DNA from: Petrotoga mexicana DSM 14811
Lineage (GTDB): Bacteria > Thermotogota > Thermotogae > Petrotogales > Petrotogaceae
Reading direction: 5' to 3'
DNA: 64,000 nt
NCBI RefSeq assembly: GCF_002895565.1
Contig: NZ_AZRN01000021.1
Coordinates: 1-64,000, forward strand
The notes under the pieces are model-generated. The model saw only the letters and a list, made by a program, of their open reading frames with translations, made no database searches and was not told the origin of the DNA. The position numbers and the translations under genes were made by a program. Of the stretch, positions 1-64,000 are shown in pieces (position 1 is the stretch's first letter; the number at the start of each line of letters is the position of its first letter).

Positions 1-1448
1 TTCTTGGCAATTTTTGCGAGTGTTTCTTCTTCTTTTTGGCTTTCTTTTGTCCTTTCTGCCGCTTCTTTCGCCGCTTGACTTATTCTTTCTATCGTTTTGC
101 TTCCTTCTTCTGCAGCTTTACTCGTTTCATCTGCTTCTTCACTTAATCTTTGCGCGTCTTGGGATACACCTTGTGCCGCCTTTGCCACTTCGTCTACACC
201 TGAGGTTACTTCTTCTACGTTTCCTGCTGTTTCTTCTGTACTTGTTTGTATCTTGTCCATCTGGTCTTTGAGTTCTTCTGAGTTCTTTCTACTTTCTTGT
301 GATGAGCGTGTTAGACTTTCTGATGCGTTTTCTACTTTGTCTGATGCCTGCCTTATTGACCCCATGGATCTTCTCAATTCTTTACTCATTTCTGATAGAG
401 CGTTTGCCATCTGTCCTATTTCGTCTTTGCTTTTACTTTCAAAGTTTACCGTTAAGTCTCCTTCTTTGAATTGGTTTATCTTGTTTTTGAAGTCTAACAG
501 TGGTTTCGTTATACTCCTTATTAGATAGATAACCATGATTATCGATACTATGAAGGCTACTATGGTTAAAACGGCTGTCAAGGTTATAGCCCTGTTGTTT
601 TCTTCTATGAGTGATGGACCTAACGTGTCTTGTTGGACCTTTAATTCATTTCTTTGTTCTTCTAATAGGTTGAGTATCTCTACTCTTGCTTGTTCCATAT
701 GCCCGATTATAGGCTCCTGGGATTCTATCGCTGTGACTATTTGGTTGAATGTGTCTTTGAATTGTTCAACCATCTCTTCCATCTTGTTGAACATTTCAGT
801 TAGTTTGTCCGAGGTTAGTCCATATTGCATAATCAAAAGTTGGGAATCCAATTCATTAAAAGCATTTAAAACATTGTTTTTATCTCCAAGAGATTTGGAT
901 GAAAAATACATGGAAGATAAATTATCTATATTATCCAATATATTAAGTGAACTATCAGCGTAAAAAACGAGGGTTGAAACATTATTTTCTTGGGCTAAGG
1001 TTTTAAAGTCGGTAATACTTTGACGTAATTCATTGGATATATCTTTAAAATCTTGATTTACGAGTCTATTTTTTTCTTCGTTCAATTGAACAATTTGATT
1101 AAAATTACTTTCATACTCTCCTATCTTAGTGATTATGTTTTGCACAAGTGTAGAATCGGTAGTTTCATCTGTAAAGAAACTTTGAACAGCGTTGATATTT
1201 TGAGTAAAAGTTTCTTTTGTTTGTTCATCATAGTTAATCACATAGTCTTTGAAGGCTAAAGCAGCTTCAAAAAAGTCGTTTTCTATTTCGGAGATTTGAT
1301 TCGTTGCATCAGATAAACCTCTATAACTACCCAAACCATCGTTGGACTTTACCAAAGAAAAAATATTGAAAGAAATCGCTGCCCCAAATAAAACAAAAAT
1401 TACAACGATAATTACAATTATCCTTCCTCTCATGCTTTTGAATGACAT
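1..1448 (-). CDS. methyl-accepting chemotaxis protein (C-terminus cut off by window edge)
   Basis: Transmembrane chemoreceptor that would signal to CheA/CheW. Reading leftwards from ATG at 1448 the frame stays open to the window edge, so only the first ~480 residues are visible. It starts with a TM segment (about residues 9-28, rich in I/V/F), then a helical periplasmic sensor region, a second TM near residues 275-295, a HAMP-like linker (SITKPLLDFKNKINQFKEGD) and the start of the coiled-coil signalling domain (S/T/E/Q/A-rich, EETAGNVEEVTSGVDEVA). The hairpin tip lies outside the window. A GGGGGAG ribosome site precedes the chosen ATG. It is transcribed divergently from the E1 operon at 1727; the ligand cannot be inferred. 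Confidence 0.93.
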   Translation of the reverse strand, partial: MSFKSMRGRIIVIIVVIFVLFGAAISFNIFSLVKSNDGLGSYRGLSDATNQISEIENDFFEAALAFKDYVINYDEQTKETFTQNINAVQSFFTDETTDSTLVQNIITKIGEYESNFNQIVQLNEEKNRLVNQDFKDISNELRQSITDFKTLAQENNVSTLVFYADSSLNILDNIDNLSSMYFSSKSLGDKNNVLNAFNELDSQLLIMQYGLTSDKLTEMFNKMEEMVEQFKDTFNQIVTAIESQEPIIGHMEQARVEILNLLEEQRNELKVQQDTLGPSLIEENNRAITLTAVLTIVAFIVSIIMVIYLIRSITKPLLDFKNKINQFKEGDLTVNFESKSKDEIGQMANALSEMSKELRRSMGSIRQASDKVENASESLTRSSQESRKNSEELKDQMDKIQTSTEETAGNVEEVTSGVDEVAKAAQGVSQDAQRLSEEADETSKAAEEGSKTIERISQAAKEAAERTKESQKEEETLAKIAK

Positions 1449-1497
1449 GGTATTTCTCCCCCCTCTATTTTAATTATCTTGAAAATAATTATAATAT

Positions 1498-1617
1498 AAA
1501 ACAGTACTCAAAAGCAAATAGAAAGTTTTTAAAAATATTTCTTTTTTATTTTTAATATGTTCTAATACGAAATGAAAAATTAACAAAAAAATATGGTATA
1601 ATAGTACAGGGTATAAG
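1498..1617 (+). repeat. promoter block, copy 1 of a duplicated upstream region
   Basis: About 118 nt that recur, with one ~17-nt indel and scattered substitutions, at 4743-4843. Shared landmarks are CAAAAGCAAATA, GAAAAATTAACAA and ATGGTATAATAGTA. It holds an extended -10 (TGGTATAAT, 1594-1602). Here it precedes the first E1 operon; the second copy precedes an aldo/keto reductase. Confidence 0.8.
1594..1602 (+). promoter_or_regulatory. extended -10 promoter for E1 operon 1
   Basis: TGGTATAAT matches the extended -10 consensus TGnTATAAT. No good -35 is seen 17 nt upstream (AT-rich GAAAAA), as is common for extended -10 promoters. The start codon at 1727 is about 125 nt downstream, leaving a fairly long leader. 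Confidence 0.6.
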
Positions 1618-1726
1618 TATAGGAACATTAGAGGCAAATAAAGCTTAAAAATAATATTTTAATTTTAAAATGTATTTTTGAATTTTCAAAAACAGTGCAA
1701 AATTAATTAATCAGGAGGTGAAAAGT

Positions 1727-2725
1727 ATGTCAGAAACTGGAGAAAACTTGCTATTAGAGTTATATAGAACTATGTACAAGATTAGAACTTACGAAGAAAC
1801 ACTAGCAAAAATTTACTATGAAGGAAAGTCCCCGTTGTTCGATATTTCTGCTGGGCCAATACCAGGAGAACTTCACCTTTCTACCGGGCAAGAATCATCA
1901 GCAGCTGGTGTTTGTGCTCATTTAAAACCAGAAGACGGAGTAGTAGGAACACATAGAGCTCATAATTTTGCTATAGCTAAGGGAGTAGACCTTAAAAAGA
2001 TGACTGCAGAGATTTTTGGTAAAGCTACCGGCTTATCAGCAGGTAAAGGTGGGCATATGCACCTTTTTGATCCAAATGTCAGTTTTAGCTGTAGTGGTAT
2101 TGTAGGTGCTAGTTTTCCCCAAGGTGTAGGTATTGGTATAGCTGCAAAAATGCAAGGCAAAGATTATGTATCGGTTGCTGTAGGAGGGGAAGGTGCTGCA
2201 AATCAAGGCACATTCCATGAATCATTGAATCTTGCATCATTATGGAAATTACCTGTAATCTTTGTCATTGAGGATAACTCTTGGGGTATCTCTGTTCCTA
2301 AAGACGCATCCACTTCGGTTAGTAAAATTAGTGAAAGAGCCAAAGCCTATGGAATACCTGGGGTAAGTATAGATGGTAAAGATGTTATGGCAGTATATGA
2401 AGTTGCAAAAGAAGCTATCGATAGAGCAAGAAGAGGTGAAGGGCCCACTCTTATAGAAGTAAAAGTTTACCGTTTAAGAGGCCACTTTGAAGGTGATCCT
2501 CAACTTTATCGTCCAAAAGAAGATTTAGAAGAAGCAAAAAAGAATGATCCTGTTTTGTTTGCAGAGAACCAATTGCTTTCTAAAGGGATTGTATCCCAAG
2601 AACAATTAGAAGGGATTAAAAAAGATATAACAGATGAAATCAATGAAGCAATCGATTTCGCGAGAAATAGTCCATATCCCGAAAAAGAAGAAGCTCTACA
2701 AAACGTGTTTGCAGGAGGTGAATAG
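1727..2725 (+). CDS. TPP-dependent 2-oxoacid/acetoin dehydrogenase E1 alpha (copy 1)
   Basis: E1 alpha subunit (332 aa) of an AcoA/PdhA-type thiamine-diphosphate enzyme, which decarboxylates or cleaves a 2-oxo acid or acetoin and passes the acyl group to a lipoyl arm. Visible are the family signature PGELHLSTGQE, the GKGGHMH segment and the TPP-Mg motif region. The motif reads GEGAANQG...EDN, where the three paralogues in this window have GDG...NN, so a metal-binding Asp is replaced by Glu. The ATG at 1727 is preferred over the in-frame GTG at 1718 because AGGAGG (1713-1718) is optimally spaced from it. It is followed at once by E1 beta (1-nt gap) and a free lipoyl domain. The substrate is not determinable from sequence alone. 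Confidence 0.93.
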   Translation: MSETGENLLLELYRTMYKIRTYEETLAKIYYEGKSPLFDISAGPIPGELHLSTGQESSAAGVCAHLKPEDGVVGTHRAHNFAIAKGVDLKKMTAEIFGKATGLSAGKGGHMHLFDPNVSFSCSGIVGASFPQGVGIGIAAKMQGKDYVSVAVGGEGAANQGTFHESLNLASLWKLPVIFVIEDNSWGISVPKDASTSVSKISERAKAYGIPGVSIDGKDVMAVYEVAKEAIDRARRGEGPTLIEVKVYRLRGHFEGDPQLYRPKEDLEEAKKNDPVLFAENQLLSKGIVSQEQLEGIKKDITDEINEAIDFARNSPYPEKEEALQNVFAGGE

Positions 2726-2726
2726 T

Positions 2727-3731
2727 ATGGCCAGAAAACTTCCAATGCATAGAGCCATTTCTGAAGCTATTGCACAAGAAATGGAAAGAGATCCCTCTGT
2801 TTTTGTTATGGGAGAAGATGTAGGTAAGTACGGCGGCATTTTTGGTGCAACAACTGGTCTATTGGATAAATTTGGTCCTGAAAGAATTAAAGATACTCCA
2901 ATTAGTGAATCCGCTTTTTTTGGAGGAGCTTTGGGAGCAGCTTCAAAAGGAATGCGCCCTATTGCAGAATTAATGTTTGTAGATTTCTTTGGTGTCGCAA
3001 TGGATCAAATTTACAACCATATTGCCAAAGTTCATTATATGTCCAATGGAAACGTGAAACTTCCTTTAGTGATAACTACCGCAATCGGTGGAGGATACAA
3101 CGATGCCGCACAGCATTCACAAACTTTGTACTCTATTTTTGCGCATGTTCCTGGTTTGAAAGTTGTAATTCCTTCTAATGCTTATGATGCTAAAGGTTTA
3201 ATGATTTCGGCTATAAGGGATGACAATCCAGTAATGTACTTTTTCCATAAAGGACTTTTAGGAATTGGTTGGATGCCTTCTCCGGAAGAAGCAGCAACAG
3301 AAGTCCCCGAGGAACCCTACTCAATCCCTATTGGACAAGCTAAAGTAATTCGCGAAGGTAAAGATATTACTGTGGTTAGCGTAGCAAAAACTTTGTATGA
3401 GGCTAAAAAAGCGGCAGAAGAACTTGAAAATGAAGGAATAGATGTGGAAATTATAGATTTAAGATCATTAGTACCTTTAGACAAGAAAACAGTAGTAGAA
3501 TCAGTCAAGAAAACGGGTAGATTATTAGTGGTTGACGAAGATTACTTGAGTTATGGAATGAGTGGTGAAATAATAGCTTCGGTCTCGGAAGAAATTGGAG
3601 ATCAATTAAAGGCTCTTCCTAGAAGAATTGCTTTCCCTGATGTACCTATTCCATACAGCCGTGTACTGGAACAATTTACTTTGCCTAGTGCTGACAAAAT
3701 CATCTCAACTTGCAAACAAATGATAAAGTAG
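2727..3731 (+). CDS. 2-oxoacid/acetoin dehydrogenase E1 beta (copy 1)
   Basis: Beta subunit (334 aa) of the E1 heterotetramer, with transketolase pyrimidine-binding domain (GEDVGKYGGIFG, SESAFFGGALGAA) and C-terminal transketolase domain (DLRSLVPLDKKTV). It begins at ATG 2727 (MARKLPMHRA), one base after the alpha stop, with its ribosome site (GGAGGTG) inside the end of the alpha gene. A longer frame upstream overlaps alpha and is not used. Gene order alpha-beta-lipoyl indicates one transcript. It resembles AcoB/PdhB in length and motifs. Confidence 0.93.
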   Translation: MARKLPMHRAISEAIAQEMERDPSVFVMGEDVGKYGGIFGATTGLLDKFGPERIKDTPISESAFFGGALGAASKGMRPIAELMFVDFFGVAMDQIYNHIAKVHYMSNGNVKLPLVITTAIGGGYNDAAQHSQTLYSIFAHVPGLKVVIPSNAYDAKGLMISAIRDDNPVMYFFHKGLLGIGWMPSPEEAATEVPEEPYSIPIGQAKVIREGKDITVVSVAKTLYEAKKAAEELENEGIDVEIIDLRSLVPLDKKTVVESVKKTGRLLVVDEDYLSYGMSGEIIASVSEEIGDQLKALPRRIAFPDVPIPYSRVLEQFTLPSADKIISTCKQMIK

Positions 3732-3739
3732 GTGAAAAA

Positions 3740-3973
3740 ATGAGTGTAGAAATTAAGGTTCCAAAAATCAGTGAAGAAGGAAAATCTGGAGTTATTATAA
3801 GATGGTACAGAAATGAAGGGGATCAAGTTAAAGAAGGCGAAGAAATCTGTGAAGTTATGATCGAAAAAACAACACTTAGAATTACTGCCCCTTCTTCAGG
3901 AACGCTTAAAATTGTGAAAAAAGATAACGATGAAATTGAGGAAGAGGAAGTCATAGGTTTTATAGAAAGCTGA
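3740..3973 (+). CDS. stand-alone lipoyl-domain protein A
   Basis: A 77-aa protein that is nothing but one lipoyl/biotinyl-attachment domain. The beta-hairpin lysine is K43 in MIEKTTLRI; this position carries lipoate in E2 proteins (DKA-type turn), and the biotin signature MKM is absent. The domain ends with the usual APSSG...KKDNDEIEEEE repeat strand. Start is ATG 3740 (MSVEIKVPK), downstream of a GGTG ribosome site overlapping the E1 beta stop. As third gene of the E1 operon it probably replaces the lipoyl domain that is missing from the E2 at 7705. Two homologues are at 9243 and 19027. Lipoylation itself is inferred. Confidence 0.9.
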   Translation: MSVEIKVPKISEEGKSGVIIRWYRNEGDQVKEGEEICEVMIEKTTLRITAPSSGTLKIVKKDNDEIEEEEVIGFIES

Positions 3974-3980
3974 AAAGTTT

Positions 3981-4008
3981 AAAGTCTGGCTAATTGCCAG
4001 ACTTTTTT
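3981..4008. terminator. rho-independent terminator after lipoyl protein A
   Basis: Stem AAAGTCTGGC / GCCAGACTTT with a 5-nt loop, followed by a T run on the plus strand. It separates the convergent plus-strand E1 operon and the minus-strand LplA-like gene. Confidence 0.9.
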
Positions 4009-4011
4009 AAA

Positions 4012-4704
4012 TTATAGTAAATTATGATTTTTAAAAGCTGATTTTATGAGTACTTTTACTTTTTCCATATCTAAATCTTTTCGAAAATCAATCAAATTTG
4101 CTACTGGCGAACGAATACTTTTAATATAATTAGGTGATTCTTTAGGATATTCTTCTTTCCACTTGATAATCCTGTTTAATTCTTCTAGGTCAGAATTAAC
4201 AAGCAAACTAAAATGAAGAAAAAATTTTTCATTCGTAATAGTAGCAGCTGAACCAGAAATTTTTTTCCCTTCTATATATATACTGTTTCTTTCGTCTACA
4301 GTTATATCCTGTGCAATAAAGCTTTTGAGGATCTTGGCAACGATTCCTATAATACCCTTAGCTTCATCTAAAAAGTAATTAGAGAATAAAACATCCTCTT
4401 TTCTTTTGCAAAAAGTAACATTTAAATTCCCTAAATCATGATAAACCGTACCACCTGCTGTTAATCTTCGTATAATTGGAATATTTTTTCCATTTAGATA
4501 GTCAATATTTATTTCTAAAGCCTCTTCCTGAAATCTACCAATTACTACACAAGGAGTATTTTGCCATAGCATTAAAATACCATCACTATTGAGAGGTTCC
4601 TTCAAAATATTTTCTTCAATTTGAAAGTTTTGATAAGGATTTGTACAATTATTCTCTAAAAGGCTAAATTTAAATTTACGACTCATATCTCTAATTAATT
4701 TCAA
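4012..4704 (-). CDS. lplA: lipoate-protein ligase A / octanoyltransferase family protein
   Basis: BPL/LplA/LipB-fold protein (230 aa) that should attach lipoate or octanoate to lipoyl lysines. Visible are the lipoate-site motif RRLTAGGTVYHDLGNLNVTF and the catalytic lysine in GKKISGSAA. The protein ends after this catalytic domain, so the C-terminal accessory domain of full-length LplA (about 330 aa) is absent. It could therefore need a partner, or act as a LipM/LipL-type transferase. The TTG at 4704 follows a GGGGG site closely; an in-frame ATG at 4686 (6 codons later) is an alternative start. It faces the lipoyl-protein gene whose product is a likely substrate. Confidence 0.88.
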   Translation of the reverse strand: MKLIRDMSRKFKFSLLENNCTNPYQNFQIEENILKEPLNSDGILMLWQNTPCVVIGRFQEEALEINIDYLNGKNIPIIRRLTAGGTVYHDLGNLNVTFCKRKEDVLFSNYFLDEAKGIIGIVAKILKSFIAQDITVDERNSIYIEGKKISGSAATITNEKFFLHFSLLVNSDLEELNRIIKWKEEYPKESPNYIKSIRSPVANLIDFRKDLDMEKVKVLIKSAFKNHNLL

Positions 4705-4742
4705 GTGCCCCCTTTATTTTTAATTAAATTAATTATACAATA

Positions 4743-4843
4743 AAACAACACACAAAAGCAAATAAAAAGTTTATAGAAATATTTCTTTCTAATGCAAAAT
4801 GAAAAATTAACAATAAGATATGGTATAATAGTATAGGGTATAA
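4743..4843 (+). repeat. promoter block, copy 2 of the duplicated upstream region
   Basis: Homologous to 1498-1617 over about 100 nt, ending in ATGGTATAATAGTATAGGGTATAA. It lies directly upstream of the aldo/keto reductase at 4869. Confidence 0.8.
4821..4829 (+). promoter_or_regulatory. extended -10 promoter for aldo/keto reductase
   Basis: TGGTATAAT, identical in sequence and context to the promoter at 1594-1602, about 40 nt upstream of the start codon. Confidence 0.6.
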
Positions 4844-4868
4844 TTAAAGAAGAAAGAGGAGGTAGATT

Positions 4869-5837
4869 ATGCAATATAACAATCTTGGTAAAGCGGGTAT
4901 AAAAGTAAGTGAAATTTCATTTGGATCTTGGTTAACTTTTGGAAATCAATTAGACACAGAAGGGGTCAAATCATGTTTACGTACAGCTTATGAAAACGGC
5001 GTTAACTTTTTTGACAACGCAGAAGCCTATGCTAATGGGCTTTCTGAATCTTTAATGGGAATGGCAATAAAAGAGTATAGAAGAGAAGACCTAGTAATTT
5101 CTACAAAAATATTCTGGGGTGGAAAAGGCCCAAACGATAAAGGGGTATCAAGGAAACATCTTTTAGAAGGAACATGGAACTCTCTAAAAAGGTTACAAGT
5201 TGATTATGTCGACCTTATATTTTGCCATAGACCAGATCCTACAACGCCCATTGAAGAAACAGTATTCGCAATGGATTATATAATAAGAAACGGCTTAGCT
5301 TTTTATTGGGGCACTTCCGAGTGGAGTGCGGAGCAACTGGAAGAAGCTTATCTAATAGCGGATAAAAGAAATCTTATCCCTCCCACAATGGAACAACCTC
5401 AATACAACATGTTTGTTAGAAATAAAGTTGAGAAAGAATTTAAACCTCTTTATGATAAATATGGATTGGGATTAACTACGTGGAGTCCATTGGCCAGCGG
5501 GGTATTAACTGGAAAGTACAACGAAGGAATTCCTCAAGATAGTAGACTTGCAAAATTTGAAAATTTACGAAACGAGTTCGAAAAAGGCGGACTATTATCT
5601 CAAGAAAATATCGAAAAGGTCAGAAAATTGACAAAAATAGCCAATGATTTAGGTGCAACGATGGCTCAGCTTGCCCTCGCCTGGATATTGAAAAATCCAA
5701 ACGTTAGTACCGTAATAACTGGAGCAAGTAGACCAGAACAAGTGAAAGAAAATGTAAAAGCTTCCGAGATAAAAGAAAAACTTACAGATAGCGTCATGGA
5801 GGAAATTGAAAAAATTCTAAGCAATAAACCACAATAA
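4869..5837 (+). CDS. aldo/keto reductase (Kv-beta-like)
   Basis: NADPH-dependent aldehyde/ketone reductase of 322 aa with a TIM-barrel layout. The catalytic tetrad is visible: Asp and Tyr in [11 protein letters not shown], Lys in ISTKIFW and His in LIFCHRPD. C-terminal coenzyme-loop motif [11 protein letters not shown] is also present. The sequence resembles the K+-channel-beta/YghZ branch of AKRs. A GAGGAGG ribosome site precedes the ATG. It shares its promoter block with the first E1 operon, so co-expression is plausible; one could imagine it reducing aldehydes or diketones related to acetoin, but nothing in the sequence fixes the substrate. Confidence 0.9.
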
Positions 5838-5850
5838 AAATGATCAAAAT

Positions 5851-5876
5851 CCCACCGATTCGGTGGGATCTTTTTT
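5851..5876. terminator. terminator between aldo/keto reductase and lipA
   Basis: CCCACCG ATT CGGTGGG hairpin followed by ATC and six T; on the minus strand it is followed by ATTTTGAT. It probably serves both convergent genes. Confidence 0.88.
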
Positions 5877-6732
5877 AATTTTCTTTAGCTTTTAAGTAAG
5901 CCTCTTCAGCACGATATGAGCTTCTTACCAACGGACCAGATGCAACAAATTTAAACCCAAGTGAATATCCAATTTCTTCATATCTTTTAAATTTTTCGGG
6001 GGTAACGTATTCAACAACTTCAACCTGTTTCGTAGAAGGCCTTAAATATTGACCTAAGGTCATTATATCGCAGTCGACTTCCCTTAAGTCCTTCATAACC
6101 TTTACGACATCTTCTTCTTGTTCTCCAAAACCTAACATTATCCCTGATTTAGTAACTAAAGAGGGATTTATTTCTTTTGCTTTTCTCAAAACATCCAAAG
6201 ACCTTTTATAAATAGCTTTGGGTCTAATTCTTGAATAGAACTCAGGGATAGTTTCTATATTATGGCCAAAAACTTCAGGAGATGCTTCAGCAACGATTCT
6301 AATAGATTCTTCAACCCCTAAAAAGTCTGGAACTAAAACCTCTACTTTAACGTTTCCAGGCAATTTTTTTATTTCGCTGATGACTTGGGCAAAATGAGAC
6401 GCTCCTCCATCAGGCAAATCATCACGGGTAACAGAAGTAACAACTGCAAATTTCAACCCCAACTTTTCTACCGCTTGAGCCAATCTTTTCGGTTCATCCT
6501 TATCCAAAGGTAAAGGTTTACCTTTTGGTACAGAACAATACCTGCATCCTCTAGTACATATATTACCCATTATCATGAATGTTGCGGTTTTTTTAGCAAA
6601 ACACTCCCCAATATTTGGGCAATCAGCGCTTTGGCAAACTGTATTAAGTGAATAATCCTCAATAAAATCTCGAATTTCTTCAAACTTTTCGGTGGAAATA
6701 CTTACTTTCAACCATTCTGCATTCTTCATCAT
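5875..6732 (-). CDS. lipA: lipoyl synthase
   Basis: Radical-SAM enzyme (285 aa) that inserts two sulfurs into protein-bound octanoate to make lipoate. The auxiliary-cluster motif [12 protein letters not shown], the radical-SAM motif CTRGCRYC and the C-terminal RSSYRAEE are all present. Start is ATG 6732 ([10 protein letters not shown]) with GGAG five nt upstream; the longer frame that begins at 6810 lies inside lipB. The gene overlaps the end of lipB by 53 nt, which suggests translational coupling. It supplies the cofactor for the lipoyl-domain proteins around it. Confidence 0.97.
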
Positions 6733-7390
6733 TTTCACTCCTATCATAGGTAAATTTAATATCAAATATTTCTTCTGTTTTCTGAATAACCTTTGTTTTA
6801 ACCTCTTCAATATCTTCTTTTATACCTAATTTTTCTAGAGAGGTTACACCGTACTCTCTTATCCCACACGGAACAATATTCTCAAAATACGACAGGTCGG
6901 TATTAACGTTGAAAGCTAAGCCATGCCACGTAATAAAATGATCAATCGAAAGTCCCATTGCACAGATTTTCTTATCTTCAACCCATACCCCTCTATATTT
7001 TGAATGTGGAATTCTCTCTCCTATGATGTTGTAGTCTTTTAAAACTTTTATTATAATTTCCTCTAAATTATAAGCCAACTGCCCAATATCAGTAGGCCAT
7101 TTTCTAAGATTAAGAATAGGATAGATAACTAATTGCCCAGGGCCATGAAAAGTGATATTTCCTCCTCTTTCTACTTCATATATTTCCGCAATTTTTTTTA
7201 TTTCATCGACATTTTTTTTTAGATTTTCATATCCTCCTCCTCTTCCAATAGTGTACACTGGTGGATGAGATAATAGTATCATAATTCCATCAGCTAAGCC
7301 ATTTCGGACAATTTTCATAGCTTGTTGTTGAATTTCTTTACCTTTCAAATATTTAACTTCATTGTAATTCCATACCAACCCTCTTCTCAT
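6680..7390 (-). CDS. lipB: octanoyl-[ACP]:protein octanoyltransferase
   Basis: Moves octanoate from acyl carrier protein to lipoyl-domain lysines, the first step of lipoate synthesis (236 aa). Motifs: RGGNITFHGPGQLVIYPI, catalytic Lys in KKICAMG, catalytic Cys in VPCGIREYGVTSL. The ATG at 7390 is preceded by GGAG. It forms a two-gene lipB-lipA operon. The last ~17 codons run into lipA in another frame, so the C-terminus is slightly longer than needed for the fold. Confidence 0.96.
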   Translation of the reverse strand: MRRGLVWNYNEVKYLKGKEIQQQAMKIVRNGLADGIMILLSHPPVYTIGRGGGYENLKKNVDEIKKIAEIYEVERGGNITFHGPGQLVIYPILNLRKWPTDIGQLAYNLEEIIIKVLKDYNIIGERIPHSKYRGVWVEDKKICAMGLSIDHFITWHGLAFNVNTDLSYFENIVPCGIREYGVTSLEKLGIKEDIEEVKTKVIQKTEEIFDIKFTYDRSENDEECRMVESKYFHRKV

Positions 7391-7704
7391 CTTATCTAAC
7401 TCCTTAAACTAATATTGAATTCTTTACTAATATTATAACAGATTAATTAAAAATATGAAAAGAGAAATTTATCACAAGATTAAGCAATTACGAGCAAACG
7501 TAAGAATTCATTCCCTAAACAGCCATAAACAATTGTAATCGCTTCTTAGCGCATCTAATCTCCATAGATGAAATTTTAAAAAACTAAGTAAAAAGAGTAA
7601 AATTATGTTATATTGATTTTTTTAAAAAGGATTGATTAAAGTTCGAGCTAAAAATATTTTTTTAAACTATGTACTAATAACTTTAAAAAGGAGAGGTGAA
7701 TTAT
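7391..7704. other. intergenic region between divergent lipB and E2 genes
   Basis: About 310 nt with no coding potential. On the minus strand TATAAT at 7435-7430 is a candidate -10 for lipBA. On the plus strand TGTTATATT (7606-7614) resembles an extended -10 for the E2 gene. Neither has a clear -35. No stable hairpin was seen. Confidence 0.4.
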
Positions 7705-8490
7705 ATGGACGAATTTAAAGAGATTGCTGAACAGTACGATATAGACCTTGAAAAGCTAAAAGAGGAAAAAGGTGAAATAAGCCAGGAGATTATTCAATCA
7801 TATATCAAAGAGAAATTTTATCCTAAAGTAAAATCTGAAAAAAAGTTGATAGGTATAAGAAAAATTATTTCCAAAAGACTTTATCAAAGTTATAATCAGG
7901 CTATACATGTGACTCTCAACATGGAAATAAAAATGGACAACATAATTAGTCTACGGGAAAAAATTGAAGAAAAGCCTTCGCTTACCATTCTTATGATAAA
8001 GCTTTTGGCAAATGCACTGAGGGATTTGCCTGAGTTGAACGCTACCTTTGATGGAGAAAAAGTTGTAATATATGATTCTATAAATATCGCTGTTGCCACT
8101 GATACACAAAATGGTTTAATTACACCTGTTTTAAGAGAAGTGGATAAAAAAGATATAAAAACTTTTATAGAAGAATACAATGACATAATAACCAGAGCAC
8201 GAAATAGTATGTTAAAAGAAAAAGATTTAATAGGAGCTACTTTTACCGTTACAAATTTAGGAATGTTTGGTGTTGATTCTTTCACCCCTATTATTAACCC
8301 ACCTCAAGTTGCAATATTAGGAATAAATAGAATAAAAGATTCCCTAATAATAGAAGAAGGGGAACAAAAGATAGCAAAAATAGGAACTTTATCACTTACA
8401 ATAGACCACAGAATTATCGATGGTGCTCTTGGAGCCCAGTTTTTACAAAAAGTGAAAGAGCATTTTGAACATACAGAAGATATATCTTAA
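7705..8490 (+). CDS. 2-oxoacid dehydrogenase acyltransferase (E2) core without lipoyl domain
   Basis: Acyltransferase (261 aa) that would move an acyl group from dihydrolipoyl arm to CoA. Residues ~1-35 (FKEIAEQYDIDLEKL...EISQEII) resemble a degenerate peripheral-subunit-binding domain, which in E2 proteins docks E1 or E3. The rest is the catalytic domain with active-site motif DHRIIDG. Normal E2 chains carry one to three N-terminal lipoyl domains; none is encoded here or just upstream. The ATG at 7705 is chosen over GTG 7696 on ribosome-site spacing. It is first gene of a likely operon with MBL hydrolase, lipoyl protein B and E1 pair 2. It is the only E2 in the window, so several E1s may share it. 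Confidence 0.9.
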   Translation: MDEFKEIAEQYDIDLEKLKEEKGEISQEIIQSYIKEKFYPKVKSEKKLIGIRKIISKRLYQSYNQAIHVTLNMEIKMDNIISLREKIEEKPSLTILMIKLLANALRDLPELNATFDGEKVVIYDSINIAVATDTQNGLITPVLREVDKKDIKTFIEEYNDIITRARNSMLKEKDLIGATFTVTNLGMFGVDSFTPIINPPQVAILGINRIKDSLIIEEGEQKIAKIGTLSLTIDHRIIDGALGAQFLQKVKEHFEHTEDIS

Positions 8491-8526
8491 ACATTTTGCT
8501 GAAATTCTGATAAAGAGGTTGCATAG

Positions 8527-9246
8527 ATGAGAATAAAATGGTTAGGACATTCTTGCATACTTATAACTACAGAAAACAATACAAAAATACTCATAGACCC
8601 ATTTAAATCTACTGCTACGATGAGAATGTGGCCAATGAGAATGAAATACGACCCTGTTGATGAAGAAGCAGACATACTCTTAATTACTCATAATCATCCC
8701 GATCATAATAATATAAAAGCTGCTAAAAACCCTAAAGTAGTAATAAGAGAGGGTGGGCAAAAAAATATCGATGGCATAGATATTAGTGGAATTGAAACAA
8801 AACATGCGAATTTTAGGACAAAGAACATTGTATTCTTTGTAAAAGCAGAAGGAATCACTATTTGCCATTTGGGAGATGTAGGTCACCTTTTGGACAAAAA
8901 ATTGTTAGAGGATGTGAAAGCTAAAGTAGATATTTTGTTTGTTCCATTATCCGGCTTCCCAGGACCTAGTTTAGAAACAGCTATGATGATCACCAACCAG
9001 CTTCAACCAAAAGTAGTCGTTCCCATTCATTATAGAACCCCGCAATGCGATGCAGCTATATTTAAAAAGCCGGATAAAGTTTATGAAATATTGAGAAAAA
9101 ATGTCAGCGATCTCGTTTTTCTCAAAGAGAACTCACACACTTATACAAAAGAAGAACTAGAAAAATACACAGAAACAAGGGCCCACGTATTTCCACCATA
9201 TTTTATCGAAAATAATAAAACAAAAAAGGAAGGAGAAATTGCATGA
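8527..9246 (+). CDS. MBL-fold metal-dependent hydrolase (UPF0173-like)
   Basis: Metallo-beta-lactamase-fold protein of 239 aa. Metal ligands are visible in THNHPDH, in HLGD and in the late PIHYRTP histidine. It belongs with the UPF0173/YtkL-type small hydrolases, whose substrates are mostly unknown. Its stop overlaps the start of lipoyl protein B (ATGA, 4 nt), so the two are translationally coupled. It sits between the E2 core and its lipoyl protein. This position suggests a job in the complex, for example clearing a stuck acyl or thioester intermediate, but that is only inference. Confidence 0.85.
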   Translation: MRIKWLGHSCILITTENNTKILIDPFKSTATMRMWPMRMKYDPVDEEADILLITHNHPDHNNIKAAKNPKVVIREGGQKNIDGIDISGIETKHANFRTKNIVFFVKAEGITICHLGDVGHLLDKKLLEDVKAKVDILFVPLSGFPGPSLETAMMITNQLQPKVVVPIHYRTPQCDAAIFKKPDKVYEILRKNVSDLVFLKENSHTYTKEELEKYTETRAHVFPPYFIENNKTKKEGEIA

Positions 9247-9485
9247 CAGTTGAAATTTTAGTGCCAAAATTAGGAATGGGAGTAGAAGAGTTAGAGTTAG
9301 TTAAATGGTATAAAAATGAGGGAGAAACGGTCAAAAAAGGCGAACCTTTGGTTCAAGTAATGACATCAAAAATTACAAACGATATTGAGGCACCAGCTAA
9401 CGGAGTTTTGAAAAAAACATATGCTCAAGAAGGAGACACAATAAAACCTAACCAAAAAATCGGCGAAATAGAAACTGAAGAATAA
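9243..9485 (+). CDS. stand-alone lipoyl-domain protein B
   Basis: 80-aa single lipoyl domain with the acceptor lysine K43 in VMTSKITNDIEAP. It keeps the typical pattern VPKLGMG...WYKNEGETVKKGEPL. It is very similar to lipoyl protein C (19027), less so to A (3740). The start overlaps the upstream hydrolase by 4 nt. E1 pair 2 follows after 112 nt. It is the probable swinging arm between this E1 and the E2 at 7705. Confidence 0.92.
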   Translation: MTVEILVPKLGMGVEELELVKWYKNEGETVKKGEPLVQVMTSKITNDIEAPANGVLKKTYAQEGDTIKPNQKIGEIETEE

Positions 9486-9597
9486 AAATGCAGTGTAATT
9501 TGATTCTTAATTGTGGGCTATAAAGCAGTGGGACGCTGACAAAAAGTTTCAGAGTTTGTAAAGTACGTAAAACTAATCTTTTAAGGAGGGAAATAAA

Positions 9598-10569
9598 ATG
9601 TTAAAAAGCAGTGATTTATTATGGATGTACGAAAAAATGCTTCTCTTAAGAGAAACCGAAGAAAAAGCTGTAGAACTCTCTTTCAAAGGAGAGATTGGAA
9701 CCTTATTGTCAGGTAGCGGACAAGAAGCCATTCCAGTGGGAATATGTAAAAACTTGCTACCAGAAGACCATTATGCCCCATCTCATAGAGGAATAAGTAC
9801 AGTATTAGCAAAAGGTGGGGATCCAAAATATCTTTTTGCTGAATTATTCGGTAAACCTGCTGGCTATTGTAAAGGGAAAGGCGGAGAAATGCATATTGCT
9901 GACTTTAAAGATGGAATGATCGGAATGAATGGAATAGTTGGAGCGGCGATTCCAATAGCTACAGGTTCAGCTTTTGCTCAAAAAAAGAAAAACTTAAATA
10001 CCGTTACTGTTTGTGCCTTTGGAGATGGAGCATCCAACCAAGGTGTCTTTCACGAAGCCTTAAACATGGCCTCGATCTGGAAATTACCAATCGTTTATGT
10101 TTGTGAAAACAATCAATACGCTATGACTACTCCAGTTTCATATGCTTTATCAGTGGAAAACATTTCAGATAGGGCTAAATCTTATTCTATCCCTGGTGTA
10201 ACAGTGGATGGTAACGATGTATTAGCAGTATATGAAGCTGTACATGAAGCAGTAGAAAGAGCAAGAAAAGGGGAAGGCCCCACACTTATTGAATGCAAAA
10301 CTTACAGAAAATACGGACATCATGCTGGTGCTGGTAATGATGAACAAATGGGATGGGGATACAGACCAAAAACCGAAGAAGCATATTGGAAAAGTAGAGA
10401 TCCCATTTTATTATTTGAAGATTATTTAATGGCTAAAGCGGTTTTAACTGAAAGCAAAATAAAATTAGTTCGGGAAAAAGTAAAAAAAGAAATTGAAGAG
10501 GCTGTAGAATTCGCTCGAAAAGCTGAAAATCCAAAGCCAGAAGATGCCTTAGAAGATCTGTTTGCATAA
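9598..10569 (+). CDS. 2-oxoacid/acetoin dehydrogenase E1 alpha (copy 2)
   Basis: 323-aa TPP-dependent E1 alpha. TPP motif GDGASNQG...ENN is intact and the GYCKGKGGEMHIAD loop is present. The segment that reads PGxxHLSxGQE in copies 1, 3 and 4 is shortened to LLSGSGQEA here, so substrate entry may differ. AAGGAGGG precedes the ATG. It lies downstream of the E2 core, the hydrolase and lipoyl protein B on the same strand, with no terminator seen in the 112-nt gap, so co-transcription is likely. Confidence 0.92.
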   Translation: MLKSSDLLWMYEKMLLLRETEEKAVELSFKGEIGTLLSGSGQEAIPVGICKNLLPEDHYAPSHRGISTVLAKGGDPKYLFAELFGKPAGYCKGKGGEMHIADFKDGMIGMNGIVGAAIPIATGSAFAQKKKNLNTVTVCAFGDGASNQGVFHEALNMASIWKLPIVYVCENNQYAMTTPVSYALSVENISDRAKSYSIPGVTVDGNDVLAVYEAVHEAVERARKGEGPTLIECKTYRKYGHHAGAGNDEQMGWGYRPKTEEAYWKSRDPILLFEDYLMAKAVLTESKIKLVREKVKKEIEEAVEFARKAENPKPEDALEDLFA

Positions 10570-10640
10570 TGATATACGCTTTTTCAATCTAAAGTACCTT
10601 TTAGTATTTAAAAAATGAAAGAAATTTAGGAGGGATAAAA

Positions 10641-11609
10641 ATGAGACAAATCATGTTAATTCAAGCAATAAATGAAGCTCTAAGAGAAGAGTTGTTAAGA
10701 GATGAAAATGTGTTTTTAATTGGAGAAGATCTTCATACAGCAACATTTGGACAAACAAAAGGGCTCTTTGAAGAATTTGGACCGGAAAGAGTGGTATCCA
10801 CACCTATTTCAGAAGCTGGATTTACTGGAATTTCAACTGGTGCAGCAATAGCTGGACTGCGCCCTGTAGTTGAATATATGACTTCTAATTTTATGTATGT
10901 CGCCATGGATCAACTTGTAAATCAAGTAGGTAAACTAAGATATATGTATGGAGGTCAGATTAACATTCCTATTGTTTTCAGAGCTTTAAATATAGGAGGA
11001 GGTGCTGCAGCACAACATTCAGACAATTCAGCTGATTATTTTCTACATGCTGTAGGATTCAAAGTTGTTATGCCATCAACCCCATATGATGCAAAAGGAT
11101 TACTCAAAAGTGCCATAAGAGATGATAATCCAGTAATTTTCTACGAAGAAATGAAAACTTTTATGGTTAAAGGAGAAATTCCTGATGAAGACTATGTTGT
11201 ACCTATTGGAAAAGGAGATATCAAGAAAGAAGGTAAAGATGTTACTATCGTTGCAGCAGGTTATCCACGGGTATTAGCCTCATCGGTAGCAGAAAAACTT
11301 GAGAAAGAAGGAATCTCTGTCGAGGTAGTAGATGCCAGAAGTTTATATCCCATTGATGAAGACCTTATTTTAGAATCCGTTAAAAAAACAGGGAGATTAG
11401 TAACCCTTGATGACGCCCCGCTAAACGGATCTTTCGCTTCAGAAATTGCTGCGCTGGTAGCTGAAAAAGGGTACTCATATTTGAAAGCCCCTATTAAGAG
11501 AGTTACAAGAATAAAGGTACCTGTTCCACATTCAAAAATTGAAGAGGAATACGTATTGTTAAATGAAGCAAAAGTAATCAATGCTGTCAAAGACGTAGTT
11601 AATTATTAA
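10641..11609 (+). CDS. 2-oxoacid/acetoin dehydrogenase E1 beta (copy 2)
   Basis: 322-aa E1 beta partner of the gene at 9598. Family motifs IGEDLHTATFGQTKG, TPISEAGFTGISTGAA and AAQHSDN are visible, and the C-terminal domain ends VPVPHSKIEEEYVL. AGGAGGG precedes the ATG. The 71-nt gap to the alpha gene contains no convincing terminator. Confidence 0.92.
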   Translation: MRQIMLIQAINEALREELLRDENVFLIGEDLHTATFGQTKGLFEEFGPERVVSTPISEAGFTGISTGAAIAGLRPVVEYMTSNFMYVAMDQLVNQVGKLRYMYGGQINIPIVFRALNIGGGAAAQHSDNSADYFLHAVGFKVVMPSTPYDAKGLLKSAIRDDNPVIFYEEMKTFMVKGEIPDEDYVVPIGKGDIKKEGKDVTIVAAGYPRVLASSVAEKLEKEGISVEVVDARSLYPIDEDLILESVKKTGRLVTLDDAPLNGSFASEIAALVAEKGYSYLKAPIKRVTRIKVPVPHSKIEEEYVLLNEAKVINAVKDVVNY

Positions 11610-11621
11610 AATATAATCATA

Positions 11622-11649
11622 GGCCCTTGATTGTAATTGATCAGGGGCC
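11622..11649. terminator. GC-rich hairpin between convergent operons
   Basis: GGCCCTTGAT / ATCAGGGGCC (one G-T pair) with an 8-nt loop. There is no T run on the plus side and only a T-rich stretch on the minus side, so its terminator strength is uncertain. It separates E1 beta 2 from the convergent minus-strand operon. Confidence 0.6.
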
Positions 11650-11661
11650 CCGTGACTTTGT

Positions 11662-11946
11662 TCATGTCAAGCCACAAACATTGGAAATAGTTATAGTTAA
11701 AGCAAAGGTACCTCTTTTTTGTGCTTCCTCAATAAGAAGGTTGATAGCTTTGAATATATCTTCTTTACTTCCTTTCACAACTGTATTCGTCTTCCCAACT
11801 GTAATTTCTATATTTTGCAATTCTCGCAACTTAATAATCGCATCGCTTATTATTCTCACGTAATCGTCTGTTCCAAGAGGATAGAGCGCCATTGAACAAG
11901 AATATTCACTTACTTTTTTTGTTTCCTTGTTTGTCCCATCTAACAC
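11662..11946 (-). CDS. thiamine-binding protein (YkoF/MTH1187-like)
   Basis: 94-aa ferredoxin-fold protein similar to the Thiamine_BP (formerly DUF77) family: YSCSMALYPLG, a central helix and GKTNTVVKGSKEDIF. Such proteins bind thiamine or its pieces. GTG start at 11946 with GGGAGG eight nt upstream; it overlaps the methyltransferase gene by 41 nt. It comes last in a row of genes that includes two TPP-dependent E1 enzymes, so a role in thiamine supply or sensing for them is a reasonable inference. Confidence 0.75.
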   Translation of the reverse strand: MLDGTNKETKKVSEYSCSMALYPLGTDDYVRIISDAIIKLRELQNIEITVGKTNTVVKGSKEDIFKAINLLIEEAQKRGTFALTITISNVCGLT

Positions 11947-12607
11947 AGATAAAACCTCCCGTATCGTCCTTTACCCTTTGACCATGCATTTCTTTTTTTA
12001 AGAGAAGTTCTTTGTTATTCAGATCCGCGTCAGGGCCAAAGTGTAAAGCTATACTGTAATCAGAATATGAAACTTCTGGTATGAAATTTAAGACTTCTTC
12101 CAACGTATAAAATCTAGCTGCTTTGTAAGGTGATTCGTCTTCTGTTTTTGCTTTTTCCCTATATTGTTTAGCCCAAGTACTTTTAGCACCTATTACACAA
12201 ATAACTAATCTTCCCCCAGGAGATAAAACCCTGTAAGCTTCACGTGCACCTTTTTGTGGATCATCCAAGAATTCGAACATTGTTACCGAAACAACCAAAT
12301 CAAAACTTTCATTTGGAAAAGGTAGATTATATGCGTCCGCTTTGATAAAATTAATTTTATTCGTTTTTTTTCGTGCTTTTTCTAACATAAAATCTGATTG
12401 ATCGATGCCCGTTACCTTCAAACCCATATTTAGAAATAATAAACTATATATTCCAGTCCCACAACCTAAGTCAAGTACCTTTTCATTTTTCTGTGGTTTC
12501 GCTAAATCCATAACAACCTTTCTCTCAATTTCATCAACGAATTCACCTAAACGGCTTTTATACCAACTATCATAACTATCCGCTATTCTTTTGGAAAATG
12601 CACTCAA
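11906..12607 (-). CDS. class I SAM-dependent methyltransferase
   Basis: 233-aa methyltransferase of the UbiE/COQ5-like group with motif I VLDLGCGTGIYSL, an acidic GIDQSD strand and post-motif YRVLSPGGRL. Start placed at TTG 12607 (MSAFSKRIADSYDSWY) because GGGGAGGG lies 9 nt upstream; the frame is open back to 12667 but that segment contains a terminator-like hairpin. Substrate unknown. Its 3' end overlaps the thiamine-binding gene. Confidence 0.82.
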   Translation of the reverse strand: MSAFSKRIADSYDSWYKSRLGEFVDEIERKVVMDLAKPQKNEKVLDLGCGTGIYSLLFLNMGLKVTGIDQSDFMLEKARKKTNKINFIKADAYNLPFPNESFDLVVSVTMFEFLDDPQKGAREAYRVLSPGGRLVICVIGAKSTWAKQYREKAKTEDESPYKAARFYTLEEVLNFIPEVSYSDYSIALHFGPDADLNNKELLLKKEMHGQRVKDDTGGFICVRWDKQGNKKSK

Positions 12608-12656
12608 AAGAAAAATCCCTCCCCTAAAATCTTCATTATCGTTATGAATTAATTTT

Positions 12657-12698
12657 GAGACACTCAATCTTTGATATCATCTCAAAATTGAGTGCCTC
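12657..12698. terminator. hairpin after E1 beta 3
   Basis: GAGACACTCAAT / ATTGAGTGCCTC with one mismatch, directly after the E1 beta 3 stop on the minus strand and followed there by AAAATTAATT. This is a weak T stretch, so it may attenuate rather than end transcription into the methyltransferase. Confidence 0.6.
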
Positions 12699-12707
12699 AC
12701 TCTTTTG

Positions 12708-13679
12708 TTATCGTTTCGCTACTTCTTTTACTTTATTAATGATCTTTTCTTCATTTGGTAATACAAACTTCTCCATTGGAGGACTGAAAGGTACTGGTAC
12801 ATGTTCTCTTGTAACTCTTGCCACGGGAGCCTTTAAGAAATCGAATCCTTCTTCATTAATTGTAGCCGAAATTTCCGAGGCAACAGAACAAAGAGGAGGA
12901 GCATCATCACATACAACAACCTTGCCAGTTTTTGCAACAGAGTTTAAAATTATATCTTTATCTAAAGGAACAAGTGTCCTTGGATCCACTACTTCTACGG
13001 ATATTCCTTCTTTTTCCAATTTTTCCGCGGCAGAAAGAGCTTGCGACACCATGCACCCTATAGCAACAACCGTAATATCAGTCCCTTCTCTTTTAACTTC
13101 TCCTTTTCCTATTGGAACAGTATATTCTTCATCGGGGATTGGTTGTTTCATCATACCTAAGGTTGTTTCTTCAAAGAAAATTATTGGACTATTACTCCTT
13201 ATTGAACTTTTCATCAAACCTTTAACATCATAGGGATTTCCTGGTTTAACTATTTTAAGGCCCGGTACATTTACAAACATTGCAGCAGGATTATCTGAGT
13301 GTTGAGCCGCAGCTGAACCTCCAGCACCAGTCGTAGCCCATATTACTATTGGGAAATCAACCTGTCCTCCTGACATGTATCTAAGTTTAGCAAGTTGGTT
13401 TACGATTTGATCCATAGTAACATACAAAAAATTTGCCATCATTATATTTACCACTGGCCTCAGTCCGCTAGCTGCTGCGCCAATTCCTGCACCTGTAAAA
13501 CCTACTTCTGCAAGAGGAGTATTTCTTACCCTGCCGGGGCCAAACCTTTCTACCAAACCCCTAGTTTGACCAAAAGCCCCTAATTGTACATCTTCTCCCA
13601 TTAATATAACCCTAGGATCTCTTTCCATTTCTTCTGCCATCGCTTCTCCAAGAGCTTGAACAAACATAACTTCTCTCAT
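12708..13679 (-). CDS. 2-oxoacid/acetoin dehydrogenase E1 beta (copy 3)
   Basis: 323-aa E1 beta. Visible: LMGEDVQLGAFGQTRG, TPLAEVGFTGAGIGAA, AAQHSDN and a C-terminal VPVPFSPPMEKFVLPNEEKI. ATG at 13679 has GGAGGG upstream; an in-frame extension to 13709 contains the ribosome site itself and is rejected. It follows its alpha partner with a 33-nt gap. Closest in the window to beta copy 2 by motifs. Confidence 0.92.
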   Translation of the reverse strand: MREVMFVQALGEAMAEEMERDPRVILMGEDVQLGAFGQTRGLVERFGPGRVRNTPLAEVGFTGAGIGAAASGLRPVVNIMMANFLYVTMDQIVNQLAKLRYMSGGQVDFPIVIWATTGAGGSAAAQHSDNPAAMFVNVPGLKIVKPGNPYDVKGLMKSSIRSNSPIIFFEETTLGMMKQPIPDEEYTVPIGKGEVKREGTDITVVAIGCMVSQALSAAEKLEKEGISVEVVDPRTLVPLDKDIILNSVAKTGKVVVCDDAPPLCSVASEISATINEEGFDFLKAPVARVTREHVPVPFSPPMEKFVLPNEEKIINKVKEVAKR

Positions 13680-13712
13680 TTCTTTCCCTCCTTTCTTTCT
13701 TTTACCCAATTT

Positions 13713-14681
13713 TTAATCCGGGAAGAGGCCAACTAAAGCTTCTTCTGGATCTGGTAAAGGAGCTTCTTCTGCAAATTTTACCGCATCTTCAATTAACTGT
13801 TTTGTTTGCTCTTTTGTTTTTTCAATATCCGTTTTACTTAGTATCCCTTGATTTACTAGGTTGTTTTCAAATCGTGGTATAGGATCTTTCTTTTTCCACT
13901 CTTCAACCTCTTCTTTGGATCTGTATATCCATCCCAGAGCTTCTTCACCTTCGAAATGCCCATGCCATCTGTACGTTTTGCATTCTACTAAAGAAGGCCC
14001 CGATCCATTTCTTGCTCTTTCTACCGCTTCATGTACAGCTTCATATACCGCAATAACATCGTTGCCATCAACCGTAACACCCGGTATATTGTAAGCTGAT
14101 CCTCTTGATGAAACATCTTGAACGGAAAGGGCATATGAAGCTGGAGTGCTAACAGCATACTGGTTGTTTTGACAAACATAAATGACTGGAAGTTTCCAGA
14201 TGGAAGCTAGGTTAACAGCCTCGTGGAAAGAACCCTCATTCGCTGCTCCATCACCAAAAAAACATACAGTGACGTTTTTTGTCCCTAGTTGTTGTTGTGC
14301 AAGGGCAGACCCAGTTGCAATTGGTATCCCTGCTCCAACTATTCCATTTGCCCCAATGATACCAAGGGAATAATCAGCTATGTGCATGGAACCTCCTTTA
14401 CCTTTACAATAACCACTAGACTTACCAAAAAGTTCTGCAAACATGTATTTTGGATCAGCACCTTTAGCTAAAATATCTCCATGACCTCTATGTGTGGAAG
14501 TTATATGATCTTCTTCTTCAAGATTTGCACAGGTACCTACAGGCACAGCCTCTTGACCCAAAGACAAATGAGCAAAACCTGGGATTTTGCCTTTAGCAAA
14601 TAACTCACTCACCTTCTCTTCAAAGGCCCTTATCAGTACCATCTTTTGATACATTTTTAACAAAAGTTCGCTGTTTAACAT
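13713..14681 (-). CDS. 2-oxoacid/acetoin dehydrogenase E1 alpha (copy 3)
   Basis: 322-aa E1 alpha with PGFAHLSLGQEA, GYCKGKGGSMHIADY and intact TPP motif GDGAANEG...QNN. AcoA-like. A GGAGGG site precedes the ATG. It follows the short-chain dehydrogenase (131-nt gap) in the same direction and lies in a run of minus-strand genes that begins at lipoyl protein C. Confidence 0.92.
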   Translation of the reverse strand: MLNSELLLKMYQKMVLIRAFEEKVSELFAKGKIPGFAHLSLGQEAVPVGTCANLEEEDHITSTHRGHGDILAKGADPKYMFAELFGKSSGYCKGKGGSMHIADYSLGIIGANGIVGAGIPIATGSALAQQQLGTKNVTVCFFGDGAANEGSFHEAVNLASIWKLPVIYVCQNNQYAVSTPASYALSVQDVSSRGSAYNIPGVTVDGNDVIAVYEAVHEAVERARNGSGPSLVECKTYRWHGHFEGEEALGWIYRSKEEVEEWKKKDPIPRFENNLVNQGILSKTDIEKTKEQTKQLIEDAVKFAEEAPLPDPEEALVGLFPD

Positions 14682-14812
14682 AGTTCTTCCCTCCTTTTCA
14701 TTGAAAAAATCCTGCCTTTACGAACTCTAAAGCATGCATTGTAACTAACTTTTAATACCTTCAATATAAGCAATTATCTCCCGACTCTATAATTCGTTTG
14801 ATACCATAAAAC

Positions 14813-15583
14813 TCAAACTAAACCAGCGCCACCACTAACTGGAAGAGTTACACCTGCAATAAAATCACTATCATCGGAAGCAAGGAATACAGCTGCCCCT
14901 GTAAGATCTTCAGGTTCTTCTCTCCTTTTTATAGCTTGCATATTGGCTTGCATACTTGCTAATTGCTCGAACAGTTCTTTATTTCCTCCTGTAATACCCT
15001 TACTAGCATCTGTCATTGTAAATCCAGGAGCAATAGCGTTTACATTTATTCCATATTCTCCTAGTTCATTGGAAAGAGCTCGTGTGAAACCAACAACTCC
15101 TCCTTTAGATGTGACATAATGAAGCAACATCGGAACACCCATGTGAAAAGTAGTAGAAGAAATATTGATAATTTTACCTTTCTTTTGTTTCTTCATTTGT
15201 GGTGTTACTGCTTTAGAACAGAGAAATAGACCTTTCAAATTGACAGACATAACTTTGTCCCATTCTTCGACTGAAATATTCTCAAAAGGTTTCATAACTA
15301 AGCCACCATAGATTGCTGCATTGTTAAGAAGAATATCTATTCTTCCGTATTTGTTAATGGTTTCTTCTGCCATTTTTCGGGTTGATTCTTCGTCAGTAAC
15401 ATCGACTTTTAATGCTAAACACTCTGCACCTTCAGCTTCCACTTTTGCTTTAGTTTCATTACAATCTAGCACATCACAAACTACCAGTTTTGCCCCTTCT
15501 TTTGCAAAACGAATAGAATAAGCTTGCCCAATACCGCGGGCCGCTCCCGTGATTATTGCAATTTTTCCATCTAATAATCCCAT
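14813..15583 (-). CDS. short-chain dehydrogenase/reductase
   Basis: 256-aa classical SDR: TGAARGIG cofactor motif, DV acidic residue, NNAA, catalytic Ser in NISSTTF and YVTSK (Tyr/Lys), PG motif AIAPGFTMTDA. NAD(P)-dependent oxidation or reduction of an alcohol/ketone. The context (AcoX and acetoin-dehydrogenase-like E1 genes) makes an acetoin/diacetyl or other 2,3-diol substrate a fair guess, though SDR substrate cannot be read from motifs. AAAGGAGG precedes the ATG. Confidence 0.88.
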   Translation of the reverse strand: MGLLDGKIAIITGAARGIGQAYSIRFAKEGAKLVVCDVLDCNETKAKVEAEGAECLALKVDVTDEESTRKMAEETINKYGRIDILLNNAAIYGGLVMKPFENISVEEWDKVMSVNLKGLFLCSKAVTPQMKKQKKGKIINISSTTFHMGVPMLLHYVTSKGGVVGFTRALSNELGEYGINVNAIAPGFTMTDASKGITGGNKELFEQLASMQANMQAIKRREEPEDLTGAAVFLASDDSDFIAGVTLPVSGGAGLV

Positions 15584-15895
15584 AATCTAGCCTCCTTTTA
15601 TAAAAATGTATACTATCTACAGAAAATTTAAATTGTTTATCAAATACTCTTACTCTGTTCAAAAACCATTTTTTTCTTATTCCCTATTAACCTAACTGTT
15701 TCTATTCATTAGTTATAATTTTTTTTATTAACTATGTGAAAGGCAAAACACCTTATAACATTATTTAACCCTCATAAAAACCACTTCCCTTTTTCAAAAT
15801 TTTTTCTGAAGTATAGGGAAAAATTGATTTCCCTATAAGATCACCCTACTACTAAAACTTTCGCTTCAAGTTTCGATAACTCTACTTTAAAACTT
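15584..15895. other. intergenic region upstream of the SDR gene
   Basis: About 310 AT-rich nt between the AcoX-like and SDR genes, both on the minus strand. Reading minus, TTGATA and TAGATA separated by 18 nt (roughly 15639-15610) could be a promoter for the SDR/E1 set. No hairpin with T run was seen after the AcoX-like gene. Confidence 0.35.
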
Positions 15896-16918
15896 CTATA
15901 TTTTTGCATTAGCACTTTCCTCAGTAAAAAAATTTCGACTTTGAGCCCATTCTAAAGCTTTTTTCACATCTACTCTGCAAGGACCATTTCTCGTAATTTT
16001 AAAAGTAATATTATCTCCTTTTTTTATTTCTATTTCTCTTTCCCCATCTAAGGCCAAAGTGCCTGGAACCTCAACTTGATATATGAATTCCTCATCTATG
16101 TTTAACTTTTTTACTTCTGAAACTTGGATTTTTTCTAATATACCTGGTGCCACCGGAGCTATTACTTCCTTTTTCTTTGCATTATTTTCTTTAAGGTCTA
16201 AGTACAAACCAAAGTTGTCTTCTCTATGAACCGTTTTTATATATCCCGCAATAGAGGAAAAGCCAATACTCCAAGGATTTGCTCTGGATACAATAATATC
16301 TGAGATACTAGACAAATTCCATATAGCTTTAGCCCCTATAAACTGTTCCTTTGAAATAACTACATCAATTAATGCTATGTCTATAAGTTTATTATTTTTA
16401 TATATTTCTATTATCTTATCTTTGGAGCAAAATTCATCTTTGTGAATTATATTTTTAGATACAATTGCCGCCACTATCCCGGCAATCGTTCCTTCAACCA
16501 TTTCAGGATATACATTATTTGTCCCTGTGGAAATTGGCAACAAAGGAGTGTCTCCTATAACTCTTGCTATTGCTCTGTTGGTTCCATCCCCCCCTAAGGA
16601 TAAAATACAGTCTACATTCTTTTCTTCAAGTAATTGGGTTGCCTTTATCGTGTCTTCTAAACTATAGGTTACATGATCATTGATTATCTCAACATCACAT
16701 TTTAACTTCTTTATAGTTTCCAAGCTTTCAACAACTTTGTAACCTATGTAAAACGCATCAGCCATGATGTAGACACGTTCGATACCAAAACTTTGAGAAG
16801 CTAATATTATTCTTTTTACTATATCTACTTTTTCGTTATTATCTATTACTGTTGCATGAGCAACGAGTCTTCTTATGTCTTTCCCAGCCGCTGGATTAGC
16901 GATTATCCCTATTTCCAA
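15896..16918 (-). CDS. acoX: AcoX-like ATP-NAD kinase family protein
   Basis: 340-aa member of the NAD-kinase/diacylglycerol-kinase fold. Visible: N-terminal IGIIANPAAGKD, the nucleotide motif LSLGGDGTNRA and STGTNNVYPE. AcoX proteins are encoded in acetoin-catabolic operons but their reaction is not established. TTG start at 16918 with AAGGAGG nine nt upstream. It lies directly after E1 beta 4, which is the evidence that this E1 set is acetoin-related. Confidence 0.82.
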   Translation of the reverse strand: MEIGIIANPAAGKDIRRLVAHATVIDNNEKVDIVKRIILASQSFGIERVYIMADAFYIGYKVVESLETIKKLKCDVEIINDHVTYSLEDTIKATQLLEEKNVDCILSLGGDGTNRAIARVIGDTPLLPISTGTNNVYPEMVEGTIAGIVAAIVSKNIIHKDEFCSKDKIIEIYKNNKLIDIALIDVVISKEQFIGAKAIWNLSSISDIIVSRANPWSIGFSSIAGYIKTVHREDNFGLYLDLKENNAKKKEVIAPVAPGILEKIQVSEVKKLNIDEEFIYQVEVPGTLALDGEREIEIKKGDNITFKITRNGPCRVDVKKALEWAQSRNFFTEESANAKI

Positions 16919-16969
16919 TCAACAAAACCTCCTTAATGTAGAGAGAAAATATGCCTTGTCTATATATAT

Positions 16970-17935
16970 CTATATTATTGATTTTATTGCCTCAATGATA
17001 TCTACTTCATTAGGAACAAAATAATCTTCAAGTTTTTTAGAGAAGGGGACAGGAGTGTTAAGTCCGGCCACTCGTAAGATAGGGGAATTCAAATCTTGGA
17101 AAGCTTCTTCAGCTATCATGGCGGACAGCTCTCCTATCCACGAACCTCTCTTTACTTCCTCACTAACCAGAACCACTTTGTGAGTCTTTTTGATTGAATT
17201 ATAAATAGTATCTTTATCCAACGGAAATAAACTCCTTGGGTCTATTACTTCTACATCTATCCCTTCTTCTGAAAGTTGTTTTGCTGCGTTTAAGCACTTA
17301 TGTACCATCATTCCGGTTGCAACTAAAGTCACATCTTTACCTACTTTCTTCACATCCGCCACACCTATGGGAATTGGTTCATTTTCATCTGGAACTTCCC
17401 CTTCCATTGCATATAAAAGTTTATGCTCTAAAACAATTACCGGATTATCGTCTCTGATTGCGGCTATCGTCAATCCCAAAGCATCCTTTGGGGTAGAAGG
17501 GTAAACTACTTTTAAACCTGGTATATGGGTGAACCAAGCTTCTAAGCTTTGTGAATGCTGTGCTGCTGCTTGAATACCAGCTCCAACCATTGTTCTAAAG
17601 GTTAAAGGTAACGTTATTCTACCTCCAAACATATAACGCATCTTTGCTGCCTGGTTTACAATTTGATCCATTGCTATAGTCGAAAAATCTATAAACATAA
17701 TTTCGGCTACAGGTCTACTACCAGCAGCGGCTGCTCCAACTGCTCCCCCTGCAACAGCCTCTTCAGAAATTGGGGTATTCCTGACTCTTTCCTCTCCAAA
17801 CTCGTCAACTATACCGGCAGTTACTCCTAATACTCCATATTTTACGTCTTCTCCCATAAGAAAAACATTGGGATCACGTCGCAATTCATTTCTCAATGCT
17901 TCATTTATTGCCTGACCATAATTCATCTTTCTCAT
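16970..17935 (-). CDS. acoB: 2-oxoacid/acetoin dehydrogenase E1 beta (copy 4)
   Basis: 321-aa E1 beta with LMGEDVKYGVLGVTAG, TPISEEAVAGGAVGAAAAG, IQAAAQHSQSLEAW and DPRSLFPLDKDT. The AQHSQS sequence and the neighbouring AcoX-like gene match acetoin dehydrogenase AcoB. Its ATG overlaps the alpha stop by 4 nt, so the two subunits are made in a coupled way. Confidence 0.9.
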   Translation of the reverse strand: MRKMNYGQAINEALRNELRRDPNVFLMGEDVKYGVLGVTAGIVDEFGEERVRNTPISEEAVAGGAVGAAAAGSRPVAEIMFIDFSTIAMDQIVNQAAKMRYMFGGRITLPLTFRTMVGAGIQAAAQHSQSLEAWFTHIPGLKVVYPSTPKDALGLTIAAIRDDNPVIVLEHKLLYAMEGEVPDENEPIPIGVADVKKVGKDVTLVATGMMVHKCLNAAKQLSEEGIDVEVIDPRSLFPLDKDTIYNSIKKTHKVVLVSEEVKRGSWIGELSAMIAEEAFQDLNSPILRVAGLNTPVPFSKKLEDYFVPNEVDIIEAIKSII

Positions 17936-18918
17936 CTTACACGCACCTCCTCTACAATGTCTGTATAAACATCTTCTGCTACCATTTTTTCATCGGGATC
18001 TTTACTTTTTTCTGCAAATTCTACAGCCTCATCTAGCTCTTTATCTATGCCTTTTTGAATTTCTTTTAGCTTTTCTTCGCTAACTATTCCGTTTTCTGAG
18101 ATGTATCTTTCCACTCTCATTATGGGGTCATTTCTTTTCCATTCTTCTACTTCTTCTTTACTACGGTAAAGCTGGGGATCTCCTTCAAAGTGCCCCCTTA
18201 CTCTATAGGTTTTACATTCAATTAAAGTGGGCCCATTCCCATTTCTTGCCCTTTTAATCGCTTCATTTGTGGCTTCATATACGGCAAACACATCATTACC
18301 ATCAACCGTAATTCCTGGAAAACCATATGCTTCGGCTCTACTAGAAATATCGGTTATAGCTTGGTGATCTTTCTGAGGGGTAAACTCTCCATATAGATTA
18401 TTTTCACAAATATATACCACCGGGAGTTTCCATATAGCTGCCATATTCATGGACTCATGGAATGTCCCTTGATTTGAAGCACCGTCACCAAAGAAACATA
18501 CAGATACTTGATTACTACCTCTGAGCTTAATTGATAAAGCTGCACCTGTTGCTATAGGAAGGCCCGCACCCACAATACCATTAGCACCAAGTATTCCCTT
18601 TGTAGCATCTGCAATGTGCATAGAACCACCTTTTCCTTTACAATAACCGGTTTCTTTACCATAAAGCTCAGCCATCATGTACTTCGTTTCTCCACCTTTT
18701 GCTATTAAATGGCCATGACCTCTATGTGTACTTGTTATTAAATCATCATTAGAAAGATTGGCAGTTACACCTACTGCAACCGCTTCTTCTCCCCAATATA
18801 GATGTACAAAACCTCCAATTTTTGCAGCAGCAAATAACTCAGCAACTCTCTGCTCAAATCTTCTTATTCTAAGCATCTTCGTATACATATCCATTACTAA
18901 TTCCTTAGAAATATCCAT
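17932..18918 (-). CDS. acoA: 2-oxoacid/acetoin dehydrogenase E1 alpha (copy 4)
   Basis: 328-aa E1 alpha. Signature GGFVHLYWGEEAV replaces the HLxxGQE of the other copies (Gln to Glu). TPP motif GDGASNQG...ENN is intact, and ECKTYRVRGHFEGDPQLYR is shared with copy 1. ATG with GGAGGAGG upstream. It is the second gene of the operon led by lipoyl protein C and is followed by E1 beta 4 and the AcoX-like gene; acetoin cleavage is the likely reaction. Confidence 0.9.
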   Translation of the reverse strand: MDISKELVMDMYTKMLRIRRFEQRVAELFAAAKIGGFVHLYWGEEAVAVGVTANLSNDDLITSTHRGHGHLIAKGGETKYMMAELYGKETGYCKGKGGSMHIADATKGILGANGIVGAGLPIATGAALSIKLRGSNQVSVCFFGDGASNQGTFHESMNMAAIWKLPVVYICENNLYGEFTPQKDHQAITDISSRAEAYGFPGITVDGNDVFAVYEATNEAIKRARNGNGPTLIECKTYRVRGHFEGDPQLYRSKEEVEEWKRNDPIMRVERYISENGIVSEEKLKEIQKGIDKELDEAVEFAEKSKDPDEKMVAEDVYTDIVEEVRVR

Positions 18919-19026
18919 ATTTGTTTTCCTCCTCCTTTTTCTAAATTTAAGTTATTTACAAGTTCTAAATAGCAGCTTTTAATCGAATTTGAAAATAAAA
19001 CAAATCTTTTCTTTTTTTTATAATTC

Positions 19027-19269
19027 TTACTCATTTGTTTCAATTTCTGCAATTTTCTCGGCTACTTCGGCTGAATCTCCTTTTTTCTTCATTATAGTTT
19101 TTAGAATCCCCGAAGCAGGCGCCTCAATATCGTTAGTAATTTTTTCTGTCATAACCTGTACTAACGGTTCACCTTTTTCTACTCTTTCACCTTCATTTTT
19201 GTACCATTTTACAATCTCTGCTTCTTTCATAGTTAATCCCCACTTCGGAACGGTTACGTCAACTACCAT
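19027..19269 (-). CDS. stand-alone lipoyl-domain protein C
   Basis: 80-aa single lipoyl domain, acceptor K43 in VMTEKITNDIEAP. Start ATG 19269 with GAGGTG nine nt upstream; the GTG at 19281 is part of that ribosome site. It is first gene of the minus-strand operon that contains E1 pair 4 and the AcoX-like gene and has its own strong promoter (19376-19404). As with proteins A and B, it carries no E2 catalytic domain. Confidence 0.92.
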   Translation of the reverse strand: MVVDVTVPKWGLTMKEAEIVKWYKNEGERVEKGEPLVQVMTEKITNDIEAPASGILKTIMKKKGDSAEVAEKIAEIETNE

Positions 19270-19375
19270 ACTTAATTTCACCTCTTTTTTTAATGGATTA
19301 TAGATTTAAAATTAGATTCTTTCAGAAATAATTTTAGTAACATTTATTTCTCTTAGTTGTTTTTAATTAGTAAAA

Positions 19376-19404
19376 ATTATACGCTTTTCTGCCTTTGATG
19401 TCAA
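19376..19404 (-). promoter_or_regulatory. sigma-A type promoter of the lipoyl C/E1-4/acoX operon
   Basis: Reading the minus strand: TTGACA (19404-19399), 17-nt spacer, TATAAT (19381-19376). Both boxes match consensus perfectly. The start codon of lipoyl protein C is about 105 nt downstream. Confidence 0.85.
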
Positions 19405-19844
19405 ACTTAGTTATAGGAGATTAAAGACAATTATAATCGATTAGAAAGCATTAGAAATTAAAATCTCTATTTTTCACAAATTTTGTCATAACATTAGGAA
19501 TAATATAGATAAAATAAAGGCATAGAACTTTGTTATTTTATGCACAATTAAATATGAATCTATTTACAAAAGTAATCTTTATGAAATTTAATTTAGAAAC
19601 AACTTAGTATTAAAACGGAAAACTTAACCTTTAGTCGGAGATAAGGCTGTTCATCAATGAAAGTTATTGCATTTACTAGGGGAGATCTCAAGAGCATGCT
19701 GGTTAGACATCCCATACATTAAGGCATGGCTAAATCTTAAGAAGTTAGCAGAGGTCATACTACTTGAGGTTATAATATTTATGGATAGATAAAGAAGAAC
19801 CAAAATATTGTTAGTGAAAGATACGTTAGGCAAGATCAAATAGT

Positions 19845-19869
19845 GGGTAGATAAATGAATTATCTACCC
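19845..19869. terminator. perfect 10-bp hairpin downstream of E3
   Basis: GGGTAGATAA / TTATCTACCC with a 5-nt loop, 36 nt after the E3 stop on the minus strand. No T run follows on either side, so it may be an RNA-stabilising or regulatory hairpin rather than an intrinsic terminator. Confidence 0.5.
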
Positions 19870-19904
19870 CTTATCCTATGTAATATCTTATGATTGATTA
19901 TTAA

Positions 19905-21260
19905 TTAAATATGTATGGCTAATCCTTCCGCACTTTCTTCTGCACCAAGCAGACTTTCAGTCAAAGTGGGGTGAGGATGTATACAATCTGTTAGTTGCTC
20001 TACACTCATCCCATACTTTACAGCCAAAACTCCTTCCATAATCATATCTGTAGCATTCGGAGAGACAATAGCTACACCTAATACTTTTTTAGTCTCCTTA
20101 TCAGCTATTATCTTTACAAAACCATCTCTTTCTTCCATAGTTCTCGCTCTGCCGTTAGCAGATACAGGGAATTTTGAAATGATAACTTTTTCAGGATCAA
20201 TTTCTTTTTCTTTTAGCCCAACAGTTGCTATTTCTGGGTTAGAGAAAATGATGTTTGGCACAGCACTGTAATCCATTTCCTTGACTTCACCTGCGATATT
20301 GTGGGCGGCTACTATCCCTTCATTCATAGCTACATGAGCTAACATAATATGGGCTCTAATATCTCCTATTGCATATACATTTTCAACGTTTGTTCTCATT
20401 TTAAAATCTGTCTTAACACCTTTTTCTATCTCTACACCTAAATTTTTAATATCTTGCGTTATAACAGGCCTTCTCCCTACGGCAAGTAAAATTTTTGAGC
20501 TTATTATTTCTCTGGTTTCACCATTGAAATCGATTTTCGATACGTATGAATCTTCATTTTTTTGGATATTTATGACCTTATGTTTTTCTAAGACTTCCAC
20601 ACCTTTTCTAACCAAAGATTTTTTTGCTTCTTCTGCAACATCTTTATCCTCATTGGGGAGTATATGTTCAAGCAGTTCAACAACATAAACTTTTTTACCT
20701 AAACTTGCAAAAAATGTAGCAAATTCTACACCAATTACCCCTCCACCAACTATCAAAATCGATTCTGGCATATGTTCCATCGTAAATACATCATCACTTG
20801 TCCAAATTCCTTCGATTTTATCGAAGGGTGAAAAAACTACTGGTTCAGAACCGTGAGCTAAAATAATGTTTTGTGTTTCTATACTTTTATCGCCAACTTT
20901 TATATGATTTTTATCGATTATTTCTGCGACACCTTGTATTAAATCAATATGATTTTTCTTAAATAGATATTCTATACCTTTTTTGGATTGTAGAACAACT
21001 TTTTTCATATGTTTCATTATTTCGTTTATTTCATAAGTTACTTCACCTACTTTTATGCCTAATTTGTTCGATTTTTTTAAAATCTCTTCGTAAAGATGTG
21101 AAGAGGTCAACATCGCTTTTGTGGGGATACAACCTTTGTTAGTACAAGTTCCACCAAGATTTTCTTTTTCAACAACGGCAACCTTTTTCCCTAATTGAGA
21201 TAACCTTATTGCCGCCACATAACCCCCTGACCCTGATCCAATAACAACAACATCGTACAT
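19905..21260 (-). CDS. lpdA: dihydrolipoamide dehydrogenase (E3)
   Basis: 451-aa flavoprotein that reoxidises dihydrolipoyl arms with NAD+. Motifs: N-terminal FAD GSGSGGYVAA, redox disulfide GGTCTNKGCIPTK, NAD-binding GGGVIGVEFATFFASLG, second FAD motif YAIGDIRAHIMLAH and C-terminal HPHPTLTESL with the catalytic His-Glu pair. No N-terminal lipoyl domain is fused to it. GGAGG precedes the ATG. As the only E3 in the window it probably serves all E1 sets here through the free lipoyl proteins. Confidence 0.97.
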   Translation of the reverse strand: MYDVVVIGSGSGGYVAAIRLSQLGKKVAVVEKENLGGTCTNKGCIPTKAMLTSSHLYEEILKKSNKLGIKVGEVTYEINEIMKHMKKVVLQSKKGIEYLFKKNHIDLIQGVAEIIDKNHIKVGDKSIETQNIILAHGSEPVVFSPFDKIEGIWTSDDVFTMEHMPESILIVGGGVIGVEFATFFASLGKKVYVVELLEHILPNEDKDVAEEAKKSLVRKGVEVLEKHKVINIQKNEDSYVSKIDFNGETREIISSKILLAVGRRPVITQDIKNLGVEIEKGVKTDFKMRTNVENVYAIGDIRAHIMLAHVAMNEGIVAAHNIAGEVKEMDYSAVPNIIFSNPEIATVGLKEKEIDPEKVIISKFPVSANGRARTMEERDGFVKIIADKETKKVLGVAIVSPNATDMIMEGVLAVKYGMSVEQLTDCIHPHPTLTESLLGAEESAEGLAIHI

Positions 21261-21320
21261 TAGAATTTCCTCCTTTTTATTTCATTGTTTATTGCCTTTA
21301 GAATCTCTAAAACATTATAT

Positions 21321-21450
21321 AGCGCCCTTTCACCCCGCTCCCCACCCACAAGGATAAAACAATTTCTCTCTCTTTACCCCGTTCCCCACCCATAAGGATA
21401 AAAATCTCTTTATCTTTTGTTCCGCAGCCCACCCTTTTAAGGAAGAAACC
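21321..21450. repeat. GC-rich intergenic repeat cluster (three partial units)
   Basis: Two consecutive units of the pattern CCCCG(C/T)TCCCCACCC-n-AAGGATAAAA (21332-21359 and 21377-21404) plus a diverged third, CCGCAGCCCACCC (21422-21434). The same core recurs, in either orientation, at 31190-31331, 31821-31881 and 61795-61820. It is markedly richer in C/G than its surroundings and always intergenic. Confidence 0.75.
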
Positions 21451-21543
21451 TGCGGTACCTTAGAACCTAAAGCCCAGCTGAGAGAATAATGAAAATTTAT
21501 TCCATTATCTCTATTTATCTAAATTCGTCTTTTAATATCATAA

Positions 21544-21570
21544 CAAAAAAGGGGAGCTTTCCTCCCCTTT
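21544..21570 (-). terminator. terminator of the AhpD-like gene
   Basis: On the minus strand AAGGGGAG / CTCCCCTT with a short loop followed by a T run, 15 nt after the stop codon. Confidence 0.9.
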
Positions 21571-21584
21571 GATATAATTCACTA

Positions 21585-21923
21585 TTATTTTAGATCTTTT
21601 AACGCTTCCAAAACCAAACCTGCATGCATTAAAGCCGGACCTCCACCCATCAACACTGCAACCCACGCAGCTTCCAAAATTTCTTCCTCTGTGGCACCCG
21701 CATCTAACGCAGATTTCACATGAAAAGCAATGCACCATTCACAGTTTCTGGCTACAGAAAGTGCAACAGCTATTAACTCTTTAGTTTTTTTATCAAGTGC
21801 AGCGCCTTCTTCTTTTTCGATGGCTTCCATCATGTTTTGGAAACTCCCCATTTGCTCTGGGTTCGTCTTAGAAAACTCTTCCATCCAGCCCATTGCTCTT
21901 TGAAAAGTATCTTTCATACTCAC
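21585..21923 (-). CDS. carboxymuconolactone decarboxylase / AhpD-family protein
   Basis: 112-aa helical protein with the AhpD-type redox motif CEWCIAFH (CxxC plus His) and the conserved EIxE...AWVAVLMGGGPAL helices. AhpD proteins reduce peroxiredoxin partners, in some bacteria through lipoylated proteins; here a role in peroxide defence is likely but unproven. The GTG at 21923 is well spaced from AAGGGG; an ATG two codons later (21917) is an alternative. The longer frame upstream to 22013 lacks a ribosome site. In Mycobacterium AhpD is linked to dihydrolipoamide acyltransferase and Lpd, so its position next to lipoyl genes is worth noting. Confidence 0.82.
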   Translation of the reverse strand: MSMKDTFQRAMGWMEEFSKTNPEQMGSFQNMMEAIEKEEGAALDKKTKELIAVALSVARNCEWCIAFHVKSALDAGATEEEILEAAWVAVLMGGGPALMHAGLVLEALKDLK

Positions 21924-22151
21924 GGTAATCACCCCTTTTATAATTTTTGTTATATATTTCACTATCCCACAAAAAGATTTGTCATTTTGATGTTTTAACT
22001 GACTTTTTTTCACCAGTATTAATTATATTATAACTTAAATTTATTAAAATTTTAACAAGAAAATGTTTCGTTTAAATTACATCACTTTTTCATCTATAAG
22101 TTCTTCTTATTCTTCAAATACTTTTGCGAAAGCTCTATTTGCTAAAAAAAG

Positions 22152-22179
22152 AAAAAAGGACCCTTTTAAAGGATCCTTT
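22152..22179 (-). terminator. terminator of tRNA-Gln
   Basis: Minus strand AAAGGATCC / GGGTCCTTT (one G-T pair), then a run of T. Confidence 0.85.
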
Positions 22180-22186
22180 ACTGTAT

Positions 22187-22260
22187 TGGCTGGGGGAGGA
22201 GGATTCGAACCTCCACTGACGGAGTCAGAGTCCGCTGTCCTGCCATTAGACGATCCCCCA
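22187..22260 (-). tRNA. tRNA-Gln (anticodon CTG)
   Basis: 74 nt on the minus strand including encoded CCA. Acceptor stem TGGGGGA / TCCCCCA with discriminator G, T-arm GGAGGTTCGAATCCTCC, anticodon stem GCGGA / TCCGT enclosing loop CTCTGAC, which gives anticodon CTG (reads CAG, Gln). The weak U1-A72 first pair is typical of tRNA-Gln. Confidence 0.97.
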
Positions 22261-22272
22261 ATCAGCAAATTT

Positions 22273-22301
22273 ATTATATCACAAAATTTTTTGGTTGACA
22301 A
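22273..22301 (-). promoter_or_regulatory. promoter of tRNA-Gln
   Basis: Minus strand TTGTCA (22301-22296), 17-nt spacer ending TGTGA, TATAAT (22278-22273). The -10 is preceded by TGA, making an extended -10. Its -35 overlaps that of the divergent MFS promoter. Confidence 0.85.
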
Positions 22302-22323
22302 GTAAATTTGAGGATGGTATAAT
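22295..22323 (+). promoter_or_regulatory. promoter of the MFS transporter gene
   Basis: TTGACA (22295-22300), 17-nt spacer, TATAAT (22318-22323) with extended TGG. Perfect consensus. The start codon is 84 nt downstream. Confidence 0.88.
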
Positions 22324-22406
22324 TTATTTTGATATATACTGTATATACAGATGGGTTTTAAAGTTTTTAAAGGCAGTATACACAAAACATAGTAGGAGGC
22401 TTCGTT

Positions 22407-23678
22407 ATGACGTTTGATTCTTTGATAGAAAAAGTAGTTTCACAATCTCAAAGAAATTATTTATTATTTATTACTTCTTTGGGATGGGCTGTTGTAGCTG
22501 CATATGTAATGATAACCTCGTTCACTCTTCCGCTACTTGCACAAGAATGGAACTTATCCAACATTTTTGCCTCGACGATCGCTAGTTCCACTTTTATAGG
22601 CATGTTTATAGGTACATTAAGTGCTGGAATTATCTCGGATTACTTTGGCAGAAAGAAGTCTGCAATGTTTCTATTGTTTATCGGAAGTTTTTTCAGTGTC
22701 CTTAGTGGTTTTATAGGTTCTCCAACACTTTTCATTATTTTTAGGATTTTATCTGGAATTGGTTTTGGTGGTTCTATGCCTGTTTTAAACGCATATTTAA
22801 CCGAATTTTTGAATGTTTCAATTAGGGGCAAATACTTAGTTTATCTAGAAAGCAGCTGGGCAATTGGAAGTATATTTATAGCCATAATCCATATGTTCAT
22901 TGCTAGAAATTTTACTTGGAGGTTGGATTATATATTTTTAGGGGCTGGGTTTATTCCCTTTTTGCTTTTATTTACTGTTCCAGAATCTCCAAAGTATTTG
23001 CTAATAAGAGAGAAAAAAGAGGAGTTTGAAAAACTTTTTAATTACAATATTAAAGAAAAAATTATAGTACCGAAGAAAGAAAAAGTAACTATTAATGCAC
23101 TTTTTAAAAAAGGTTATTTAGTTAGAAGCCTAAATATTCTTCTCTTATGGTTTACTATGAGTTTTGGATATTACGGTATTTTCGTTTGGGTTAAAGGGAT
23201 TTTAGCTCAGAAAGGTGTGAATGTTGTTTTAACAGATTGGTACACTTTTTACATGTTTTTAGCGCAGTTACCAGGTTATTTATTAGCAGCGTATCTTATT
23301 GAGAAGATTGGAAGAAGAAAAAGTGTTTTATTGTTTGCTTTAGGAACAGCAATTTCTTCGGTTATATTCGCCAGCGTTTCTTCAAATATATTAGTGTTGA
23401 TTTTTAGTTTGGTTGTTTCTATTTTTTGTATGGGTGAGTGGGGTTTGACATATGCATATACTCCTGAACTTTATCCAACAACTATGAGAGGAACAGCTAA
23501 CGGTGTTTCAGGTGCCTTAACGAGGTTCTCGGGTTTCATCGCACCCTTTTATACTTCATATTTTCTTGAGAGAGGCAACATAAATATAGGATTAATAGGG
23601 ATTGCAATCCTTTTCTTGCTGACAGGAATATTAAACTTTATCTTTCTACCTGAAACTCTAAAAAAAGAGGTAGATTGA
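22407..23678 (+). CDS. MFS transporter (sugar-porter / aromatic-acid-like branch)
   Basis: 423-aa integral membrane protein with 12 predicted TM segments in two halves. Motif A-like sequences SDYFGRKKS after TM2 and EKIGRRKS after TM8, and PESPKYLL after TM6, place it among SP/AAHS/SV2-like MFS carriers. Likely proton-coupled transport of a small organic solute; the substrate is not evident. GTAGGAGG precedes the ATG, and it is a single-gene unit bounded by a consensus promoter and a terminator. Confidence 0.88.
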   Translation: MTFDSLIEKVVSQSQRNYLLFITSLGWAVVAAYVMITSFTLPLLAQEWNLSNIFASTIASSTFIGMFIGTLSAGIISDYFGRKKSAMFLLFIGSFFSVLSGFIGSPTLFIIFRILSGIGFGGSMPVLNAYLTEFLNVSIRGKYLVYLESSWAIGSIFIAIIHMFIARNFTWRLDYIFLGAGFIPFLLLFTVPESPKYLLIREKKEEFEKLFNYNIKEKIIVPKKEKVTINALFKKGYLVRSLNILLLWFTMSFGYYGIFVWVKGILAQKGVNVVLTDWYTFYMFLAQLPGYLLAAYLIEKIGRRKSVLLFALGTAISSVIFASVSSNILVLIFSLVVSIFCMGEWGLTYAYTPELYPTTMRGTANGVSGALTRFSGFIAPFYTSYFLERGNINIGLIGIAILFLLTGILNFIFLPETLKKEVD

Positions 23679-23695
23679 GGAACAAAAACCTTTGG

Positions 23696-23734
23696 CCCGA
23701 ATACCTAGAAATATCTAAGTATTCGGGTTTTTTT
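23696..23734 (+). terminator. terminator of the MFS gene
   Basis: CCCGAATAC / GTATTCGGG with a 14-nt loop and seven T. Confidence 0.92.
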
Positions 23735-23826
23735 AACATAGGTTCAAATGGTAGAAACTATTTTATGGGAAAATAATTGCGGATTTTGTTCCTTTCAAAA
23801 ATTTTTTAATGGAGTAAATAATTATT

Positions 23827-24924
23827 ATGAAATGTGAAGGCTGCGGTGTAGAGATACAAACAGAAGACCCTAAAAAACCAGGGTATATACCTGAGAATGT
23901 TCTAAAAGAAAAAATAGAAAATAACGAATCTGTAGTTTGTCAAAGATGCTTTAAATTAAAGCATTATAATTATTTATTACCTATCAAAATAAATTCCGAT
24001 TTTTCCCATGATATTGACAAGATTTTAAGGGATTTCAAAACTGTTTTTTGGGTAGTCGATGTAATAGATTTCGAAGGCACATTTAGAAAAGAGATTGCTG
24101 AAAAATTAAAAGGGAAGAATATTTTTTTAATCGTTAATAAAATCGATCTCTTGCCGAAAAGCACACCTTACGCAAAATTAAAAAAGTGGTTGCTCTTCAG
24201 AATCAAAGAAATGGGCATAAATATACCAGATGATCATGTGAGAATGGTCAGCGTTAAAACGGGTATGGGAATAGAAAAGACAAAAAAACTACTTTTACAA
24301 ACAGAGAAACAAAAGGCATTGGTAATAGGTGTAACCAATGTAGGTAAATCATCTTTTTTAAATAGACTTGTGAGGGGAGAAATAACTGTAAGTGCATATT
24401 CTGGAACTACTTTAAAGGTATTAAAAGCAAAAGTACCTAACACAGATTTACAATTGTTCGATACACCCGGCATTTTCACTCAAGACAGATTGTGCGATTT
24501 TTTTGATATTTATACTCAAGTTAAGATGATTCCTTCTAAAAAAATTAAGATTAAAACTTTCACCGTGAATGAAAAAAATATTCTTTTTATCAGCGGATTG
24601 TTCTGGTTGAAAGTTTTAAAGAACGGTGTTAACAATTTACCTCCTATAATCACGGTTTTTCTTCCAGAAGAGATATCTGCTCATAGAGCAAAAGAAGAGA
24701 GAATTAATGATTTACTTCACAATAGAAAGATTCTATTTCCACCTTACAATGATAATTTTGATTTTAACCAAATAGAGTTTGAAAGAGAAATTGTAAAGAT
24801 TGATAAGGGCAATGATATAGCCCTTCCCGGAGCGGGATGGCTTTCTGTAAAAAGAGGCCCTTTAATAGCAGAAATTTCAAAACCTAAAGAGTTTAGATAC
24901 GTGGTAAGAAAGTCGATGAAATAG
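23827..24924 (+). CDS. yqeH: ribosome-assembly GTPase YqeH
   Basis: 365-aa circularly permuted GTPase involved in small-subunit ribosome assembly. An N-terminal zinc finger (CEGCG...CQRCF) is followed by the G4 motif NKIDLLP before G1 GVTNVGKSS and G3 DTPG, the permuted order. The C-terminal part has the VKRGPLIAEI strand region. No strong ribosome site is seen before ATG 23827. It may form an operon with pduL, 43 nt downstream. Confidence 0.92.
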   Translation: MKCEGCGVEIQTEDPKKPGYIPENVLKEKIENNESVVCQRCFKLKHYNYLLPIKINSDFSHDIDKILRDFKTVFWVVDVIDFEGTFRKEIAEKLKGKNIFLIVNKIDLLPKSTPYAKLKKWLLFRIKEMGINIPDDHVRMVSVKTGMGIEKTKKLLLQTEKQKALVIGVTNVGKSSFLNRLVRGEITVSAYSGTTLKVLKAKVPNTDLQLFDTPGIFTQDRLCDFFDIYTQVKMIPSKKIKIKTFTVNEKNILFISGLFWLKVLKNGVNNLPPIITVFLPEEISAHRAKEERINDLLHNRKILFPPYNDNFDFNQIEFEREIVKIDKGNDIALPGAGWLSVKRGPLIAEISKPKEFRYVVRKSMK

Positions 24925-24967
24925 GAAGATTTCAGTAGGATTTCATCATTTATGGAGGTGTAAAAAG

Positions 24968-25558
24968 TTGCAATTGAAAGAACCAGGAGTAGTTGTTGGG
25001 GTATCAAATAGGCATGTACATTTATCACAAGAGGATTTGGAAAAGTTGTTTGGTGAAGGTTATGAATTAACTCCCTTAAGACCATTAGGACAGCCGGGAC
25101 AATATGCATCTGAAGAATGTGTAGAATTAATAGGGCCAAAGGGAACTTTCCAAAAAGTGAGAATATTAGGCCCTGTAAGAAAAGAGTCACAAGTGGAAAT
25201 TTCTAGAACCGATTCTTTTAAATTGGGAGTAACCCCTCCTGTTAGAGACTCAGGAGATATAGAGGGAACCCCTGGTATTACAATAAAAGGACCTGTTGGT
25301 GAAATACAGTTAAAGAAGGGTGTAATCATTGCCAAAAGGCACATACATATGCTGCCAAGGGATGCTGAACATTATGGCGTTAAAGATAAAGACTTAGTTT
25401 CAGTATATTGTGACAAAGAAGGAAGAAGACTTATTTTTCAAGATGTTTTGATTAGAGTTAGTGAAAAATTTGCATTAGAGTTCCATGTTGATATCGACGA
25501 AGCCAATGCAGCTTTACTCAGCAACGGAGATTATGTCAAAATTATAGAAAAATTCTAA
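24968..25558 (+). CDS. pduL: phosphate propanoyltransferase-type phosphotransacetylase (PduL)
   Basis: 196-aa zinc enzyme converting acyl-CoA and phosphate to acyl phosphate and CoA. Both PduL halves show their metal-binding motifs: SNRHVHLS near the N-terminus and AKRHIHML in the middle. No N-terminal microcompartment-targeting peptide is present, so it probably is the cytosolic phosphotransacetylase for ATP formation from acetyl-CoA (the product of the nearby E1/E2 systems and of pyruvate oxidation). TTG start with GGAGGTG upstream. Confidence 0.92.
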   Translation: MQLKEPGVVVGVSNRHVHLSQEDLEKLFGEGYELTPLRPLGQPGQYASEECVELIGPKGTFQKVRILGPVRKESQVEISRTDSFKLGVTPPVRDSGDIEGTPGITIKGPVGEIQLKKGVIIAKRHIHMLPRDAEHYGVKDKDLVSVYCDKEGRRLIFQDVLIRVSEKFALEFHVDIDEANAALLSNGDYVKIIEKF

Positions 25559-25559
25559 A

Positions 25560-25584
25560 AAGCCGGTGTTTGCACCGGTTTTTT
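25560..25584. terminator. terminator shared by pduL and rbgA
   Basis: CCGGTG TTTG CACCGG then six T. The minus-strand gene ends at 25584, inside the T run. Confidence 0.9.
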
Positions 25585-26399
25585 CAATCAATATCAGAAG
25601 GTATTTCATAGGTTATACCCCCATATTTCCCTTCTGACACTTCTTTTAGAAAGACATTTCTTCCCCTTTCGTAATCTGGAACTCCGCCCTTTTTTAGAAA
25701 ATTTCTTTTCATAGAAAATTTTTCTATGAACTCAACTGCATTTTCACAGTTGTCCCATTCTTCTAAAACTGTATCCAAAATATTAGGATACTCTTGCTTT
25801 AAAAAGTCAAAAAGATAGAAGAGAGCCTCATCCAATTCTGAATCTTCTGCTTTTAGAGAGCCAATAAGAATTAATTTGTTCACAAGATTCTTGCTAAAAA
25901 GTTTTGGATATAACACACCTGGTGTATCAAGAATTTTTAAATCCTTTGATACAGTTATCCATTGTAACCCTCTTGTTATTCCAGGTTTATTCCCGACTGC
26001 GGCAGATTTTTTACCTTTTAGACGGTTTATAAAGGTAGATTTACCAACATTTGGTATACCAACTATCATAAGCGACTTTTCATTAAACTTTTTAGGAACG
26101 ATGGGATAAATATGGTTTAAAAAAAAGTCTTTCACATTGGATTCATTTAGGCTAAGTGAAAAAGCATCCTCACCTTTCTCTTTATAATACTTTTCCCATA
26201 ACTTAGTTTTTTTCATGTCACATAGATCTTTTTTATTCAGAATAATTATTCTTTTTTTGTTTCTAAAAAGTTGTTGCTCTTCATATGCCCTGCTAGCGTA
26301 TGGAGCCCTTGCATCCAGAATTTCTACTACCGCGTTGACAAGTTTTAAATGCTTTTTTATTAAGGATTTGGTTTTTTCTATGTGCCCCGGATACCACAT
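25584..26399 (-). CDS. rbgA: ribosome-biogenesis GTPase RbgA/YlqF
   Basis: 271-aa circularly permuted GTPase for late large-subunit assembly. Begins MWYPGHIEKT, the typical WFPGHM-like start, then NKKDLCD (G4), GIPNVGKSTFINRL (G1), PGITRG (G2) and DTPG (G3). The C-terminal helical RNA-binding part is present. AAGGGG precedes the ATG. Confidence 0.95.
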   Translation of the reverse strand: MWYPGHIEKTKSLIKKHLKLVNAVVEILDARAPYASRAYEEQQLFRNKKRIIILNKKDLCDMKKTKLWEKYYKEKGEDAFSLSLNESNVKDFFLNHIYPIVPKKFNEKSLMIVGIPNVGKSTFINRLKGKKSAAVGNKPGITRGLQWITVSKDLKILDTPGVLYPKLFSKNLVNKLILIGSLKAEDSELDEALFYLFDFLKQEYPNILDTVLEEWDNCENAVEFIEKFSMKRNFLKKGGVPDYERGRNVFLKEVSEGKYGGITYEIPSDID

Positions 26400-26455
26400 G
26401 CTTTTAACCCCTTTAAACAGTTATTTTCACGATTATTCCTATTTTTCTTAAATTG

Positions 26456-26464
26456 TGGTATAAT
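26456..26464 (+). promoter_or_regulatory. extended -10 promoter of the phoH cluster
   Basis: TGGTATAAT, 57 nt upstream of the proposed phoH start; no clear -35. Confidence 0.6.
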
Positions 26465-26520
26465 GTAAGTGATAAAAGTATACCTTAATTTGTAAAAAAA
26501 TCCAAGAGGAGGGATAATCT

Positions 26521-27495
26521 ATTCTGAGATATTCTATCTCTATACCTGAGAATGTGGAACCGATTGAAATTTTTGGGGCTTATGATAGTCGAACAAAGTA
26601 CATAAAAAAAGAGATGAACGTAGATATACATTATAAAAACAGAAAAATTTTCATCGAAGGAAAGGATGATGACTCGGTTAATAAAACATCAAAGATATTC
26701 ACAGAACTTTTAGAAATTTTAGACGAGGGTCATTTACTCGATTGGGATGAATTCCAATACGTGGTTTCTAGGTATAAAACCAACGGGAATGGCTCTAAGA
26801 CTGAAGAAAAGAAAAAATCAATGAAAGAAGTTATCAATACTCGCATTTTGGGTACTCAAATATTCGCAAAAACTGAAGGTCAAGCAAATTACATCGACTA
26901 CTTAAAAAATAATGATATTGTTTTTAGTATAGGACCAGCCGGAACGGGCAAAACATATCTAGCGGTTGCTATGGCGGTAGATTATTTAAGATCGGGTAAA
27001 GTTCAAAGGATAATTTTAACAAGACCAGCTGTTGAAGCAGGAGAAAAACTAGGTTTTTTACCTGGTAGCTTTTATGAAAAAGTCGATCCCTATTTAAGGC
27101 CGTTATATGATGCCCTACTTGATTTTATGGATACAGACAAACTGATTTCATACAGAGAAAAAGGTATTATAGAAATACTACCTTTAGCCTACATGAGAGG
27201 TAGAACGTTAAACAATTCTTATATTATTCTAGACGAAGCTCAGAATACAACTTATCAACAAATGAAAATGTTTTTAACAAGGATAGGGTTCAACACTAAG
27301 GCGGTCATCACTGGAGATGTTACACAAATAGACTTAGAGAAAAAGAAAGATTCAGGGTTACTATCGGTTAGAAAGGTGTTGAATGGAAGCATTTCTGGGA
27401 TAAAATTCATTGAACTATCAAATAACGATGTGGTAAGGAATCCTTTAGTAAAAGAAATTATAAAAGCCTATGAAGATTATGAAAACGCTGAATAA
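26521..27495 (+). CDS. phoH: PhoH-family ATPase, probable ATT start codon
   Basis: P-loop ATPase of 324 aa linked to RNA/ribosome metabolism, with Walker A GPAGTGKT, Walker B YIILDEAQN and RGRTLNNSY. An N-terminal KH-like part includes the residues RYSISIPENVEPIEIFG. The first ATG/GTG/TTG in frame is GTG 26554, which would cut off the first beta strand and has no ribosome site. GAGGAGGG at 26506-26513 is ideally spaced from ATT 26521, and a stop (TAA 26515-26517) closes the frame just before. ATT is therefore chosen; CTG 26524 is the alternative. phoH-pgpH-ybeY order is widely conserved. Confidence 0.88.
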   Translation: MLRYSISIPENVEPIEIFGAYDSRTKYIKKEMNVDIHYKNRKIFIEGKDDDSVNKTSKIFTELLEILDEGHLLDWDEFQYVVSRYKTNGNGSKTEEKKKSMKEVINTRILGTQIFAKTEGQANYIDYLKNNDIVFSIGPAGTGKTYLAVAMAVDYLRSGKVQRIILTRPAVEAGEKLGFLPGSFYEKVDPYLRPLYDALLDFMDTDKLISYREKGIIEILPLAYMRGRTLNNSYIILDEAQNTTYQQMKMFLTRIGFNTKAVITGDVTQIDLEKKKDSGLLSVRKVLNGSISGIKFIELSNNDVVRNPLVKEIIKAYEDYENAE

Positions 27496-27513
27496 GGAAG
27501 TGTTTTCCACTGT

Positions 27514-28929
27514 ATGAAGAGCAAAAATACAGAAAACAATAAACAAACCAGCAAAAGCCTTTTTCAAAAAGCAAATTTATTTTTTTCTAAAAATAAAGGT
27601 TTTATAATTAGGGTGATTCTTTTTATATTTTTATCCTTATTCGCTGAATGGCTCATTTTTCACAGAATTTCATTGAACTTTCAGTTAAGTTTTAACCTCG
27701 TTTTTCTTGTATTTTGGATATTTATCGGAGAATTTTTGTTACCTAGGAACAAAATGTTTGAACTTCATCCTAAAAATTACTGGGCGGCTTTTCTAACGCC
27801 GCTCTTTTTCAATATAATTCTGAATCTTTTTGTTTATAAATATGTGAATATATTTGCAATATCGACCATATTGAGTACGTTGATAATAACCTTACTAATA
27901 GATTACTCTACCGGTTTAATTTCTGGCCTCATATTTTCCGCTTACTTTGGTATTTTATTCGGATTTGACTTGAAGTTCACAATTTTTTTGTTTTTACCTG
28001 CAGCAGTTGTCGCACTATCATCAAGAAAGATCAAAAGGAGAGTAGAGATAATACTACCATTTTTATGGGCTAGTTTAACACAAATTATCGTTGCTTATGT
28101 TATTAACTTATACTATAACCCTTTGGACTATCTCATAATAATCGAAAGTAATTTTTTAAGCATGTTGGTAACTATGGGTATCTTACCCTTCTTTGAATAC
28201 TTAACTAGAGTTTATTCAGAGATCGGTTTATTGGAACTGGGTAATTTAAGCAATCCTTTGCTAAAAAATCTTTCTTTGAAAGCACCGGGAACATACTATC
28301 ACAGCATGATCATATCTAACTTAGCGGAAAGTTCCTCTGAAATTATCAATGGAAATACGGTGTTAGCTAGAGTAGGTTCGTACTTCCACGATATAGGGAA
28401 GGTGTGGAGACCTCAGTTTTTCTCAGAAAACCAAAAGAATAAAAACCCTCATTCTGATATAAGTGCTAAATTAAGTTCTCTGATATTAAACAACCATGTT
28501 ACCTATGGTATCGAATTGGCAAAAAAATACCGTTTACCCATACTGATAGAGGATATGATAGCACAGCATCACGGCACAAGGGTTAAGCAATTCTTTTACA
28601 GCGAATATTATAATCAAACAGGGATAAAAGATACCAACATGTTCAGATATCCCGGACCCATTCCTCAATTTAAGGAAGCTGCTATACTAATGATATGTGA
28701 TGTAACCGAAGCCATGGTAAGAAGCATGCAAGAGTTAAGCGCTGTGGATCTTAATGAAAAACTTGATAATTTGATAAACTCTCTTTTTTTTGAGGGACAG
28801 TTAGACGATTGTGGATTAACACTTAGAGAAATCAGAAAGATAAAAGGCCGTATTATTAGAACCATAATGGAAATGAATCATAAAAGGATATCCTATCCCA
28901 AAGTTGAGGCAAAAGAACTTAGAGAGTAG
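27514..28929 (+). CDS. pgpH: membrane HD-domain phosphodiesterase (PgpH/7TM-HD, short form)
   Basis: 471-aa protein with about seven TM helices (residues ~30-230) and a cytoplasmic HD domain with HSMIISNL, SYFHDIGK and IAQHHGT. PgpH-type enzymes hydrolyse cyclic di-AMP. Family members usually have a large extracellular 7TMR-HDED domain after TM1 and exceed 650 aa; here TM1 leads almost directly into the TM bundle, so that sensor is missing. ATG 27514 has only a distant ribosome site (AAGGAAG). Encoded between phoH and ybeY. Confidence 0.88.
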   Translation: MKSKNTENNKQTSKSLFQKANLFFSKNKGFIIRVILFIFLSLFAEWLIFHRISLNFQLSFNLVFLVFWIFIGEFLLPRNKMFELHPKNYWAAFLTPLFFNIILNLFVYKYVNIFAISTILSTLIITLLIDYSTGLISGLIFSAYFGILFGFDLKFTIFLFLPAAVVALSSRKIKRRVEIILPFLWASLTQIIVAYVINLYYNPLDYLIIIESNFLSMLVTMGILPFFEYLTRVYSEIGLLELGNLSNPLLKNLSLKAPGTYYHSMIISNLAESSSEIINGNTVLARVGSYFHDIGKVWRPQFFSENQKNKNPHSDISAKLSSLILNNHVTYGIELAKKYRLPILIEDMIAQHHGTRVKQFFYSEYYNQTGIKDTNMFRYPGPIPQFKEAAILMICDVTEAMVRSMQELSAVDLNEKLDNLINSLFFEGQLDDCGLTLREIRKIKGRIIRTIMEMNHKRISYPKVEAKELRE

Positions 28930-28942
28930 AGGGAGAACGTCT

Positions 28943-29374
28943 TTGAAAATAAACGTTATAAACCAACAAGATTTAAGAAAGATAGACAGTAAAAAAATCA
29001 AAGATATCGCCAAAAAACTTCTTCTAAACGAGGTTGGCGAAGGAAATTTTGAATTAAACATATTAATCACCGACGATAATAGTATAAGCGAATACAATAA
29101 ATACAGAGGTAAAAGTACACCGACGGATGTTTTATCCTTTTCTTATGGTTTAAACGAACCTGTCATTGGAGATATTGTTATTTCTGTTGAAAGGATAGAA
29201 AAACAAGCGCCTGATTTTGGCAATTCCTTTGAAGAAGAATTTTATTATATACTTATTCATGGCTTACTACATATCGTTGGCTATGATCATGAAAACTCCG
29301 AAGAAGATGCCAAAAAGATGTTTGAAGTTCAAGATCAATATTTTCATCAATTAATTAAAGACAGGAGGAGATAG
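28943..29374 (+). CDS. ybeY: endoribonuclease YbeY
   Basis: 143-aa metal-dependent RNase for rRNA maturation and ribosome quality control. Zinc motif HGLLHIVGYDHE and STPTDVLSFSY are diagnostic. TTG start at 28943 (MKINVINQQD) follows GAGGGAG by 6 nt; the frame upstream to 28904 overlaps pgpH and is not needed. Confidence 0.95.
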   Translation: MKINVINQQDLRKIDSKKIKDIAKKLLLNEVGEGNFELNILITDDNSISEYNKYRGKSTPTDVLSFSYGLNEPVIGDIVISVERIEKQAPDFGNSFEEEFYYILIHGLLHIVGYDHENSEEDAKKMFEVQDQYFHQLIKDRRR

Positions 29375-29376
29375 AG

Positions 29377-30609
29377 TTGGCTACAGTAAAGCCCTTTAAA
29401 GCTTTAAGACCATATAAAGGGATAGAACAGTGTTTTTCTTGCCCACCCTACGACGTACTTGAGGAGGATGAAGTTAAGGAAATAATCTCCAGAAACCCCA
29501 ATTCTTTTTTGAGGGTAACAAGGTCCGAAGTAGAGGCGGAAGAAGATTCTAAAGAGGCTATTTACAAAAAAGCTAAAGAAAATCTTGAATCCTTTATCAA
29601 AAATGGGGTGTTAATTAAAGATTCCGAACCATCCTTTTATATTTATCGTGAAACCTGGCAAGGGGTTTCTCAAACAGGCTTTTTTGCTGTTGTGAGTGTG
29701 GATGAGTACGATAAAGGAATTATAAAAAAACATGAATTAACAAGAAGAGACAAAGAAGACGATAGGACAAATCACATATTAAATCTAAATGCACAAACCG
29801 GACCCGTTTTCTTAACCTACAAAGCCCAAGAAGATTTAAAAGCGATCATTGACAAGCTTATAAAAAACAAGGAAATTCTTTATTCCTTTTGCGATGAAAA
29901 CAATGTGAAACATGAACTTATCAAAATCCAGGAAGAAGACGAAAGGGAACAAATCGAAAAAGCTTTCAATAGTATCGAATATCTTTACATTGTAGATGGG
30001 CACCATAGAGCTGCTGCCGCTTCCAGAGTTCAAAAAATAATGAAAGAAAAAGACACAAATTACTCTTTGGACAAACCCTACAATTATTTTATGGCTGCTA
30101 TTTTCCCCCACAACGAACTCAGAATACTCCCGTACAATAGAATAGTTAAAGATCTAAACGGTTTAAAAGAAGAAGAATTTTTGAAAAAGATCAGTTCCTA
30201 TTTTCAAGTAGAAGAAGCTCCTTTTTCACCTTATTCCCCAGATTTACCTCACTCTTTTGGTATGTATCTTCAAAAAAAATGGTACAAACTCACATTTAAA
30301 GGTGAAGAAAGTGAAGATCCTGTTGAAAACCTTGATGTACATATATTGCAAAAATACTTATTGGATCCCATACTTTCTATAAAAGATCCCAGAACCGATC
30401 CAAGAATATATTTCCTGGGTGGTATTAGAGGCGTAAAAGAAATCGAAAAGTGGATAGACAAAAAAGATTGGATGGTTGGATTTTCTATGTATCCCACGCA
30501 AATAGACCAACTCTTAAAAGTTGCAGAGATGAATAAGATAATGCCGCCTAAATCTACTTGGTTTGAACCAAAATTGAGGAGTGGCTTATTAATTCATGAA
30601 TTAAGCTAG
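29377..30609 (+). CDS. DUF1015 family protein
   Basis: 410-aa protein of the DUF1015 family: N-terminal KPFKALRP...CPPYDVL, NPNSFLRVTR, KHELTRRDKEDDRTNH and VDGHHRAAAA are family signatures. Function is not established; the His/Asp-rich motifs suggest a metal or nucleotide site. TTG start two bases after the ybeY stop, ribosome site AGGAGGAG within ybeY, so co-translated with the phoH cluster. In other anaerobes relatives are found near serine or amino-acid genes. Confidence 0.88.
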   Translation: MATVKPFKALRPYKGIEQCFSCPPYDVLEEDEVKEIISRNPNSFLRVTRSEVEAEEDSKEAIYKKAKENLESFIKNGVLIKDSEPSFYIYRETWQGVSQTGFFAVVSVDEYDKGIIKKHELTRRDKEDDRTNHILNLNAQTGPVFLTYKAQEDLKAIIDKLIKNKEILYSFCDENNVKHELIKIQEEDEREQIEKAFNSIEYLYIVDGHHRAAAASRVQKIMKEKDTNYSLDKPYNYFMAAIFPHNELRILPYNRIVKDLNGLKEEEFLKKISSYFQVEEAPFSPYSPDLPHSFGMYLQKKWYKLTFKGEESEDPVENLDVHILQKYLLDPILSIKDPRTDPRIYFLGGIRGVKEIEKWIDKKDWMVGFSMYPTQIDQLLKVAEMNKIMPPKSTWFEPKLRSGLLIHELS

Positions 30610-30631
30610 GTCTTTCTTCCACACATTAGAG

Positions 30632-31186
30632 GTGGTAGTTATAAAATACTATAAATTTGATTTAAATAACAAAATTGAACAAATAAAAACTCATGCCGTT
30701 GACGAAAAAATTCAAGTAGATGAAATAAGGGTATTTGAAAATAATCTGTATGGAATAAAAAGGAAATGGAAGATTTTATCTTCTCATAACTCGGTTGTTT
30801 TCATAAAACGCATATTATGCCCCAGTGACAACGTGATGCTAACTTATTATCACGACGAGAAAGGTGAAATGTCTAAATATCTCGTTTATATAGATTTTGG
30901 CAAATACAATGTCAGCAGTGACAATATTGAATTTCAAGATCAAGAATTGGATCTTCTAATTTATAACGACTTAAAATATAAAATACTTGATATGGGGGAA
31001 TTATTAAAAGCTTTTGAATGCAAAAAGATCACCTTATCTGATATGCAAAAAAATTTAATAACTCTTGAGCATTTTATTAATGATTTTAATTATTTGGGTG
31101 TAATTGACTCTCTTCACCTCAGATTTGGTACCAATGCTATTAATTGGCTTTTGAAAAACAAAACTTTGATGGGTAACGAAGTTTAA
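30632..31186 (+). CDS. DUF402-domain protein
   Basis: 184-aa protein whose middle resembles the DUF402 beta-barrel of FAU-1/NTDP-phosphatase-like proteins: VMLTYYHDEKGEMSKYLVYIDFG, then DQELDLLIYNDLKYKILDMGELLKA. Function unknown; some relatives hydrolyse nucleotides or bind AU-rich RNA. Start is uncertain. GTG 30632 is used here, but the only ribosome site (AGAGGTGG, 30628-30635) overlaps it and is better spaced for ATA 30641 (protein then begins at KYYKFDL). Confidence 0.7.
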   Translation: MVVIKYYKFDLNNKIEQIKTHAVDEKIQVDEIRVFENNLYGIKRKWKILSSHNSVVFIKRILCPSDNVMLTYYHDEKGEMSKYLVYIDFGKYNVSSDNIEFQDQELDLLIYNDLKYKILDMGELLKAFECKKITLSDMQKNLITLEHFINDFNYLGVIDSLHLRFGTNAINWLLKNKTLMGNEV

Positions 31187-31189
31187 AGG

Positions 31190-31336
31190 GCCCCAGGTCC
31201 CTTCCTTAAAAAGGGGGACAGCGGTAATAAGAGTAAAGACCTTTTATCCTTATGGGTGGGCAGCGGGGCTAAGGGACCCCAGCTCCCTTCCCTAAAAAGG
31301 GTGGGGAGCGGGGCAAAGGGGCGCTAAAAAAGCTTC
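31190..31336. repeat. GC-rich intergenic repeat (two units)
   Basis: Between the DUF402 and PspC genes. Units contain TTTTATCCTTATGGGTGGGCAGCGGGGC-like sequence (31244-31271) and AAAAAGGGTGGGGAGCGGGGC (31296-31316) followed by AAAGGGGCGCT. Opposite orientation to the cluster at 21321. Internal CCTTCCTTAAAAAGG-type inverted segments could fold. Confidence 0.75.
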
Positions 31337-31374
31337 TAATGGCAGCTATCACTTCAAAACTGGAGGGGAAAAAA

Positions 31375-31818
31375 ATGAGAAAACTTTATCGTTCCAGAGA
31401 AAATAAGATTTTAGCCGGCGTTTGTGGAGGCTTAGGTGAGTATTTCGAAATTGATCCAGTTATCATACGACTTTTGTGGATTGTGTTAAGCCTAGTTTGG
31501 GGATTTGGGGTTATTTTGTACATAATCGCAATTTTTATAATCCCACCGCAACCTCAAGGAAATCGTTATTCTGATGAACATTTAGAAGAAACGCCCGGAA
31601 CCGAGCACCATCATATTTCACATAATCTAGAAGACGAAGACAGAAAAGTCGTTATAGGGTTGTTTGCATTACTATTTATCGTAATTGGGCTAATTATTTT
31701 GGTAAGTATAATAACTCCTTCGACATTTTTCTTTAGAAATTTTATCAAAATCGTGATAAGTATATTATTGATCGGAATTGGGGCATATTTGATTTCCAAA
31801 TCAAGAACCAAAAAATAA
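31375..31818 (+). CDS. PspC-domain membrane protein
   Basis: 147-aa protein with an N-terminal PspC domain (KLYRSRENKILAGVCGGLGEYFEIDP then a TM helix), a His-rich linker and two further TM helices (residues ~95-115 and ~120-138). PspC proteins are linked to envelope stress. GGAGGGG precedes ATG 31375; the frame upstream lies in the repeat and is rejected. Confidence 0.9.
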   Translation: MRKLYRSRENKILAGVCGGLGEYFEIDPVIIRLLWIVLSLVWGFGVILYIIAIFIIPPQPQGNRYSDEHLEETPGTEHHHISHNLEDEDRKVVIGLFALLFIVIGLIILVSIITPSTFFFRNFIKIVISILLIGIGAYLISKSRTKK

Positions 31819-31820
31819 CT

Positions 31821-31881
31821 TAGGGCGAAGGGCAAAGACTCTTTTATTCTAAAGGGTGGGCAGCGGGGCGAAAGGGGCGCT
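31821..31881. repeat. GC-rich intergenic repeat (one unit)
   Basis: GGGCGAAGGGCAAAGACT, then CTTTTATTCTAAAGGGTGGG and CAGCGGGGCGAAAGGGGCGC: same order of blocks as 31190-31331, same orientation. Its 3' end forms the left arm of the PspC terminator. Confidence 0.75.
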
Positions 31882-31928
31882 AAAAAGCTTTTTAACAACG
31901 TATATAGTATTATTTTAGCGCTTTTTTT
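31877..31928 (+). terminator. terminator of pspC built partly from the repeat
   Basis: GCGCTAAAA (31877-31885) pairs with TTTTAGCGC (31913-31921), then seven T. The 27-nt loop is long but the arms are perfect. Confidence 0.75.
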
Positions 31929-32039
31929 CACATAAATATGTTAAAAATTGCTCAAATTTAGTGAAAATATTAACAATCTAGATTTTGCTAATAAATGCAT
32001 CAAAGTTTTTGTATTTCAAAATTAGAAGGAGGCGATGGA

Positions 32040-32459
32040 ATGGAAAAGTATTATGAAAAAGAACTCTTGGAAGAACTTCACGATATTCAAGAAACGTATG
32101 GATTCATCTCCGAAGAGGATATCTTGAGAATCTCGCAAAAAAGAGACATCCCAAAAGCTCAGTTGTACGGGGTGATCAGTTTTTATTCTATGTTCCATCT
32201 TGAACCAACGGGGAAATACATCGTACGTGTATGTGACAGTGTCTCATGTAGATTAAACGAGTCCACAACCTTAGTTAAAGCCTTGAAAGATTATCTCAAA
32301 GTTGAAGAAAATGAAACCACAAAAGACAAAAAATTCACTCTAGAGGTAGTTGAATGTTTGGGGCATTGTGATGAAGGCCCTGTTATGATGGTTAACGATA
32401 CTTATTACACTCATCTAACTGTTACCAAGGCGATTCAAATACTCGATTCACTGGAATAG
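32040..32459 (+). CDS. hydC: hydrogenase subunit HydC (NuoE-like)
   Basis: 139-aa thioredoxin-like [2Fe-2S] protein. The four ligands lie in VCDSVSC and CLGHCDEGP. ATG 32040 follows AAGGAGG by 6 nt; an overlapping out-of-frame ATG at 32035 is not used. First gene of hydCBA (12-nt gap to hydB). It passes electrons between the flavin subunit and the hydrogenase. Confidence 0.93.
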   Translation: MEKYYEKELLEELHDIQETYGFISEEDILRISQKRDIPKAQLYGVISFYSMFHLEPTGKYIVRVCDSVSCRLNESTTLVKALKDYLKVEENETTKDKKFTLEVVECLGHCDEGPVMMVNDTYYTHLTVTKAIQILDSLE

Positions 32460-32471
32460 GAGGGGGAAATA

Positions 32472-33686
32472 ATGGAAAGAATCTTTCTAAAAAAAGACTT
32501 AGGCAAAAATTTGGAAGAATACGACTTTCTCGGCTTAAAAAATGCTTTGAAGATGCAGCCCCAACAAGTTATCAACAAAATAAAAGAAAGTGGTTTAAGA
32601 GGAAGAGGCGGAGCCGGATTCCCTACAGGTATAAAATGGGAAACGGTGTTTTCAATTGAAAATGACACCAAATTTATCATATGTAATGCGGATGAAGGAG
32701 AACCCGGAACTTTCAAAGACAGATTTTTGATGGAAAATCTACCTTTTAAAGTTTTGGAAGGCATAATAATCAGCGGTTATGCCACTGGATCTAAATATGG
32801 TTACATCTACATTAGAGGTGAATATGTAGAGGCAATAAAAATCGTTAAGAAAGCGATCGAAAAACTTTATGAAAAAAATATATTGGGAGAAAATATTCTA
32901 AACTCGGATTTCTTGTTTGATTTGAAGTTAGTGAGAGGTGCAGGCGCCTACGTTTGTGGAGATGAGACATCTTTAATCAATTCCATTGAAGGAGACAGAG
33001 GAAAATCTCGTATAAAACCTCCTTTACCAGTTTTTGAGGGATTGTATGGTAAACCAACAGTTGTCAATAACGTTGAAACATTAGCTGCGGCAGCAGAAAT
33101 AATGAGTTACGATAACAACCCTTATTCACAAATGGGAACAGAAAAAAGCAGAGGAACAAAATTAGTCTCTATCAGTGGTGATGTCAACAAACCAGGCGTT
33201 TACGAAGTAGAATTTGGAAAGTTAACAGTTAAAGATATTGTACAAGAAGTGGCAGGAGGGGTTAAAGGGGAAAAAATCGGCTTTGTTATACCAGGTGGAA
33301 TTTCCACCGAAGCATTAACTGAAGATGAATTAAATGTACCTTACACCTATGAAAATCTTCAAAAAATGGGGAGTAACATCGGATCTGGCGGAATGATAGT
33401 AGTTTCTTCACAAAGAAATCATTTAGAAATCGTTAAAAATGTCTCCGACTTTTTCCGAGACGAAACATGTGGAACGTGTTTCCCATGTAGAGAAGGAAAT
33501 AAGAACATAAACAAAATCGTATCGGATATATATAAAAGAGGATATCCAACTTCACACGAAATAGAAATAATCTCTGATATACAGTACGCGGTAAGCTCTG
33601 CAGCACGTTGTGGATTTGGAGAATCTTCTTTGAACCTTATTCTCTCCATATTTGAGAAATTTTACACAAAGAAGGTGGAAGTATGA
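32472..33686 (+). CDS. hydB: hydrogenase subunit HydB (NuoF-like), minimal form
   Basis: 404-aa flavoprotein with NAD(H)/FMN site GLRGRGGAGFPTGIKW, NADEGEPGTFKDR, an SLBB domain and the [4Fe-4S] ligands CGTCFPCREG plus a later Cys. It starts and stops at the NuoF core. The N-terminal [2Fe-2S] domain and C-terminal bis-[4Fe-4S] domain of the ~600-aa HydB of electron-bifurcating hydrogenases are both absent. Its stop overlaps the hydA start by 4 nt. Confidence 0.93.
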   Translation: MERIFLKKDLGKNLEEYDFLGLKNALKMQPQQVINKIKESGLRGRGGAGFPTGIKWETVFSIENDTKFIICNADEGEPGTFKDRFLMENLPFKVLEGIIISGYATGSKYGYIYIRGEYVEAIKIVKKAIEKLYEKNILGENILNSDFLFDLKLVRGAGAYVCGDETSLINSIEGDRGKSRIKPPLPVFEGLYGKPTVVNNVETLAAAAEIMSYDNNPYSQMGTEKSRGTKLVSISGDVNKPGVYEVEFGKLTVKDIVQEVAGGVKGEKIGFVIPGGISTEALTEDELNVPYTYENLQKMGSNIGSGGMIVVSSQRNHLEIVKNVSDFFRDETCGTCFPCREGNKNINKIVSDIYKRGYPTSHEIEIISDIQYAVSSAARCGFGESSLNLILSIFEKFYTKKVEV

Positions 33687-35392
33687 AAGTAAAGATAAAT
33701 AACAGAGAATATGAATTCGATCAGGAAATTAGTATTTTAGACGCCACAAAGAAAGCTCACATAAAAATACCTACACTTTGTTACTCTGAAAAACTTGAAC
33801 CTTTTGGAAGTTGTAGACTTTGCTCAGTTGAAATAAAGGGGGAAAGAACCTTAAAACCAGCTTGTGTAACAAAAATAACCGATGGTATGGAAATTTTTAC
33901 TCATTCTCAAAGAGTAAGAAAGACAAGAAAAACTATCATGGAATTGATAATAGCTTCTCATGGAATAAATTGCAACTTAAATTGTCTTACATGTTCAAAA
34001 TCCGGCAGTTGTGAGATAAAAGAGGTTGCCGAAGAAATAGGTGTAACTGAAATAAGGGTCCCTCCAATATCTAATGGTCTACCAGAAGATAGAAGCAGTT
34101 ATTCAATTGTGAGAGAACCACAAAAATGTATCGTTTGTAACCGGTGCGTCAGAAAATGCTCAGAAGTCCAGTCGGTTAACATATTAACGATTGCAAATAG
34201 AGGGCCAGATACATACGTGACAACTTTCATGGACAAAGGTATGGGGAACGTAGATTGTACAAATTGTGGGCAATGTATTTTAGAATGCCCCACAGGAGCA
34301 TTACACGAGGTCTACCAAATGGATCAAGTATGGGCTGCTCTCTCTGACGAAAGTAAATATGTAATCGTGCAAACGGCTCCTGCCGTTAGAGTTGCAATAG
34401 CTGAAGAATTCGGAGCGGAACCAGGAAAAATCGCAACAAAACAAATGGTTGCGGGCTTAAGATTGTTAGGATTTGATAAAGTCTTCGATACTAACTTTGC
34501 TGCTGACTTAACGATAATGGAAGAAGCAAATGAATTCATTGAAAGATTCAAAAATAATGGAAAGCTTCCTTTATTCACGTCCTGTAGTCCCGGATGGGTT
34601 AAATTCTTAGAACATAATTATCCCGAATTTATTGATAACCTTTCATCGTGTAAATCTCCTCAACAGATGTTTGGAGCTATTGCCAAAACATATTATGCAA
34701 ACAAATTAGGAATCTCAAAAGAAGATACGGTTGTCGTTTCTGTCATGCCATGTACCGCCAAGAAATTTGAACGAGTTAGGTCAGAAATGAAGGGTGATGT
34801 TGATTATGTATTAACTACCCGTGAATTGGCAAAAATGTTTAAACTAGCTGGCATAGATTTGTTGAACGTTCCACAGGAGGAGTACGATGAACCTCTAGGT
34901 ATCTCTTCTGGTGCCGGTGCAATTTTTGGAGCAACGGGTGGTGTTATGGAAGCTGCTCTTAGGACTGCCTACGAAGTAATAACCGGTAAAGAATTAGAAA
35001 AATTGGACTTTGAATCCGTTAGAGGCATCGAAGGAATAAAGCAAGCTACTGTAGAAATTGATGGAATAAATTTAAAAGTGGCTGTCGTGAATGGTTTAGG
35101 GAACGCCAGAAAGGTTTTAGAAATGATCAAAAGCGGTGAAAAAGAGTTTCAATTTGTGGAATTCATGGCATGTCCAGGTGGATGTATTGGTGGAGGTGGT
35201 CAACCTATCCCAACAAACAATGAAATACTCCTAAAAAGGATGCAAGCGATATACGAAATTGACAGATCCCTGTCAATAAGAAAATCTCATGAAAACCCTG
35301 CTATCAAAACTTTATACGAAGAATTTCTTGGAGAACCATTAAGCGAGAAATCTCATGAATTGTTGCACACAACCTATATTGCAAGAAGCTAA
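33683..35392 (+). CDS. hydA: [FeFe]-hydrogenase catalytic subunit HydA
   Basis: 569-aa H2-forming subunit. Order: [2Fe-2S] ferredoxin domain (CYSEKLEPFGSCRLC), His-Cys3 cluster domain (HGINCNLNCLTCSKSGSC), two [4Fe-4S] clusters (CIVCNRCVRKC, CTNCGQCILEC), then the H-cluster domain with L1 TSCSPGWVKF, L2 MPCTAKKFE and L3 ACPGGCIGGGGQP. It ends after the small-subunit-like tail (LLHTTYIARS) with no extra C-terminal [2Fe-2S] domain. It works with HydB/HydC to dispose of NADH, and possibly ferredoxin, as H2. Confidence 0.97.
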   Translation: MKVKINNREYEFDQEISILDATKKAHIKIPTLCYSEKLEPFGSCRLCSVEIKGERTLKPACVTKITDGMEIFTHSQRVRKTRKTIMELIIASHGINCNLNCLTCSKSGSCEIKEVAEEIGVTEIRVPPISNGLPEDRSSYSIVREPQKCIVCNRCVRKCSEVQSVNILTIANRGPDTYVTTFMDKGMGNVDCTNCGQCILECPTGALHEVYQMDQVWAALSDESKYVIVQTAPAVRVAIAEEFGAEPGKIATKQMVAGLRLLGFDKVFDTNFAADLTIMEEANEFIERFKNNGKLPLFTSCSPGWVKFLEHNYPEFIDNLSSCKSPQQMFGAIAKTYYANKLGISKEDTVVVSVMPCTAKKFERVRSEMKGDVDYVLTTRELAKMFKLAGIDLLNVPQEEYDEPLGISSGAGAIFGATGGVMEAALRTAYEVITGKELEKLDFESVRGIEGIKQATVEIDGINLKVAVVNGLGNARKVLEMIKSGEKEFQFVEFMACPGGCIGGGGQPIPTNNEILLKRMQAIYEIDRSLSIRKSHENPAIKTLYEEFLGEPLSEKSHELLHTTYIARS

Positions 35393-35417
35393 TAAGGGCC
35401 TTTTGGCCCTTATTTTT
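35391..35417. terminator. bidirectional terminator between hydA and histidine kinase
   Basis: AATAAGGGCC TTTT GGCCCTTATT followed by TTT; symmetric, serving both convergent operons. Confidence 0.9.
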
Positions 35418-36750
35418 CAATAGGCAAAAATAAAGAAAACACAGTTCCTTTTCCAACTTCACTCTTCACTTCTATTCTTCCATCATGAGCATTAACGATC
35501 TCTTTAACAATTGCCAGTCCTAATCCAGTACTTTTTTCACTGCTTGTCCTTGCTTTATCTCCCCTATAGAAACGATCGAATATTCTATTTAAATCTTCTT
35601 TAGGAATACCTCTACCAGTGTCTTCTATAGATATTTTAGCAAAATTACCTTTTTTAACAGAAGAAATAGTAACTTTCCCTTTATCCGTATATTTTAAAGA
35701 ATTATCTAAAATATTTATAATAGCTTCTTTTAATTTATCTTTATCTGCCCTGATATATAGCTCTTCCAACTTTGCAACTTCTAATGCTAAACCTTTGTTG
35801 AGGTACAAAGGACTAACTTTTTTTATTACTTCTTCCAACAAAGATTTCAAATTAGTTTTGGTAAAATTGTAAAATTGAGTTTTGTTATCACTCCTGGCTA
35901 AAAATAGCAATTTATCTATAATTTCTGACATATAAGAAGTTTCTTCTAAGATCAACTCTAAAGATTTTTTATACTCCTCTATCGACCTGTCTTTTTTCAA
36001 AGACAAACTACTTTCCGCTTGTATTATCGAAAGTGGGGTTCTTAAATCGTGAGAAACATCTGCGGTGAATTGCTTCTGTTGTTCAAAGGCTTTTTCAAGT
36101 CTCGAAATCATTTGATTCAACGTGGAAGCTAGCCTTCCTAACTCATCTTGCGTTTTTACTTTTATCCTTTCATTTAAATTATTTTCTTCGATATTTTTTG
36201 CCGTATCTATAATTTTTTCAACAGGTTTAAGAGAACTATCGGCATAAAAAAATCCCCCTATCCCAGCAAGAATCATTACCAAAACACCAGTCGATATCAG
36301 AATCATTTTCAAACGAGCCAAAACATTCTCTATCTCATTAGTAAATCTTCCAATGATTATGACAACATTCGAATTTTCTTTTAGCTTTGCAGTTGAAACA
36401 TAAAATCTAGTGTTCCAATTGAAGTCGGTGGTTAAATTGAAGAAAAATGTTTCGCCTGCATTGGCTTTTTGTACCTTCCCCTGAATGTCTGGTATTTTTA
36501 TAAGATAGCCATAAAACCTTAATAAACTAGCATCATCACTATAAATGTAAATCATTTCGTTTGGCAACGCTTTTATATTTTCAATATCTTCAACATTTTC
36601 TGTTTTTTCTAATACTCCTTTAAAATCACCCATTCTTGTCAACAAAAAATTATCAATATTATCATATAGGCTGTAGCTTAAAGCATAATAAGAGCTCAGC
36701 CCAAATACTAAAAGCAAAATGGCCATTATTAGTAAGTACCAAACGGTCAA
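35410..36750 (-). CDS. sensor histidine kinase
   Basis: 446-aa OmpR-type kinase: TM1 at the N-terminus, an extracytoplasmic sensor of about 110 residues, TM2 (MILISTGVLVMILAG), HAMP, H-box VSHDLRTPLSII, N-box NILDNSLKYT, and ATP motifs DTGRGIP and GLGLAI. The listed start is TTG 36750. The frame is open further upstream and encodes FFKSIKFK before TVWYLL, which looks like the usual cytoplasmic N-tail of such kinases, so the real start may lie about 10 codons earlier at a non-standard codon (ATC 36783 or ATA 36762). Encoded 26 nt after its response regulator. Confidence 0.9.
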   Translation of the reverse strand: MTVWYLLIMAILLLVFGLSSYYALSYSLYDNIDNFLLTRMGDFKGVLEKTENVEDIENIKALPNEMIYIYSDDASLLRFYGYLIKIPDIQGKVQKANAGETFFFNLTTDFNWNTRFYVSTAKLKENSNVVIIIGRFTNEIENVLARLKMILISTGVLVMILAGIGGFFYADSSLKPVEKIIDTAKNIEENNLNERIKVKTQDELGRLASTLNQMISRLEKAFEQQKQFTADVSHDLRTPLSIIQAESSLSLKKDRSIEEYKKSLELILEETSYMSEIIDKLLFLARSDNKTQFYNFTKTNLKSLLEEVIKKVSPLYLNKGLALEVAKLEELYIRADKDKLKEAIINILDNSLKYTDKGKVTISSVKKGNFAKISIEDTGRGIPKEDLNRIFDRFYRGDKARTSSEKSTGLGLAIVKEIVNAHDGRIEVKSEVGKGTVFSLFLPIEK

Positions 36751-36776
36751 TTTGAACTTTATGCTCTTAAAAAAAC

Positions 36777-37445
36777 CTAAGATACCGTTAACCTGTAACC
36801 AGCTCCTCTAACAGTTTCTAGAATTTTACCCTCTTTATCTCCAATTTTCTTTCTCAATCTTCTTATATATACATCTATAACGTTTGAATTCCCTTCAAAG
36901 TCGATATCCCACATCTTTTCCTCAAGAATAGTCCTTGTAACTACTATTCTTGGGTTTCTCATAAAATACTCCAAGATATTGTATTCCTTTGGGGTTAATT
37001 TCAATTTTTTCTCTCCCATCCAAACCTCTCTTGTTAAGGTGTTTAAAGTTAAATCCCCCACTTTAAGAATCGGGTTGCGGGTAAAACTTTCTCTTCTTAG
37101 CAGAGATCTAACCCTTGCAAATAATTCATCGAAATCAAAAGGTTTTACCAAATAATCGTCTGCTCCGGAATCTAAACCCTTAACTCTGTCTCCCACACTA
37201 TCTTTTGCAGTTAGCATCAATATTGGAGTATTGATATTTTCTTTCCTTAAATTTTGACAAACGGTTATCCCATCTTTTTTTGGTAGCATTATATCTAAAA
37301 TTATCAAATCGTATGAAGAATATTTTGCATAGTTTTCTGCTTCTTCTCCATCGTAAACAACGTCGATACAGTATCCTTCTTCCGTAAGTCCCCTTTTTAT
37401 TATATTAGCAAGTTTTTCTTCATCCTCAACAACAAGAATTTTCAT
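36777..37445 (-). CDS. OmpR/PhoB-family response regulator
   Basis: 222 aa: receiver domain with phospho-acceptor Asp in YDLIILDIMLPKKDG, acidic VEDEEK near the start and Lys in LVKPFDFDEL, then a winged-helix DNA-binding domain ending VRGAGYRLTVS. ATG 37445 with GAGGTG six nt upstream; an in-frame GTG at 37454 is part of that site. Divergent from the PepSY secreted protein, which is a likely target. Confidence 0.93.
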   Translation of the reverse strand: MKILVVEDEEKLANIIKRGLTEEGYCIDVVYDGEEAENYAKYSSYDLIILDIMLPKKDGITVCQNLRKENINTPILMLTAKDSVGDRVKGLDSGADDYLVKPFDFDELFARVRSLLRRESFTRNPILKVGDLTLNTLTREVWMGEKKLKLTPKEYNILEYFMRNPRIVVTRTILEEKMWDIDFEGNSNVIDVYIRRLRKKIGDKEGKILETVRGAGYRLTVS

Positions 37446-37661
37446 ACTATCCACCTCGATAATTAATATTCTATCACAACTAATTTTCTGACTTTCAAAT
37501 TAAACTTTTATGAAAAAAATAACTTTTTAATCATTCATTTTTTTACTATAAAACTTTCAGTTTAAGTTAAGTTCACTCTCATAGGAATTTCATTCCTGAA
37601 TTATAGACTAATAGTGTAAAGGGTGGAGGGAAGGGAATACCAAAACAAGGAGGTGAAAGAG

Positions 37662-38288
37662 ATGACCAAAAGACTATTAGGAACACTGATTATAGTGACT
37701 TTTCTAATCAGTGGATTCGTGTTTGCTCAGTTACCTGAACAACCACCTGCAACATCAGAAGAACCAGGAGAATTAGTGGGAGTTCCAATAGATCAACTAA
37801 TACAAACCGTCAAAGCCACAATACCGGAAGGAACCCTAGTTTCTATAACTGCTGATAAAGGACTTTTCGGTAAAGATAAAGGCACTTACACTTTCAAATT
37901 TGACGATGGAACAGAAGTTCAAGTGGACAAACAAACCGGAGAAATATTGTCCACGAAGGAAGGGCAAACTCCATCTGAAGAAACTTTGAACCTCTTATCT
38001 ATGGTAAACATATCTTTAGAGGAAGCTGTAAAAACTGTTGTAAGTGCATATCCCGAAAATGTGTTTCAATCAGCAAAGATAGAAGCAGATGAAACAGGTA
38101 ACCCTGTTTACACAATTGAACTCTCTGACTTAACAGTGAAAGTGAATCCATCTAATGGTGAAATAATTTCTCCTGAAGGAGAAGTAGAGATGCCACAACC
38201 CACTGAAAGTATGCCGAGCGAATCAGGGACTTCCACTGAAGAAAGTACTCCCGGAGAATTTGAAGCTCCACTAAATGAAAACTTCTAA
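37662..38288 (+). CDS. secreted protein with two PepSY-like domains
   Basis: 208-aa protein beginning with a signal peptide (MTKRLLGTLIIVTFLISGFV, cleavage near FAQ). Two PepSY-like modules follow, each with a helix, two strands and a D/NP-x-NGEI turn: VDKQTGEIL and VNPSNGEII. The tail is rich in S/T/E/P. PepSY proteins often inhibit proteases or act with two-component systems. ATG 37662 with AAGGAGGTG upstream. It faces the two-component operon across a 216-nt gap. Confidence 0.8.
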   Translation: MTKRLLGTLIIVTFLISGFVFAQLPEQPPATSEEPGELVGVPIDQLIQTVKATIPEGTLVSITADKGLFGKDKGTYTFKFDDGTEVQVDKQTGEILSTKEGQTPSEETLNLLSMVNISLEEAVKTVVSAYPENVFQSAKIEADETGNPVYTIELSDLTVKVNPSNGEIISPEGEVEMPQPTESMPSESGTSTEESTPGEFEAPLNENF

Positions 38289-38305
38289 AATCCTCCCAGT
38301 TCAAC

Positions 38306-38337
38306 TTCCCCTGCAAAAAATCTGCAGGGGAATTTTT
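38306..38337. terminator. terminator after the PepSY gene
   Basis: TTCCCCTGCA / TGCAGGGGAA hairpin with T run on the plus strand; overlaps the end of the convergent gene. Confidence 0.88.
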
Positions 38338-39499
38338 AAATATTAACAAACCACATGAAAAAAGCTGCCATTGGAGCTATCGTCAAATTATCGTTTAACC
38401 AACTACCAAACCCTTCCACCACAGTTGCCGAAAGAGCACCCACAATCAAACTCACATAACTAATTGGTAACCCGATCAAATTCATGTAAACAGTTCCCGA
38501 TGCAAAAGAAATGAAAAAACACGCTAAACTCCCTTCCACCGTCTTCCCTTTCAACCATTGATGTTTACCCCACTTTTTCCCGACCAGTACAGCCCAAGAA
38601 TCTCCCAGTGCTAACATCACAATAGAGATCAAAGAATATGGAACGGGGAACAATCCCGCAATAGCTGAACCCATAAGAAAATAACTTGTTCCGGAAATTT
38701 TATGAGCCTCATCGCTTTTTCCAACAGGTTTAAAAATTTTCTTCAAAAACTCATTTATACTTTTTGAGTATTTTCTTATTAATTCAAGAGAAAAAGCTAT
38801 TAAACCAGCAATTACAACAATATATCTAAAAACTACAGGACCCCAAAGTGGGTAAGCAAGCGCCGGGAACAAAAGACCCATATAACGCCAGATCTTTCTT
38901 CTAACAAAATTATCTTTTAAAGGTTCTTTTACCTCTTGGAAAGCTCTTTTCAAATTCTCCCAACCTTTAATAAAAAGCCAAGCCACCAAAATAATAGTCA
39001 AAACAGTACCCAATAAATCCATAGTACCTCTCAAATATCCTATCAAAATAACAAAGGGCCACAAAAATGACAAAACGAACATTATCCCCTTACCAAAAGT
39101 AAGCCATAACGTTCCAGCTAATATACCAAAGGCGGCAGACTCTAACGGAAACAAAACAACAAAAGATCCCACAGCGGCTGCTACCCCAACACCACCCTTA
39201 CCCTTCAGCCAAATAGACCAAGAATGACCTATTATTGCTACTAAAGCAAGTAATGGCCACCAATTCTTACCTATACCAAGCAAAAAACCAATTAAAATAG
39301 CCAAAACCCCTTTGGTAGAATCTCCTGTAAAAGATAATATACCTGCTACAGGTCCGGCTATTTTCCAGGCGTTAGTTGCGCCGACATTTTTAGTTCCTTC
39401 TTTTCTAATATCCTTTCCAGAAAAAATTTTTGCAAAAATAAAACTCCATGGTATCGAACCGATAAGATAACTCGCAACCAACGAGATAAAAAATCTCAT
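38336..39499 (-). CDS. plsY: PlsY acyltransferase fused to CTP-transferase/dolichol-kinase-like domain
   Basis: 387-aa polytopic membrane protein. Residues ~1-200 are PlsY (acyl phosphate:glycerol-3-phosphate acyltransferase): GSIPWSFIFAK, GTKNVGATNAWK and GHSWSIWLKGKGGVG. Residues ~210-387 carry GDSWAVLVGKKWGK and GKTVEGSLACF, the signature of the CdsA/Sec59/phytol-kinase group. PlsY alone is about 200 aa. The fusion suggests that one protein makes lysophosphatidate and acts on a later lipid intermediate or a prenol. ATG 39499 with GAGGTG upstream; the ATG at 39517 precedes that site. Confidence 0.88.
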   Translation of the reverse strand: MRFFISLVASYLIGSIPWSFIFAKIFSGKDIRKEGTKNVGATNAWKIAGPVAGILSFTGDSTKGVLAILIGFLLGIGKNWWPLLALVAIIGHSWSIWLKGKGGVGVAAAVGSFVVLFPLESAAFGILAGTLWLTFGKGIMFVLSFLWPFVILIGYLRGTMDLLGTVLTIILVAWLFIKGWENLKRAFQEVKEPLKDNFVRRKIWRYMGLLFPALAYPLWGPVVFRYIVVIAGLIAFSLELIRKYSKSINEFLKKIFKPVGKSDEAHKISGTSYFLMGSAIAGLFPVPYSLISIVMLALGDSWAVLVGKKWGKHQWLKGKTVEGSLACFFISFASGTVYMNLIGLPISYVSLIVGALSATVVEGFGSWLNDNLTIAPMAAFFMWFVNI

Positions 39500-39711
39500 A
39501 TATTGATCACCTCTCATTTTTAATTATACTCTACTTTTCAAATCTTTAGAAAAAATGAGAAAAATCAACCTAATCAAAAATATTTGCATTTAATTGGATT
39601 ACATTGACCATAATCAAGTAAAATCAAGTTTGACTTTTTGTTTATTTTAATTTAAAATGGATATGAATAAATTCGATTTTAGAATGAATTAATTAAAGGA
39701 GTTAGAAAAAC
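39500..39711. other. divergent intergenic region before the pectin island
   Basis: About 210 AT-rich nt. A partial copy of the TTTAG-N5-CTAAA palindrome (TTTAGAATGAATTAA, 39678-39692) sits 20 nt before the GH4 start. No clear consensus promoter. Confidence 0.35.
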
Positions 39712-41103
39712 ATGCCAGTTAAAATTTCTTTTATAGGAGCAGGTAGTGTTAGGTACACAGTAAAATTAGTAGGAGATTTAGCAAAAACAAAGGAATTAAA
39801 CGGAAGCTTAATCTCTTTCATGGACATAGACGAAGAGCGATTAAATGCCGTAGATAACCTCGCTAAAAGATACACCGAAGAAATAGGTGGTAACCTTAAA
39901 TTTGAAAAAACTACCAACCGTGAAGAATCATTGAAAGATGCAGACTTTGTTATAAACACAGCATTATATAGGGCACCAGGCCATGAAGATGGTTATGTAA
40001 GTTATGAAATCATGCGTGATGTTGCAGAAAAATATGGTTACTACAGAGGAATAGATAGTCAAGAATTCAACATGGTATCGGATTATTATACATTCACAAA
40101 CTACAATCATTTAAACTTATCACTAAATATAGCCAAATCAATTGAAAAAATATGTCCGAATGCATGGCTTATACAAACCGCTAACCCTGTTTTCGAAATT
40201 ACACAATTGATTAAAAAGCTTACCAATGTAAAAGTAGTAGGCTTTTGTCATGGGGTTGGAGGTGTCCACGAAGTTCTTAAAACTTTAGGATTAGAAGAAA
40301 ACGAAACTGATTGGCAGGTAGCTGGAGTGAACCACGGAATTTGGCTGAACAGATTTTTATACAAGGGCGAAGAGGCTTACCCAATCTTAGACAAATGGAT
40401 AGAAGAAGAATCAAACAATTGGGAACCAAAAGATCCTTGGGATACTCATTTAGCTCCAGCGGTTATCGATATGTACAAATTCTATGGATTATTGCCCATA
40501 GGAGATACAACTAGAAACAGCACATGGAAACATCATCATAGTTTACAAGCAAAAAAGAAATGGTATGGAAAGTTCGGGGGGATAGACAACGAAGTTGAAA
40601 GACCGAAGTTCTATGAAGAATTACGTCAAATAAAAAGAATGATAATTCAAGTTTCGAAAGATCCAAGTATCAAAATAACAGAAAACTGGCCTGAAGAATT
40701 CCCAAAAGAAAAAATGAGTGGTGAACAACAGATACCTTTTATAAACGCATTAACTAACGATGTTGAAGCAAGATTATTCTTGAATATCTTGAATAATGGA
40801 ACGATAAAAAATATTCCTGACGATGTAGTTGTAGAAGTCCCTGTAAAAGTTAACAAAAATGGAATTTCTCCTGAAAAGATACAACCGGATCTACCAGAAA
40901 AGATTAAAAATTACTATATAATTCCTAGAATTACAAGAATGGAAATGGCGTTAGAAGCCTTTATAACAGGAGATAGAAATATCTTAGAAGAAGTGTTGGT
41001 AAGAGATCCAAGAACCAAAAATTACGATGATATTCCTAAATTGTGGGATGAAATATTCGATCTTCCATTTAACAAGGAAATGAAGGAACATTATGGAAGA
41101 TAA
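39712..41103 (+). CDS. GH4 glycosidase, probable alpha-galacturonidase
   Basis: 463-aa NAD+- and metal-dependent glycosidase with N-terminal Rossmann FIGAGSVRYT, a TANPVFEIT motif, metal-site Cys in GFCHGVGG and GVNHGIW. The CHG variant of the Cys motif is found in GH4 enzymes acting on uronosides, whereas glucosidases/galactosidases have other residues. Position ahead of uxaC suggests that it releases galacturonate (or glucuronate) from oligomers in the cytoplasm. No signal peptide. Confidence 0.85.
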   Translation: MPVKISFIGAGSVRYTVKLVGDLAKTKELNGSLISFMDIDEERLNAVDNLAKRYTEEIGGNLKFEKTTNREESLKDADFVINTALYRAPGHEDGYVSYEIMRDVAEKYGYYRGIDSQEFNMVSDYYTFTNYNHLNLSLNIAKSIEKICPNAWLIQTANPVFEITQLIKKLTNVKVVGFCHGVGGVHEVLKTLGLEENETDWQVAGVNHGIWLNRFLYKGEEAYPILDKWIEEESNNWEPKDPWDTHLAPAVIDMYKFYGLLPIGDTTRNSTWKHHHSLQAKKKWYGKFGGIDNEVERPKFYEELRQIKRMIIQVSKDPSIKITENWPEEFPKEKMSGEQQIPFINALTNDVEARLFLNILNNGTIKNIPDDVVVEVPVKVNKNGISPEKIQPDLPEKIKNYYIIPRITRMEMALEAFITGDRNILEEVLVRDPRTKNYDDIPKLWDEIFDLPFNKEMKEHYGR

Positions 41104-41186
41104 TAACGTGTTTAATAGAAAAGGTCCTAAAGCATGTTTCATGATTTTCAAAAACATGAAGAATTGAAGTAGAGGAGGTCAAAAAA

Positions 41187-42554
41187 ATGTCTTTTTTGGA
41201 TGAAAATTATTTACTACAAAACAACACTTCGAAGATCTTGTATAATTCAATTAAAGATCTCCCTATCTTAGATGCTCACAATCACGGGGATGTGAAGGAG
41301 ATCGTTGAGGACAAAGGTTGGGATGACATATGGCAAGTTGAAGGAGCGACCGATCATTATGTTTGGGAATTAATGAGAAAAAGAGGTGTCCCCGAAGAAA
41401 AAATAACTGGAAATGCTTCAAATAAGGAAAAGTGGATGGCTTTGGCTGAAGTTTTCCCTGTGTTCGTTGGCAATCCTACATACGAATGGATACACCTCGA
41501 TCTAAAAAGAAGGTTTAAAATAGAAGATACCATTTCAAAGTATACGGCTGAAAAGATATGGCAAGATACCTCTCTATTACTAAAAAGCGAAAGTATGAAA
41601 CCTCAACAATTATTAAAAGAAATGAACGTAGAAATAATGTGTACAACAAATGATCCAACAGAGGATCTCTCATACCATGAAAAAGCTAAAGATATTGGGG
41701 GAATAAAAATTCTTCCCACTTGGAGACCCGACAAAGCTATGAACATTGAAAAAGAAAATTGGAAGGATTTTGTAGAAAAGTTAGGAGAAATAACAAAAGA
41801 AAATGTTGAACGTTTTGATGGGTTTTTAAATGCTCTTTACAAAACACACAAAAAATTTGAAGAATTTGGCGGTGTTTCGAGTGATCATGGTATATTTGAA
41901 CCGATTTCATACCCAGTTGAAAAAGAAAGAGTAAAAGAAATATATGTAAAAGCACTTTCAAATAAAGAGTTAACGAAACAAGAAATTTCAGACTTCAAAT
42001 CCTTTATGTTTTACGAATTTGGGACGATGAATGCTGAAAGCAATTGGGTTATGCAATTACATATTGGTGCGGTGCGAGATTATAGAGACAAGTTATATAA
42101 TACTTTGGGGCCAGACACCGGAGGAGATATTTCAACTAGCAACGTTGACTTGGCAAATGGGTTAAAATACTTTTTAAACCAATTTGATGAAAAATTGAAA
42201 GTTGTTTTGTACTGTTTGGATCCATCGCTATTTCCAACCGTTGCCACAATAGCAAGGGCCTTTCCAAACGTTAGCCTTGGAGCACCTTGGTGGTTCAACG
42301 ACAGCCCCTTTGGAATGGAGATGTATTTAAAATATATATCCACCATTGACCTTCTTAGCGACTTAGCGGGTTGGGTAACAGATTCAAGAAAGCTAATCTC
42401 CTACGGTTCAAGGACAGAGATGTTCAGAAGAGAGTTGTCTAACGTGGTTGGTGAAATGGTAGAAAAAGGTCAAATACCTATCAGGGAAGCATTTGATTTG
42501 GTGAGAGATATTAGTTACTTTAGACCAAAAAGGTTGTTTTTTGAAAAAATTTAG
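41187..42554 (+). CDS. uxaC: uronate isomerase
   Basis: 455-aa amidohydrolase-fold enzyme converting D-galacturonate to tagaturonate and D-glucuronate to fructuronate. Motifs: DAHNHGDVKEI near the N-terminus and GAPWWFNDSPFGMEMYL near the C-terminus. GAGGAGG precedes the ATG. Second gene of the GH4-uxaC-ROK-uxaE series. Confidence 0.95.
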   Translation: MSFLDENYLLQNNTSKILYNSIKDLPILDAHNHGDVKEIVEDKGWDDIWQVEGATDHYVWELMRKRGVPEEKITGNASNKEKWMALAEVFPVFVGNPTYEWIHLDLKRRFKIEDTISKYTAEKIWQDTSLLLKSESMKPQQLLKEMNVEIMCTTNDPTEDLSYHEKAKDIGGIKILPTWRPDKAMNIEKENWKDFVEKLGEITKENVERFDGFLNALYKTHKKFEEFGGVSSDHGIFEPISYPVEKERVKEIYVKALSNKELTKQEISDFKSFMFYEFGTMNAESNWVMQLHIGAVRDYRDKLYNTLGPDTGGDISTSNVDLANGLKYFLNQFDEKLKVVLYCLDPSLFPTVATIARAFPNVSLGAPWWFNDSPFGMEMYLKYISTIDLLSDLAGWVTDSRKLISYGSRTEMFRRELSNVVGEMVEKGQIPIREAFDLVRDISYFRPKRLFFEKI

Positions 42555-42587
42555 ATAAAAATTATTAAACTCGGAGGTACCAATTTG

Positions 42588-43745
42588 ATGAAAAAAGCAT
42601 CCTTGTCTTCTTTAAAAGAAAATAATGCAGCACTTATTTTTCAATCATTAAGGATTAATGGCCCTATGACAAGGGCCAAAATTGCAAGAGAAACACGACT
42701 CATGCCTTCGACTGTGAGTTATATAACGAACCTTTTAATACATAAAAAGGTCTTGAAAGAAGTTGGAAGTGAGGATGTTTCTCGCGTTGGGAAAAAGGGT
42801 ATTCTACTTGATATAAACTACGATAATTTCTTGTTTATTGGATATGATGTGGGTTCTGCATACTCAAGGGTTATTGTCTCAAGCGGGAAGGGCGACATCT
42901 TATATTCCAAAAGATTCGCCTCAGAGAAAAACGACAAATTGTTGAAGCAGATTTATGAAAATATAAAAATTGTTAAAAACAAATTCGACATAATCGGTAT
43001 AGGGATGGCTTTTCCTGGTTATATAGACCCAGAAAGTGGTGTGGTTATAAGATCTCACAATATTGATATATCGAACTTTGAGGTTAAAAAGGTGATGAAA
43101 AAAGAGTTCAATCTGCCAGCTTACGTGGATCATAACACAATAATGATGGCACGGAACTTAATTTCTAACAATTCCCACAAAGAGAAAGATTTTTGTGTAA
43201 TCAACATTGGTCCAGGTATAGGAGTAGGGATAGTAAGTAACGGAAAGATATTGAGGGGATATAAGAACGCTGCGGGAGAGTTAGGCCATGTTACGGTTAA
43301 CCCCGAAGGAAGAAGGTGTAACTGCGGTAAAAATGGTTGTTTGGAAACAGAAAGCTCCAGTAAGGCGATTGTTAGAAATTACGAAGAAATATCCGGGAAA
43401 AAATTAGAGTGTGAAAGAAGTTGTGAATCAAAATTGGTGTATGAATTAGCCAAAAAAGGTGATGAAAATGCGATAAAAGCGTTTGAAAGAGCAGGAAAAT
43501 ATTTAGGAATTGGCATTGCTACTTTAGTCAATATTTTAAATCCAGAAAAGGTCTATATAGCAGGTGGAGTGTCAAATGGGTGGGAATTTCTCAAAGACTC
43601 CATTGAACAAAGTTACAACCAGCATATATTTTACGCAAATAAAGATGTAACTATTGAAGTTTCTTCGATAGGAGAATATATAACAGCTTGCGGGGCTGCG
43701 ACTTATGCCTTCGAAAAATATGTAAGGGAAGAAATAATACCATGA
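42588..43745 (+). CDS. ROK-family transcriptional regulator
   Basis: About 385-aa NagC/XylR-type regulator: N-terminal winged helix (MTRAKIARETRLMPSTVSYI), then a ROK sugar-kinase-like fold with GIGMAFPG, GPGIGVGIV and zinc motif CNCGKNGCLE. It probably binds a sugar or uronate and controls this operon. ATG 42588 is given; the TTG just before it (42585) is equally well placed relative to CGGAGGT. Confidence 0.92.
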   Translation: MKKASLSSLKENNAALIFQSLRINGPMTRAKIARETRLMPSTVSYITNLLIHKKVLKEVGSEDVSRVGKKGILLDINYDNFLFIGYDVGSAYSRVIVSSGKGDILYSKRFASEKNDKLLKQIYENIKIVKNKFDIIGIGMAFPGYIDPESGVVIRSHNIDISNFEVKKVMKKEFNLPAYVDHNTIMMARNLISNNSHKEKDFCVINIGPGIGVGIVSNGKILRGYKNAAGELGHVTVNPEGRRCNCGKNGCLETESSSKAIVRNYEEISGKKLECERSCESKLVYELAKKGDENAIKAFERAGKYLGIGIATLVNILNPEKVYIAGGVSNGWEFLKDSIEQSYNQHIFYANKDVTIEVSSIGEYITACGAATYAFEKYVREEIIP

Positions 43746-43759
43746 GGAGGAAAATTTAA

Positions 43760-44932
43760 ATGTTTACAATTTTACCGAAGAAAGGGATTTCTCTGGGTCT
43801 TGGAGATAGAATAGGGATTGCAACCACGGGCCATATAAAAGTTGCAAAAAAATACAACTTCTTTCCTGTTTTCGCACAACAAAGTATTAGGGAGTTAAAT
43901 TTTACAGGAAGAACGTTTACTGATGTAAGAAAAGACGTACTAAACGCGCTTATTGAAGAAAATTATGTTGGAAACAGTGGATTTGATGGAGATCATTTGA
44001 AAAGTGACGAGGAGATTCAATATGCTTTAGATTCGGGAATTACAATGTTGACTTTGGATTGCTCAGAGCATATGAATAAAGATTCTTCTATAAAAGACCA
44101 AATATTTGAACAATTTTATAACAAAAGCTTTTTTGTAAACGATATGCCCATAGAATATTCAGATAAAAACGAATTGAATGAAATTGTTTCAATTTATGCC
44201 AGCGTTATCGAAAGAGTTATAGATGTATGGAACAAATTTCCAAAGGTAAATAAAAAAGAAGTATCTTTTGAAGTTTCAGTTGACGAGACAGATGTTCCAA
44301 CAGATGAAAAAACACACTTTTTGATCTCTAAATATATCAACGATGAAGGAGTAAAAATAGATACACTAGCCCCGCGCTTCCCTGGGGAGTTTCAAAAAGG
44401 TATTGACTATATAGGAAATGTACAAGAGTTTAAAAAGTCTCTTATCAAACAAGAGAAAATAGCCAAATACTTTGGATATAGGCTTTCCATTCATTCTGGT
44501 AGCGATAAATTCTCCATTTATCCTATAATAGGTGAAGTTACTCAAGGAAATTACCACCTAAAAACATCTGGAACCAGCTTCCTTGAAGCTATTAAGGTTG
44601 TAGCTCAGAAAGATCCAGAATTCTTCAAAAAAATCTGGCAAACATGTCTTGATAAAAGAGAAGAGATGGATAAATATTACCATCTTTCCTGTAACCCATT
44701 CTCTGTTCCAAAAGATTTATCCCCAACAGAGTACCTCAAAAATCCAGATGCAAGGCAAACACTGCATGTTTCATATATGTTCGTTTTGAACCCACAATAC
44801 GATTTCAGAGAAAAGTTCTTTGAGATCCTTACAAAATACCAAAATGAATACCATGAAAACGTTGCAAACCATATAGAAAAACATGTAAAAGAACTTAAAA
44901 TTGAAGAAACAATTCATAAACAGAAAAAATAA
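43760..44932 (+). CDS. uxaE: tagaturonate epimerase UxaE
   Basis: 390-aa protein recognisable as the UxaE family first described in Thermotoga, which interconverts tagaturonate and fructuronate. Visible are an N-terminal LGLGDRIGIATTGH and the central FGYRLSIHSGSDKFSIYP segment with conserved His/Asp. It links UxaC's galacturonate product to the fructuronate/mannonate route, avoiding a separate altronate branch. Ribosome site GAGGAGG. Recognition is by motif memory rather than alignment. Confidence 0.78.
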   Translation: MFTILPKKGISLGLGDRIGIATTGHIKVAKKYNFFPVFAQQSIRELNFTGRTFTDVRKDVLNALIEENYVGNSGFDGDHLKSDEEIQYALDSGITMLTLDCSEHMNKDSSIKDQIFEQFYNKSFFVNDMPIEYSDKNELNEIVSIYASVIERVIDVWNKFPKVNKKEVSFEVSVDETDVPTDEKTHFLISKYINDEGVKIDTLAPRFPGEFQKGIDYIGNVQEFKKSLIKQEKIAKYFGYRLSIHSGSDKFSIYPIIGEVTQGNYHLKTSGTSFLEAIKVVAQKDPEFFKKIWQTCLDKREEMDKYYHLSCNPFSVPKDLSPTEYLKNPDARQTLHVSYMFVLNPQYDFREKFFEILTKYQNEYHENVANHIEKHVKELKIEETIHKQKK

Positions 44933-44939
44933 GAAAACA

Positions 44940-44984
44940 GGAGCATTTATTAGCTAATCTTAAATAATTGCTAATAATTGCTCC
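44940..44984 (+). terminator. long hairpin after uxaE
   Basis: GGAGCATTTATTAGC pairs with GCTAATAATTGCTCC (one mismatch), 15-nt loop. No T run follows (TCAATGC), so it could be a weak terminator or a stabilising hairpin. Confidence 0.6.
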
Positions 44985-45003
44985 TCAATGCTTATAATCG
45001 GAT

Positions 45004-45032
45004 TTGACAATTAGGTATTCTTTTATTATAAT
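45004..45032 (+). promoter_or_regulatory. consensus promoter upstream of the GH28 gene
   Basis: TTGACA (45004-45009), 17-nt spacer, TATAAT (45027-45032). Perfect boxes. About 175 nt upstream of the upstream ATG at 45206. Confidence 0.85.
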
Positions 45033-45046
45033 TTTTTTGGTTTAAA

Positions 45047-45069
45047 AATAAGAAAGTCGCTTTCTTATT
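45047..45069. promoter_or_regulatory. inverted repeat just downstream of the GH28 promoter
   Basis: AATAAGAAAG TCG CTTTCTTATT, perfect 10-nt arms, centred about 26 nt after the -10. A related palindrome AGAAAGTACTTTCT is found at 46662-46675 upstream of the next gene. Suited to be a repressor operator. Confidence 0.6.
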
Positions 45070-45205
45070 ATGAAAACAAATATTCTCATTATAGAATGCA
45101 AAGTTATCGATTTTTTTACATACTTAAAGGTTTTAGAAGAAAGTTAAAATGAGTGTTCTGATACTTTTACAGATATTCTAAATTTAATCAGAGGAAAAAT
45201 TAAAA

Positions 45206-45235
45206 ATGAAAAGTTTTTTGGTGATTTTATTATGA
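45206..45235 (+). pseudogene. short frame holding the lost signal-peptide start of the GH28 gene
   Basis: ATG at 45206 after AGAGGAAA encodes MKSFLVILL and stops at TGA 45233-45235, overlapping the ATG of the polygalacturonase frame (45232). Joined in one frame the two read MKSFLVILL-MICVSSSS-KVINA-VDTQ, a normal signal peptide. A one-base change near 45230 would explain the split. Confidence 0.6.
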
Positions 45236-46572
45236 TTTGCGTTTCATCTTCATCTAAAGTCATAAATGCAGTAGATACACAGGATGATTGGAATAGGGCT
45301 TCAGAAATTATTCAATCAGTACAAAGACCAAAAATTTCTGAAAAAAAATTTGTTATCACAGATTTTCGTGCAGCAAATGATGGTGTTGCTGATGCTCGCT
45401 CTGCTATTATAAAAGCAATTGATGCAGCAAGTGATAATGGAGGTGGACGTGTAGTTATACCAGCAGGGGAGTGGTATTGTAAAGGTCCCATTCATTTAAA
45501 AAGTAATATTGAGTTGCATGTAGCTGAAGGTGCACATCTTTTATTTAGTCCATATGCAAAAGATTATTTACCTGTTGTACTTACTAAATATGAAGGAACT
45601 AGATTATATAACTATTCTCCATTAATTTATGCAAGAAATGTTCATGATGTAGCAATTACAGGTAAAGGTGTAATAGACGGAAATAAGGATAGTGAATTTT
45701 TATGTTTTTTAGATAAACATAATTCAGACGTTGCGTTTTTGCGTCAAATGGGATCTGAAGGGGTACCTGTAGAAGAACGTATTTTCGGTGAAGGTCATTT
45801 TCTTAGACCATGTATGATTCAATTTTATGATGCAGAACGTGTTTTGCTAAAAGATTATACAGTAGTGAATTCTCCCTTTTGGGTTAATCACTTAAATTAC
45901 ACTAATCATGCATTTGTCAGTGGGATTAATGTAGATACCCATAACGCAAATAACGATGGAATTGATATTGAATCAAGCTCATATGTTATTGTGGAAAAAT
46001 CAAAGTTCCAAACAGGAGATGATTCAGTAGTTGTTAAGTCAGGGCGTGATTATGATGGCCGACAGGTTGGAATACCTAGTAAAAATATTGTAGTTTATCA
46101 AAATGATATGGGCGGCGAAGATGGGGTTGCACTTGGTAGTGAAATGTCTGGTGGTATTCGTAATGTATTCTTTACTGATAATATTTTAAGAAATGGAACT
46201 TCAGCATTCAGGTTCAAGTCTAATCTTGATCGTGGAGGTGTGGTTGAAAACATTCGAGTCCGCAATATGGAAATTGATACATTTGAACGTCTTTTCTGGT
46301 TTCAAATGAACTATCCAGGTGAATTAGGCGGATACTATCCAAGTATTTATAAGAATATTGTATTTGAGAATATTACTGTAAAAAATGTAGAAACGGTATT
46401 TGAGTCACATGCACCAAAGGGGTTCCCTCTGCAGGATGTTGTACTGAAAAATATCATAATCAAGAATGTAGAAAGTGATAATCCAATTATTTTAGAGAAC
46501 GCTAAGAATATTTGTTTTGAAAATGTAAAGCTCAATGATCAGTATATAAACGCTACTATTGATTGGTATTAA
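45232..46572 (+). CDS. GH28 polygalacturonase, frame-broken at the signal peptide
   Basis: 446-aa right-handed beta-helix glycosidase attacking polygalacturonate. GH28 landmarks: NNDGIDIES, GDDSVVVKSG, the GSE variant of GHG and the FRFKSN variant of RIK, as in exo-acting bacterial members. The frame starts at ATG 45232 without its own ribosome site; an upstream mini-frame supplies the missing signal-peptide start (see 45206). Arginine is mostly CGT/CGA/CGC, while neighbours use AGA almost exclusively, which points to recent transfer. Without repair or frameshifting the enzyme would stay in the cytoplasm. Confidence 0.85.
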   Translation: MICVSSSSKVINAVDTQDDWNRASEIIQSVQRPKISEKKFVITDFRAANDGVADARSAIIKAIDAASDNGGGRVVIPAGEWYCKGPIHLKSNIELHVAEGAHLLFSPYAKDYLPVVLTKYEGTRLYNYSPLIYARNVHDVAITGKGVIDGNKDSEFLCFLDKHNSDVAFLRQMGSEGVPVEERIFGEGHFLRPCMIQFYDAERVLLKDYTVVNSPFWVNHLNYTNHAFVSGINVDTHNANNDGIDIESSSYVIVEKSKFQTGDDSVVVKSGRDYDGRQVGIPSKNIVVYQNDMGGEDGVALGSEMSGGIRNVFFTDNILRNGTSAFRFKSNLDRGGVVENIRVRNMEIDTFERLFWFQMNYPGELGGYYPSIYKNIVFENITVKNVETVFESHAPKGFPLQDVVLKNIIIKNVESDNPIILENAKNICFENVKLNDQYINATIDWY

Positions 46573-46661
46573 TGGAGTATTTCTACATTTAAAATTTAAA
46601 AAACTTTCTAGCTCTTTTAAATAAGAATAACGCAGTGAAAAACAAATTTGAGATATGAAAC

Positions 46662-46675
46662 AGAAAGTACTTTCT
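46662..46675. promoter_or_regulatory. palindrome AGAAAGTACTTTCT
   Basis: Perfect 14-nt palindrome sharing AGAAAGT-n-CTTTCT with the inverted repeat at 45047-45069; both lie upstream of the homologous leader segment. Confidence 0.5.
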
Positions 46676-46804
46676 TTTTAGAATAAATAATAATAGCTAG
46701 GGTTTAATAATCAGTGAAAAGAACTAATCTCATTATAAACAGTAAAGTTGTCGGTTTTCTTAAATACTAGAAAGTATTAAAAAATGGTTAAAAAATGAGT
46801 GTTT

Positions 46805-46819
46805 TATAGGATTTCTATA
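46805..46819. promoter_or_regulatory. candidate hexuronate operator TATAG-GATTT-CTATA
   Basis: Palindrome 36-50 nt before ATG 46855, a variant of the TTTAG-N5-CTAAA sites at 49309, 51011 and 57390, with the same distance to the start codon. Confidence 0.5.
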
Positions 46820-46854
46820 GATAGTAAAAATATATTAAGTAAGGAGAAAAGTGT

Positions 46855-48087
46855 ATGAATAAAGTTTATTTTGCAGTAGTAGGAATTAGAAACTTTGCAG
46901 CAGAACATATCAAGTTTATAAAACAATTAGAAAATGAGGGAGAAATCAAATTAGCAGGAATAGTGGTAGAAGATCGAAGGAAAAATTTTGACCTTGAGAA
47001 AAAATTTAAAAAAGAAGGAGTAGAGATTTTCTACTCGTATGATGACCTTCTAAAAAACGCTCGAGATTTTGTAGATGTAATCACACTACCGACTGCCATT
47101 CATACTCATAGCGAAATGGCAATAAAAGCTATGAAATACGGATATAATGTTTTATTAGAGAAACCTCCAGCTGCTACCGTTCAAGAAGTAGATAAAATTA
47201 TAGAAGCAGAGAAAGAAACGGGAAAGTTTTGTTCGATAGGTTTTCATATGATTCATTCGAGATCTATCAGAAAGTTGAAAGAAATTATTTTGCAAGGAAA
47301 ATTAGGGCAAATTAAAGAAATCAGTTGTAAAGCTATATGGCCAAGATATCGTTCATATTATACCAGAAATGAATGGGCCGGTAAAAGTATATACAACGGA
47401 CATATTATATTAGATGGACCTATAAATAACGCTTTAGCCCATTACTTAAACAATATGCTTTACTTAATAGGTCCTAGTATGAACGAATCAATCGATCTTG
47501 AAACTGTGAGGGCAGAATTATATAGAGCTCACACTTACATTGAAACAGAAGATACTTCATGTATAGAAGCTAAAGCAATTAATGGTACAAAGATACATTT
47601 CTATGTAACTCATGCTTCAAATAAAAAATTAGATCCCTATATGGTAATCGAAGGAACAAAAGGGAAAGCCTATTGGGATTTTTCTGAAAAAACAACAATA
47701 CTTTTAAATAATGGGGAAAAAATAGAGTTTGATAATGAAGGAATAGACCCTCATTTAGAAGTCTTTAGAATTGTAGCTAAAAAGCATTTGGGTGTTATAG
47801 ATGAATTATATTCCACACCAAAAAATTCACGACCATTTGTAGTAGCTGTAAATGGTGCCTACGACTCGGCTGAAAAAATTGTTCCTATACCAAAAAATTT
47901 CATAAAAGAATATGAAGAAGAAAATGAATATAAAACTGTTTTAAATAATATTGATGAAATAATAGATGAAGCCTTTGAAAAGAAAGTCCTTTTTTCAGAT
48001 ATAGGAATCACATGGGCTCGTGCAACAAAAGAAATAAAAGTCAAAGAATATAAGTCTTTCAACCCATTTTTGAAAAAAGATGCTTAG
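46855..48087 (+). CDS. Gfo/Idh/MocA-family oxidoreductase (1)
   Basis: 410-aa NAD(P)-dependent dehydrogenase with N-terminal Rossmann fold (VVGIRNFAAEH), the LLEKPPAAT motif (EKP with catalytic Lys) and a C-terminal alpha/beta domain with ILDGPINNALAHYL. It oxidises or reduces a sugar, uronate or inositol-like substrate; the pectin context suggests a uronic-acid derivative. GTAAGGAG precedes the ATG. The second such gene follows after 12 nt. Confidence 0.87.
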   Translation: MNKVYFAVVGIRNFAAEHIKFIKQLENEGEIKLAGIVVEDRRKNFDLEKKFKKEGVEIFYSYDDLLKNARDFVDVITLPTAIHTHSEMAIKAMKYGYNVLLEKPPAATVQEVDKIIEAEKETGKFCSIGFHMIHSRSIRKLKEIILQGKLGQIKEISCKAIWPRYRSYYTRNEWAGKSIYNGHIILDGPINNALAHYLNNMLYLIGPSMNESIDLETVRAELYRAHTYIETEDTSCIEAKAINGTKIHFYVTHASNKKLDPYMVIEGTKGKAYWDFSEKTTILLNNGEKIEFDNEGIDPHLEVFRIVAKKHLGVIDELYSTPKNSRPFVVAVNGAYDSAEKIVPIPKNFIKEYEEENEYKTVLNNIDEIIDEAFEKKVLFSDIGITWARATKEIKVKEYKSFNPFLKKDA

Positions 48088-48099
48088 GGGGTCTTTAAT

Positions 48100-49095
48100 A
48101 TGAAGTTATGCTTTGTAGGTTCAAGTGGCCATTATCATTATGTTGTAACACCCTTAAGACTTTATCATAATCTGAACATAAATGTTGTTGGAATTGCTCC
48201 TGGTTCCAATGGAGAAAACATAGACAAATTACGTAAAGAAATAGAAGACTTAGGATATAAACCAAAAATATATGAAGATTACAAGAAAATGTTCGATGAA
48301 ACTAACCCAGATATAGCCATCATTAACTGCTTTTTTGGCGATTTAGCTAAAGTTTCAATTGAAGCTTTAAACAGAAAGATTCATGTTTTTACAGAAAAAC
48401 CTGTAGCCACAAACTTTGAAGATCTTGATTTATTAAAGGAAGCTTACTTAAAAAGTCAATGTTCTTTCACAGCTATGTTCGGTATAAGGTACAAACCATG
48501 GTTTTTAACAGCTTATAATTATTTAAAAAAAGGTGTTGTAGGAGAAATAAGACTTCTCAATGCTCAAAAATCTTATAAACTTGGTCAAAGAGAGCCATTT
48601 TATAAACAAAGAAAAACTTATGGAGGCACTATTCCATGGGTTGGAAGTCACGGGATTGATTGGATCCGGTGGGTTACAGGAGTAAATTTTATTTCTGTAT
48701 ATGCAGCTCATTCGAAAAAATATAATAATAACTATGGGGATTTAGAGACAAGTGCATTATGCCAGTTTGAACTTGAAAATGAAATTTTTGCTTCATTATC
48801 AATAGATTACTACAGACCTAACAATGCTCCTACACATGATGACGATAGATTAAGAGTTGTTGGCACAAAAGGAATAATAGAAATAATGCATAATAAAGTA
48901 TATTTAATCGATAATGAAGTGCCTGGGATTCGTGAACTACCGTTAGAAGAAGAAAAAAGCATATTTCTAGATTTTTTAAGCGAAATAGAGAAAAAAGGAA
49001 AGTGTATGGTCACCGCTGAAGATTCTTTTGAAGTGACAAGGATATGTTTAAAAGCCCTTCAATCTGCCGACGAAGAAAAAATTATATTTTTATGA
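48100..49095 (+). CDS. Gfo/Idh/MocA-family oxidoreductase (2)
   Basis: 331-aa member of the same superfamily: N-terminal FVGSSGHYHYVVTPL, FTEKPVATN and WVGSHGIDWIRW (catalytic-domain His). The glycine motif is GSSGHYH rather than GxGxxG, so cofactor binding may be unusual. GGGGGT precedes the ATG. Encoded immediately after the first copy, probably a functional pair in uronate conversion. Exact role unknown. Confidence 0.85.
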   Translation: MKLCFVGSSGHYHYVVTPLRLYHNLNINVVGIAPGSNGENIDKLRKEIEDLGYKPKIYEDYKKMFDETNPDIAIINCFFGDLAKVSIEALNRKIHVFTEKPVATNFEDLDLLKEAYLKSQCSFTAMFGIRYKPWFLTAYNYLKKGVVGEIRLLNAQKSYKLGQREPFYKQRKTYGGTIPWVGSHGIDWIRWVTGVNFISVYAAHSKKYNNNYGDLETSALCQFELENEIFASLSIDYYRPNNAPTHDDDRLRVVGTKGIIEIMHNKVYLIDNEVPGIRELPLEEEKSIFLDFLSEIEKKGKCMVTAEDSFEVTRICLKALQSADEEKIIFL

Positions 49096-49308
49096 TTTGA
49101 AAATCAAAATAAATATTATAGCTTCTTGTTGATACTTTAGAAAATGGGAAGTGGTTTTATGAGGAGTTAGAGGGTACGATAAAATGTCTCGCTTTTCAAA
49201 AAATTAATAAAAACTAGTCTCTAACACTGAATAAAATTCATTATGAGAAGTGAGGCAATCGAAAAATCTATTTTTTTAGAAGTGTGGGCTGATAAGCGCT
49301 TTGGATTT

Positions 49309-49323
49309 TTTAAAGACGCTAAA
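49309..49323. promoter_or_regulatory. candidate hexuronate operator TTTAA-AGACG-CTAAA
   Basis: Imperfect member of the TTTAG-N5-CTAAA family, 24-38 nt before the pectate lyase start; a half-site TTTTAGAAG is 35 nt further upstream. Confidence 0.4.
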
Positions 49324-49346
49324 TTAGAAATAAAGGGAGGTTGAGA

Positions 49347-50663
49347 ATGATGAAAAAAGTATTATTACTAGTTTTACTGTGTTTGTCAGTAATTTCTTTT
49401 GCAGGTGAAGTTATTATTGAAGGCAACACACAACTCATGCAACTAGGCAGAGAAGTGCTTGCTGAAAATGATGGTTGGGGAGCCTTTGGCAACGGAACAA
49501 CTGGAGGTTCTAGTGCGATAAAAGATAACATTTATCTTGTAAAGACAAAAGAAGAATTAATACAAGCTCTAGGAGGAAATAATAAAGAAAATCGATACAA
49601 CGATATCCCTAAGATAATCTTTATCGAAGGTACAATCCAAGTCAGCGAACCTTACGAAAAATATAAGGATCCCAAATTTGATTTTGACAAATATCTAGAA
49701 GAATATTCACCTGAAAATTGGGGGAAGAAGGAAGTTACTGGACCATTAGAAGAAGCCAGAGCAAGATCTCAAAAAAATCAAGCAGAAGATATTATAATTT
49801 ACGTTGGTTCAAATACTACTATAATAGGTGTCGGGGACAATGCTAAAATAGTTGGAGCAGCTTTACAAGTTAAAGGAGTTAATAATGTAATTATTAGAAA
49901 TATTACGTTTGAAAGCCCTATCGATTATTTTCCCGCATGGGACCCCACCGATGGTGAATTTGGAGAATGGAACTCAGAATATGATTGCTTAACAATAGAA
50001 AATTCTAAAAATGTGTGGGTGGATCATTGTACATTCAGTGATGGTGAATATTTAGACATTGAATTACCTGTATATTTTGGAAGACTATTTCAACAACATG
50101 ATGGATTGTTAGACATAAAAAATGAAGCTGATTTAATAACAATTTCTTATAATATTTTCTATAACCACGATAAAACTATGCTTATTGGTTCTAGCGATAG
50201 CCGTACACAAGATAGAGGACATTTGAGAGTCACTCTTCATCATAATCTATTTGAAAACGTTACACAACGATTACCAAGGGTACGATTCGGCCAAGTTCAT
50301 GTATACAACAATTACTACAAAATCAATCCTCATTCCCCGTACCATTTTGACTATGCTTGGGGAGTTGGAGTTGAATCCCAAATACATGCTCAAAATAATT
50401 ACTTCGATATACCATGGAGTGTAAACGTGTCAAACATAATAAAAAGATGGAAAGGAAACAATATATATGAGGAGGGTAATGTGGTTTTGTATCCTTCCAG
50501 TGAACCATTTTATACAAATATCTTGAAAGCTCATAATGATGTTAATGTCGATGATACATTAGTCTGTTCAGTTAATTGGGAACCCGTATTAGTTAGGAGA
50601 ATTGATCCAACAATGTCTGTTCCTGCAATCGTTATGAACGAAGCAGGAGCAGGAAAATTATAA
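49347..50663 (+). CDS. secreted PL1 pectate lyase
   Basis: 438-aa beta-helix lyase that cleaves polygalacturonate by beta-elimination, giving 4,5-unsaturated ends. Signal peptide MMKKVLLLVLLCLSVISF, cleavage near AGE. PL1 motifs: VWVDHCTFSDG, DGLLDIKNEAD (calcium site) and LHHNLFENVTQRLPRVRFGQVHVYNN with the catalytic Arg. Starts considered: TTG 49341, ATG 49347, ATG 49350; 49347 or 49350 are best spaced from AAGGGAGG. Confidence 0.93.
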   Translation: MMKKVLLLVLLCLSVISFAGEVIIEGNTQLMQLGREVLAENDGWGAFGNGTTGGSSAIKDNIYLVKTKEELIQALGGNNKENRYNDIPKIIFIEGTIQVSEPYEKYKDPKFDFDKYLEEYSPENWGKKEVTGPLEEARARSQKNQAEDIIIYVGSNTTIIGVGDNAKIVGAALQVKGVNNVIIRNITFESPIDYFPAWDPTDGEFGEWNSEYDCLTIENSKNVWVDHCTFSDGEYLDIELPVYFGRLFQQHDGLLDIKNEADLITISYNIFYNHDKTMLIGSSDSRTQDRGHLRVTLHHNLFENVTQRLPRVRFGQVHVYNNYYKINPHSPYHFDYAWGVGVESQIHAQNNYFDIPWSVNVSNIIKRWKGNNIYEEGNVVLYPSSEPFYTNILKAHNDVNVDDTLVCSVNWEPVLVRRIDPTMSVPAIVMNEAGAGKL

Positions 50664-50917
50664 AAGCTTTTTTCTAAACCTACATAGTTGAGGTAAACGA
50701 TTTAAGAAAGGACGATAAAACGCAACAGGTTTAAAAAACGAAAAAACGAATAAATTTGATGATCTAAGCTTTTTGGAAATTGGCCGTGCAAGTTTAAACC
50801 ATCTATAGCAAAGGCGAAAAGAATTCATTTTTACGAATTATTGGGATCTTGTTTGAAAAAAATAATAAAAAATATCTTAAATAAAGTTCAGAACGTGAGA
50901 GGCGGCTTGAATGTGTG

Positions 50918-50933
50918 TTTAGGAGTTTCTAAA
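50918..50933. promoter_or_regulatory. candidate hexuronate operator TTTAG-GAGTTT-CTAAA
   Basis: Inverted TTTAG/CTAAA with a 6-nt centre, 128 nt upstream of the binding-protein start; first of two sites in this leader. Confidence 0.5.
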
Positions 50934-51010
50934 GATGACATAACATTTTACTGAGAGGAGGTGAGTATTTAATATCGGAGCTAAGCTATTGAAAAATTGT
51001 TCAAATACGT

Positions 51011-51029
51011 TTTTTAGAATTTCTAAAAA
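51011..51029. promoter_or_regulatory. candidate hexuronate operator TTTTTAGAATTTCTAAAAA
   Basis: Perfect palindrome with 9-nt arms around one base; the best member of the family. It lies 32-50 nt before ATG 51061. Confidence 0.7.
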
Positions 51030-51060
51030 CACTATGTATATAAATAAAAGGAGGTCAAGG

Positions 51061-52320
51061 ATGATGAAAAAAGGATTAATGTTAATAGTAATGTTGTTTC
51101 TGTTGTTCGCTGAGTATGTTTCTGCTGTAGAACTCACGATGTACGTAACTGATGAAAGCAAAGGAAGAGTCTTCAGAGAGGTTGTTAAGGTGTACCAACA
51201 AGAACATCCAGATGTAGAAATAGAAGTTGTGGCTTTTCCATATGCCAATTACATGCAAAAGATGTCTCTCGTTTTCTTGGGTGGAAATCCACCAGACCTT
51301 TTAGAAACTACTGCAACTTATTTACCCCAAATGGCACCATATTTAAGAGACTTAGGACCAGATATTGAGAAAAATTTAGGGTTATCTCCTCAAGAATACA
51401 AAGACTCCACGTATGATGTCGTAAAAGTTTACCTTGGAGAAGGTGAAGTTGTTCATGCAGTACCTACGGCTTTTACCACATATTCACTGTGGGTAAATAA
51501 GAGTATGTTTGAAAAAGCTGGTATTGAATATCCACCATATGGAAGAGAAGAACCCTGGACTTGGGAAGAATTCAAAGAAATTTTAAAAAAAGTAAAAGAA
51601 GTAAACCAAATTCCTTATGCAATGTCTATAGAATATTCTGCTGACAAATTCTTTAGTTACCTTGCTTTGTGGAACATCAAGATAGTTGATGAAGAGGGAA
51701 ACTTTGTTATGGATCAATACGAACATGCAGAAAAAGCTATAGATGAGTATGTTAATTTATTCAAAGAAGGATTAGTTCCCCCGGCAGAATGGCTTTCAGG
51801 ACAATCTCATACTAATGATTTCTTTGGAGGAATAACAGCAGCTGATTGGGCAGGTAGTTGGATGGCAAGGGAGTCCTTTAATGCTGGAAAACAAAATGAA
51901 GTATCCCCAGCGTATCTTCCACTTATCGGAGATTGGTTTGGAGTTTCTGGTGGCGGATTCTTGGCAACTCCAAAAACAGGTGATGTCGAAAAGGAAAAGG
52001 CGGCAACTGAATTTGTAATGTGGATGGCAAATAAAGATGAAGGGTACACAGAATACCTTAAAAGAAGTAGAGATTTAAGTGCTTATAAAGGTCATATAAT
52101 TGATTATGGTGAACCACTTTTACAAGAATGGGCAGAAGTACATCTAGTTCTTGCGGAAAGAGCACCTGCATGGACCACAGAAGTTAGGGCGAATGCTGTA
52201 TGGAGCAGATTAACCGATACAATTAGAAAAGATATTTCTTTAGGCATCACTGGTCAAATGACTGCGGAAGAAATGATTGAACATTGGAAAACTGAAGCTG
52301 AAAGAGTAAAAGTACAGTGA
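51061..52320 (+). CDS. ABC sugar-binding lipoprotein/periplasmic protein (family 1)
   Basis: 419-aa extracellular solute-binding protein with signal peptide (MMKKGLMLIVMLFLLFAEYV, cleavage near SAVE). No lipobox Cys is seen. Typical motifs are LTMYVTDESKGRVFREVVKVYQ (trimmed lobe 1), a Trp-rich hinge WTWEEFKE and WAGSWMA. AGGAGGT precedes the ATG; the longer frame from 50989 is rejected because it lies over the operator. Position between pectate lyase and permeases implies binding of (unsaturated) oligogalacturonates. Confidence 0.9.
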   Translation: MMKKGLMLIVMLFLLFAEYVSAVELTMYVTDESKGRVFREVVKVYQQEHPDVEIEVVAFPYANYMQKMSLVFLGGNPPDLLETTATYLPQMAPYLRDLGPDIEKNLGLSPQEYKDSTYDVVKVYLGEGEVVHAVPTAFTTYSLWVNKSMFEKAGIEYPPYGREEPWTWEEFKEILKKVKEVNQIPYAMSIEYSADKFFSYLALWNIKIVDEEGNFVMDQYEHAEKAIDEYVNLFKEGLVPPAEWLSGQSHTNDFFGGITAADWAGSWMARESFNAGKQNEVSPAYLPLIGDWFGVSGGGFLATPKTGDVEKEKAATEFVMWMANKDEGYTEYLKRSRDLSAYKGHIIDYGEPLLQEWAEVHLVLAERAPAWTTEVRANAVWSRLTDTIRKDISLGITGQMTAEEMIEHWKTEAERVKVQ

Positions 52321-52357
52321 ATATTAACTTTATTTTAATCTTCCGGCTATTTAGTAG

Positions 52358-52386
52358 GGCCTGTTTTTTAACAGGCCTGCTTTTTT
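52358..52386 (+). terminator. internal terminator between binding protein and permeases
   Basis: GGCCTGTT TTTT AACAGGCC, then TGCTTTTTT. Probably a partial terminator that lets the binding protein be made in excess over the permeases. Confidence 0.88.
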
Positions 52387-52437
52387 AAAACATTAATATG
52401 TATTTAACTTTGATGAGTTTGTCAGTGAGGTGATTTT

Positions 52438-53316
52438 GTGAAAAAAATAGATATAGTAAAAAATAGGTTTGTCTTTATTATTCCCTCTTTTGTTTTTCAT
52501 TTTTTATTTTACTTATTACCAATCATTTTAATGATAATTTTAGCCTTTTTCTCGTGGGATCTTTTAAACTCTCCATCCTTTGTAGGATTAGAAAATTTCA
52601 AAGACTTAATGGAAGACAAGTGGTTTTGGAATTCAATTGTTGTGACTTTGAAGTATACTTTTTTTACTCTTCCTATAGTTTTTATAACTTCACTAATTTT
52701 AGGACTTTTACTTCAAGAAGAAAATAGTTTTTCGAAAATTATGAGAGTTTTCTTTTACTGGCCTTATATGATCCCTATGGTAGCAGGAGGGACTATGTGG
52801 AAATGGCTCCTCAGTAAAGATTTCGGTTTAGTTAATCATATTTTAAAACAACTAGGATTCAATCCAATTAATTGGTTAGATAATCCAACTTTAGCTTTGT
52901 TTAGTGTAGTAATCGTACAAACTTGGGTACTTAGCGGATTCATGATGATGTTATACATAGTGGGCTTACAAGCACTCCCGGAAGAATTTTATGAAGCCGC
53001 ATCAATTGACGGAGCTTCAAACTTCCAAAAATTTTGGTTTATTACCATGCCTCTATTAAGAAACACTCATATTTCAGTTATAACTCTAACGATTGCTAAT
53101 TGTTTTAGGAATTTTACTATTGTTTATATTATGACGACGGGTGGTCCAGGCTATGCAACTACTGTTGCTCCTTTATATATATACCAAAAAGCTTTTACAG
53201 ACTTTAGAATAGGTTATGCTTCTGCTGGATCAATAGTTATTCTTTTAATTAGCTTGGTTATTGCCTATGTTGTTAGAAAAGTTCAAGAAAGAGATTTAGA
53301 GGGGGGTAAAATATGA
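52438..53316 (+). CDS. ABC sugar permease (MalF/UgpA type)
   Basis: 292-aa inner-membrane protein with six predicted TM helices and the EAA loop EEFYEAASIDGASNFQKFWFITMPLL that contacts the ATPase. GTG start after GAGGTGAT. Ends overlapping the next permease by 4 nt. No ATPase gene is present in the window, so a shared MsmX-type ATPase encoded elsewhere is expected. Confidence 0.93.
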   Translation: MKKIDIVKNRFVFIIPSFVFHFLFYLLPIILMIILAFFSWDLLNSPSFVGLENFKDLMEDKWFWNSIVVTLKYTFFTLPIVFITSLILGLLLQEENSFSKIMRVFFYWPYMIPMVAGGTMWKWLLSKDFGLVNHILKQLGFNPINWLDNPTLALFSVVIVQTWVLSGFMMMLYIVGLQALPEEFYEAASIDGASNFQKFWFITMPLLRNTHISVITLTIANCFRNFTIVYIMTTGGPGYATTVAPLYIYQKAFTDFRIGYASAGSIVILLISLVIAYVVRKVQERDLEGGKI

Positions 53317-54110
53317 GAAAAGCAATAGTAATCATTCTAGCAATTTTATTCATGATACCAGTATTTTGGACTGTTTCATCTTCTTTAAAAAGTATGAACG
53401 AAATATACAGGTATCCTCCAACTATTTTTCCTCAAGAAATTTCCCTTGAAGGGTATAAAAATGTGATCAATGAAAGCCAGTTCCCAAGATATGTAGCTAA
53501 TACTCTATTTGTAGCTATTGTATCTACAGTTATTACTGTTTTTATTTCTGTTTCTTTAGGATATGGTTTAGCTAAAGGAACGTTTAAATATAAAAATTTC
53601 TTTCGGGAAATAGTTACAATAACCCTTTTTATCACTGCCCAAGTGATAATGGTCCCTTTATTTGTGGTTATACAACAACTTGGATTGATCGACTCTTTAT
53701 GGGGTTTAATTATTCCTGCAGTTTTTACCCCAACGGCATCTTTTACTGCTTATCAATACATGAGAGATCTACCTAATGAATTTCTTGAAAGTGCTCAAGT
53801 TGATGGTGCAAATGAATGGCAGATATTTTTTAAAATTGTTCTACCCATGTCAAGACCATTAATGGCAGCAATTTCGATCTTTTCTTTTACATGGAGATGG
53901 AATGATTTCGTTCTTCCTTTGATAGTAATTAATTCTGGTGATAAATTTACTGTACAATTAGCTTTATCAGCTTTACAAGGTCAATATGGAATTCCCTGGA
54001 ATGAAATTTTAGCATTTTCGGTTCTTGCTATAATTCCAACATTAATAATCTTCTTATTGTTCCAAAATTTATTTATGAAAGGTTTATCAGCTGGTGGTTT
54101 GAAGTACTAA
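53313..54110 (+). CDS. ABC sugar permease (MalG/UgpE type)
   Basis: 265-aa permease partner with six TM helices and EAA loop NEFLESAQVDGANEWQIFFKIVLP (key residues E, A, D, G). Coupled by ATGA overlap to the upstream permease; ribosome site GGGGGG in its 3' end. Probably imports oligogalacturonides together with the protein at 51061. Confidence 0.93.
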   Translation: MRKAIVIILAILFMIPVFWTVSSSLKSMNEIYRYPPTIFPQEISLEGYKNVINESQFPRYVANTLFVAIVSTVITVFISVSLGYGLAKGTFKYKNFFREIVTITLFITAQVIMVPLFVVIQQLGLIDSLWGLIIPAVFTPTASFTAYQYMRDLPNEFLESAQVDGANEWQIFFKIVLPMSRPLMAAISIFSFTWRWNDFVLPLIVINSGDKFTVQLALSALQGQYGIPWNEILAFSVLAIIPTLIIFLLFQNLFMKGLSAGGLKY

Positions 54111-54133
54111 AAAATGTACCTTGAGGGGGTTTT

Positions 54134-55450
54134 GTGAAATTGATAAATACATACTCTAATATAGACGAATTAAAAGAAGTCATAAGGGAAAGGAATTTAG
54201 ATATCCCTTTTTCTGATAACCTAGAAATACTTAAGGAAAATTTAGAATTAAATGGAAAAGTGATACCTAATAAATTAGCAATACATCCTTTGGAGGGATG
54301 TGACTCTGAATTAAATGGAGCTCCGAGTAAGTTAACAGAAAGAAGATATCTTAGATATGCAAGAGGTAAAGCTGGTTTAATATGGCTTGAAGCAACAGCA
54401 GTGAGTAAAGAAGCAAGAGCAAACGACAAACAATTGTTTCTAAATCATGAAACAGTCAATGAATTTGTTGGTTTAGTAAAAAAAATAAAAGAAGAATCTT
54501 TGAAAAGTGGAAATCAGGTCCCTTACTTAGTCCTACAACTGGCTCATTCCGGACGTTTCGGGGAAAATAAAATTATTGCAATTCACGACGAAAAATTAGA
54601 TGAACTCTCCAATGTAAATTATAATACCCCTGTCATAACTGATGATGAACTAAAGGAGCTGGAAAATTTTTATGTAGAAGCCTCAAAACTAGCTAAGAAA
54701 GCGGGATTTGATGCCATAGATATAAAAAGCTGTCACAAATACTTACTATCTGAAATTCTTGGAGCCCGTACCCGAAAAGGTATATTCGGGGGTAAATATG
54801 AAAATAGAACCCGATTCATTAAAGAAGTAGTAGATTCAATAAATAAAGAAGTAGGAATAGATATAGCTGTAAGATTAAATATTTCTGATTTTTTGCATTA
54901 CCCCATAAGTTGGGGAACAAATAAAAAAGGTGAAGTAGATCTATCTGAACCCCTGAAATTAATTGAAGAATTAAGAGAAAAAGGGGTAAAACTAATAAAC
55001 GTAACCGCTGGAAGCCCATATATAAATCCACATATTAATAGACCAGCGGATGGTGAAGAAAAAAAATATACGCCACCTGAACATCCATTAATTGGAGTAG
55101 AAAGATTGATAAAATTCTCAAAAAATGTGCAAGAAAAATTTAGAGATATTATTGTGGTTGGTACAGGATTAAGCTGGTTTAGACATTTTGTACCTTTTGT
55201 CGCCGCAGGAATGGTTGAAAAAGGGTACTGTAAAATAGTTGGATTAGGAAGAATGGCTTTTGCTTACCCAGATTTCGCAAAAGATATAATTGAAAATAAA
55301 AAGATGGAAGAAAATAAATCCTGTATAACGTGCAATAGATGCGCTGAATTAAAAGCTCATCAAGAAATAACTGGTTGTGTAATAAGAGATAAAGATGTTT
55401 ATTTAAAGCCATACATGAAAATCCTGAGAAAAAGTAAATCAAAGAGGTGA
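54134..55450 (+). CDS. Old Yellow Enzyme-family NADH:flavin oxidoreductase
   Basis: 438-aa FMN TIM-barrel protein: LEGCDSELNGAPSK (variant PMEGCD-type start), LQLAHSGRFG with the FMN/substrate His, DAIDIKSCHKYLLSEILG, and VGLGRMAFAYPDF. A C-terminal cysteine set CITCNRC...GC could hold a [4Fe-4S] cluster as in 2,4-dienoyl-CoA reductase-type members, but the extra FAD domain of those is missing and may be supplied by the next gene. GTG start 54134 after GAGGGGG. Likely reduces an activated C=C bond, possibly of an unsaturated uronate. Confidence 0.87.
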   Translation: MKLINTYSNIDELKEVIRERNLDIPFSDNLEILKENLELNGKVIPNKLAIHPLEGCDSELNGAPSKLTERRYLRYARGKAGLIWLEATAVSKEARANDKQLFLNHETVNEFVGLVKKIKEESLKSGNQVPYLVLQLAHSGRFGENKIIAIHDEKLDELSNVNYNTPVITDDELKELENFYVEASKLAKKAGFDAIDIKSCHKYLLSEILGARTRKGIFGGKYENRTRFIKEVVDSINKEVGIDIAVRLNISDFLHYPISWGTNKKGEVDLSEPLKLIEELREKGVKLINVTAGSPYINPHINRPADGEEKKYTPPEHPLIGVERLIKFSKNVQEKFRDIIVVGTGLSWFRHFVPFVAAGMVEKGYCKIVGLGRMAFAYPDFAKDIIENKKMEENKSCITCNRCAELKAHQEITGCVIRDKDVYLKPYMKILRKSKSKR

Positions 55451-55454
55451 TTTA

Positions 55455-57260
55455 GTGAAAAAAATAAAAGCAGATGTTATAGTGGTTGGAGCTGGAGGAG
55501 CTGGATTAAGAGCCGCTTTGAGTGTAAAAGAAACAAATAAAGATTTGAATGTAAAAGTTATAACAAAAGGTGAAAGGTTAAAAGATAGTATCACAGCCAC
55601 TTCTTACTCTGATCGCATGGCTTTCCATGCTACCTTGGATACTACTGAGCCTGGAACTGAAGATTCATGGAAATATCATGCTGATGATATTTTTAAAATT
55701 GGTGGAATGGTATCCGACAAAATTTTAGCTGAAGTTTTAGCAAAAAACTCAAAAGATGCCTTTGAGTACCTGGATAAACTCGGCGTTCCTTTTGTGAAGG
55801 AGAATGGAAAGGTTAAACAATTTAGAACCGATGGATCTCAATACGCCAGAGCATGTTTTACTGGACCTGATACCGCTGTTCAAATAGCTCAGATTCTTTC
55901 AAAAGAAGCTGATAAACAAAAAATCGAAGTTATAGAAAATGTTATGTTTCAAGATATTTTGTTAGATGAAGAAAATAAAGTTAAAGGCGCTTGGGGAATC
56001 AATACGATTACTAACGAATATTTTTTCTTTGAAACCCCTTCTATAATATTAGCTTGTGGAGGTCCAGGACAAGTTTATTCTGAAAGTTTATACCCTAAAG
56101 AAGCAACGGGGGATTGTCATGCTGCCGCTCTACGATGTGGGGCAGAACTTGTAAATATGGAATTTATTCAAATAGGTTTGTCATCAAAAAAAACTAAAAT
56201 TGCTTGTTCAGGCAGTTTCATGAGATCTTTACCTAAGATAACTAACAATTTGGGAGAAGATGTAATACTTAAATATTATAAAAATAAATACGATCCAAAA
56301 AAATTAATATCTATTCTTTTCTCCAAAGGATGGAGTTGGCCATTATCATACGACGAAGAATCTCATATAATCGATGTAGCCGTAGCAAAGGAAATTTTGG
56401 ACGGTCGAAAGATTTTCTTGGATTATACTTTCAATCCAGAATTTTTCTCAAAAGGTTCAATTCCTGAAGAAATTATAAATTGGTACAAACAAGAAATTAA
56501 CGTGAATTTATTTGATCAAAAATTTTATTCTAATCCTTTAAAGAGATTAAAAAGTATAAATAAAGAAGTATGTGAATTACTAAAAACAAAGGGGCTCGAC
56601 ATCGATACCGAAAAGAAAATAGAAATATTTCCTGCAATCCAACATTTCCAAGGAGGCATAAAGATAAATGAAAGAGCTGAGACCAATATAAAGGGGCTTT
56701 ATGCTTGCGGAGAAGCTGCTGGTGGTCAACATGGTGCAAATAGGCCCGGTGGAAATTCATTACTTGACACACAGGTTTTTGGAAAGATAGCAGGACAAAA
56801 TGCAGCCCTTTATTCTTCTCAAGTTAATATTTCAGAATTAAGCGATGAAGAAATGAAAAATCTCCAAATAGAAAATGCAAAATTCTCTGATGAAACTGGT
56901 AAGAAAAACATTATAAGAGAAGAAATTAGGACACTTATGAGTGAAAATGCTTCTGTTATCAGATCAGAGAAAAAATTATTAGAAACTTTTGATGTTATAT
57001 CTAATATCTCTAACAAAGAAATACTCAACTCAAGTAAAAACCTAAAAGATTATTTGGAAACATGCAATATTCGTTTGCTTTCTCGAGTTTTGTTGAAATC
57101 TATGTGTGAAAGGAAAGAGAGTAGAGGCCCACATTTGCTTTTTAAAAATCCAGAAACTTTAGAACTTTATCCAAGAGATGATGAAAATTGGGCATACCGC
57201 TATATCGTCGTAAAATTGGAAAATGACAATATTAGTTGTTCTATTAGAAAGTGTCGTTAG
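55455..57260 (+). CDS. FAD flavoprotein of the succinate dehydrogenase/fumarate reductase family
   Basis: 601-aa protein with dinucleotide motif VVVGAGGAGLRAAL, a capping domain, HFQGGIKIN (His of the covalent/substrate region) and the second FAD motif GLYACGEAAGGQHGANRPGGNS. C-terminal helical region as in FrdA/NadB/AprA. It starts 4 nt after the OYE-like gene, so the two are co-translated. Specific substrate unknown; FAD-dependent C-C bond redox chemistry on an organic acid or sugar acid is the likely job. No FrdB-type iron-sulfur subunit is adjacent. Confidence 0.87.
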   Translation: MKKIKADVIVVGAGGAGLRAALSVKETNKDLNVKVITKGERLKDSITATSYSDRMAFHATLDTTEPGTEDSWKYHADDIFKIGGMVSDKILAEVLAKNSKDAFEYLDKLGVPFVKENGKVKQFRTDGSQYARACFTGPDTAVQIAQILSKEADKQKIEVIENVMFQDILLDEENKVKGAWGINTITNEYFFFETPSIILACGGPGQVYSESLYPKEATGDCHAAALRCGAELVNMEFIQIGLSSKKTKIACSGSFMRSLPKITNNLGEDVILKYYKNKYDPKKLISILFSKGWSWPLSYDEESHIIDVAVAKEILDGRKIFLDYTFNPEFFSKGSIPEEIINWYKQEINVNLFDQKFYSNPLKRLKSINKEVCELLKTKGLDIDTEKKIEIFPAIQHFQGGIKINERAETNIKGLYACGEAAGGQHGANRPGGNSLLDTQVFGKIAGQNAALYSSQVNISELSDEEMKNLQIENAKFSDETGKKNIIREEIRTLMSENASVIRSEKKLLETFDVISNISNKEILNSSKNLKDYLETCNIRLLSRVLLKSMCERKESRGPHLLFKNPETLELYPRDDENWAYRYIVVKLENDNISCSIRKCR

Positions 57261-57389
57261 ATAAAACGAACTATTAACAAATAATTAAATAATCTAAAAT
57301 GATTAGGAAGAATTTCTAATAGGTATAAAAGTACTCCAAGAGGTAAAGTATAATGTTGAAGGCATTAAAAGTTAGTTAACAATACAGGT

Positions 57390-57404
57390 TTTAGAGTTTC
57401 TAAA
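57390..57404. promoter_or_regulatory. candidate hexuronate operator TTTAGA-GTT-TCTAAA
   Basis: Perfect 6-nt arms, 33-47 nt before the eda start. A partial second copy (GAAGAATTTCTAA) lies at 57307-57319. Confidence 0.65.
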
Positions 57405-57436
57405 GTCACTAAAATACCACGAATGAGGAGGATTCC

Positions 57437-58075
57437 ATGGATAAATTAAAAGTGATGGAACGAATTATAAATGTTGGAATAATTGCTGTAGTAAGAGCTG
57501 ATTCTCCTGAAGAAGCCTTGAAAATTGCCGACGCTGTTAGAAAAGGTGGTATCGAGGCCATTGAGATCACGATGACTGTTCCTGGAGCGAATGATGTTAT
57601 CAAAGAACTGAAAAAGGTATATTCAAAAGGAGAAATTCTTATAGGTGCAGGAACTGTTCTTGATCCTGAAACAACGAGAATTGCTATGTTAGCTGGAGCA
57701 GAATTTTTTGTAAGTCCATATCTAAACAAAGAGATGGTAAAAATGTGCAATAGATATCAAAAAGTTTCTATGGCTGGAGCTATGTCAATAAAAGAAGTTG
57801 TAGAAACTATGGAAGTAGGTGCCGATTTTGTTAAATTGTTTCCAGGTAGTGCTTTTGGCCCTTCAATAGTTAAGGCGATTAAAGGACCTCTTCCTCAAGC
57901 ACCGATAGTTCCTACAGGCGGTGTGAGTCTCGAAAATGTAGGAGATTGGATAAAGGCTGGCTGTGTTGCAGTTGGCGTTGGAGGAGAATTAACAAAAGGT
58001 GCAAAGTCGGGAGACTATGCGCTTGTCCAAGAAACAGCAAAAAAATTTGTTGAAGCCATAGCAATGGCAAGATAA
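57437..58075 (+). CDS. eda: KDPG aldolase
   Basis: 212-aa class I aldolase splitting 2-keto-3-deoxy-6-phosphogluconate into pyruvate and glyceraldehyde-3-phosphate. Visible: IIAVVRADSPEEA, EITMTVPGA, GAGTVLD, Schiff-base Lys in FVKLFPGSAFGP and PTGGVSLEN. GAGGAGG precedes the ATG. Last step of hexuronate breakdown, next to kdgK. Confidence 0.96.
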   Translation: MDKLKVMERIINVGIIAVVRADSPEEALKIADAVRKGGIEAIEITMTVPGANDVIKELKKVYSKGEILIGAGTVLDPETTRIAMLAGAEFFVSPYLNKEMVKMCNRYQKVSMAGAMSIKEVVETMEVGADFVKLFPGSAFGPSIVKAIKGPLPQAPIVPTGGVSLENVGDWIKAGCVAVGVGGELTKGAKSGDYALVQETAKKFVEAIAMAR

Positions 58076-58115
58076 TTTTCAAGAATACAATAAATATTTG
58101 AAAGGAGATATTGTA

Positions 58116-59141
58116 ATGGCTAGCAAAATTGTTACTTTTGGTGAAATTATGATGAGACTTTCTCCCCCAAATTATTTCAGATTTGTTCAAACAGATTCTT
58201 TTGAAGTAACTTACGGTGGCGGTGAGGCCAACGTTGCCGCTTCTCTTGCCAATTATGGAGAAAATGCTTATTTTGTGACAAAAGTTCCAGGCAACCCGAT
58301 AGGGCAATCGGCAATAAATCATCTTCGGCGATATGGGGTAAAAACTGATTATATAGTTCGAGGTGGAGAAAGATTAGGTATTTATTTTCACGAATTTGGA
58401 GCATCTCAAAGACCTTCTTTAGTCATTTATGATAGAAAATATTCATCTTTTGCAGAATCTCAACCTACAGAATACAAATGGGAAAAGTTTTTAGATGAGG
58501 CAAAGTGGTTTCATTTTACAGGGATAACACCTGCATTGAGCGAGAATGCGGCACAGGCATGCCTTGATGCGGTGGAAACAGCAAAAAATAAAGGAATTAT
58601 TGTTAGTTGTGATTTGAATTATAGGAAAAAACTGTGGTCACCACAAAAAGCAAACGAAGTGATGTCAGAACTTATGAAATATGTCGATATAGTCATAGCG
58701 AACGAGGAAGATGCAGAAAAGGTATTCAATATAAAAGCTAAAGATTCTGATGTGGCCAAAGGCAATCTAAAATTAGACGATTATAAAGATGTGGCCAAGC
58801 AAATTTTTGATAGGTTTGATTTGAAAGGAGTCGCTATAACGTTAAGAGAAAGCTTTTCTGCTTTTGATAATGGTTGGTCAGGCCTATATTATGATGGCAG
58901 CAAATTTTATTGCTCCAAAAAATATCAAATTCACATAGTTGATAGAGTAGGGGGAGGAGATTCCTTTGCTGGAGGGTTGATATATGCATTAATAAACAAT
59001 TACGCTCCTCAAGAGGCAATAGAATTTGCTACAGCTGCCTCATGTTTGAAGCATTCTATAATCGGAGATTTTAACCACGTTACAGTAGAAGAAGTGAAAA
59101 CTCTAACAAAAGGAGATTCCACAGGCAGGGTTCAAAGATAG
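58116..59141 (+). CDS. kdgK: 2-keto-3-deoxygluconate kinase
   Basis: 341-aa PfkB-family kinase: N-terminal FGEIMMRLSPP, YGGGEANVAASLANYG, and C-terminal DRVGGGDSFAGGLIYAL with the catalytic Asp. Phosphorylates KDG to KDPG for Eda. ATG 58116 after AAAGGAG; the GTG-type start at 58098 upstream is rejected. Operon with eda (40-nt gap). Confidence 0.95.
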   Translation: MASKIVTFGEIMMRLSPPNYFRFVQTDSFEVTYGGGEANVAASLANYGENAYFVTKVPGNPIGQSAINHLRRYGVKTDYIVRGGERLGIYFHEFGASQRPSLVIYDRKYSSFAESQPTEYKWEKFLDEAKWFHFTGITPALSENAAQACLDAVETAKNKGIIVSCDLNYRKKLWSPQKANEVMSELMKYVDIVIANEEDAEKVFNIKAKDSDVAKGNLKLDDYKDVAKQIFDRFDLKGVAITLRESFSAFDNGWSGLYYDGSKFYCSKKYQIHIVDRVGGGDSFAGGLIYALINNYAPQEAIEFATAASCLKHSIIGDFNHVTVEEVKTLTKGDSTGRVQR

Positions 59142-59169
59142 ACGAAAATGCTATCAAATAAAACTACAA

Positions 59170-59199
59170 AATCGAAAGGGCTTCAAAGTCCTTTCGATT
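59170..59199 (+). terminator. terminator of eda-kdgK
   Basis: AATCGAAAGG / CCTTTCGATT hairpin with a 10-nt loop, then CTTAAAATTTG; moderate T content. Confidence 0.75.
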
Positions 59200-59210
59200 C
59201 TTAAAATTTG

Positions 59211-59219
59211 TGATATAAT
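59211..59219 (+). promoter_or_regulatory. extended -10 promoter of the IclR gene
   Basis: TGATATAAT within TTTGTGATATAAT, the same 13-mer seen at the tRNA-Gln promoter (minus strand, 22285-22273) and at 62294-62306. Confidence 0.6.
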
Positions 59220-59256
59220 CAAATTTGGTATTTTATAGATAGGAAGGTGAAAATCT

Positions 59257-60003
59257 ATTCAAACTATCAGAAAAGTTCTGGAGGTATTAGATTATATAGT
59301 CTATTCACCAAAACCAGTTAATGTAACAGAAATTGCAAGAGAGTTTGATATGTCTATATCTAATGCTTATAAGTACTTAGACGACTTGCACAAAGGAGGC
59401 TTGTTGTCAAAGAATAGCGATAAATCGTATTTCCCGAGCTTTAAACTTGTGGAGTATGGAAGTATTATCTTAAAAAAAATAAATCTTAGAGAGATTGCAC
59501 ATCCACACCTAGTTGATTTAATGGTGAAAACAGGTCAAACAGTGCATCTGGCTATTAAAGAAGGCTATGAAGGAATATATATAGAAAAGATAGAAGGCCC
59601 TAATTCTTTACCAATGATGTCAAGGATCGGAATGAAGATGAACCTTTATGCAACAGGATTTGGAAAAGCTATTTTGGCGCATTTACCTGAAAAGGAAATA
59701 GAAGAATATCTGGAAAATGCGGAGTTGAAAAAAAGGGGTAAAAACACGATTACTGATCCTAATGAATTGAAAAATGAACTTAAGAAAATAAGAGAAAGAG
59801 GGTACGCAGTAGATAACGAAGAAAACGAAACCGGGATCTTTTGTATAGGGGCACCTATTTTTAATTACGATAAAAAAGTTATAGCGGGTGTAAGTATTTC
59901 GATGAGTACCTCTCGAGCCGAAGAGGAAAAAGTAGATGAATACATCCGCTATGTCAAAGAATGCGCCGAAAATATTTCAAAGTTGTTGGGGTATAAAGGT
60001 TAA
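59257..60003 (+). CDS. kdgR: IclR-family regulator (KdgR-like), probable ATT start codon
   Basis: 248-aa repressor: N-terminal winged helix (TIRKVLEVLDYIVYSPKPVN, recognition helix SISNAYKYLDDL) and C-terminal IclR effector domain (GQTVHLAIKEGYEGIYIEKI). The first ATG (59350) would remove the first helix and half the HTH. The frame is open back to a TGA at 59248-59250, and ATT 59257 is ideally placed behind AGGAAGGTG (59241-59249), so ATT is chosen. Next to kdgK/eda it is the probable KDG-responsive regulator of the pectin island. Confidence 0.88.
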   Translation: MQTIRKVLEVLDYIVYSPKPVNVTEIAREFDMSISNAYKYLDDLHKGGLLSKNSDKSYFPSFKLVEYGSIILKKINLREIAHPHLVDLMVKTGQTVHLAIKEGYEGIYIEKIEGPNSLPMMSRIGMKMNLYATGFGKAILAHLPEKEIEEYLENAELKKRGKNTITDPNELKNELKKIRERGYAVDNEENETGIFCIGAPIFNYDKKVIAGVSISMSTSRAEEEKVDEYIRYVKECAENISKLLGYKG

Positions 60004-61589
60004 GGTTTTTCAGGTATTTCTCTAAAAGGTTCAACGATAATGGTTTCATAATTTTTATACAACCACATTCCTGGTTTTGCTCCTTTTGGTTTCCATACGT
60101 TTTTTCTTTGAGTGTAATCAACCGCTACATTGGAAGACATTTTTGCTTTAGAAAATGTGGCAGCGATTTTTGCTGCGTAATCTATTACTTCTTCTGGTAT
60201 TTCTTTACCAGAAGATTTTATTATTGTATGAGAACCTGGGATCTCATGTGTATGAAGCCAGATGTCGGCTTGTGCGGCTGATCTTGTTAATTCATCGTTC
60301 TGCTTGTTATTTTTCCCAACTAGTATTTCAAACCCTTTGTAATTAAATTTCCGAAAAGTTGTTTTTACTTTTCTTTCCCTTTTAGATTTTTTGTTTTCAC
60401 TTATCAGTCCTATATCTTTCATTTCTTCTTTTATCTCTATTAAGGTTTCAATTTCTTCTGCGGAAGAGATTGTTTCAAATAACTGATTGTAATATTCGAG
60501 TTCGTTATTCACTTTTTTTATTCTTTTTTTAGCATGCTCGACTCTTGACTTTGTTCTTTTTATATTTTTATACAGTTTTTCCAAGTTTTGCGTTGGTGAT
60601 AAAAGGGGGTCTATCTCTATTGTGACCTCCTCACCGGTATTCCAATCGGTTACTGTAAAGTATCTTTCACCTTTTTTTATTTTGTAGAGATACGTTTGAA
60701 GAAGTTCTCCCTTTTTTTCTAAATCCATTAGACTTTTTTCTTCATTTAAATCTTGTAATATTTGTTCTTTTGTCTTTTCTAATCTGTCAATTTCACTTTT
60801 TACCCTTTTTTCCAAATCCCTTTTTATTTCCAATAGTCGTGATTGATTAGCCCTTTCTTGAAAGACTTTGAGCAATGCCTCTGATGGTTTTAATCCCTCG
60901 TATTTAAAATTATTCGGGGTTATTGCGGAGAAATCATATGTGTTCCCCTCTTTGAAGTAAAAAAGATAAGGCTTTTTGAGGTCTTTTACAGCTCTTTGGA
61001 TACCTATTTCTTTCAAAAACCCTGTTGATTTTTTAGAAAATCCCATGAGTCTATCATAATCAATATTTTCAATGTTTTCTATATTTACTTCCAATATATT
61101 TATTTGAGAATCATCGTAGTAAGGTAGGTATTTAACTCCTGGAATTATGGGTCTAAATTCTTTATAAACCCTTTTTAAAGATTCTTCTACTTTATTATCT
61201 TCGTTAACGAGTATTACGTTGGAATTTCTTCCCATTAATTCAAAAAATAGCTTATATTTTCGCATAGTAGAGTTTTCTTGATCGTAGCTTTCAATTTCAA
61301 AGAACCCTATCCTGTCTAAACCTAACTGTTCGACATTTATCACTCTTCCGTTTCTTATTTTTTTTCTTAAAAACTGAGCAAAGTTTGCTGGTTGTATGGG
61401 TACGTTTGGTTTTTGAGAAAGTAAGATCACATATGAAGGGCTTTTTAATGAAAGAAGTACAAAACTTTGAGAAAACTGAATTAACACTTGGGTTTTTATA
61501 GGTTGATATATATTTTTAATTCTATCCCCCACAATGTTGTCTTTTATTTCTTTCAATACTTTATGTAATACCAAACCATCAAAAGGCAA
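60000..61589 (-). CDS. rqcH: RqcH / NFACT-family ribosome quality-control protein
   Basis: 529-aa protein that binds stalled large subunits and recruits tRNA for C-terminal tailing; older name fibronectin-binding protein. NFACT-N domain (PFDGLVLHKVLKEI), central coiled coils (residues ~265-310 and ~340-375) and NFACT-R domain with IWLHTHEIPGSHTII. Start set at TTG 61589 because GAGGTG lies 6 nt before it and family members begin at this PFDG; the GTG at 61598 is inside that site. Its stop overlaps the kdgR stop (TTAA) in convergent orientation. Confidence 0.94.
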   Translation of the reverse strand: MPFDGLVLHKVLKEIKDNIVGDRIKNIYQPIKTQVLIQFSQSFVLLSLKSPSYVILLSQKPNVPIQPANFAQFLRKKIRNGRVINVEQLGLDRIGFFEIESYDQENSTMRKYKLFFELMGRNSNVILVNEDNKVEESLKRVYKEFRPIIPGVKYLPYYDDSQINILEVNIENIENIDYDRLMGFSKKSTGFLKEIGIQRAVKDLKKPYLFYFKEGNTYDFSAITPNNFKYEGLKPSEALLKVFQERANQSRLLEIKRDLEKRVKSEIDRLEKTKEQILQDLNEEKSLMDLEKKGELLQTYLYKIKKGERYFTVTDWNTGEEVTIEIDPLLSPTQNLEKLYKNIKRTKSRVEHAKKRIKKVNNELEYYNQLFETISSAEEIETLIEIKEEMKDIGLISENKKSKRERKVKTTFRKFNYKGFEILVGKNNKQNDELTRSAAQADIWLHTHEIPGSHTIIKSSGKEIPEEVIDYAAKIAATFSKAKMSSNVAVDYTQRKNVWKPKGAKPGMWLYKNYETIIVEPFREIPEKP

Positions 61590-61655
61590 GCAAGACACCT
61601 CGGTTTATTTAAAATATAGATCTAACGCCCCTTCGCCCGAACATTAAGGGGTAAA

Positions 61656-61798
61656 CCCCTTAAGATCCCTAAGTTCAAAATCAAACTTTATTTTAAAAAA
61701 GCTTTTTGCACAAGGCTGCAAAGGAGCAAGCCCCTTAAAAACCCTAAATTCAAGGTCAAAATCATTTAAAACATAATTTGCATACTGCAGCAAACGCA
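61656..61798. repeat. imperfect tandem duplication (about 75 + 68 nt)
   Basis: Copy 1 (61656-61730) and copy 2 (61731-61798) both start CCCCTTAA, continue CCCTAAnTTCAAnnTCAAA and end with GCA-rich nnCTGCA-GCAAnG sequence. They directly adjoin a copy of the GC-rich intergenic repeat. The minus-strand frame across them codes only for low-complexity repeats of the duplicated unit. Confidence 0.65.
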
Positions 61799-61820
61799 GC
61801 CCACCCATAAGGATAAAAGA
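61795..61820. repeat. GC-rich intergenic repeat core (one unit)
   Basis: CGCAGCCCACCCATAAGGATAAAA, the same core as at 21321 and (reversed) 31243 and 31850. A CGCCCCTTCGCCC fragment of the unit lies at 61625-61638. Confidence 0.75.
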
Positions 61821-61856
61821 GTTTTTATTTCTCTCTGAACAGCCCCATTCATTAAG

Positions 61857-61896
61857 AACACAAAAGAGGCAAAACAATCTAAGCCTCTTTTGTGTT
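61857..61896. terminator. terminator of the small membrane protein gene
   Basis: AACACAAAAGAGGC / GCCTCTTTTGTGTT, 14 perfect pairs with a 12-nt loop; T-rich flank on the minus strand. Confidence 0.8.
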
Positions 61897-61922
61897 TTGT
61901 AAAAATCTATGAAATTAAAATT

Positions 61923-62093
61923 CTACGCTGCTGAACCTTTCTTTCCTTTATCCATAAAACCAACTATCAAAGCAATAATACCAACGATAATGTCTATCCA
62001 CGCATGCCAATTTGGCATGGTTGCAACACTAAAACCAGCAATAGCCATTATTACAAGGTAAATCCCAACAACTATCAACCATGGTTTAGACAT
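61923..62093 (-). CDS. small membrane protein, SPW-repeat-like
   Basis: 56-aa protein, MSKPWLIVVGIYLVIMAIAG then MPNWHAWIDIIVGIIALIVG and a basic end (MDKGKKGSAA). Two TM helices, the second with the W-x-D-I-I-x-G pattern of SPW-repeat proteins. A very strong GGAGGGGG site lies 5 nt before the ATG, and a 14-bp terminator hairpin follows the stop, so this is a real, separately expressed gene despite its size. Function unknown. Confidence 0.85.
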   Translation of the reverse strand: MSKPWLIVVGIYLVIMAIAGFSVATMPNWHAWIDIIVGIIALIVGFMDKGKKGSAA

Positions 62094-62297
62094 ACTACCC
62101 CCTCCTTATACACTCAACTTTACACAAAATTAGCCGATAATTTCAAAGGAAACATAATGATAAAAATATAAGTTGAACAAATTTATCGGCTTAAACCCTA
62201 GTAAAATGATAAGATATATATGTTACCGATATAATAACATTAGAATAATTTTAGTTTAACAACGAAAATTATTCTACTTTTAAGGTTTTCTAATTTG

Positions 62298-62306
62298 TGA
62301 TATAAT
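62298..62306 (+). promoter_or_regulatory. extended -10 promoter of the membrane sensor gene
   Basis: TGATATAAT inside TTTGTGATATAAT; 57 nt before the start codon. No clear -35. Confidence 0.6.
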
Positions 62307-62362
62307 ATCGCAAGTATGATAAAAATGCAAATCTGCACTCATTATACTTAGGAGGTCCCCTT

Positions 62363-64000
62363 GTGAAAAAAAATTATAAAGCTCTATTCTTGTTGTTACT
62401 ATTTATCTTGTCTGGGATTTATTCTTTAGCCTCTACTGTCCTAATTTTAAATTCGTATAATCCAGGTTTATCTTGGTCAGATAGGGAATTAGAGGGTATA
62501 AATTCAATTTTAGAAGATGAAGAAAGTATAAATATATATGTAGAATATCTTGATAGCAAAAGGTTTGGTGATGATAATAGCTTAAACATATTCAAAGAGT
62601 ACTTTGAAAGAAAATTTGGTGGTTTTACATTTGATGTCGTTATTGCACTGGATAATAACGCTTTTGATTTTGTTTTATCTAATTATGAATCACTTTTTTT
62701 GGGGATTCCTATAGTATATACTGGGATCAATTACTATCAAGAATACGATTTGAGTAAATTAGACTTTGTAAGCGGTATCGTAGAGATTCATGATATAAAA
62801 GAAACATTAGAATTAGCTCTAGATCTTCATCCAACCACAAAGAATGTTTATGTAGTTGTTGATAATCAGACAAAAACAGGTGAGCTTTTTAAGCAAGAAG
62901 TGGAAAATGATATAACACCTCAATTTAAGGGTATTAATTTTATCTTTCTTACAGATTCATTGGATCAAATAAAACAAGAGCTCGATACACCTTTGAAAAA
63001 CTCGATAGCGCTTCTTTTGGCTTTTAGTAAAGATATTTATGGAAATTTTTATGATTATACCCAAGTAGAAGAATATATGGGAGAATTTGAGAAGCTTCCC
63101 ATTTATACTACCTCAAGCGTTTACATGGGCAACAACGTAGTAGGAGGTAAAATTACCAGCGCATACGATCAAGGGCGGAAAGCTGGAGAGATAGCAATAG
63201 ACTTATTAAGCGGAGTTGATATTAAAGAGTTGCCAAGAATTTACTTCCCAGATAATAAATACGTTTTTAACTTTCCTGCCTTAGAAAGATTTGGTATTTC
63301 AATCAAGAGCCTACCAGTAAATTCAACAATCCAGAACAAACCTCCTTCTTTTTATGAAAATTACCCTATTATTTTTTGGATAATAATGATTCTAGTGCCT
63401 TTTTCCATTATATTTATATATATTCTAAGAGAAGATAATTTAAAACTTTACTCTCTTTTGAATGAATTAAATGAGGCAAAGGAAGAAGCTCAAAGTTATA
63501 ATGAAGAACTTACCGCAGCAAATGAACAATTAACCTCCTACAACGAAGAGTTGATGTCACAAAATGAGGAAATAGAGAGTAGTTATCAGGAGATAGAACA
63601 ACTGAATAATAAAATAATACATCTATTGGAAATTATCTCAGAAGTAGGAGATGAAAAGGTAAAAGTTAAAGATTTTTTTCAGAAATTTTTAAATACTTTA
63701 ATCATAGAAATCCCAGAAGCTGATTATGGCAGTGCCTCGATAATAGAAGGAGATAGTTGGAGATTTTTAGCTACGTTGGGTCATGATATTAACGGTTTAA
63801 AAAGTTTAGACCTTAAAAAAAGTTATGCTTTTATCGTTGAAGAATCTAAGGTACTTGATAGCGTACTTTCATTGGATGAAGAAAGAATGCCTAAAGATGT
63901 ATTAAACTTAATGTACAAATTTACCAAACCAATAAAATTTACTCTACTAAAAACAATAAAAATAGATGAAAACCGGGATTTGAATATTTCACTTGACATT
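62363..64000 (+). CDS. membrane sensor with ABC-substrate-binding-like input domain (C-terminus beyond window)
   Basis: GTG start after AGGAGGT; frame open to the window end (546 codons). Signal/TM segment (residues ~5-23), then a ~300-aa periplasmic domain resembling the ABC substrate-binding (PF04392-like/TrpX) fold: VLILNSYNPGLSW, FDVVIALDNNAFDFV, IPIVYTGINYY, DQGRKAGEIAIDLLSG. A TM helix follows (IIFWIIMILVPFSIIFIYIL), then a Glu/Asn/Gln-rich coiled coil and a GAF-like region. The output domain (kinase, GGDEF or HD-GYP) lies outside. A one-component or two-component sensor for a small extracellular ligand. Confidence 0.85.
   Translation, partial: MKKNYKALFLLLLFILSGIYSLASTVLILNSYNPGLSWSDRELEGINSILEDEESINIYVEYLDSKRFGDDNSLNIFKEYFERKFGGFTFDVVIALDNNAFDFVLSNYESLFLGIPIVYTGINYYQEYDLSKLDFVSGIVEIHDIKETLELALDLHPTTKNVYVVVDNQTKTGELFKQEVENDITPQFKGINFIFLTDSLDQIKQELDTPLKNSIALLLAFSKDIYGNFYDYTQVEEYMGEFEKLPIYTTSSVYMGNNVVGGKITSAYDQGRKAGEIAIDLLSGVDIKELPRIYFPDNKYVFNFPALERFGISIKSLPVNSTIQNKPPSFYENYPIIFWIIMILVPFSIIFIYILREDNLKLYSLLNELNEAKEEAQSYNEELTAANEQLTSYNEELMSQNEEIESSYQEIEQLNNKIIHLLEIISEVGDEKVKVKDFFQKFLNTLIIEIPEADYGSASIIEGDSWRFLATLGHDINGLKSLDLKKSYAFIVEESKVLDSVLSLDEERMPKDVLNLMYKFTKPIKFTLLKTIKIDENRDLNISLDI

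Follow-up and report, generated by a model that had tools for sequence, protein, structure and literature searches.

Every polysaccharide lyase yields unsaturated uronates and, to our knowledge, the only described routes for these products are KduI/KduD and DhuI/DhuD (with an alginate variant). We analysed a window of 64,000 nucleotides from the thermophile Petrotoga mexicana DSM 14811, in which adjacent genes for an Old Yellow Enzyme (OYE)-type FMN protein and an FrdA-like (FRD) FAD flavoprotein lie in a pectin operon neighbourhood. The system resembles the KduI-KduD/DhuI-DhuD route (PMC12838403) in that lyase products would be handled, KDG would be provided for KdgK and Eda, and the net balance that we propose is the same. 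It differs in having no KduI and no KduD above cut-off, and instead contains flavoproteins together with Gfo/Idh or, elsewhere, SDR or Zn-alcohol dehydrogenases. Our comparisons support the view that the two flavoproteins form a conserved pair, apparently not described before, with ties to pectin and KDG genes. Searches of the literature for the OYE-FRD module, for its Thermotoga locus tags and for OYE action on unsaturated uronates returned nothing relevant. In the T. maritima pectin regulon, aguEFG, pelA and aldH-pelB are more than 17-fold up on pectin, and the main text of that study makes no mention of the TM042x genes (PMC3750489).

All features of the locus are on the + strand. As the preliminary description had it, the OYE-type ORF (54134..55450; 438 aa, GTG start; Pfam PF00724) and the FrdA-like ORF (55455..57260; 601 aa, GTG start; Pfam PF00890 and PF02910) are separated by just 4 nt and lie between transporter permeases and eda. 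Upstream is an ABC transporter (ORFs at 50989..54110) consisting of an SBP, whose true start is probably downstream of 51028, and two permeases (52438-53316 and 53313-54110). Downstream are a KDPG/KHG aldolase, Eda (57437..58075; NCBIfam PRK06552, 290 bits, above cut-off), and a KDG kinase-type PfkB (58098..59141; Pfam PfkB; 571 bits to the kinase half of NF041633, under the cut-off for the fusion). Next comes an IclR/KdgR-type regulator (59350..60003; Pfam IclR_C; KdgR model 164 bits, under cut-off), whose gene begins earlier than the listed ATG because the HTH is coded upstream, in 59230-59349. On the other side of the transporter are genes for a UxaC-like uronate isomerase (41187..42554; assigned by sequence reading and operon homology), the tagaturonate epimerase UxaE (43760..44932; Pfam PF16257, 435 bits), a GH28 enzyme (45232..46572; Pfam) nearest to exo-acting galacturonidases (BT4155 model 299 bits, under cut-off) and a PL1 pectate lyase with a signal-peptide-like start (49341..50663; Pfam PF00544, 182 bits). 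Two Gfo/Idh genes (46855-49095), a point absent from the preliminary description, are part of the same neighbourhood: Pfam assigns both GfoA (46855..48087) and GfoB (48100..49095), which is directly 3' of GfoA here and in Thermotoga, to the Gfo/Idh/MocA dehydrogenases. An operator-like palindrome, GTTTTAGAGTTTCTAAAG, precedes eda (57388..57405), and related copies are found at 50917 and 51011, before the SBP-permeases-OYE-FRD genes, and at 46805, before GfoA, the last picked up with a shorter pattern. The pattern has 7 matches versus 0.23 expected, a count reached in 0 of 100 shuffles, and the palindromes occur at the same places in a congener. GfoA, the transporter-OYE-FRD genes and eda-kdgK share this one putative operator.

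The OYE protein is closest in structure to the class of 2,4-dienoyl-CoA reductase (DCR), 2-naphthoyl-CoA reductase (NCR) and trimethylamine dehydrogenase (TMADH). Its Oxidored_FMN domain scores 89.5 bits against a curated Pfam cut-off of 27, which places it in the OYE family, and its AF2 model (pLDDT 94.9) gave VIA Z values of 42.9 to NCR, 39.8 to DCR, 39.6 to TMADH and 39.3 to YqjM. As in the DCR/NCR/TMADH class, the FMN TIM barrel is followed by a predicted four-cysteine 4Fe-4S motif; this C-terminal cluster motif, already noted in the preliminary description, reads C397-x2-C400-x2-C403-x11-C415, and its cysteines are kept in 81-83 of 83 relatives. The CxxCxxC spacing is that of the TMADH cluster, whereas FadH has CxxCxxxC. 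Unlike members of that class, the short chain has no FAD/NAD(P)H domain: it stops at 438 aa, before any such domain, as had also been described. The active site differs as well. In the signature K198-x-x-H201-x-Y203, whose K, H and Y occur in 83/83 relatives, Lys replaces the first His of the His-x-x-His/Asn pair that defines the classical OYE ene-reductases, while the second His and the Tyr proton donor are retained. These conservation counts come from 83 relatives, and more than 530 were matched in one scan. In 28 relatives the chain exceeds 800 aa and carries a C-terminal extension; the one that was scanned consists of OYE, Fer4_20 and Pyr_redox_2, its extension is thus an NAD(P)H/FAD/Fe-S module of the GltD type, and the protein reads as an NAD(P)H-driven reductase. 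Fer4_20 is named after domain II of dihydropyrimidine dehydrogenase, and the scanned long form is like that enzyme and GltD in this module and in its NAD(P)H-to-cluster electron path, but its FMN domain is OYE-type rather than DHODH-type and the 438-aa protein is without the module.

The FrdA-like protein also combines a familiar fold with a non-canonical active site. Matches to FAD_binding_2 (161 bits) and Succ_DH_flav_C (Pfam), together with an AF2 model (pLDDT 90.6) with a Z of 50.7 to E. coli FrdA over 539 residues, identify a full-length FrdA/SdhA fold, here of subtype A. It shares with FrdA, SdhA and NadB the Arg of GANRLG, which is retained across the family, but other residues consistently take the place of the remaining catalytic ones of fumarate reductase/succinate dehydrogenase and of the covalent-FAD His. 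The HPT His, HPT Thr, PRD Arg and AHYTMGG His become Gly, Ala/Ser, Ser (one Thr) and Gln in all family members with a letter at those positions, the position of the proton-donor PRD Arg being taken from a sequence alignment across a divergent region.

Taken literally, the preliminary description would have the OYE protein act straight on the C4=C5 bond of unsaturated galacturonate (or of DKI) and reduce it, with the FrdA-like protein giving the FAD/NAD function that the short chain lacks. The OYE fold and cluster motif, the adjacency of the two genes and the absence of KduI all fit this proposal, which we nevertheless regard as highly unlikely. The FrdA-like protein is rejected as the missing domain because its gene persists beside many long OYEs, a group whose one scanned member has an NAD(P)H module of its own, of the GltD type, and we know of no NAD(P)H site in FrdA-fold proteins. 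Moreover, reduction of C4=C5 would give a 4-deoxy-uronate, which by established chemistry cannot become KDG because the C5 oxygen is missing, yet the operons hold KdgK and Eda. NADH:cinnamate reductases combine OYE-like and FrdA-like domains, and the resemblance of the pair to this architecture, together with an AEC-type permease (assigned by sequence reading) after the module in Thermotoga, could point instead to an NAD(P)H-driven ene-reductase serving as an electron sink, for example for hydroxycinnamates or other unsaturated acids set free along with pectin. This appears quite unlikely, however: the FMN_bind domain expected of an NADH:cinnamate reductase was matched by Pfam in neither protein, the catalytic Arg, His and Thr of FrdA are all replaced, and the recurring partners are KdgK, Eda and sugar dehydrogenases.

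Which known uronate genes the genome has was judged from family searches. The preliminary description had seen neither kduI nor kduD, and across the genome PF04962 indeed has 0 matches and the best SDR reaches 198 of the 339 bits set for KduD (TIGR01832), with the SDRs under this cut-off reading as UxuB-type, FabG-like and others. The same searches found no GH88 or GH105 enzyme and, on the saturated branch, no UxuA, UxaA or ManD-like protein, a gap that the preliminary description does not mention. Several candidates were set aside: the MR_MLE protein considered as a dehydratase has a dipeptidase-like gene for a neighbour and looks like a dipeptide epimerase, IlvD sits in the ilv operon, and the Zn-alcohol dehydrogenase homologue at locus C12 is a threonine-dehydrogenase-like gene beside a KBL-like gene. 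Given UxaE, the UxaC-like gene and a UxuB-type SDR, the OYE-FRD module might stand in for the missing mannonate/altronate dehydratases by converting hexulosonate or mannonate to KDG, and an OYE-positive congener (G049) likewise lacks UxuA. We consider this unlikely. Neither OYE nor FrdA folds have known dehydration chemistry, uxuB lies close to a contig end, so that a dehydratase gene could have fallen in the gap, and Halanaerobium loci combine a full UxaC-UxaB-UxaA set with OYE. Replacement of UxuA is further contradicted by six OYE-positive Thermotogota genomes with UxuA; OYE and UxuA are in fact enriched together in this phylum (P = 0.0005, without correction for relatedness).

Strict replacement of KduI/KduD is not supported either: among 50 genomes with OYE, as many as 14 have a PF04962 match, and 7 of these matches score like a confirmed KduI. 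Counting KduI by Pfam alone proved unsound, since PF04962 lumps KduI with IolB: NCBIfam assigns two strong matches to IolB and one weaker match (110 bits) to true KduI, and the other strong matches, beside KduD genes of another Thermotogota family, have no NCBIfam assignment. Within Thermotogota, OYE and KduI are disjoint (0/9 vs 17/103) yet not significantly so (P = 0.18). A replacement of the DhuI/DhuD type, with an RpiB-like isomerase beside an SDR, may also be at work. The earlier suggestion of an undescribed route for unsaturated uronates thus stands in part. There is good support for a role of the pair in an undescribed uronate step, because the pair is conserved, its active sites are unusual and KduI, GH88, GH105, UxuA and UxaA are absent; it is plausible that this step would act on unsaturated uronates and so stand in for KduI/KduD.

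It is a real possibility, though short of probable, that the two flavoproteins serve as the C-C redox enzymes of an alternative route from uronide ends to KDG without GH105, KduI or KduD, the end in question most likely being the 4,5-unsaturated galacturonate from pectate lyase. The observations behind it are the gene association, the shared operator, the protein families, the unusual conserved active sites and the absence of known genes, from which we infer the following chemistry. GfoA/GfoB (elsewhere an SDR or Zn-alcohol dehydrogenase) would use NAD+ to oxidise the allylic hydroxyl at C3, which makes a 3-keto enone. The C1 glycosidic bond would then be lost by beta-elimination via the 3-ketone, so that the remaining oligomer is released and a C1=C2 enone is left; no dedicated eliminase was identified within the 64-kb window. 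The OYE protein would reduce C1=C2 with NAD(P)H electrons delivered via the 4Fe-4S cluster, converting C1 to CH2-O and setting the stereochemistry of C2, after which addition of water to C5, ring opening and reduction of the C3 ketone would give KDG for KdgK and Eda. The FrdA-like protein may catalyse a companion C-C redox step or transfer electrons. In net terms, unsaturated uronide + NAD(P)H + H2O would give KDG and a shorter oligomer, which equals GH105 + KduI + KduD. A precedent for the Gfo/Idh role is YjhC, which hydrates an unsaturated sugar acid via a keto intermediate (PMC7315737). The YjhC/NanOx and 3-keto-glycoside pathways are alike in their Gfo/Idh enzymes and in a dehydrogenase acting on an unsaturated sugar acid (PMC7315737), but they involve no flavoprotein reductases, and the activity of GfoA/GfoB here is a putative one. 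Only tentatively do we suggest a new, phylum-spanning route from unsaturated uronides to KDG, present in Thermotoga, where the work of glycosidase, isomerase and reductase is jointly taken over by a sugar 3-dehydrogenase, by beta-elimination and by an Fe-S ene-reductase of a carbohydrate-acting class. If true, a flavoprotein route would explain the growth on pectin of thermophiles such as Thermotoga without KduI, assign a role to two large enzyme clades that lack annotation (Thermotogota, Halanaerobiales, Clostridia, Planctomycetes) and earn OYE/FrdA enzymes a place in sugar catabolism.

Of 103 Thermotogota, 9 have a member of the OYE clade, with the FrdA-like gene adjoining it in 9/9, and the clade extends to many other phyla, including Halanaerobiales, Clostridia and Planctomycetes. 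This wider conservation of the pair is another point that the preliminary description lacks. In Thermotoga the pair adjoins an ABC transporter homologous to that described here (46-65% identity), PL1, GH4 and the Gfo/Idh pair, and a GfoA homologue is a neighbour of OYE in groups that include Thermotoga, Halanaerobium and Limnochordia. OYE need not be paired, because Halanaerobium and others carry it without FRD nearby. At certain OYE loci the neighbours are not pectin genes but enzymes for xylan, cellulose or arabinan, and the substrate may therefore be broader. Indeed, the module could act on another plant cell-wall or algal sugar acid ending in KDG or a relative, pectin being one instance; the loci near GH43, GH51 and GH10 and the wide taxonomic spread, which takes in marine Planctomycetes with BNR_4 proteins, would agree with this, but the setting in Thermotogota and Halanaerobium is galacturonate-specific and we judge such a broader role unlikely. 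The planctomycete operon runs OYE-SDR-Eda-BNR_4-FRD-KdgK. In general, KDG kinase, KDPG aldolase and dehydrogenases of the Gfo/Idh, SDR or Zn-alcohol type recur as partners: in a set of 81 loci, the operon with OYE contains FRD in 45, SDR in 32, GfoA in 10, KdgK in 10, Zn-ADH in 8 and an Eda-like gene in 8, and SDR and Zn-ADH tend to exclude one another (P = 0.014, relatedness ignored).

The OYE-type FMN protein (OYE; 54134-55450, + strand, 438 aa; Pfam Oxidored_FMN) and the FrdA-like FAD protein (FRD; 55455-57260, +, 601 aa; FAD_binding_2/Succ_DH_flav_C) are encoded where the preliminary description placed them, with genes for a substrate-binding protein (SBP) and two permeases upstream and eda (57437-58075, +), a KDG-kinase-type gene (58098-59141, +) and an IclR regulator downstream. 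Neither protein reached a listed NCBIfam cut-off. The island also encodes a UxaC-like protein, UxaE, GH28 and GH4 enzymes, two Gfo/Idh dehydrogenases (GfoA, 46855-48087; GfoB, 48100-49095; both +) and a PL1 lyase whose start resembles a signal peptide. Gene association, operator co-location, folds, conserved unusual residues and missing known genes together identify OYE-FRD as a real, conserved two-flavoprotein module of uronate catabolism. It is apparently undescribed, as had been proposed: we found no account of it in the open-access literature. A role on unsaturated galacturonate is the leading but unproven reading.

The preliminary description had the pair possibly standing in for KduI/KduD, and neither is recognised in the P. 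mexicana assembly (2.13 Mb, 99.6% complete, 36 contigs). There is no match to KduI/IolB (PF04962) in this genome, no GH88/GH105 was found, and four SDRs fall short of the KduD cut-off (339 bits), at 154-198 bits; one reads as a UxuB-type reductase above its own cut-off (384 bits), another, encoded next to fatty-acid genes, is FabG-like, and two further SDRs make up the rest. With KduI and GH88/GH105 absent and the SDRs below the KduD cut-off, no recognised opening of the unsaturated end was found despite the presence of Eda and KdgK. The saturated branch is represented by UxaE, the UxaC-like gene, the UxuB-type SDR, KdgK and Eda. Family searches of the genome returned neither UxuA nor UxaA, and no ManD-like dehydratase was found. 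The sole strong MR_MLE match, encoded next to a dipeptidase-like gene, looks like a dipeptide epimerase, and the sole IlvD lies in the ilv operon. This branch thus has no recognised dehydratase either, again despite Eda and KdgK. The UxuB-type gene lies 2.5 kb from a contig end, and a dehydratase or other gene may have been lost in a contig gap. The OYE-positive congener likewise lacks UxuA. Replacement of KduI is not strict, since KduI-range matches occur in about 7 of 50 OYE genomes.

Direct reduction of the unsaturated galacturonate C=C by OYE, as first suggested, would be a dead end, because reducing C4=C5 removes the C5 oxygen level required by KDG. We infer a different chemistry, in which the allylic C3-OH would be oxidised with NAD+ by a Gfo/Idh, SDR or Zn-ADH enzyme, beta-elimination would occur at C1, OYE would reduce the resulting C1=C2 enone, and C5 hydration with ring opening, then reduction at C3, would yield KDG. 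Such a scheme would set the C2 centre otherwise inverted by KduI/KduD, would free the glycosidic partner without GH105, and would balance at a cost of one NAD(P)H. Precedents are the Gfo/Idh enzyme YjhC, which hydrates unsaturated sialic acid via a keto intermediate, and the redox-elimination sequence of GH4 glycosidases (PMC7315737).

The predicted OYE model (pLDDT 94.9) matches 2-naphthoyl-CoA reductase (Z 42.9), 2,4-dienoyl-CoA reductase (39.8) and trimethylamine dehydrogenase (39.6). The active-site signature reads K198-x-x-H201-x-Y203, with the Lys occupying the position of the first His in YqjM; this Lys is invariant in 83 relatives and four cysteines are nearly so. Twenty-eight relatives, mostly from Planctomycetes, exceed 800 aa, and the one long form scanned (locus L066:9980-12625) joins OYE to Fer4_20 and Pyr_redox_2, a GltD/DPD-like NAD(P)H Fe-S module that marks OYE as a predicted reductase. 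Many long-form genes are still adjoined by FRD, so FRD is no stand-in for that module, contrary to the proposal that it supplies the FAD/NAD domain of OYE. The FRD model (pLDDT 90.6) is FrdA-like across its whole length (Z 50.7). Essentially all 53 FRD members carry Gly, Ala/Ser, Ser and Gln in place of the FrdA HPT His and Thr, PRD Arg (a position read from a divergent alignment stretch) and AHYTMGG His; the covalent-FAD His is lost, and the GANRLG Arg is the sole FrdA residue of those compared to be kept. Subtype A comprises the window protein and those of Caldicoprobacter and locus L084 (42-70% identical), while subtype B, at about 27% identity, is found in Thermotoga and Planctomycetes. 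A second, distant OYE-family protein of the same genome (357 aa, 27% identity) is encoded beyond the window on the same contig (L011:4248-5321).

OYE is carried by 9 of 103 Thermotogota, in every case with a FrdA-like gene directly 3'. In Thermotoga the gene order begins with SBP-permease-permease and a receptor-like gene, followed by OYE, FRD, GfoA and GfoB; the module corresponds to about TM0425-TM0428. PL1, GH4, a 159-aa gene and Zn-ADH lie on the opposite strand. The pelA-agu4A-TM0435 stretch of the published T. maritima locus matches this order, and pectin induces aguEFG, pelA and aldH-pelB >17-fold in that study, the main text of which names none of the TM042x genes (PMC3750489). Following the OYE-FRD-Gfo-Gfo genes at two Thermotoga loci (L015:4155-5045, L018:5848-6738) is a permease resembling an auxin-efflux-type carrier, which might export a product. 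Among Thermotogota, PF04962 and OYE are disjoint, not significantly so (P = 0.18); OYE and UxuA occur together more often than chance predicts (P = 0.0005, relatedness ignored). In another Thermotogota family (L030:661-2292, L033:663-2292) a KduI/IolB-superfamily protein without a match to any NCBIfam model at E 1e-70 directly adjoins an above-cut-off KduD, and is possibly an unrecognised KduI variant.

Scanning the OYE alignment against 84,980 genomes returned at least 536 relatives, the best 80 of which include Bacillota, Halanaerobiales, Planctomycetota, Armatimonadota, Acidobacteriota, Omnitrophota, Chloroflexi, Aminicenantes and Bacteroidota, among others. At the 81 loci with a readable operon, partners were FRD (45), SDR (32), GfoA (10), KdgK (10), Zn-ADH (8) and an Eda-like aldolase (8); SDR and Zn-ADH never occurred together (P = 0.014, relatedness ignored). 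PF01261 TIM barrels, usual partners of Gfo/Idh dehydrogenases, made up 9 of the 76 other neighbours tested. Gene orders include OYE-SDR-Eda-BNR_4-FRD-KdgK in planctomycetes, eda-kdgK-IclR-Gfo-PF01261-GfoA-OYE-FRD in Limnochordia and, in Halanaerobium, both GfoA-OYE adjoining UxaB-UxaE-UxaC-UxaA and OYE-SDR-FRD-TctC-TctB-like-TctA followed by UxaB-UxaE.

In the window, the operator-like palindrome GTTTTAGAGTTTCTAAAG occurs twice upstream of the transporter-OYE-FRD unit (50917, 51011) and once upstream of eda-kdgK (57388), and a weak copy, found with a shorter pattern, precedes GfoA (46805); 7 matches were observed against 0.23 expected. A terminator-like hairpin separates the SBP gene from the permease 1 gene. 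Placement is the same in a congener and a different genus gave scattered weak matches, so conservation of the palindrome holds within the genus only. Further operator-like copies lie at 9546, 14716, 18955, 21296 and 22355. One 17-kb stretch of the window contains four E1 alpha/beta pairs of the 2-oxoacid or acetoin dehydrogenase type (1718-3731, 9598-11609, 12708-14681, 16970-18918). Besides the pectin units, the palindrome is shared by several PDH/acetoin-dehydrogenase-like E1 pairs as well as one lipoamide-dehydrogenase-like gene and one MFS gene, which suggests a single putative regulon.
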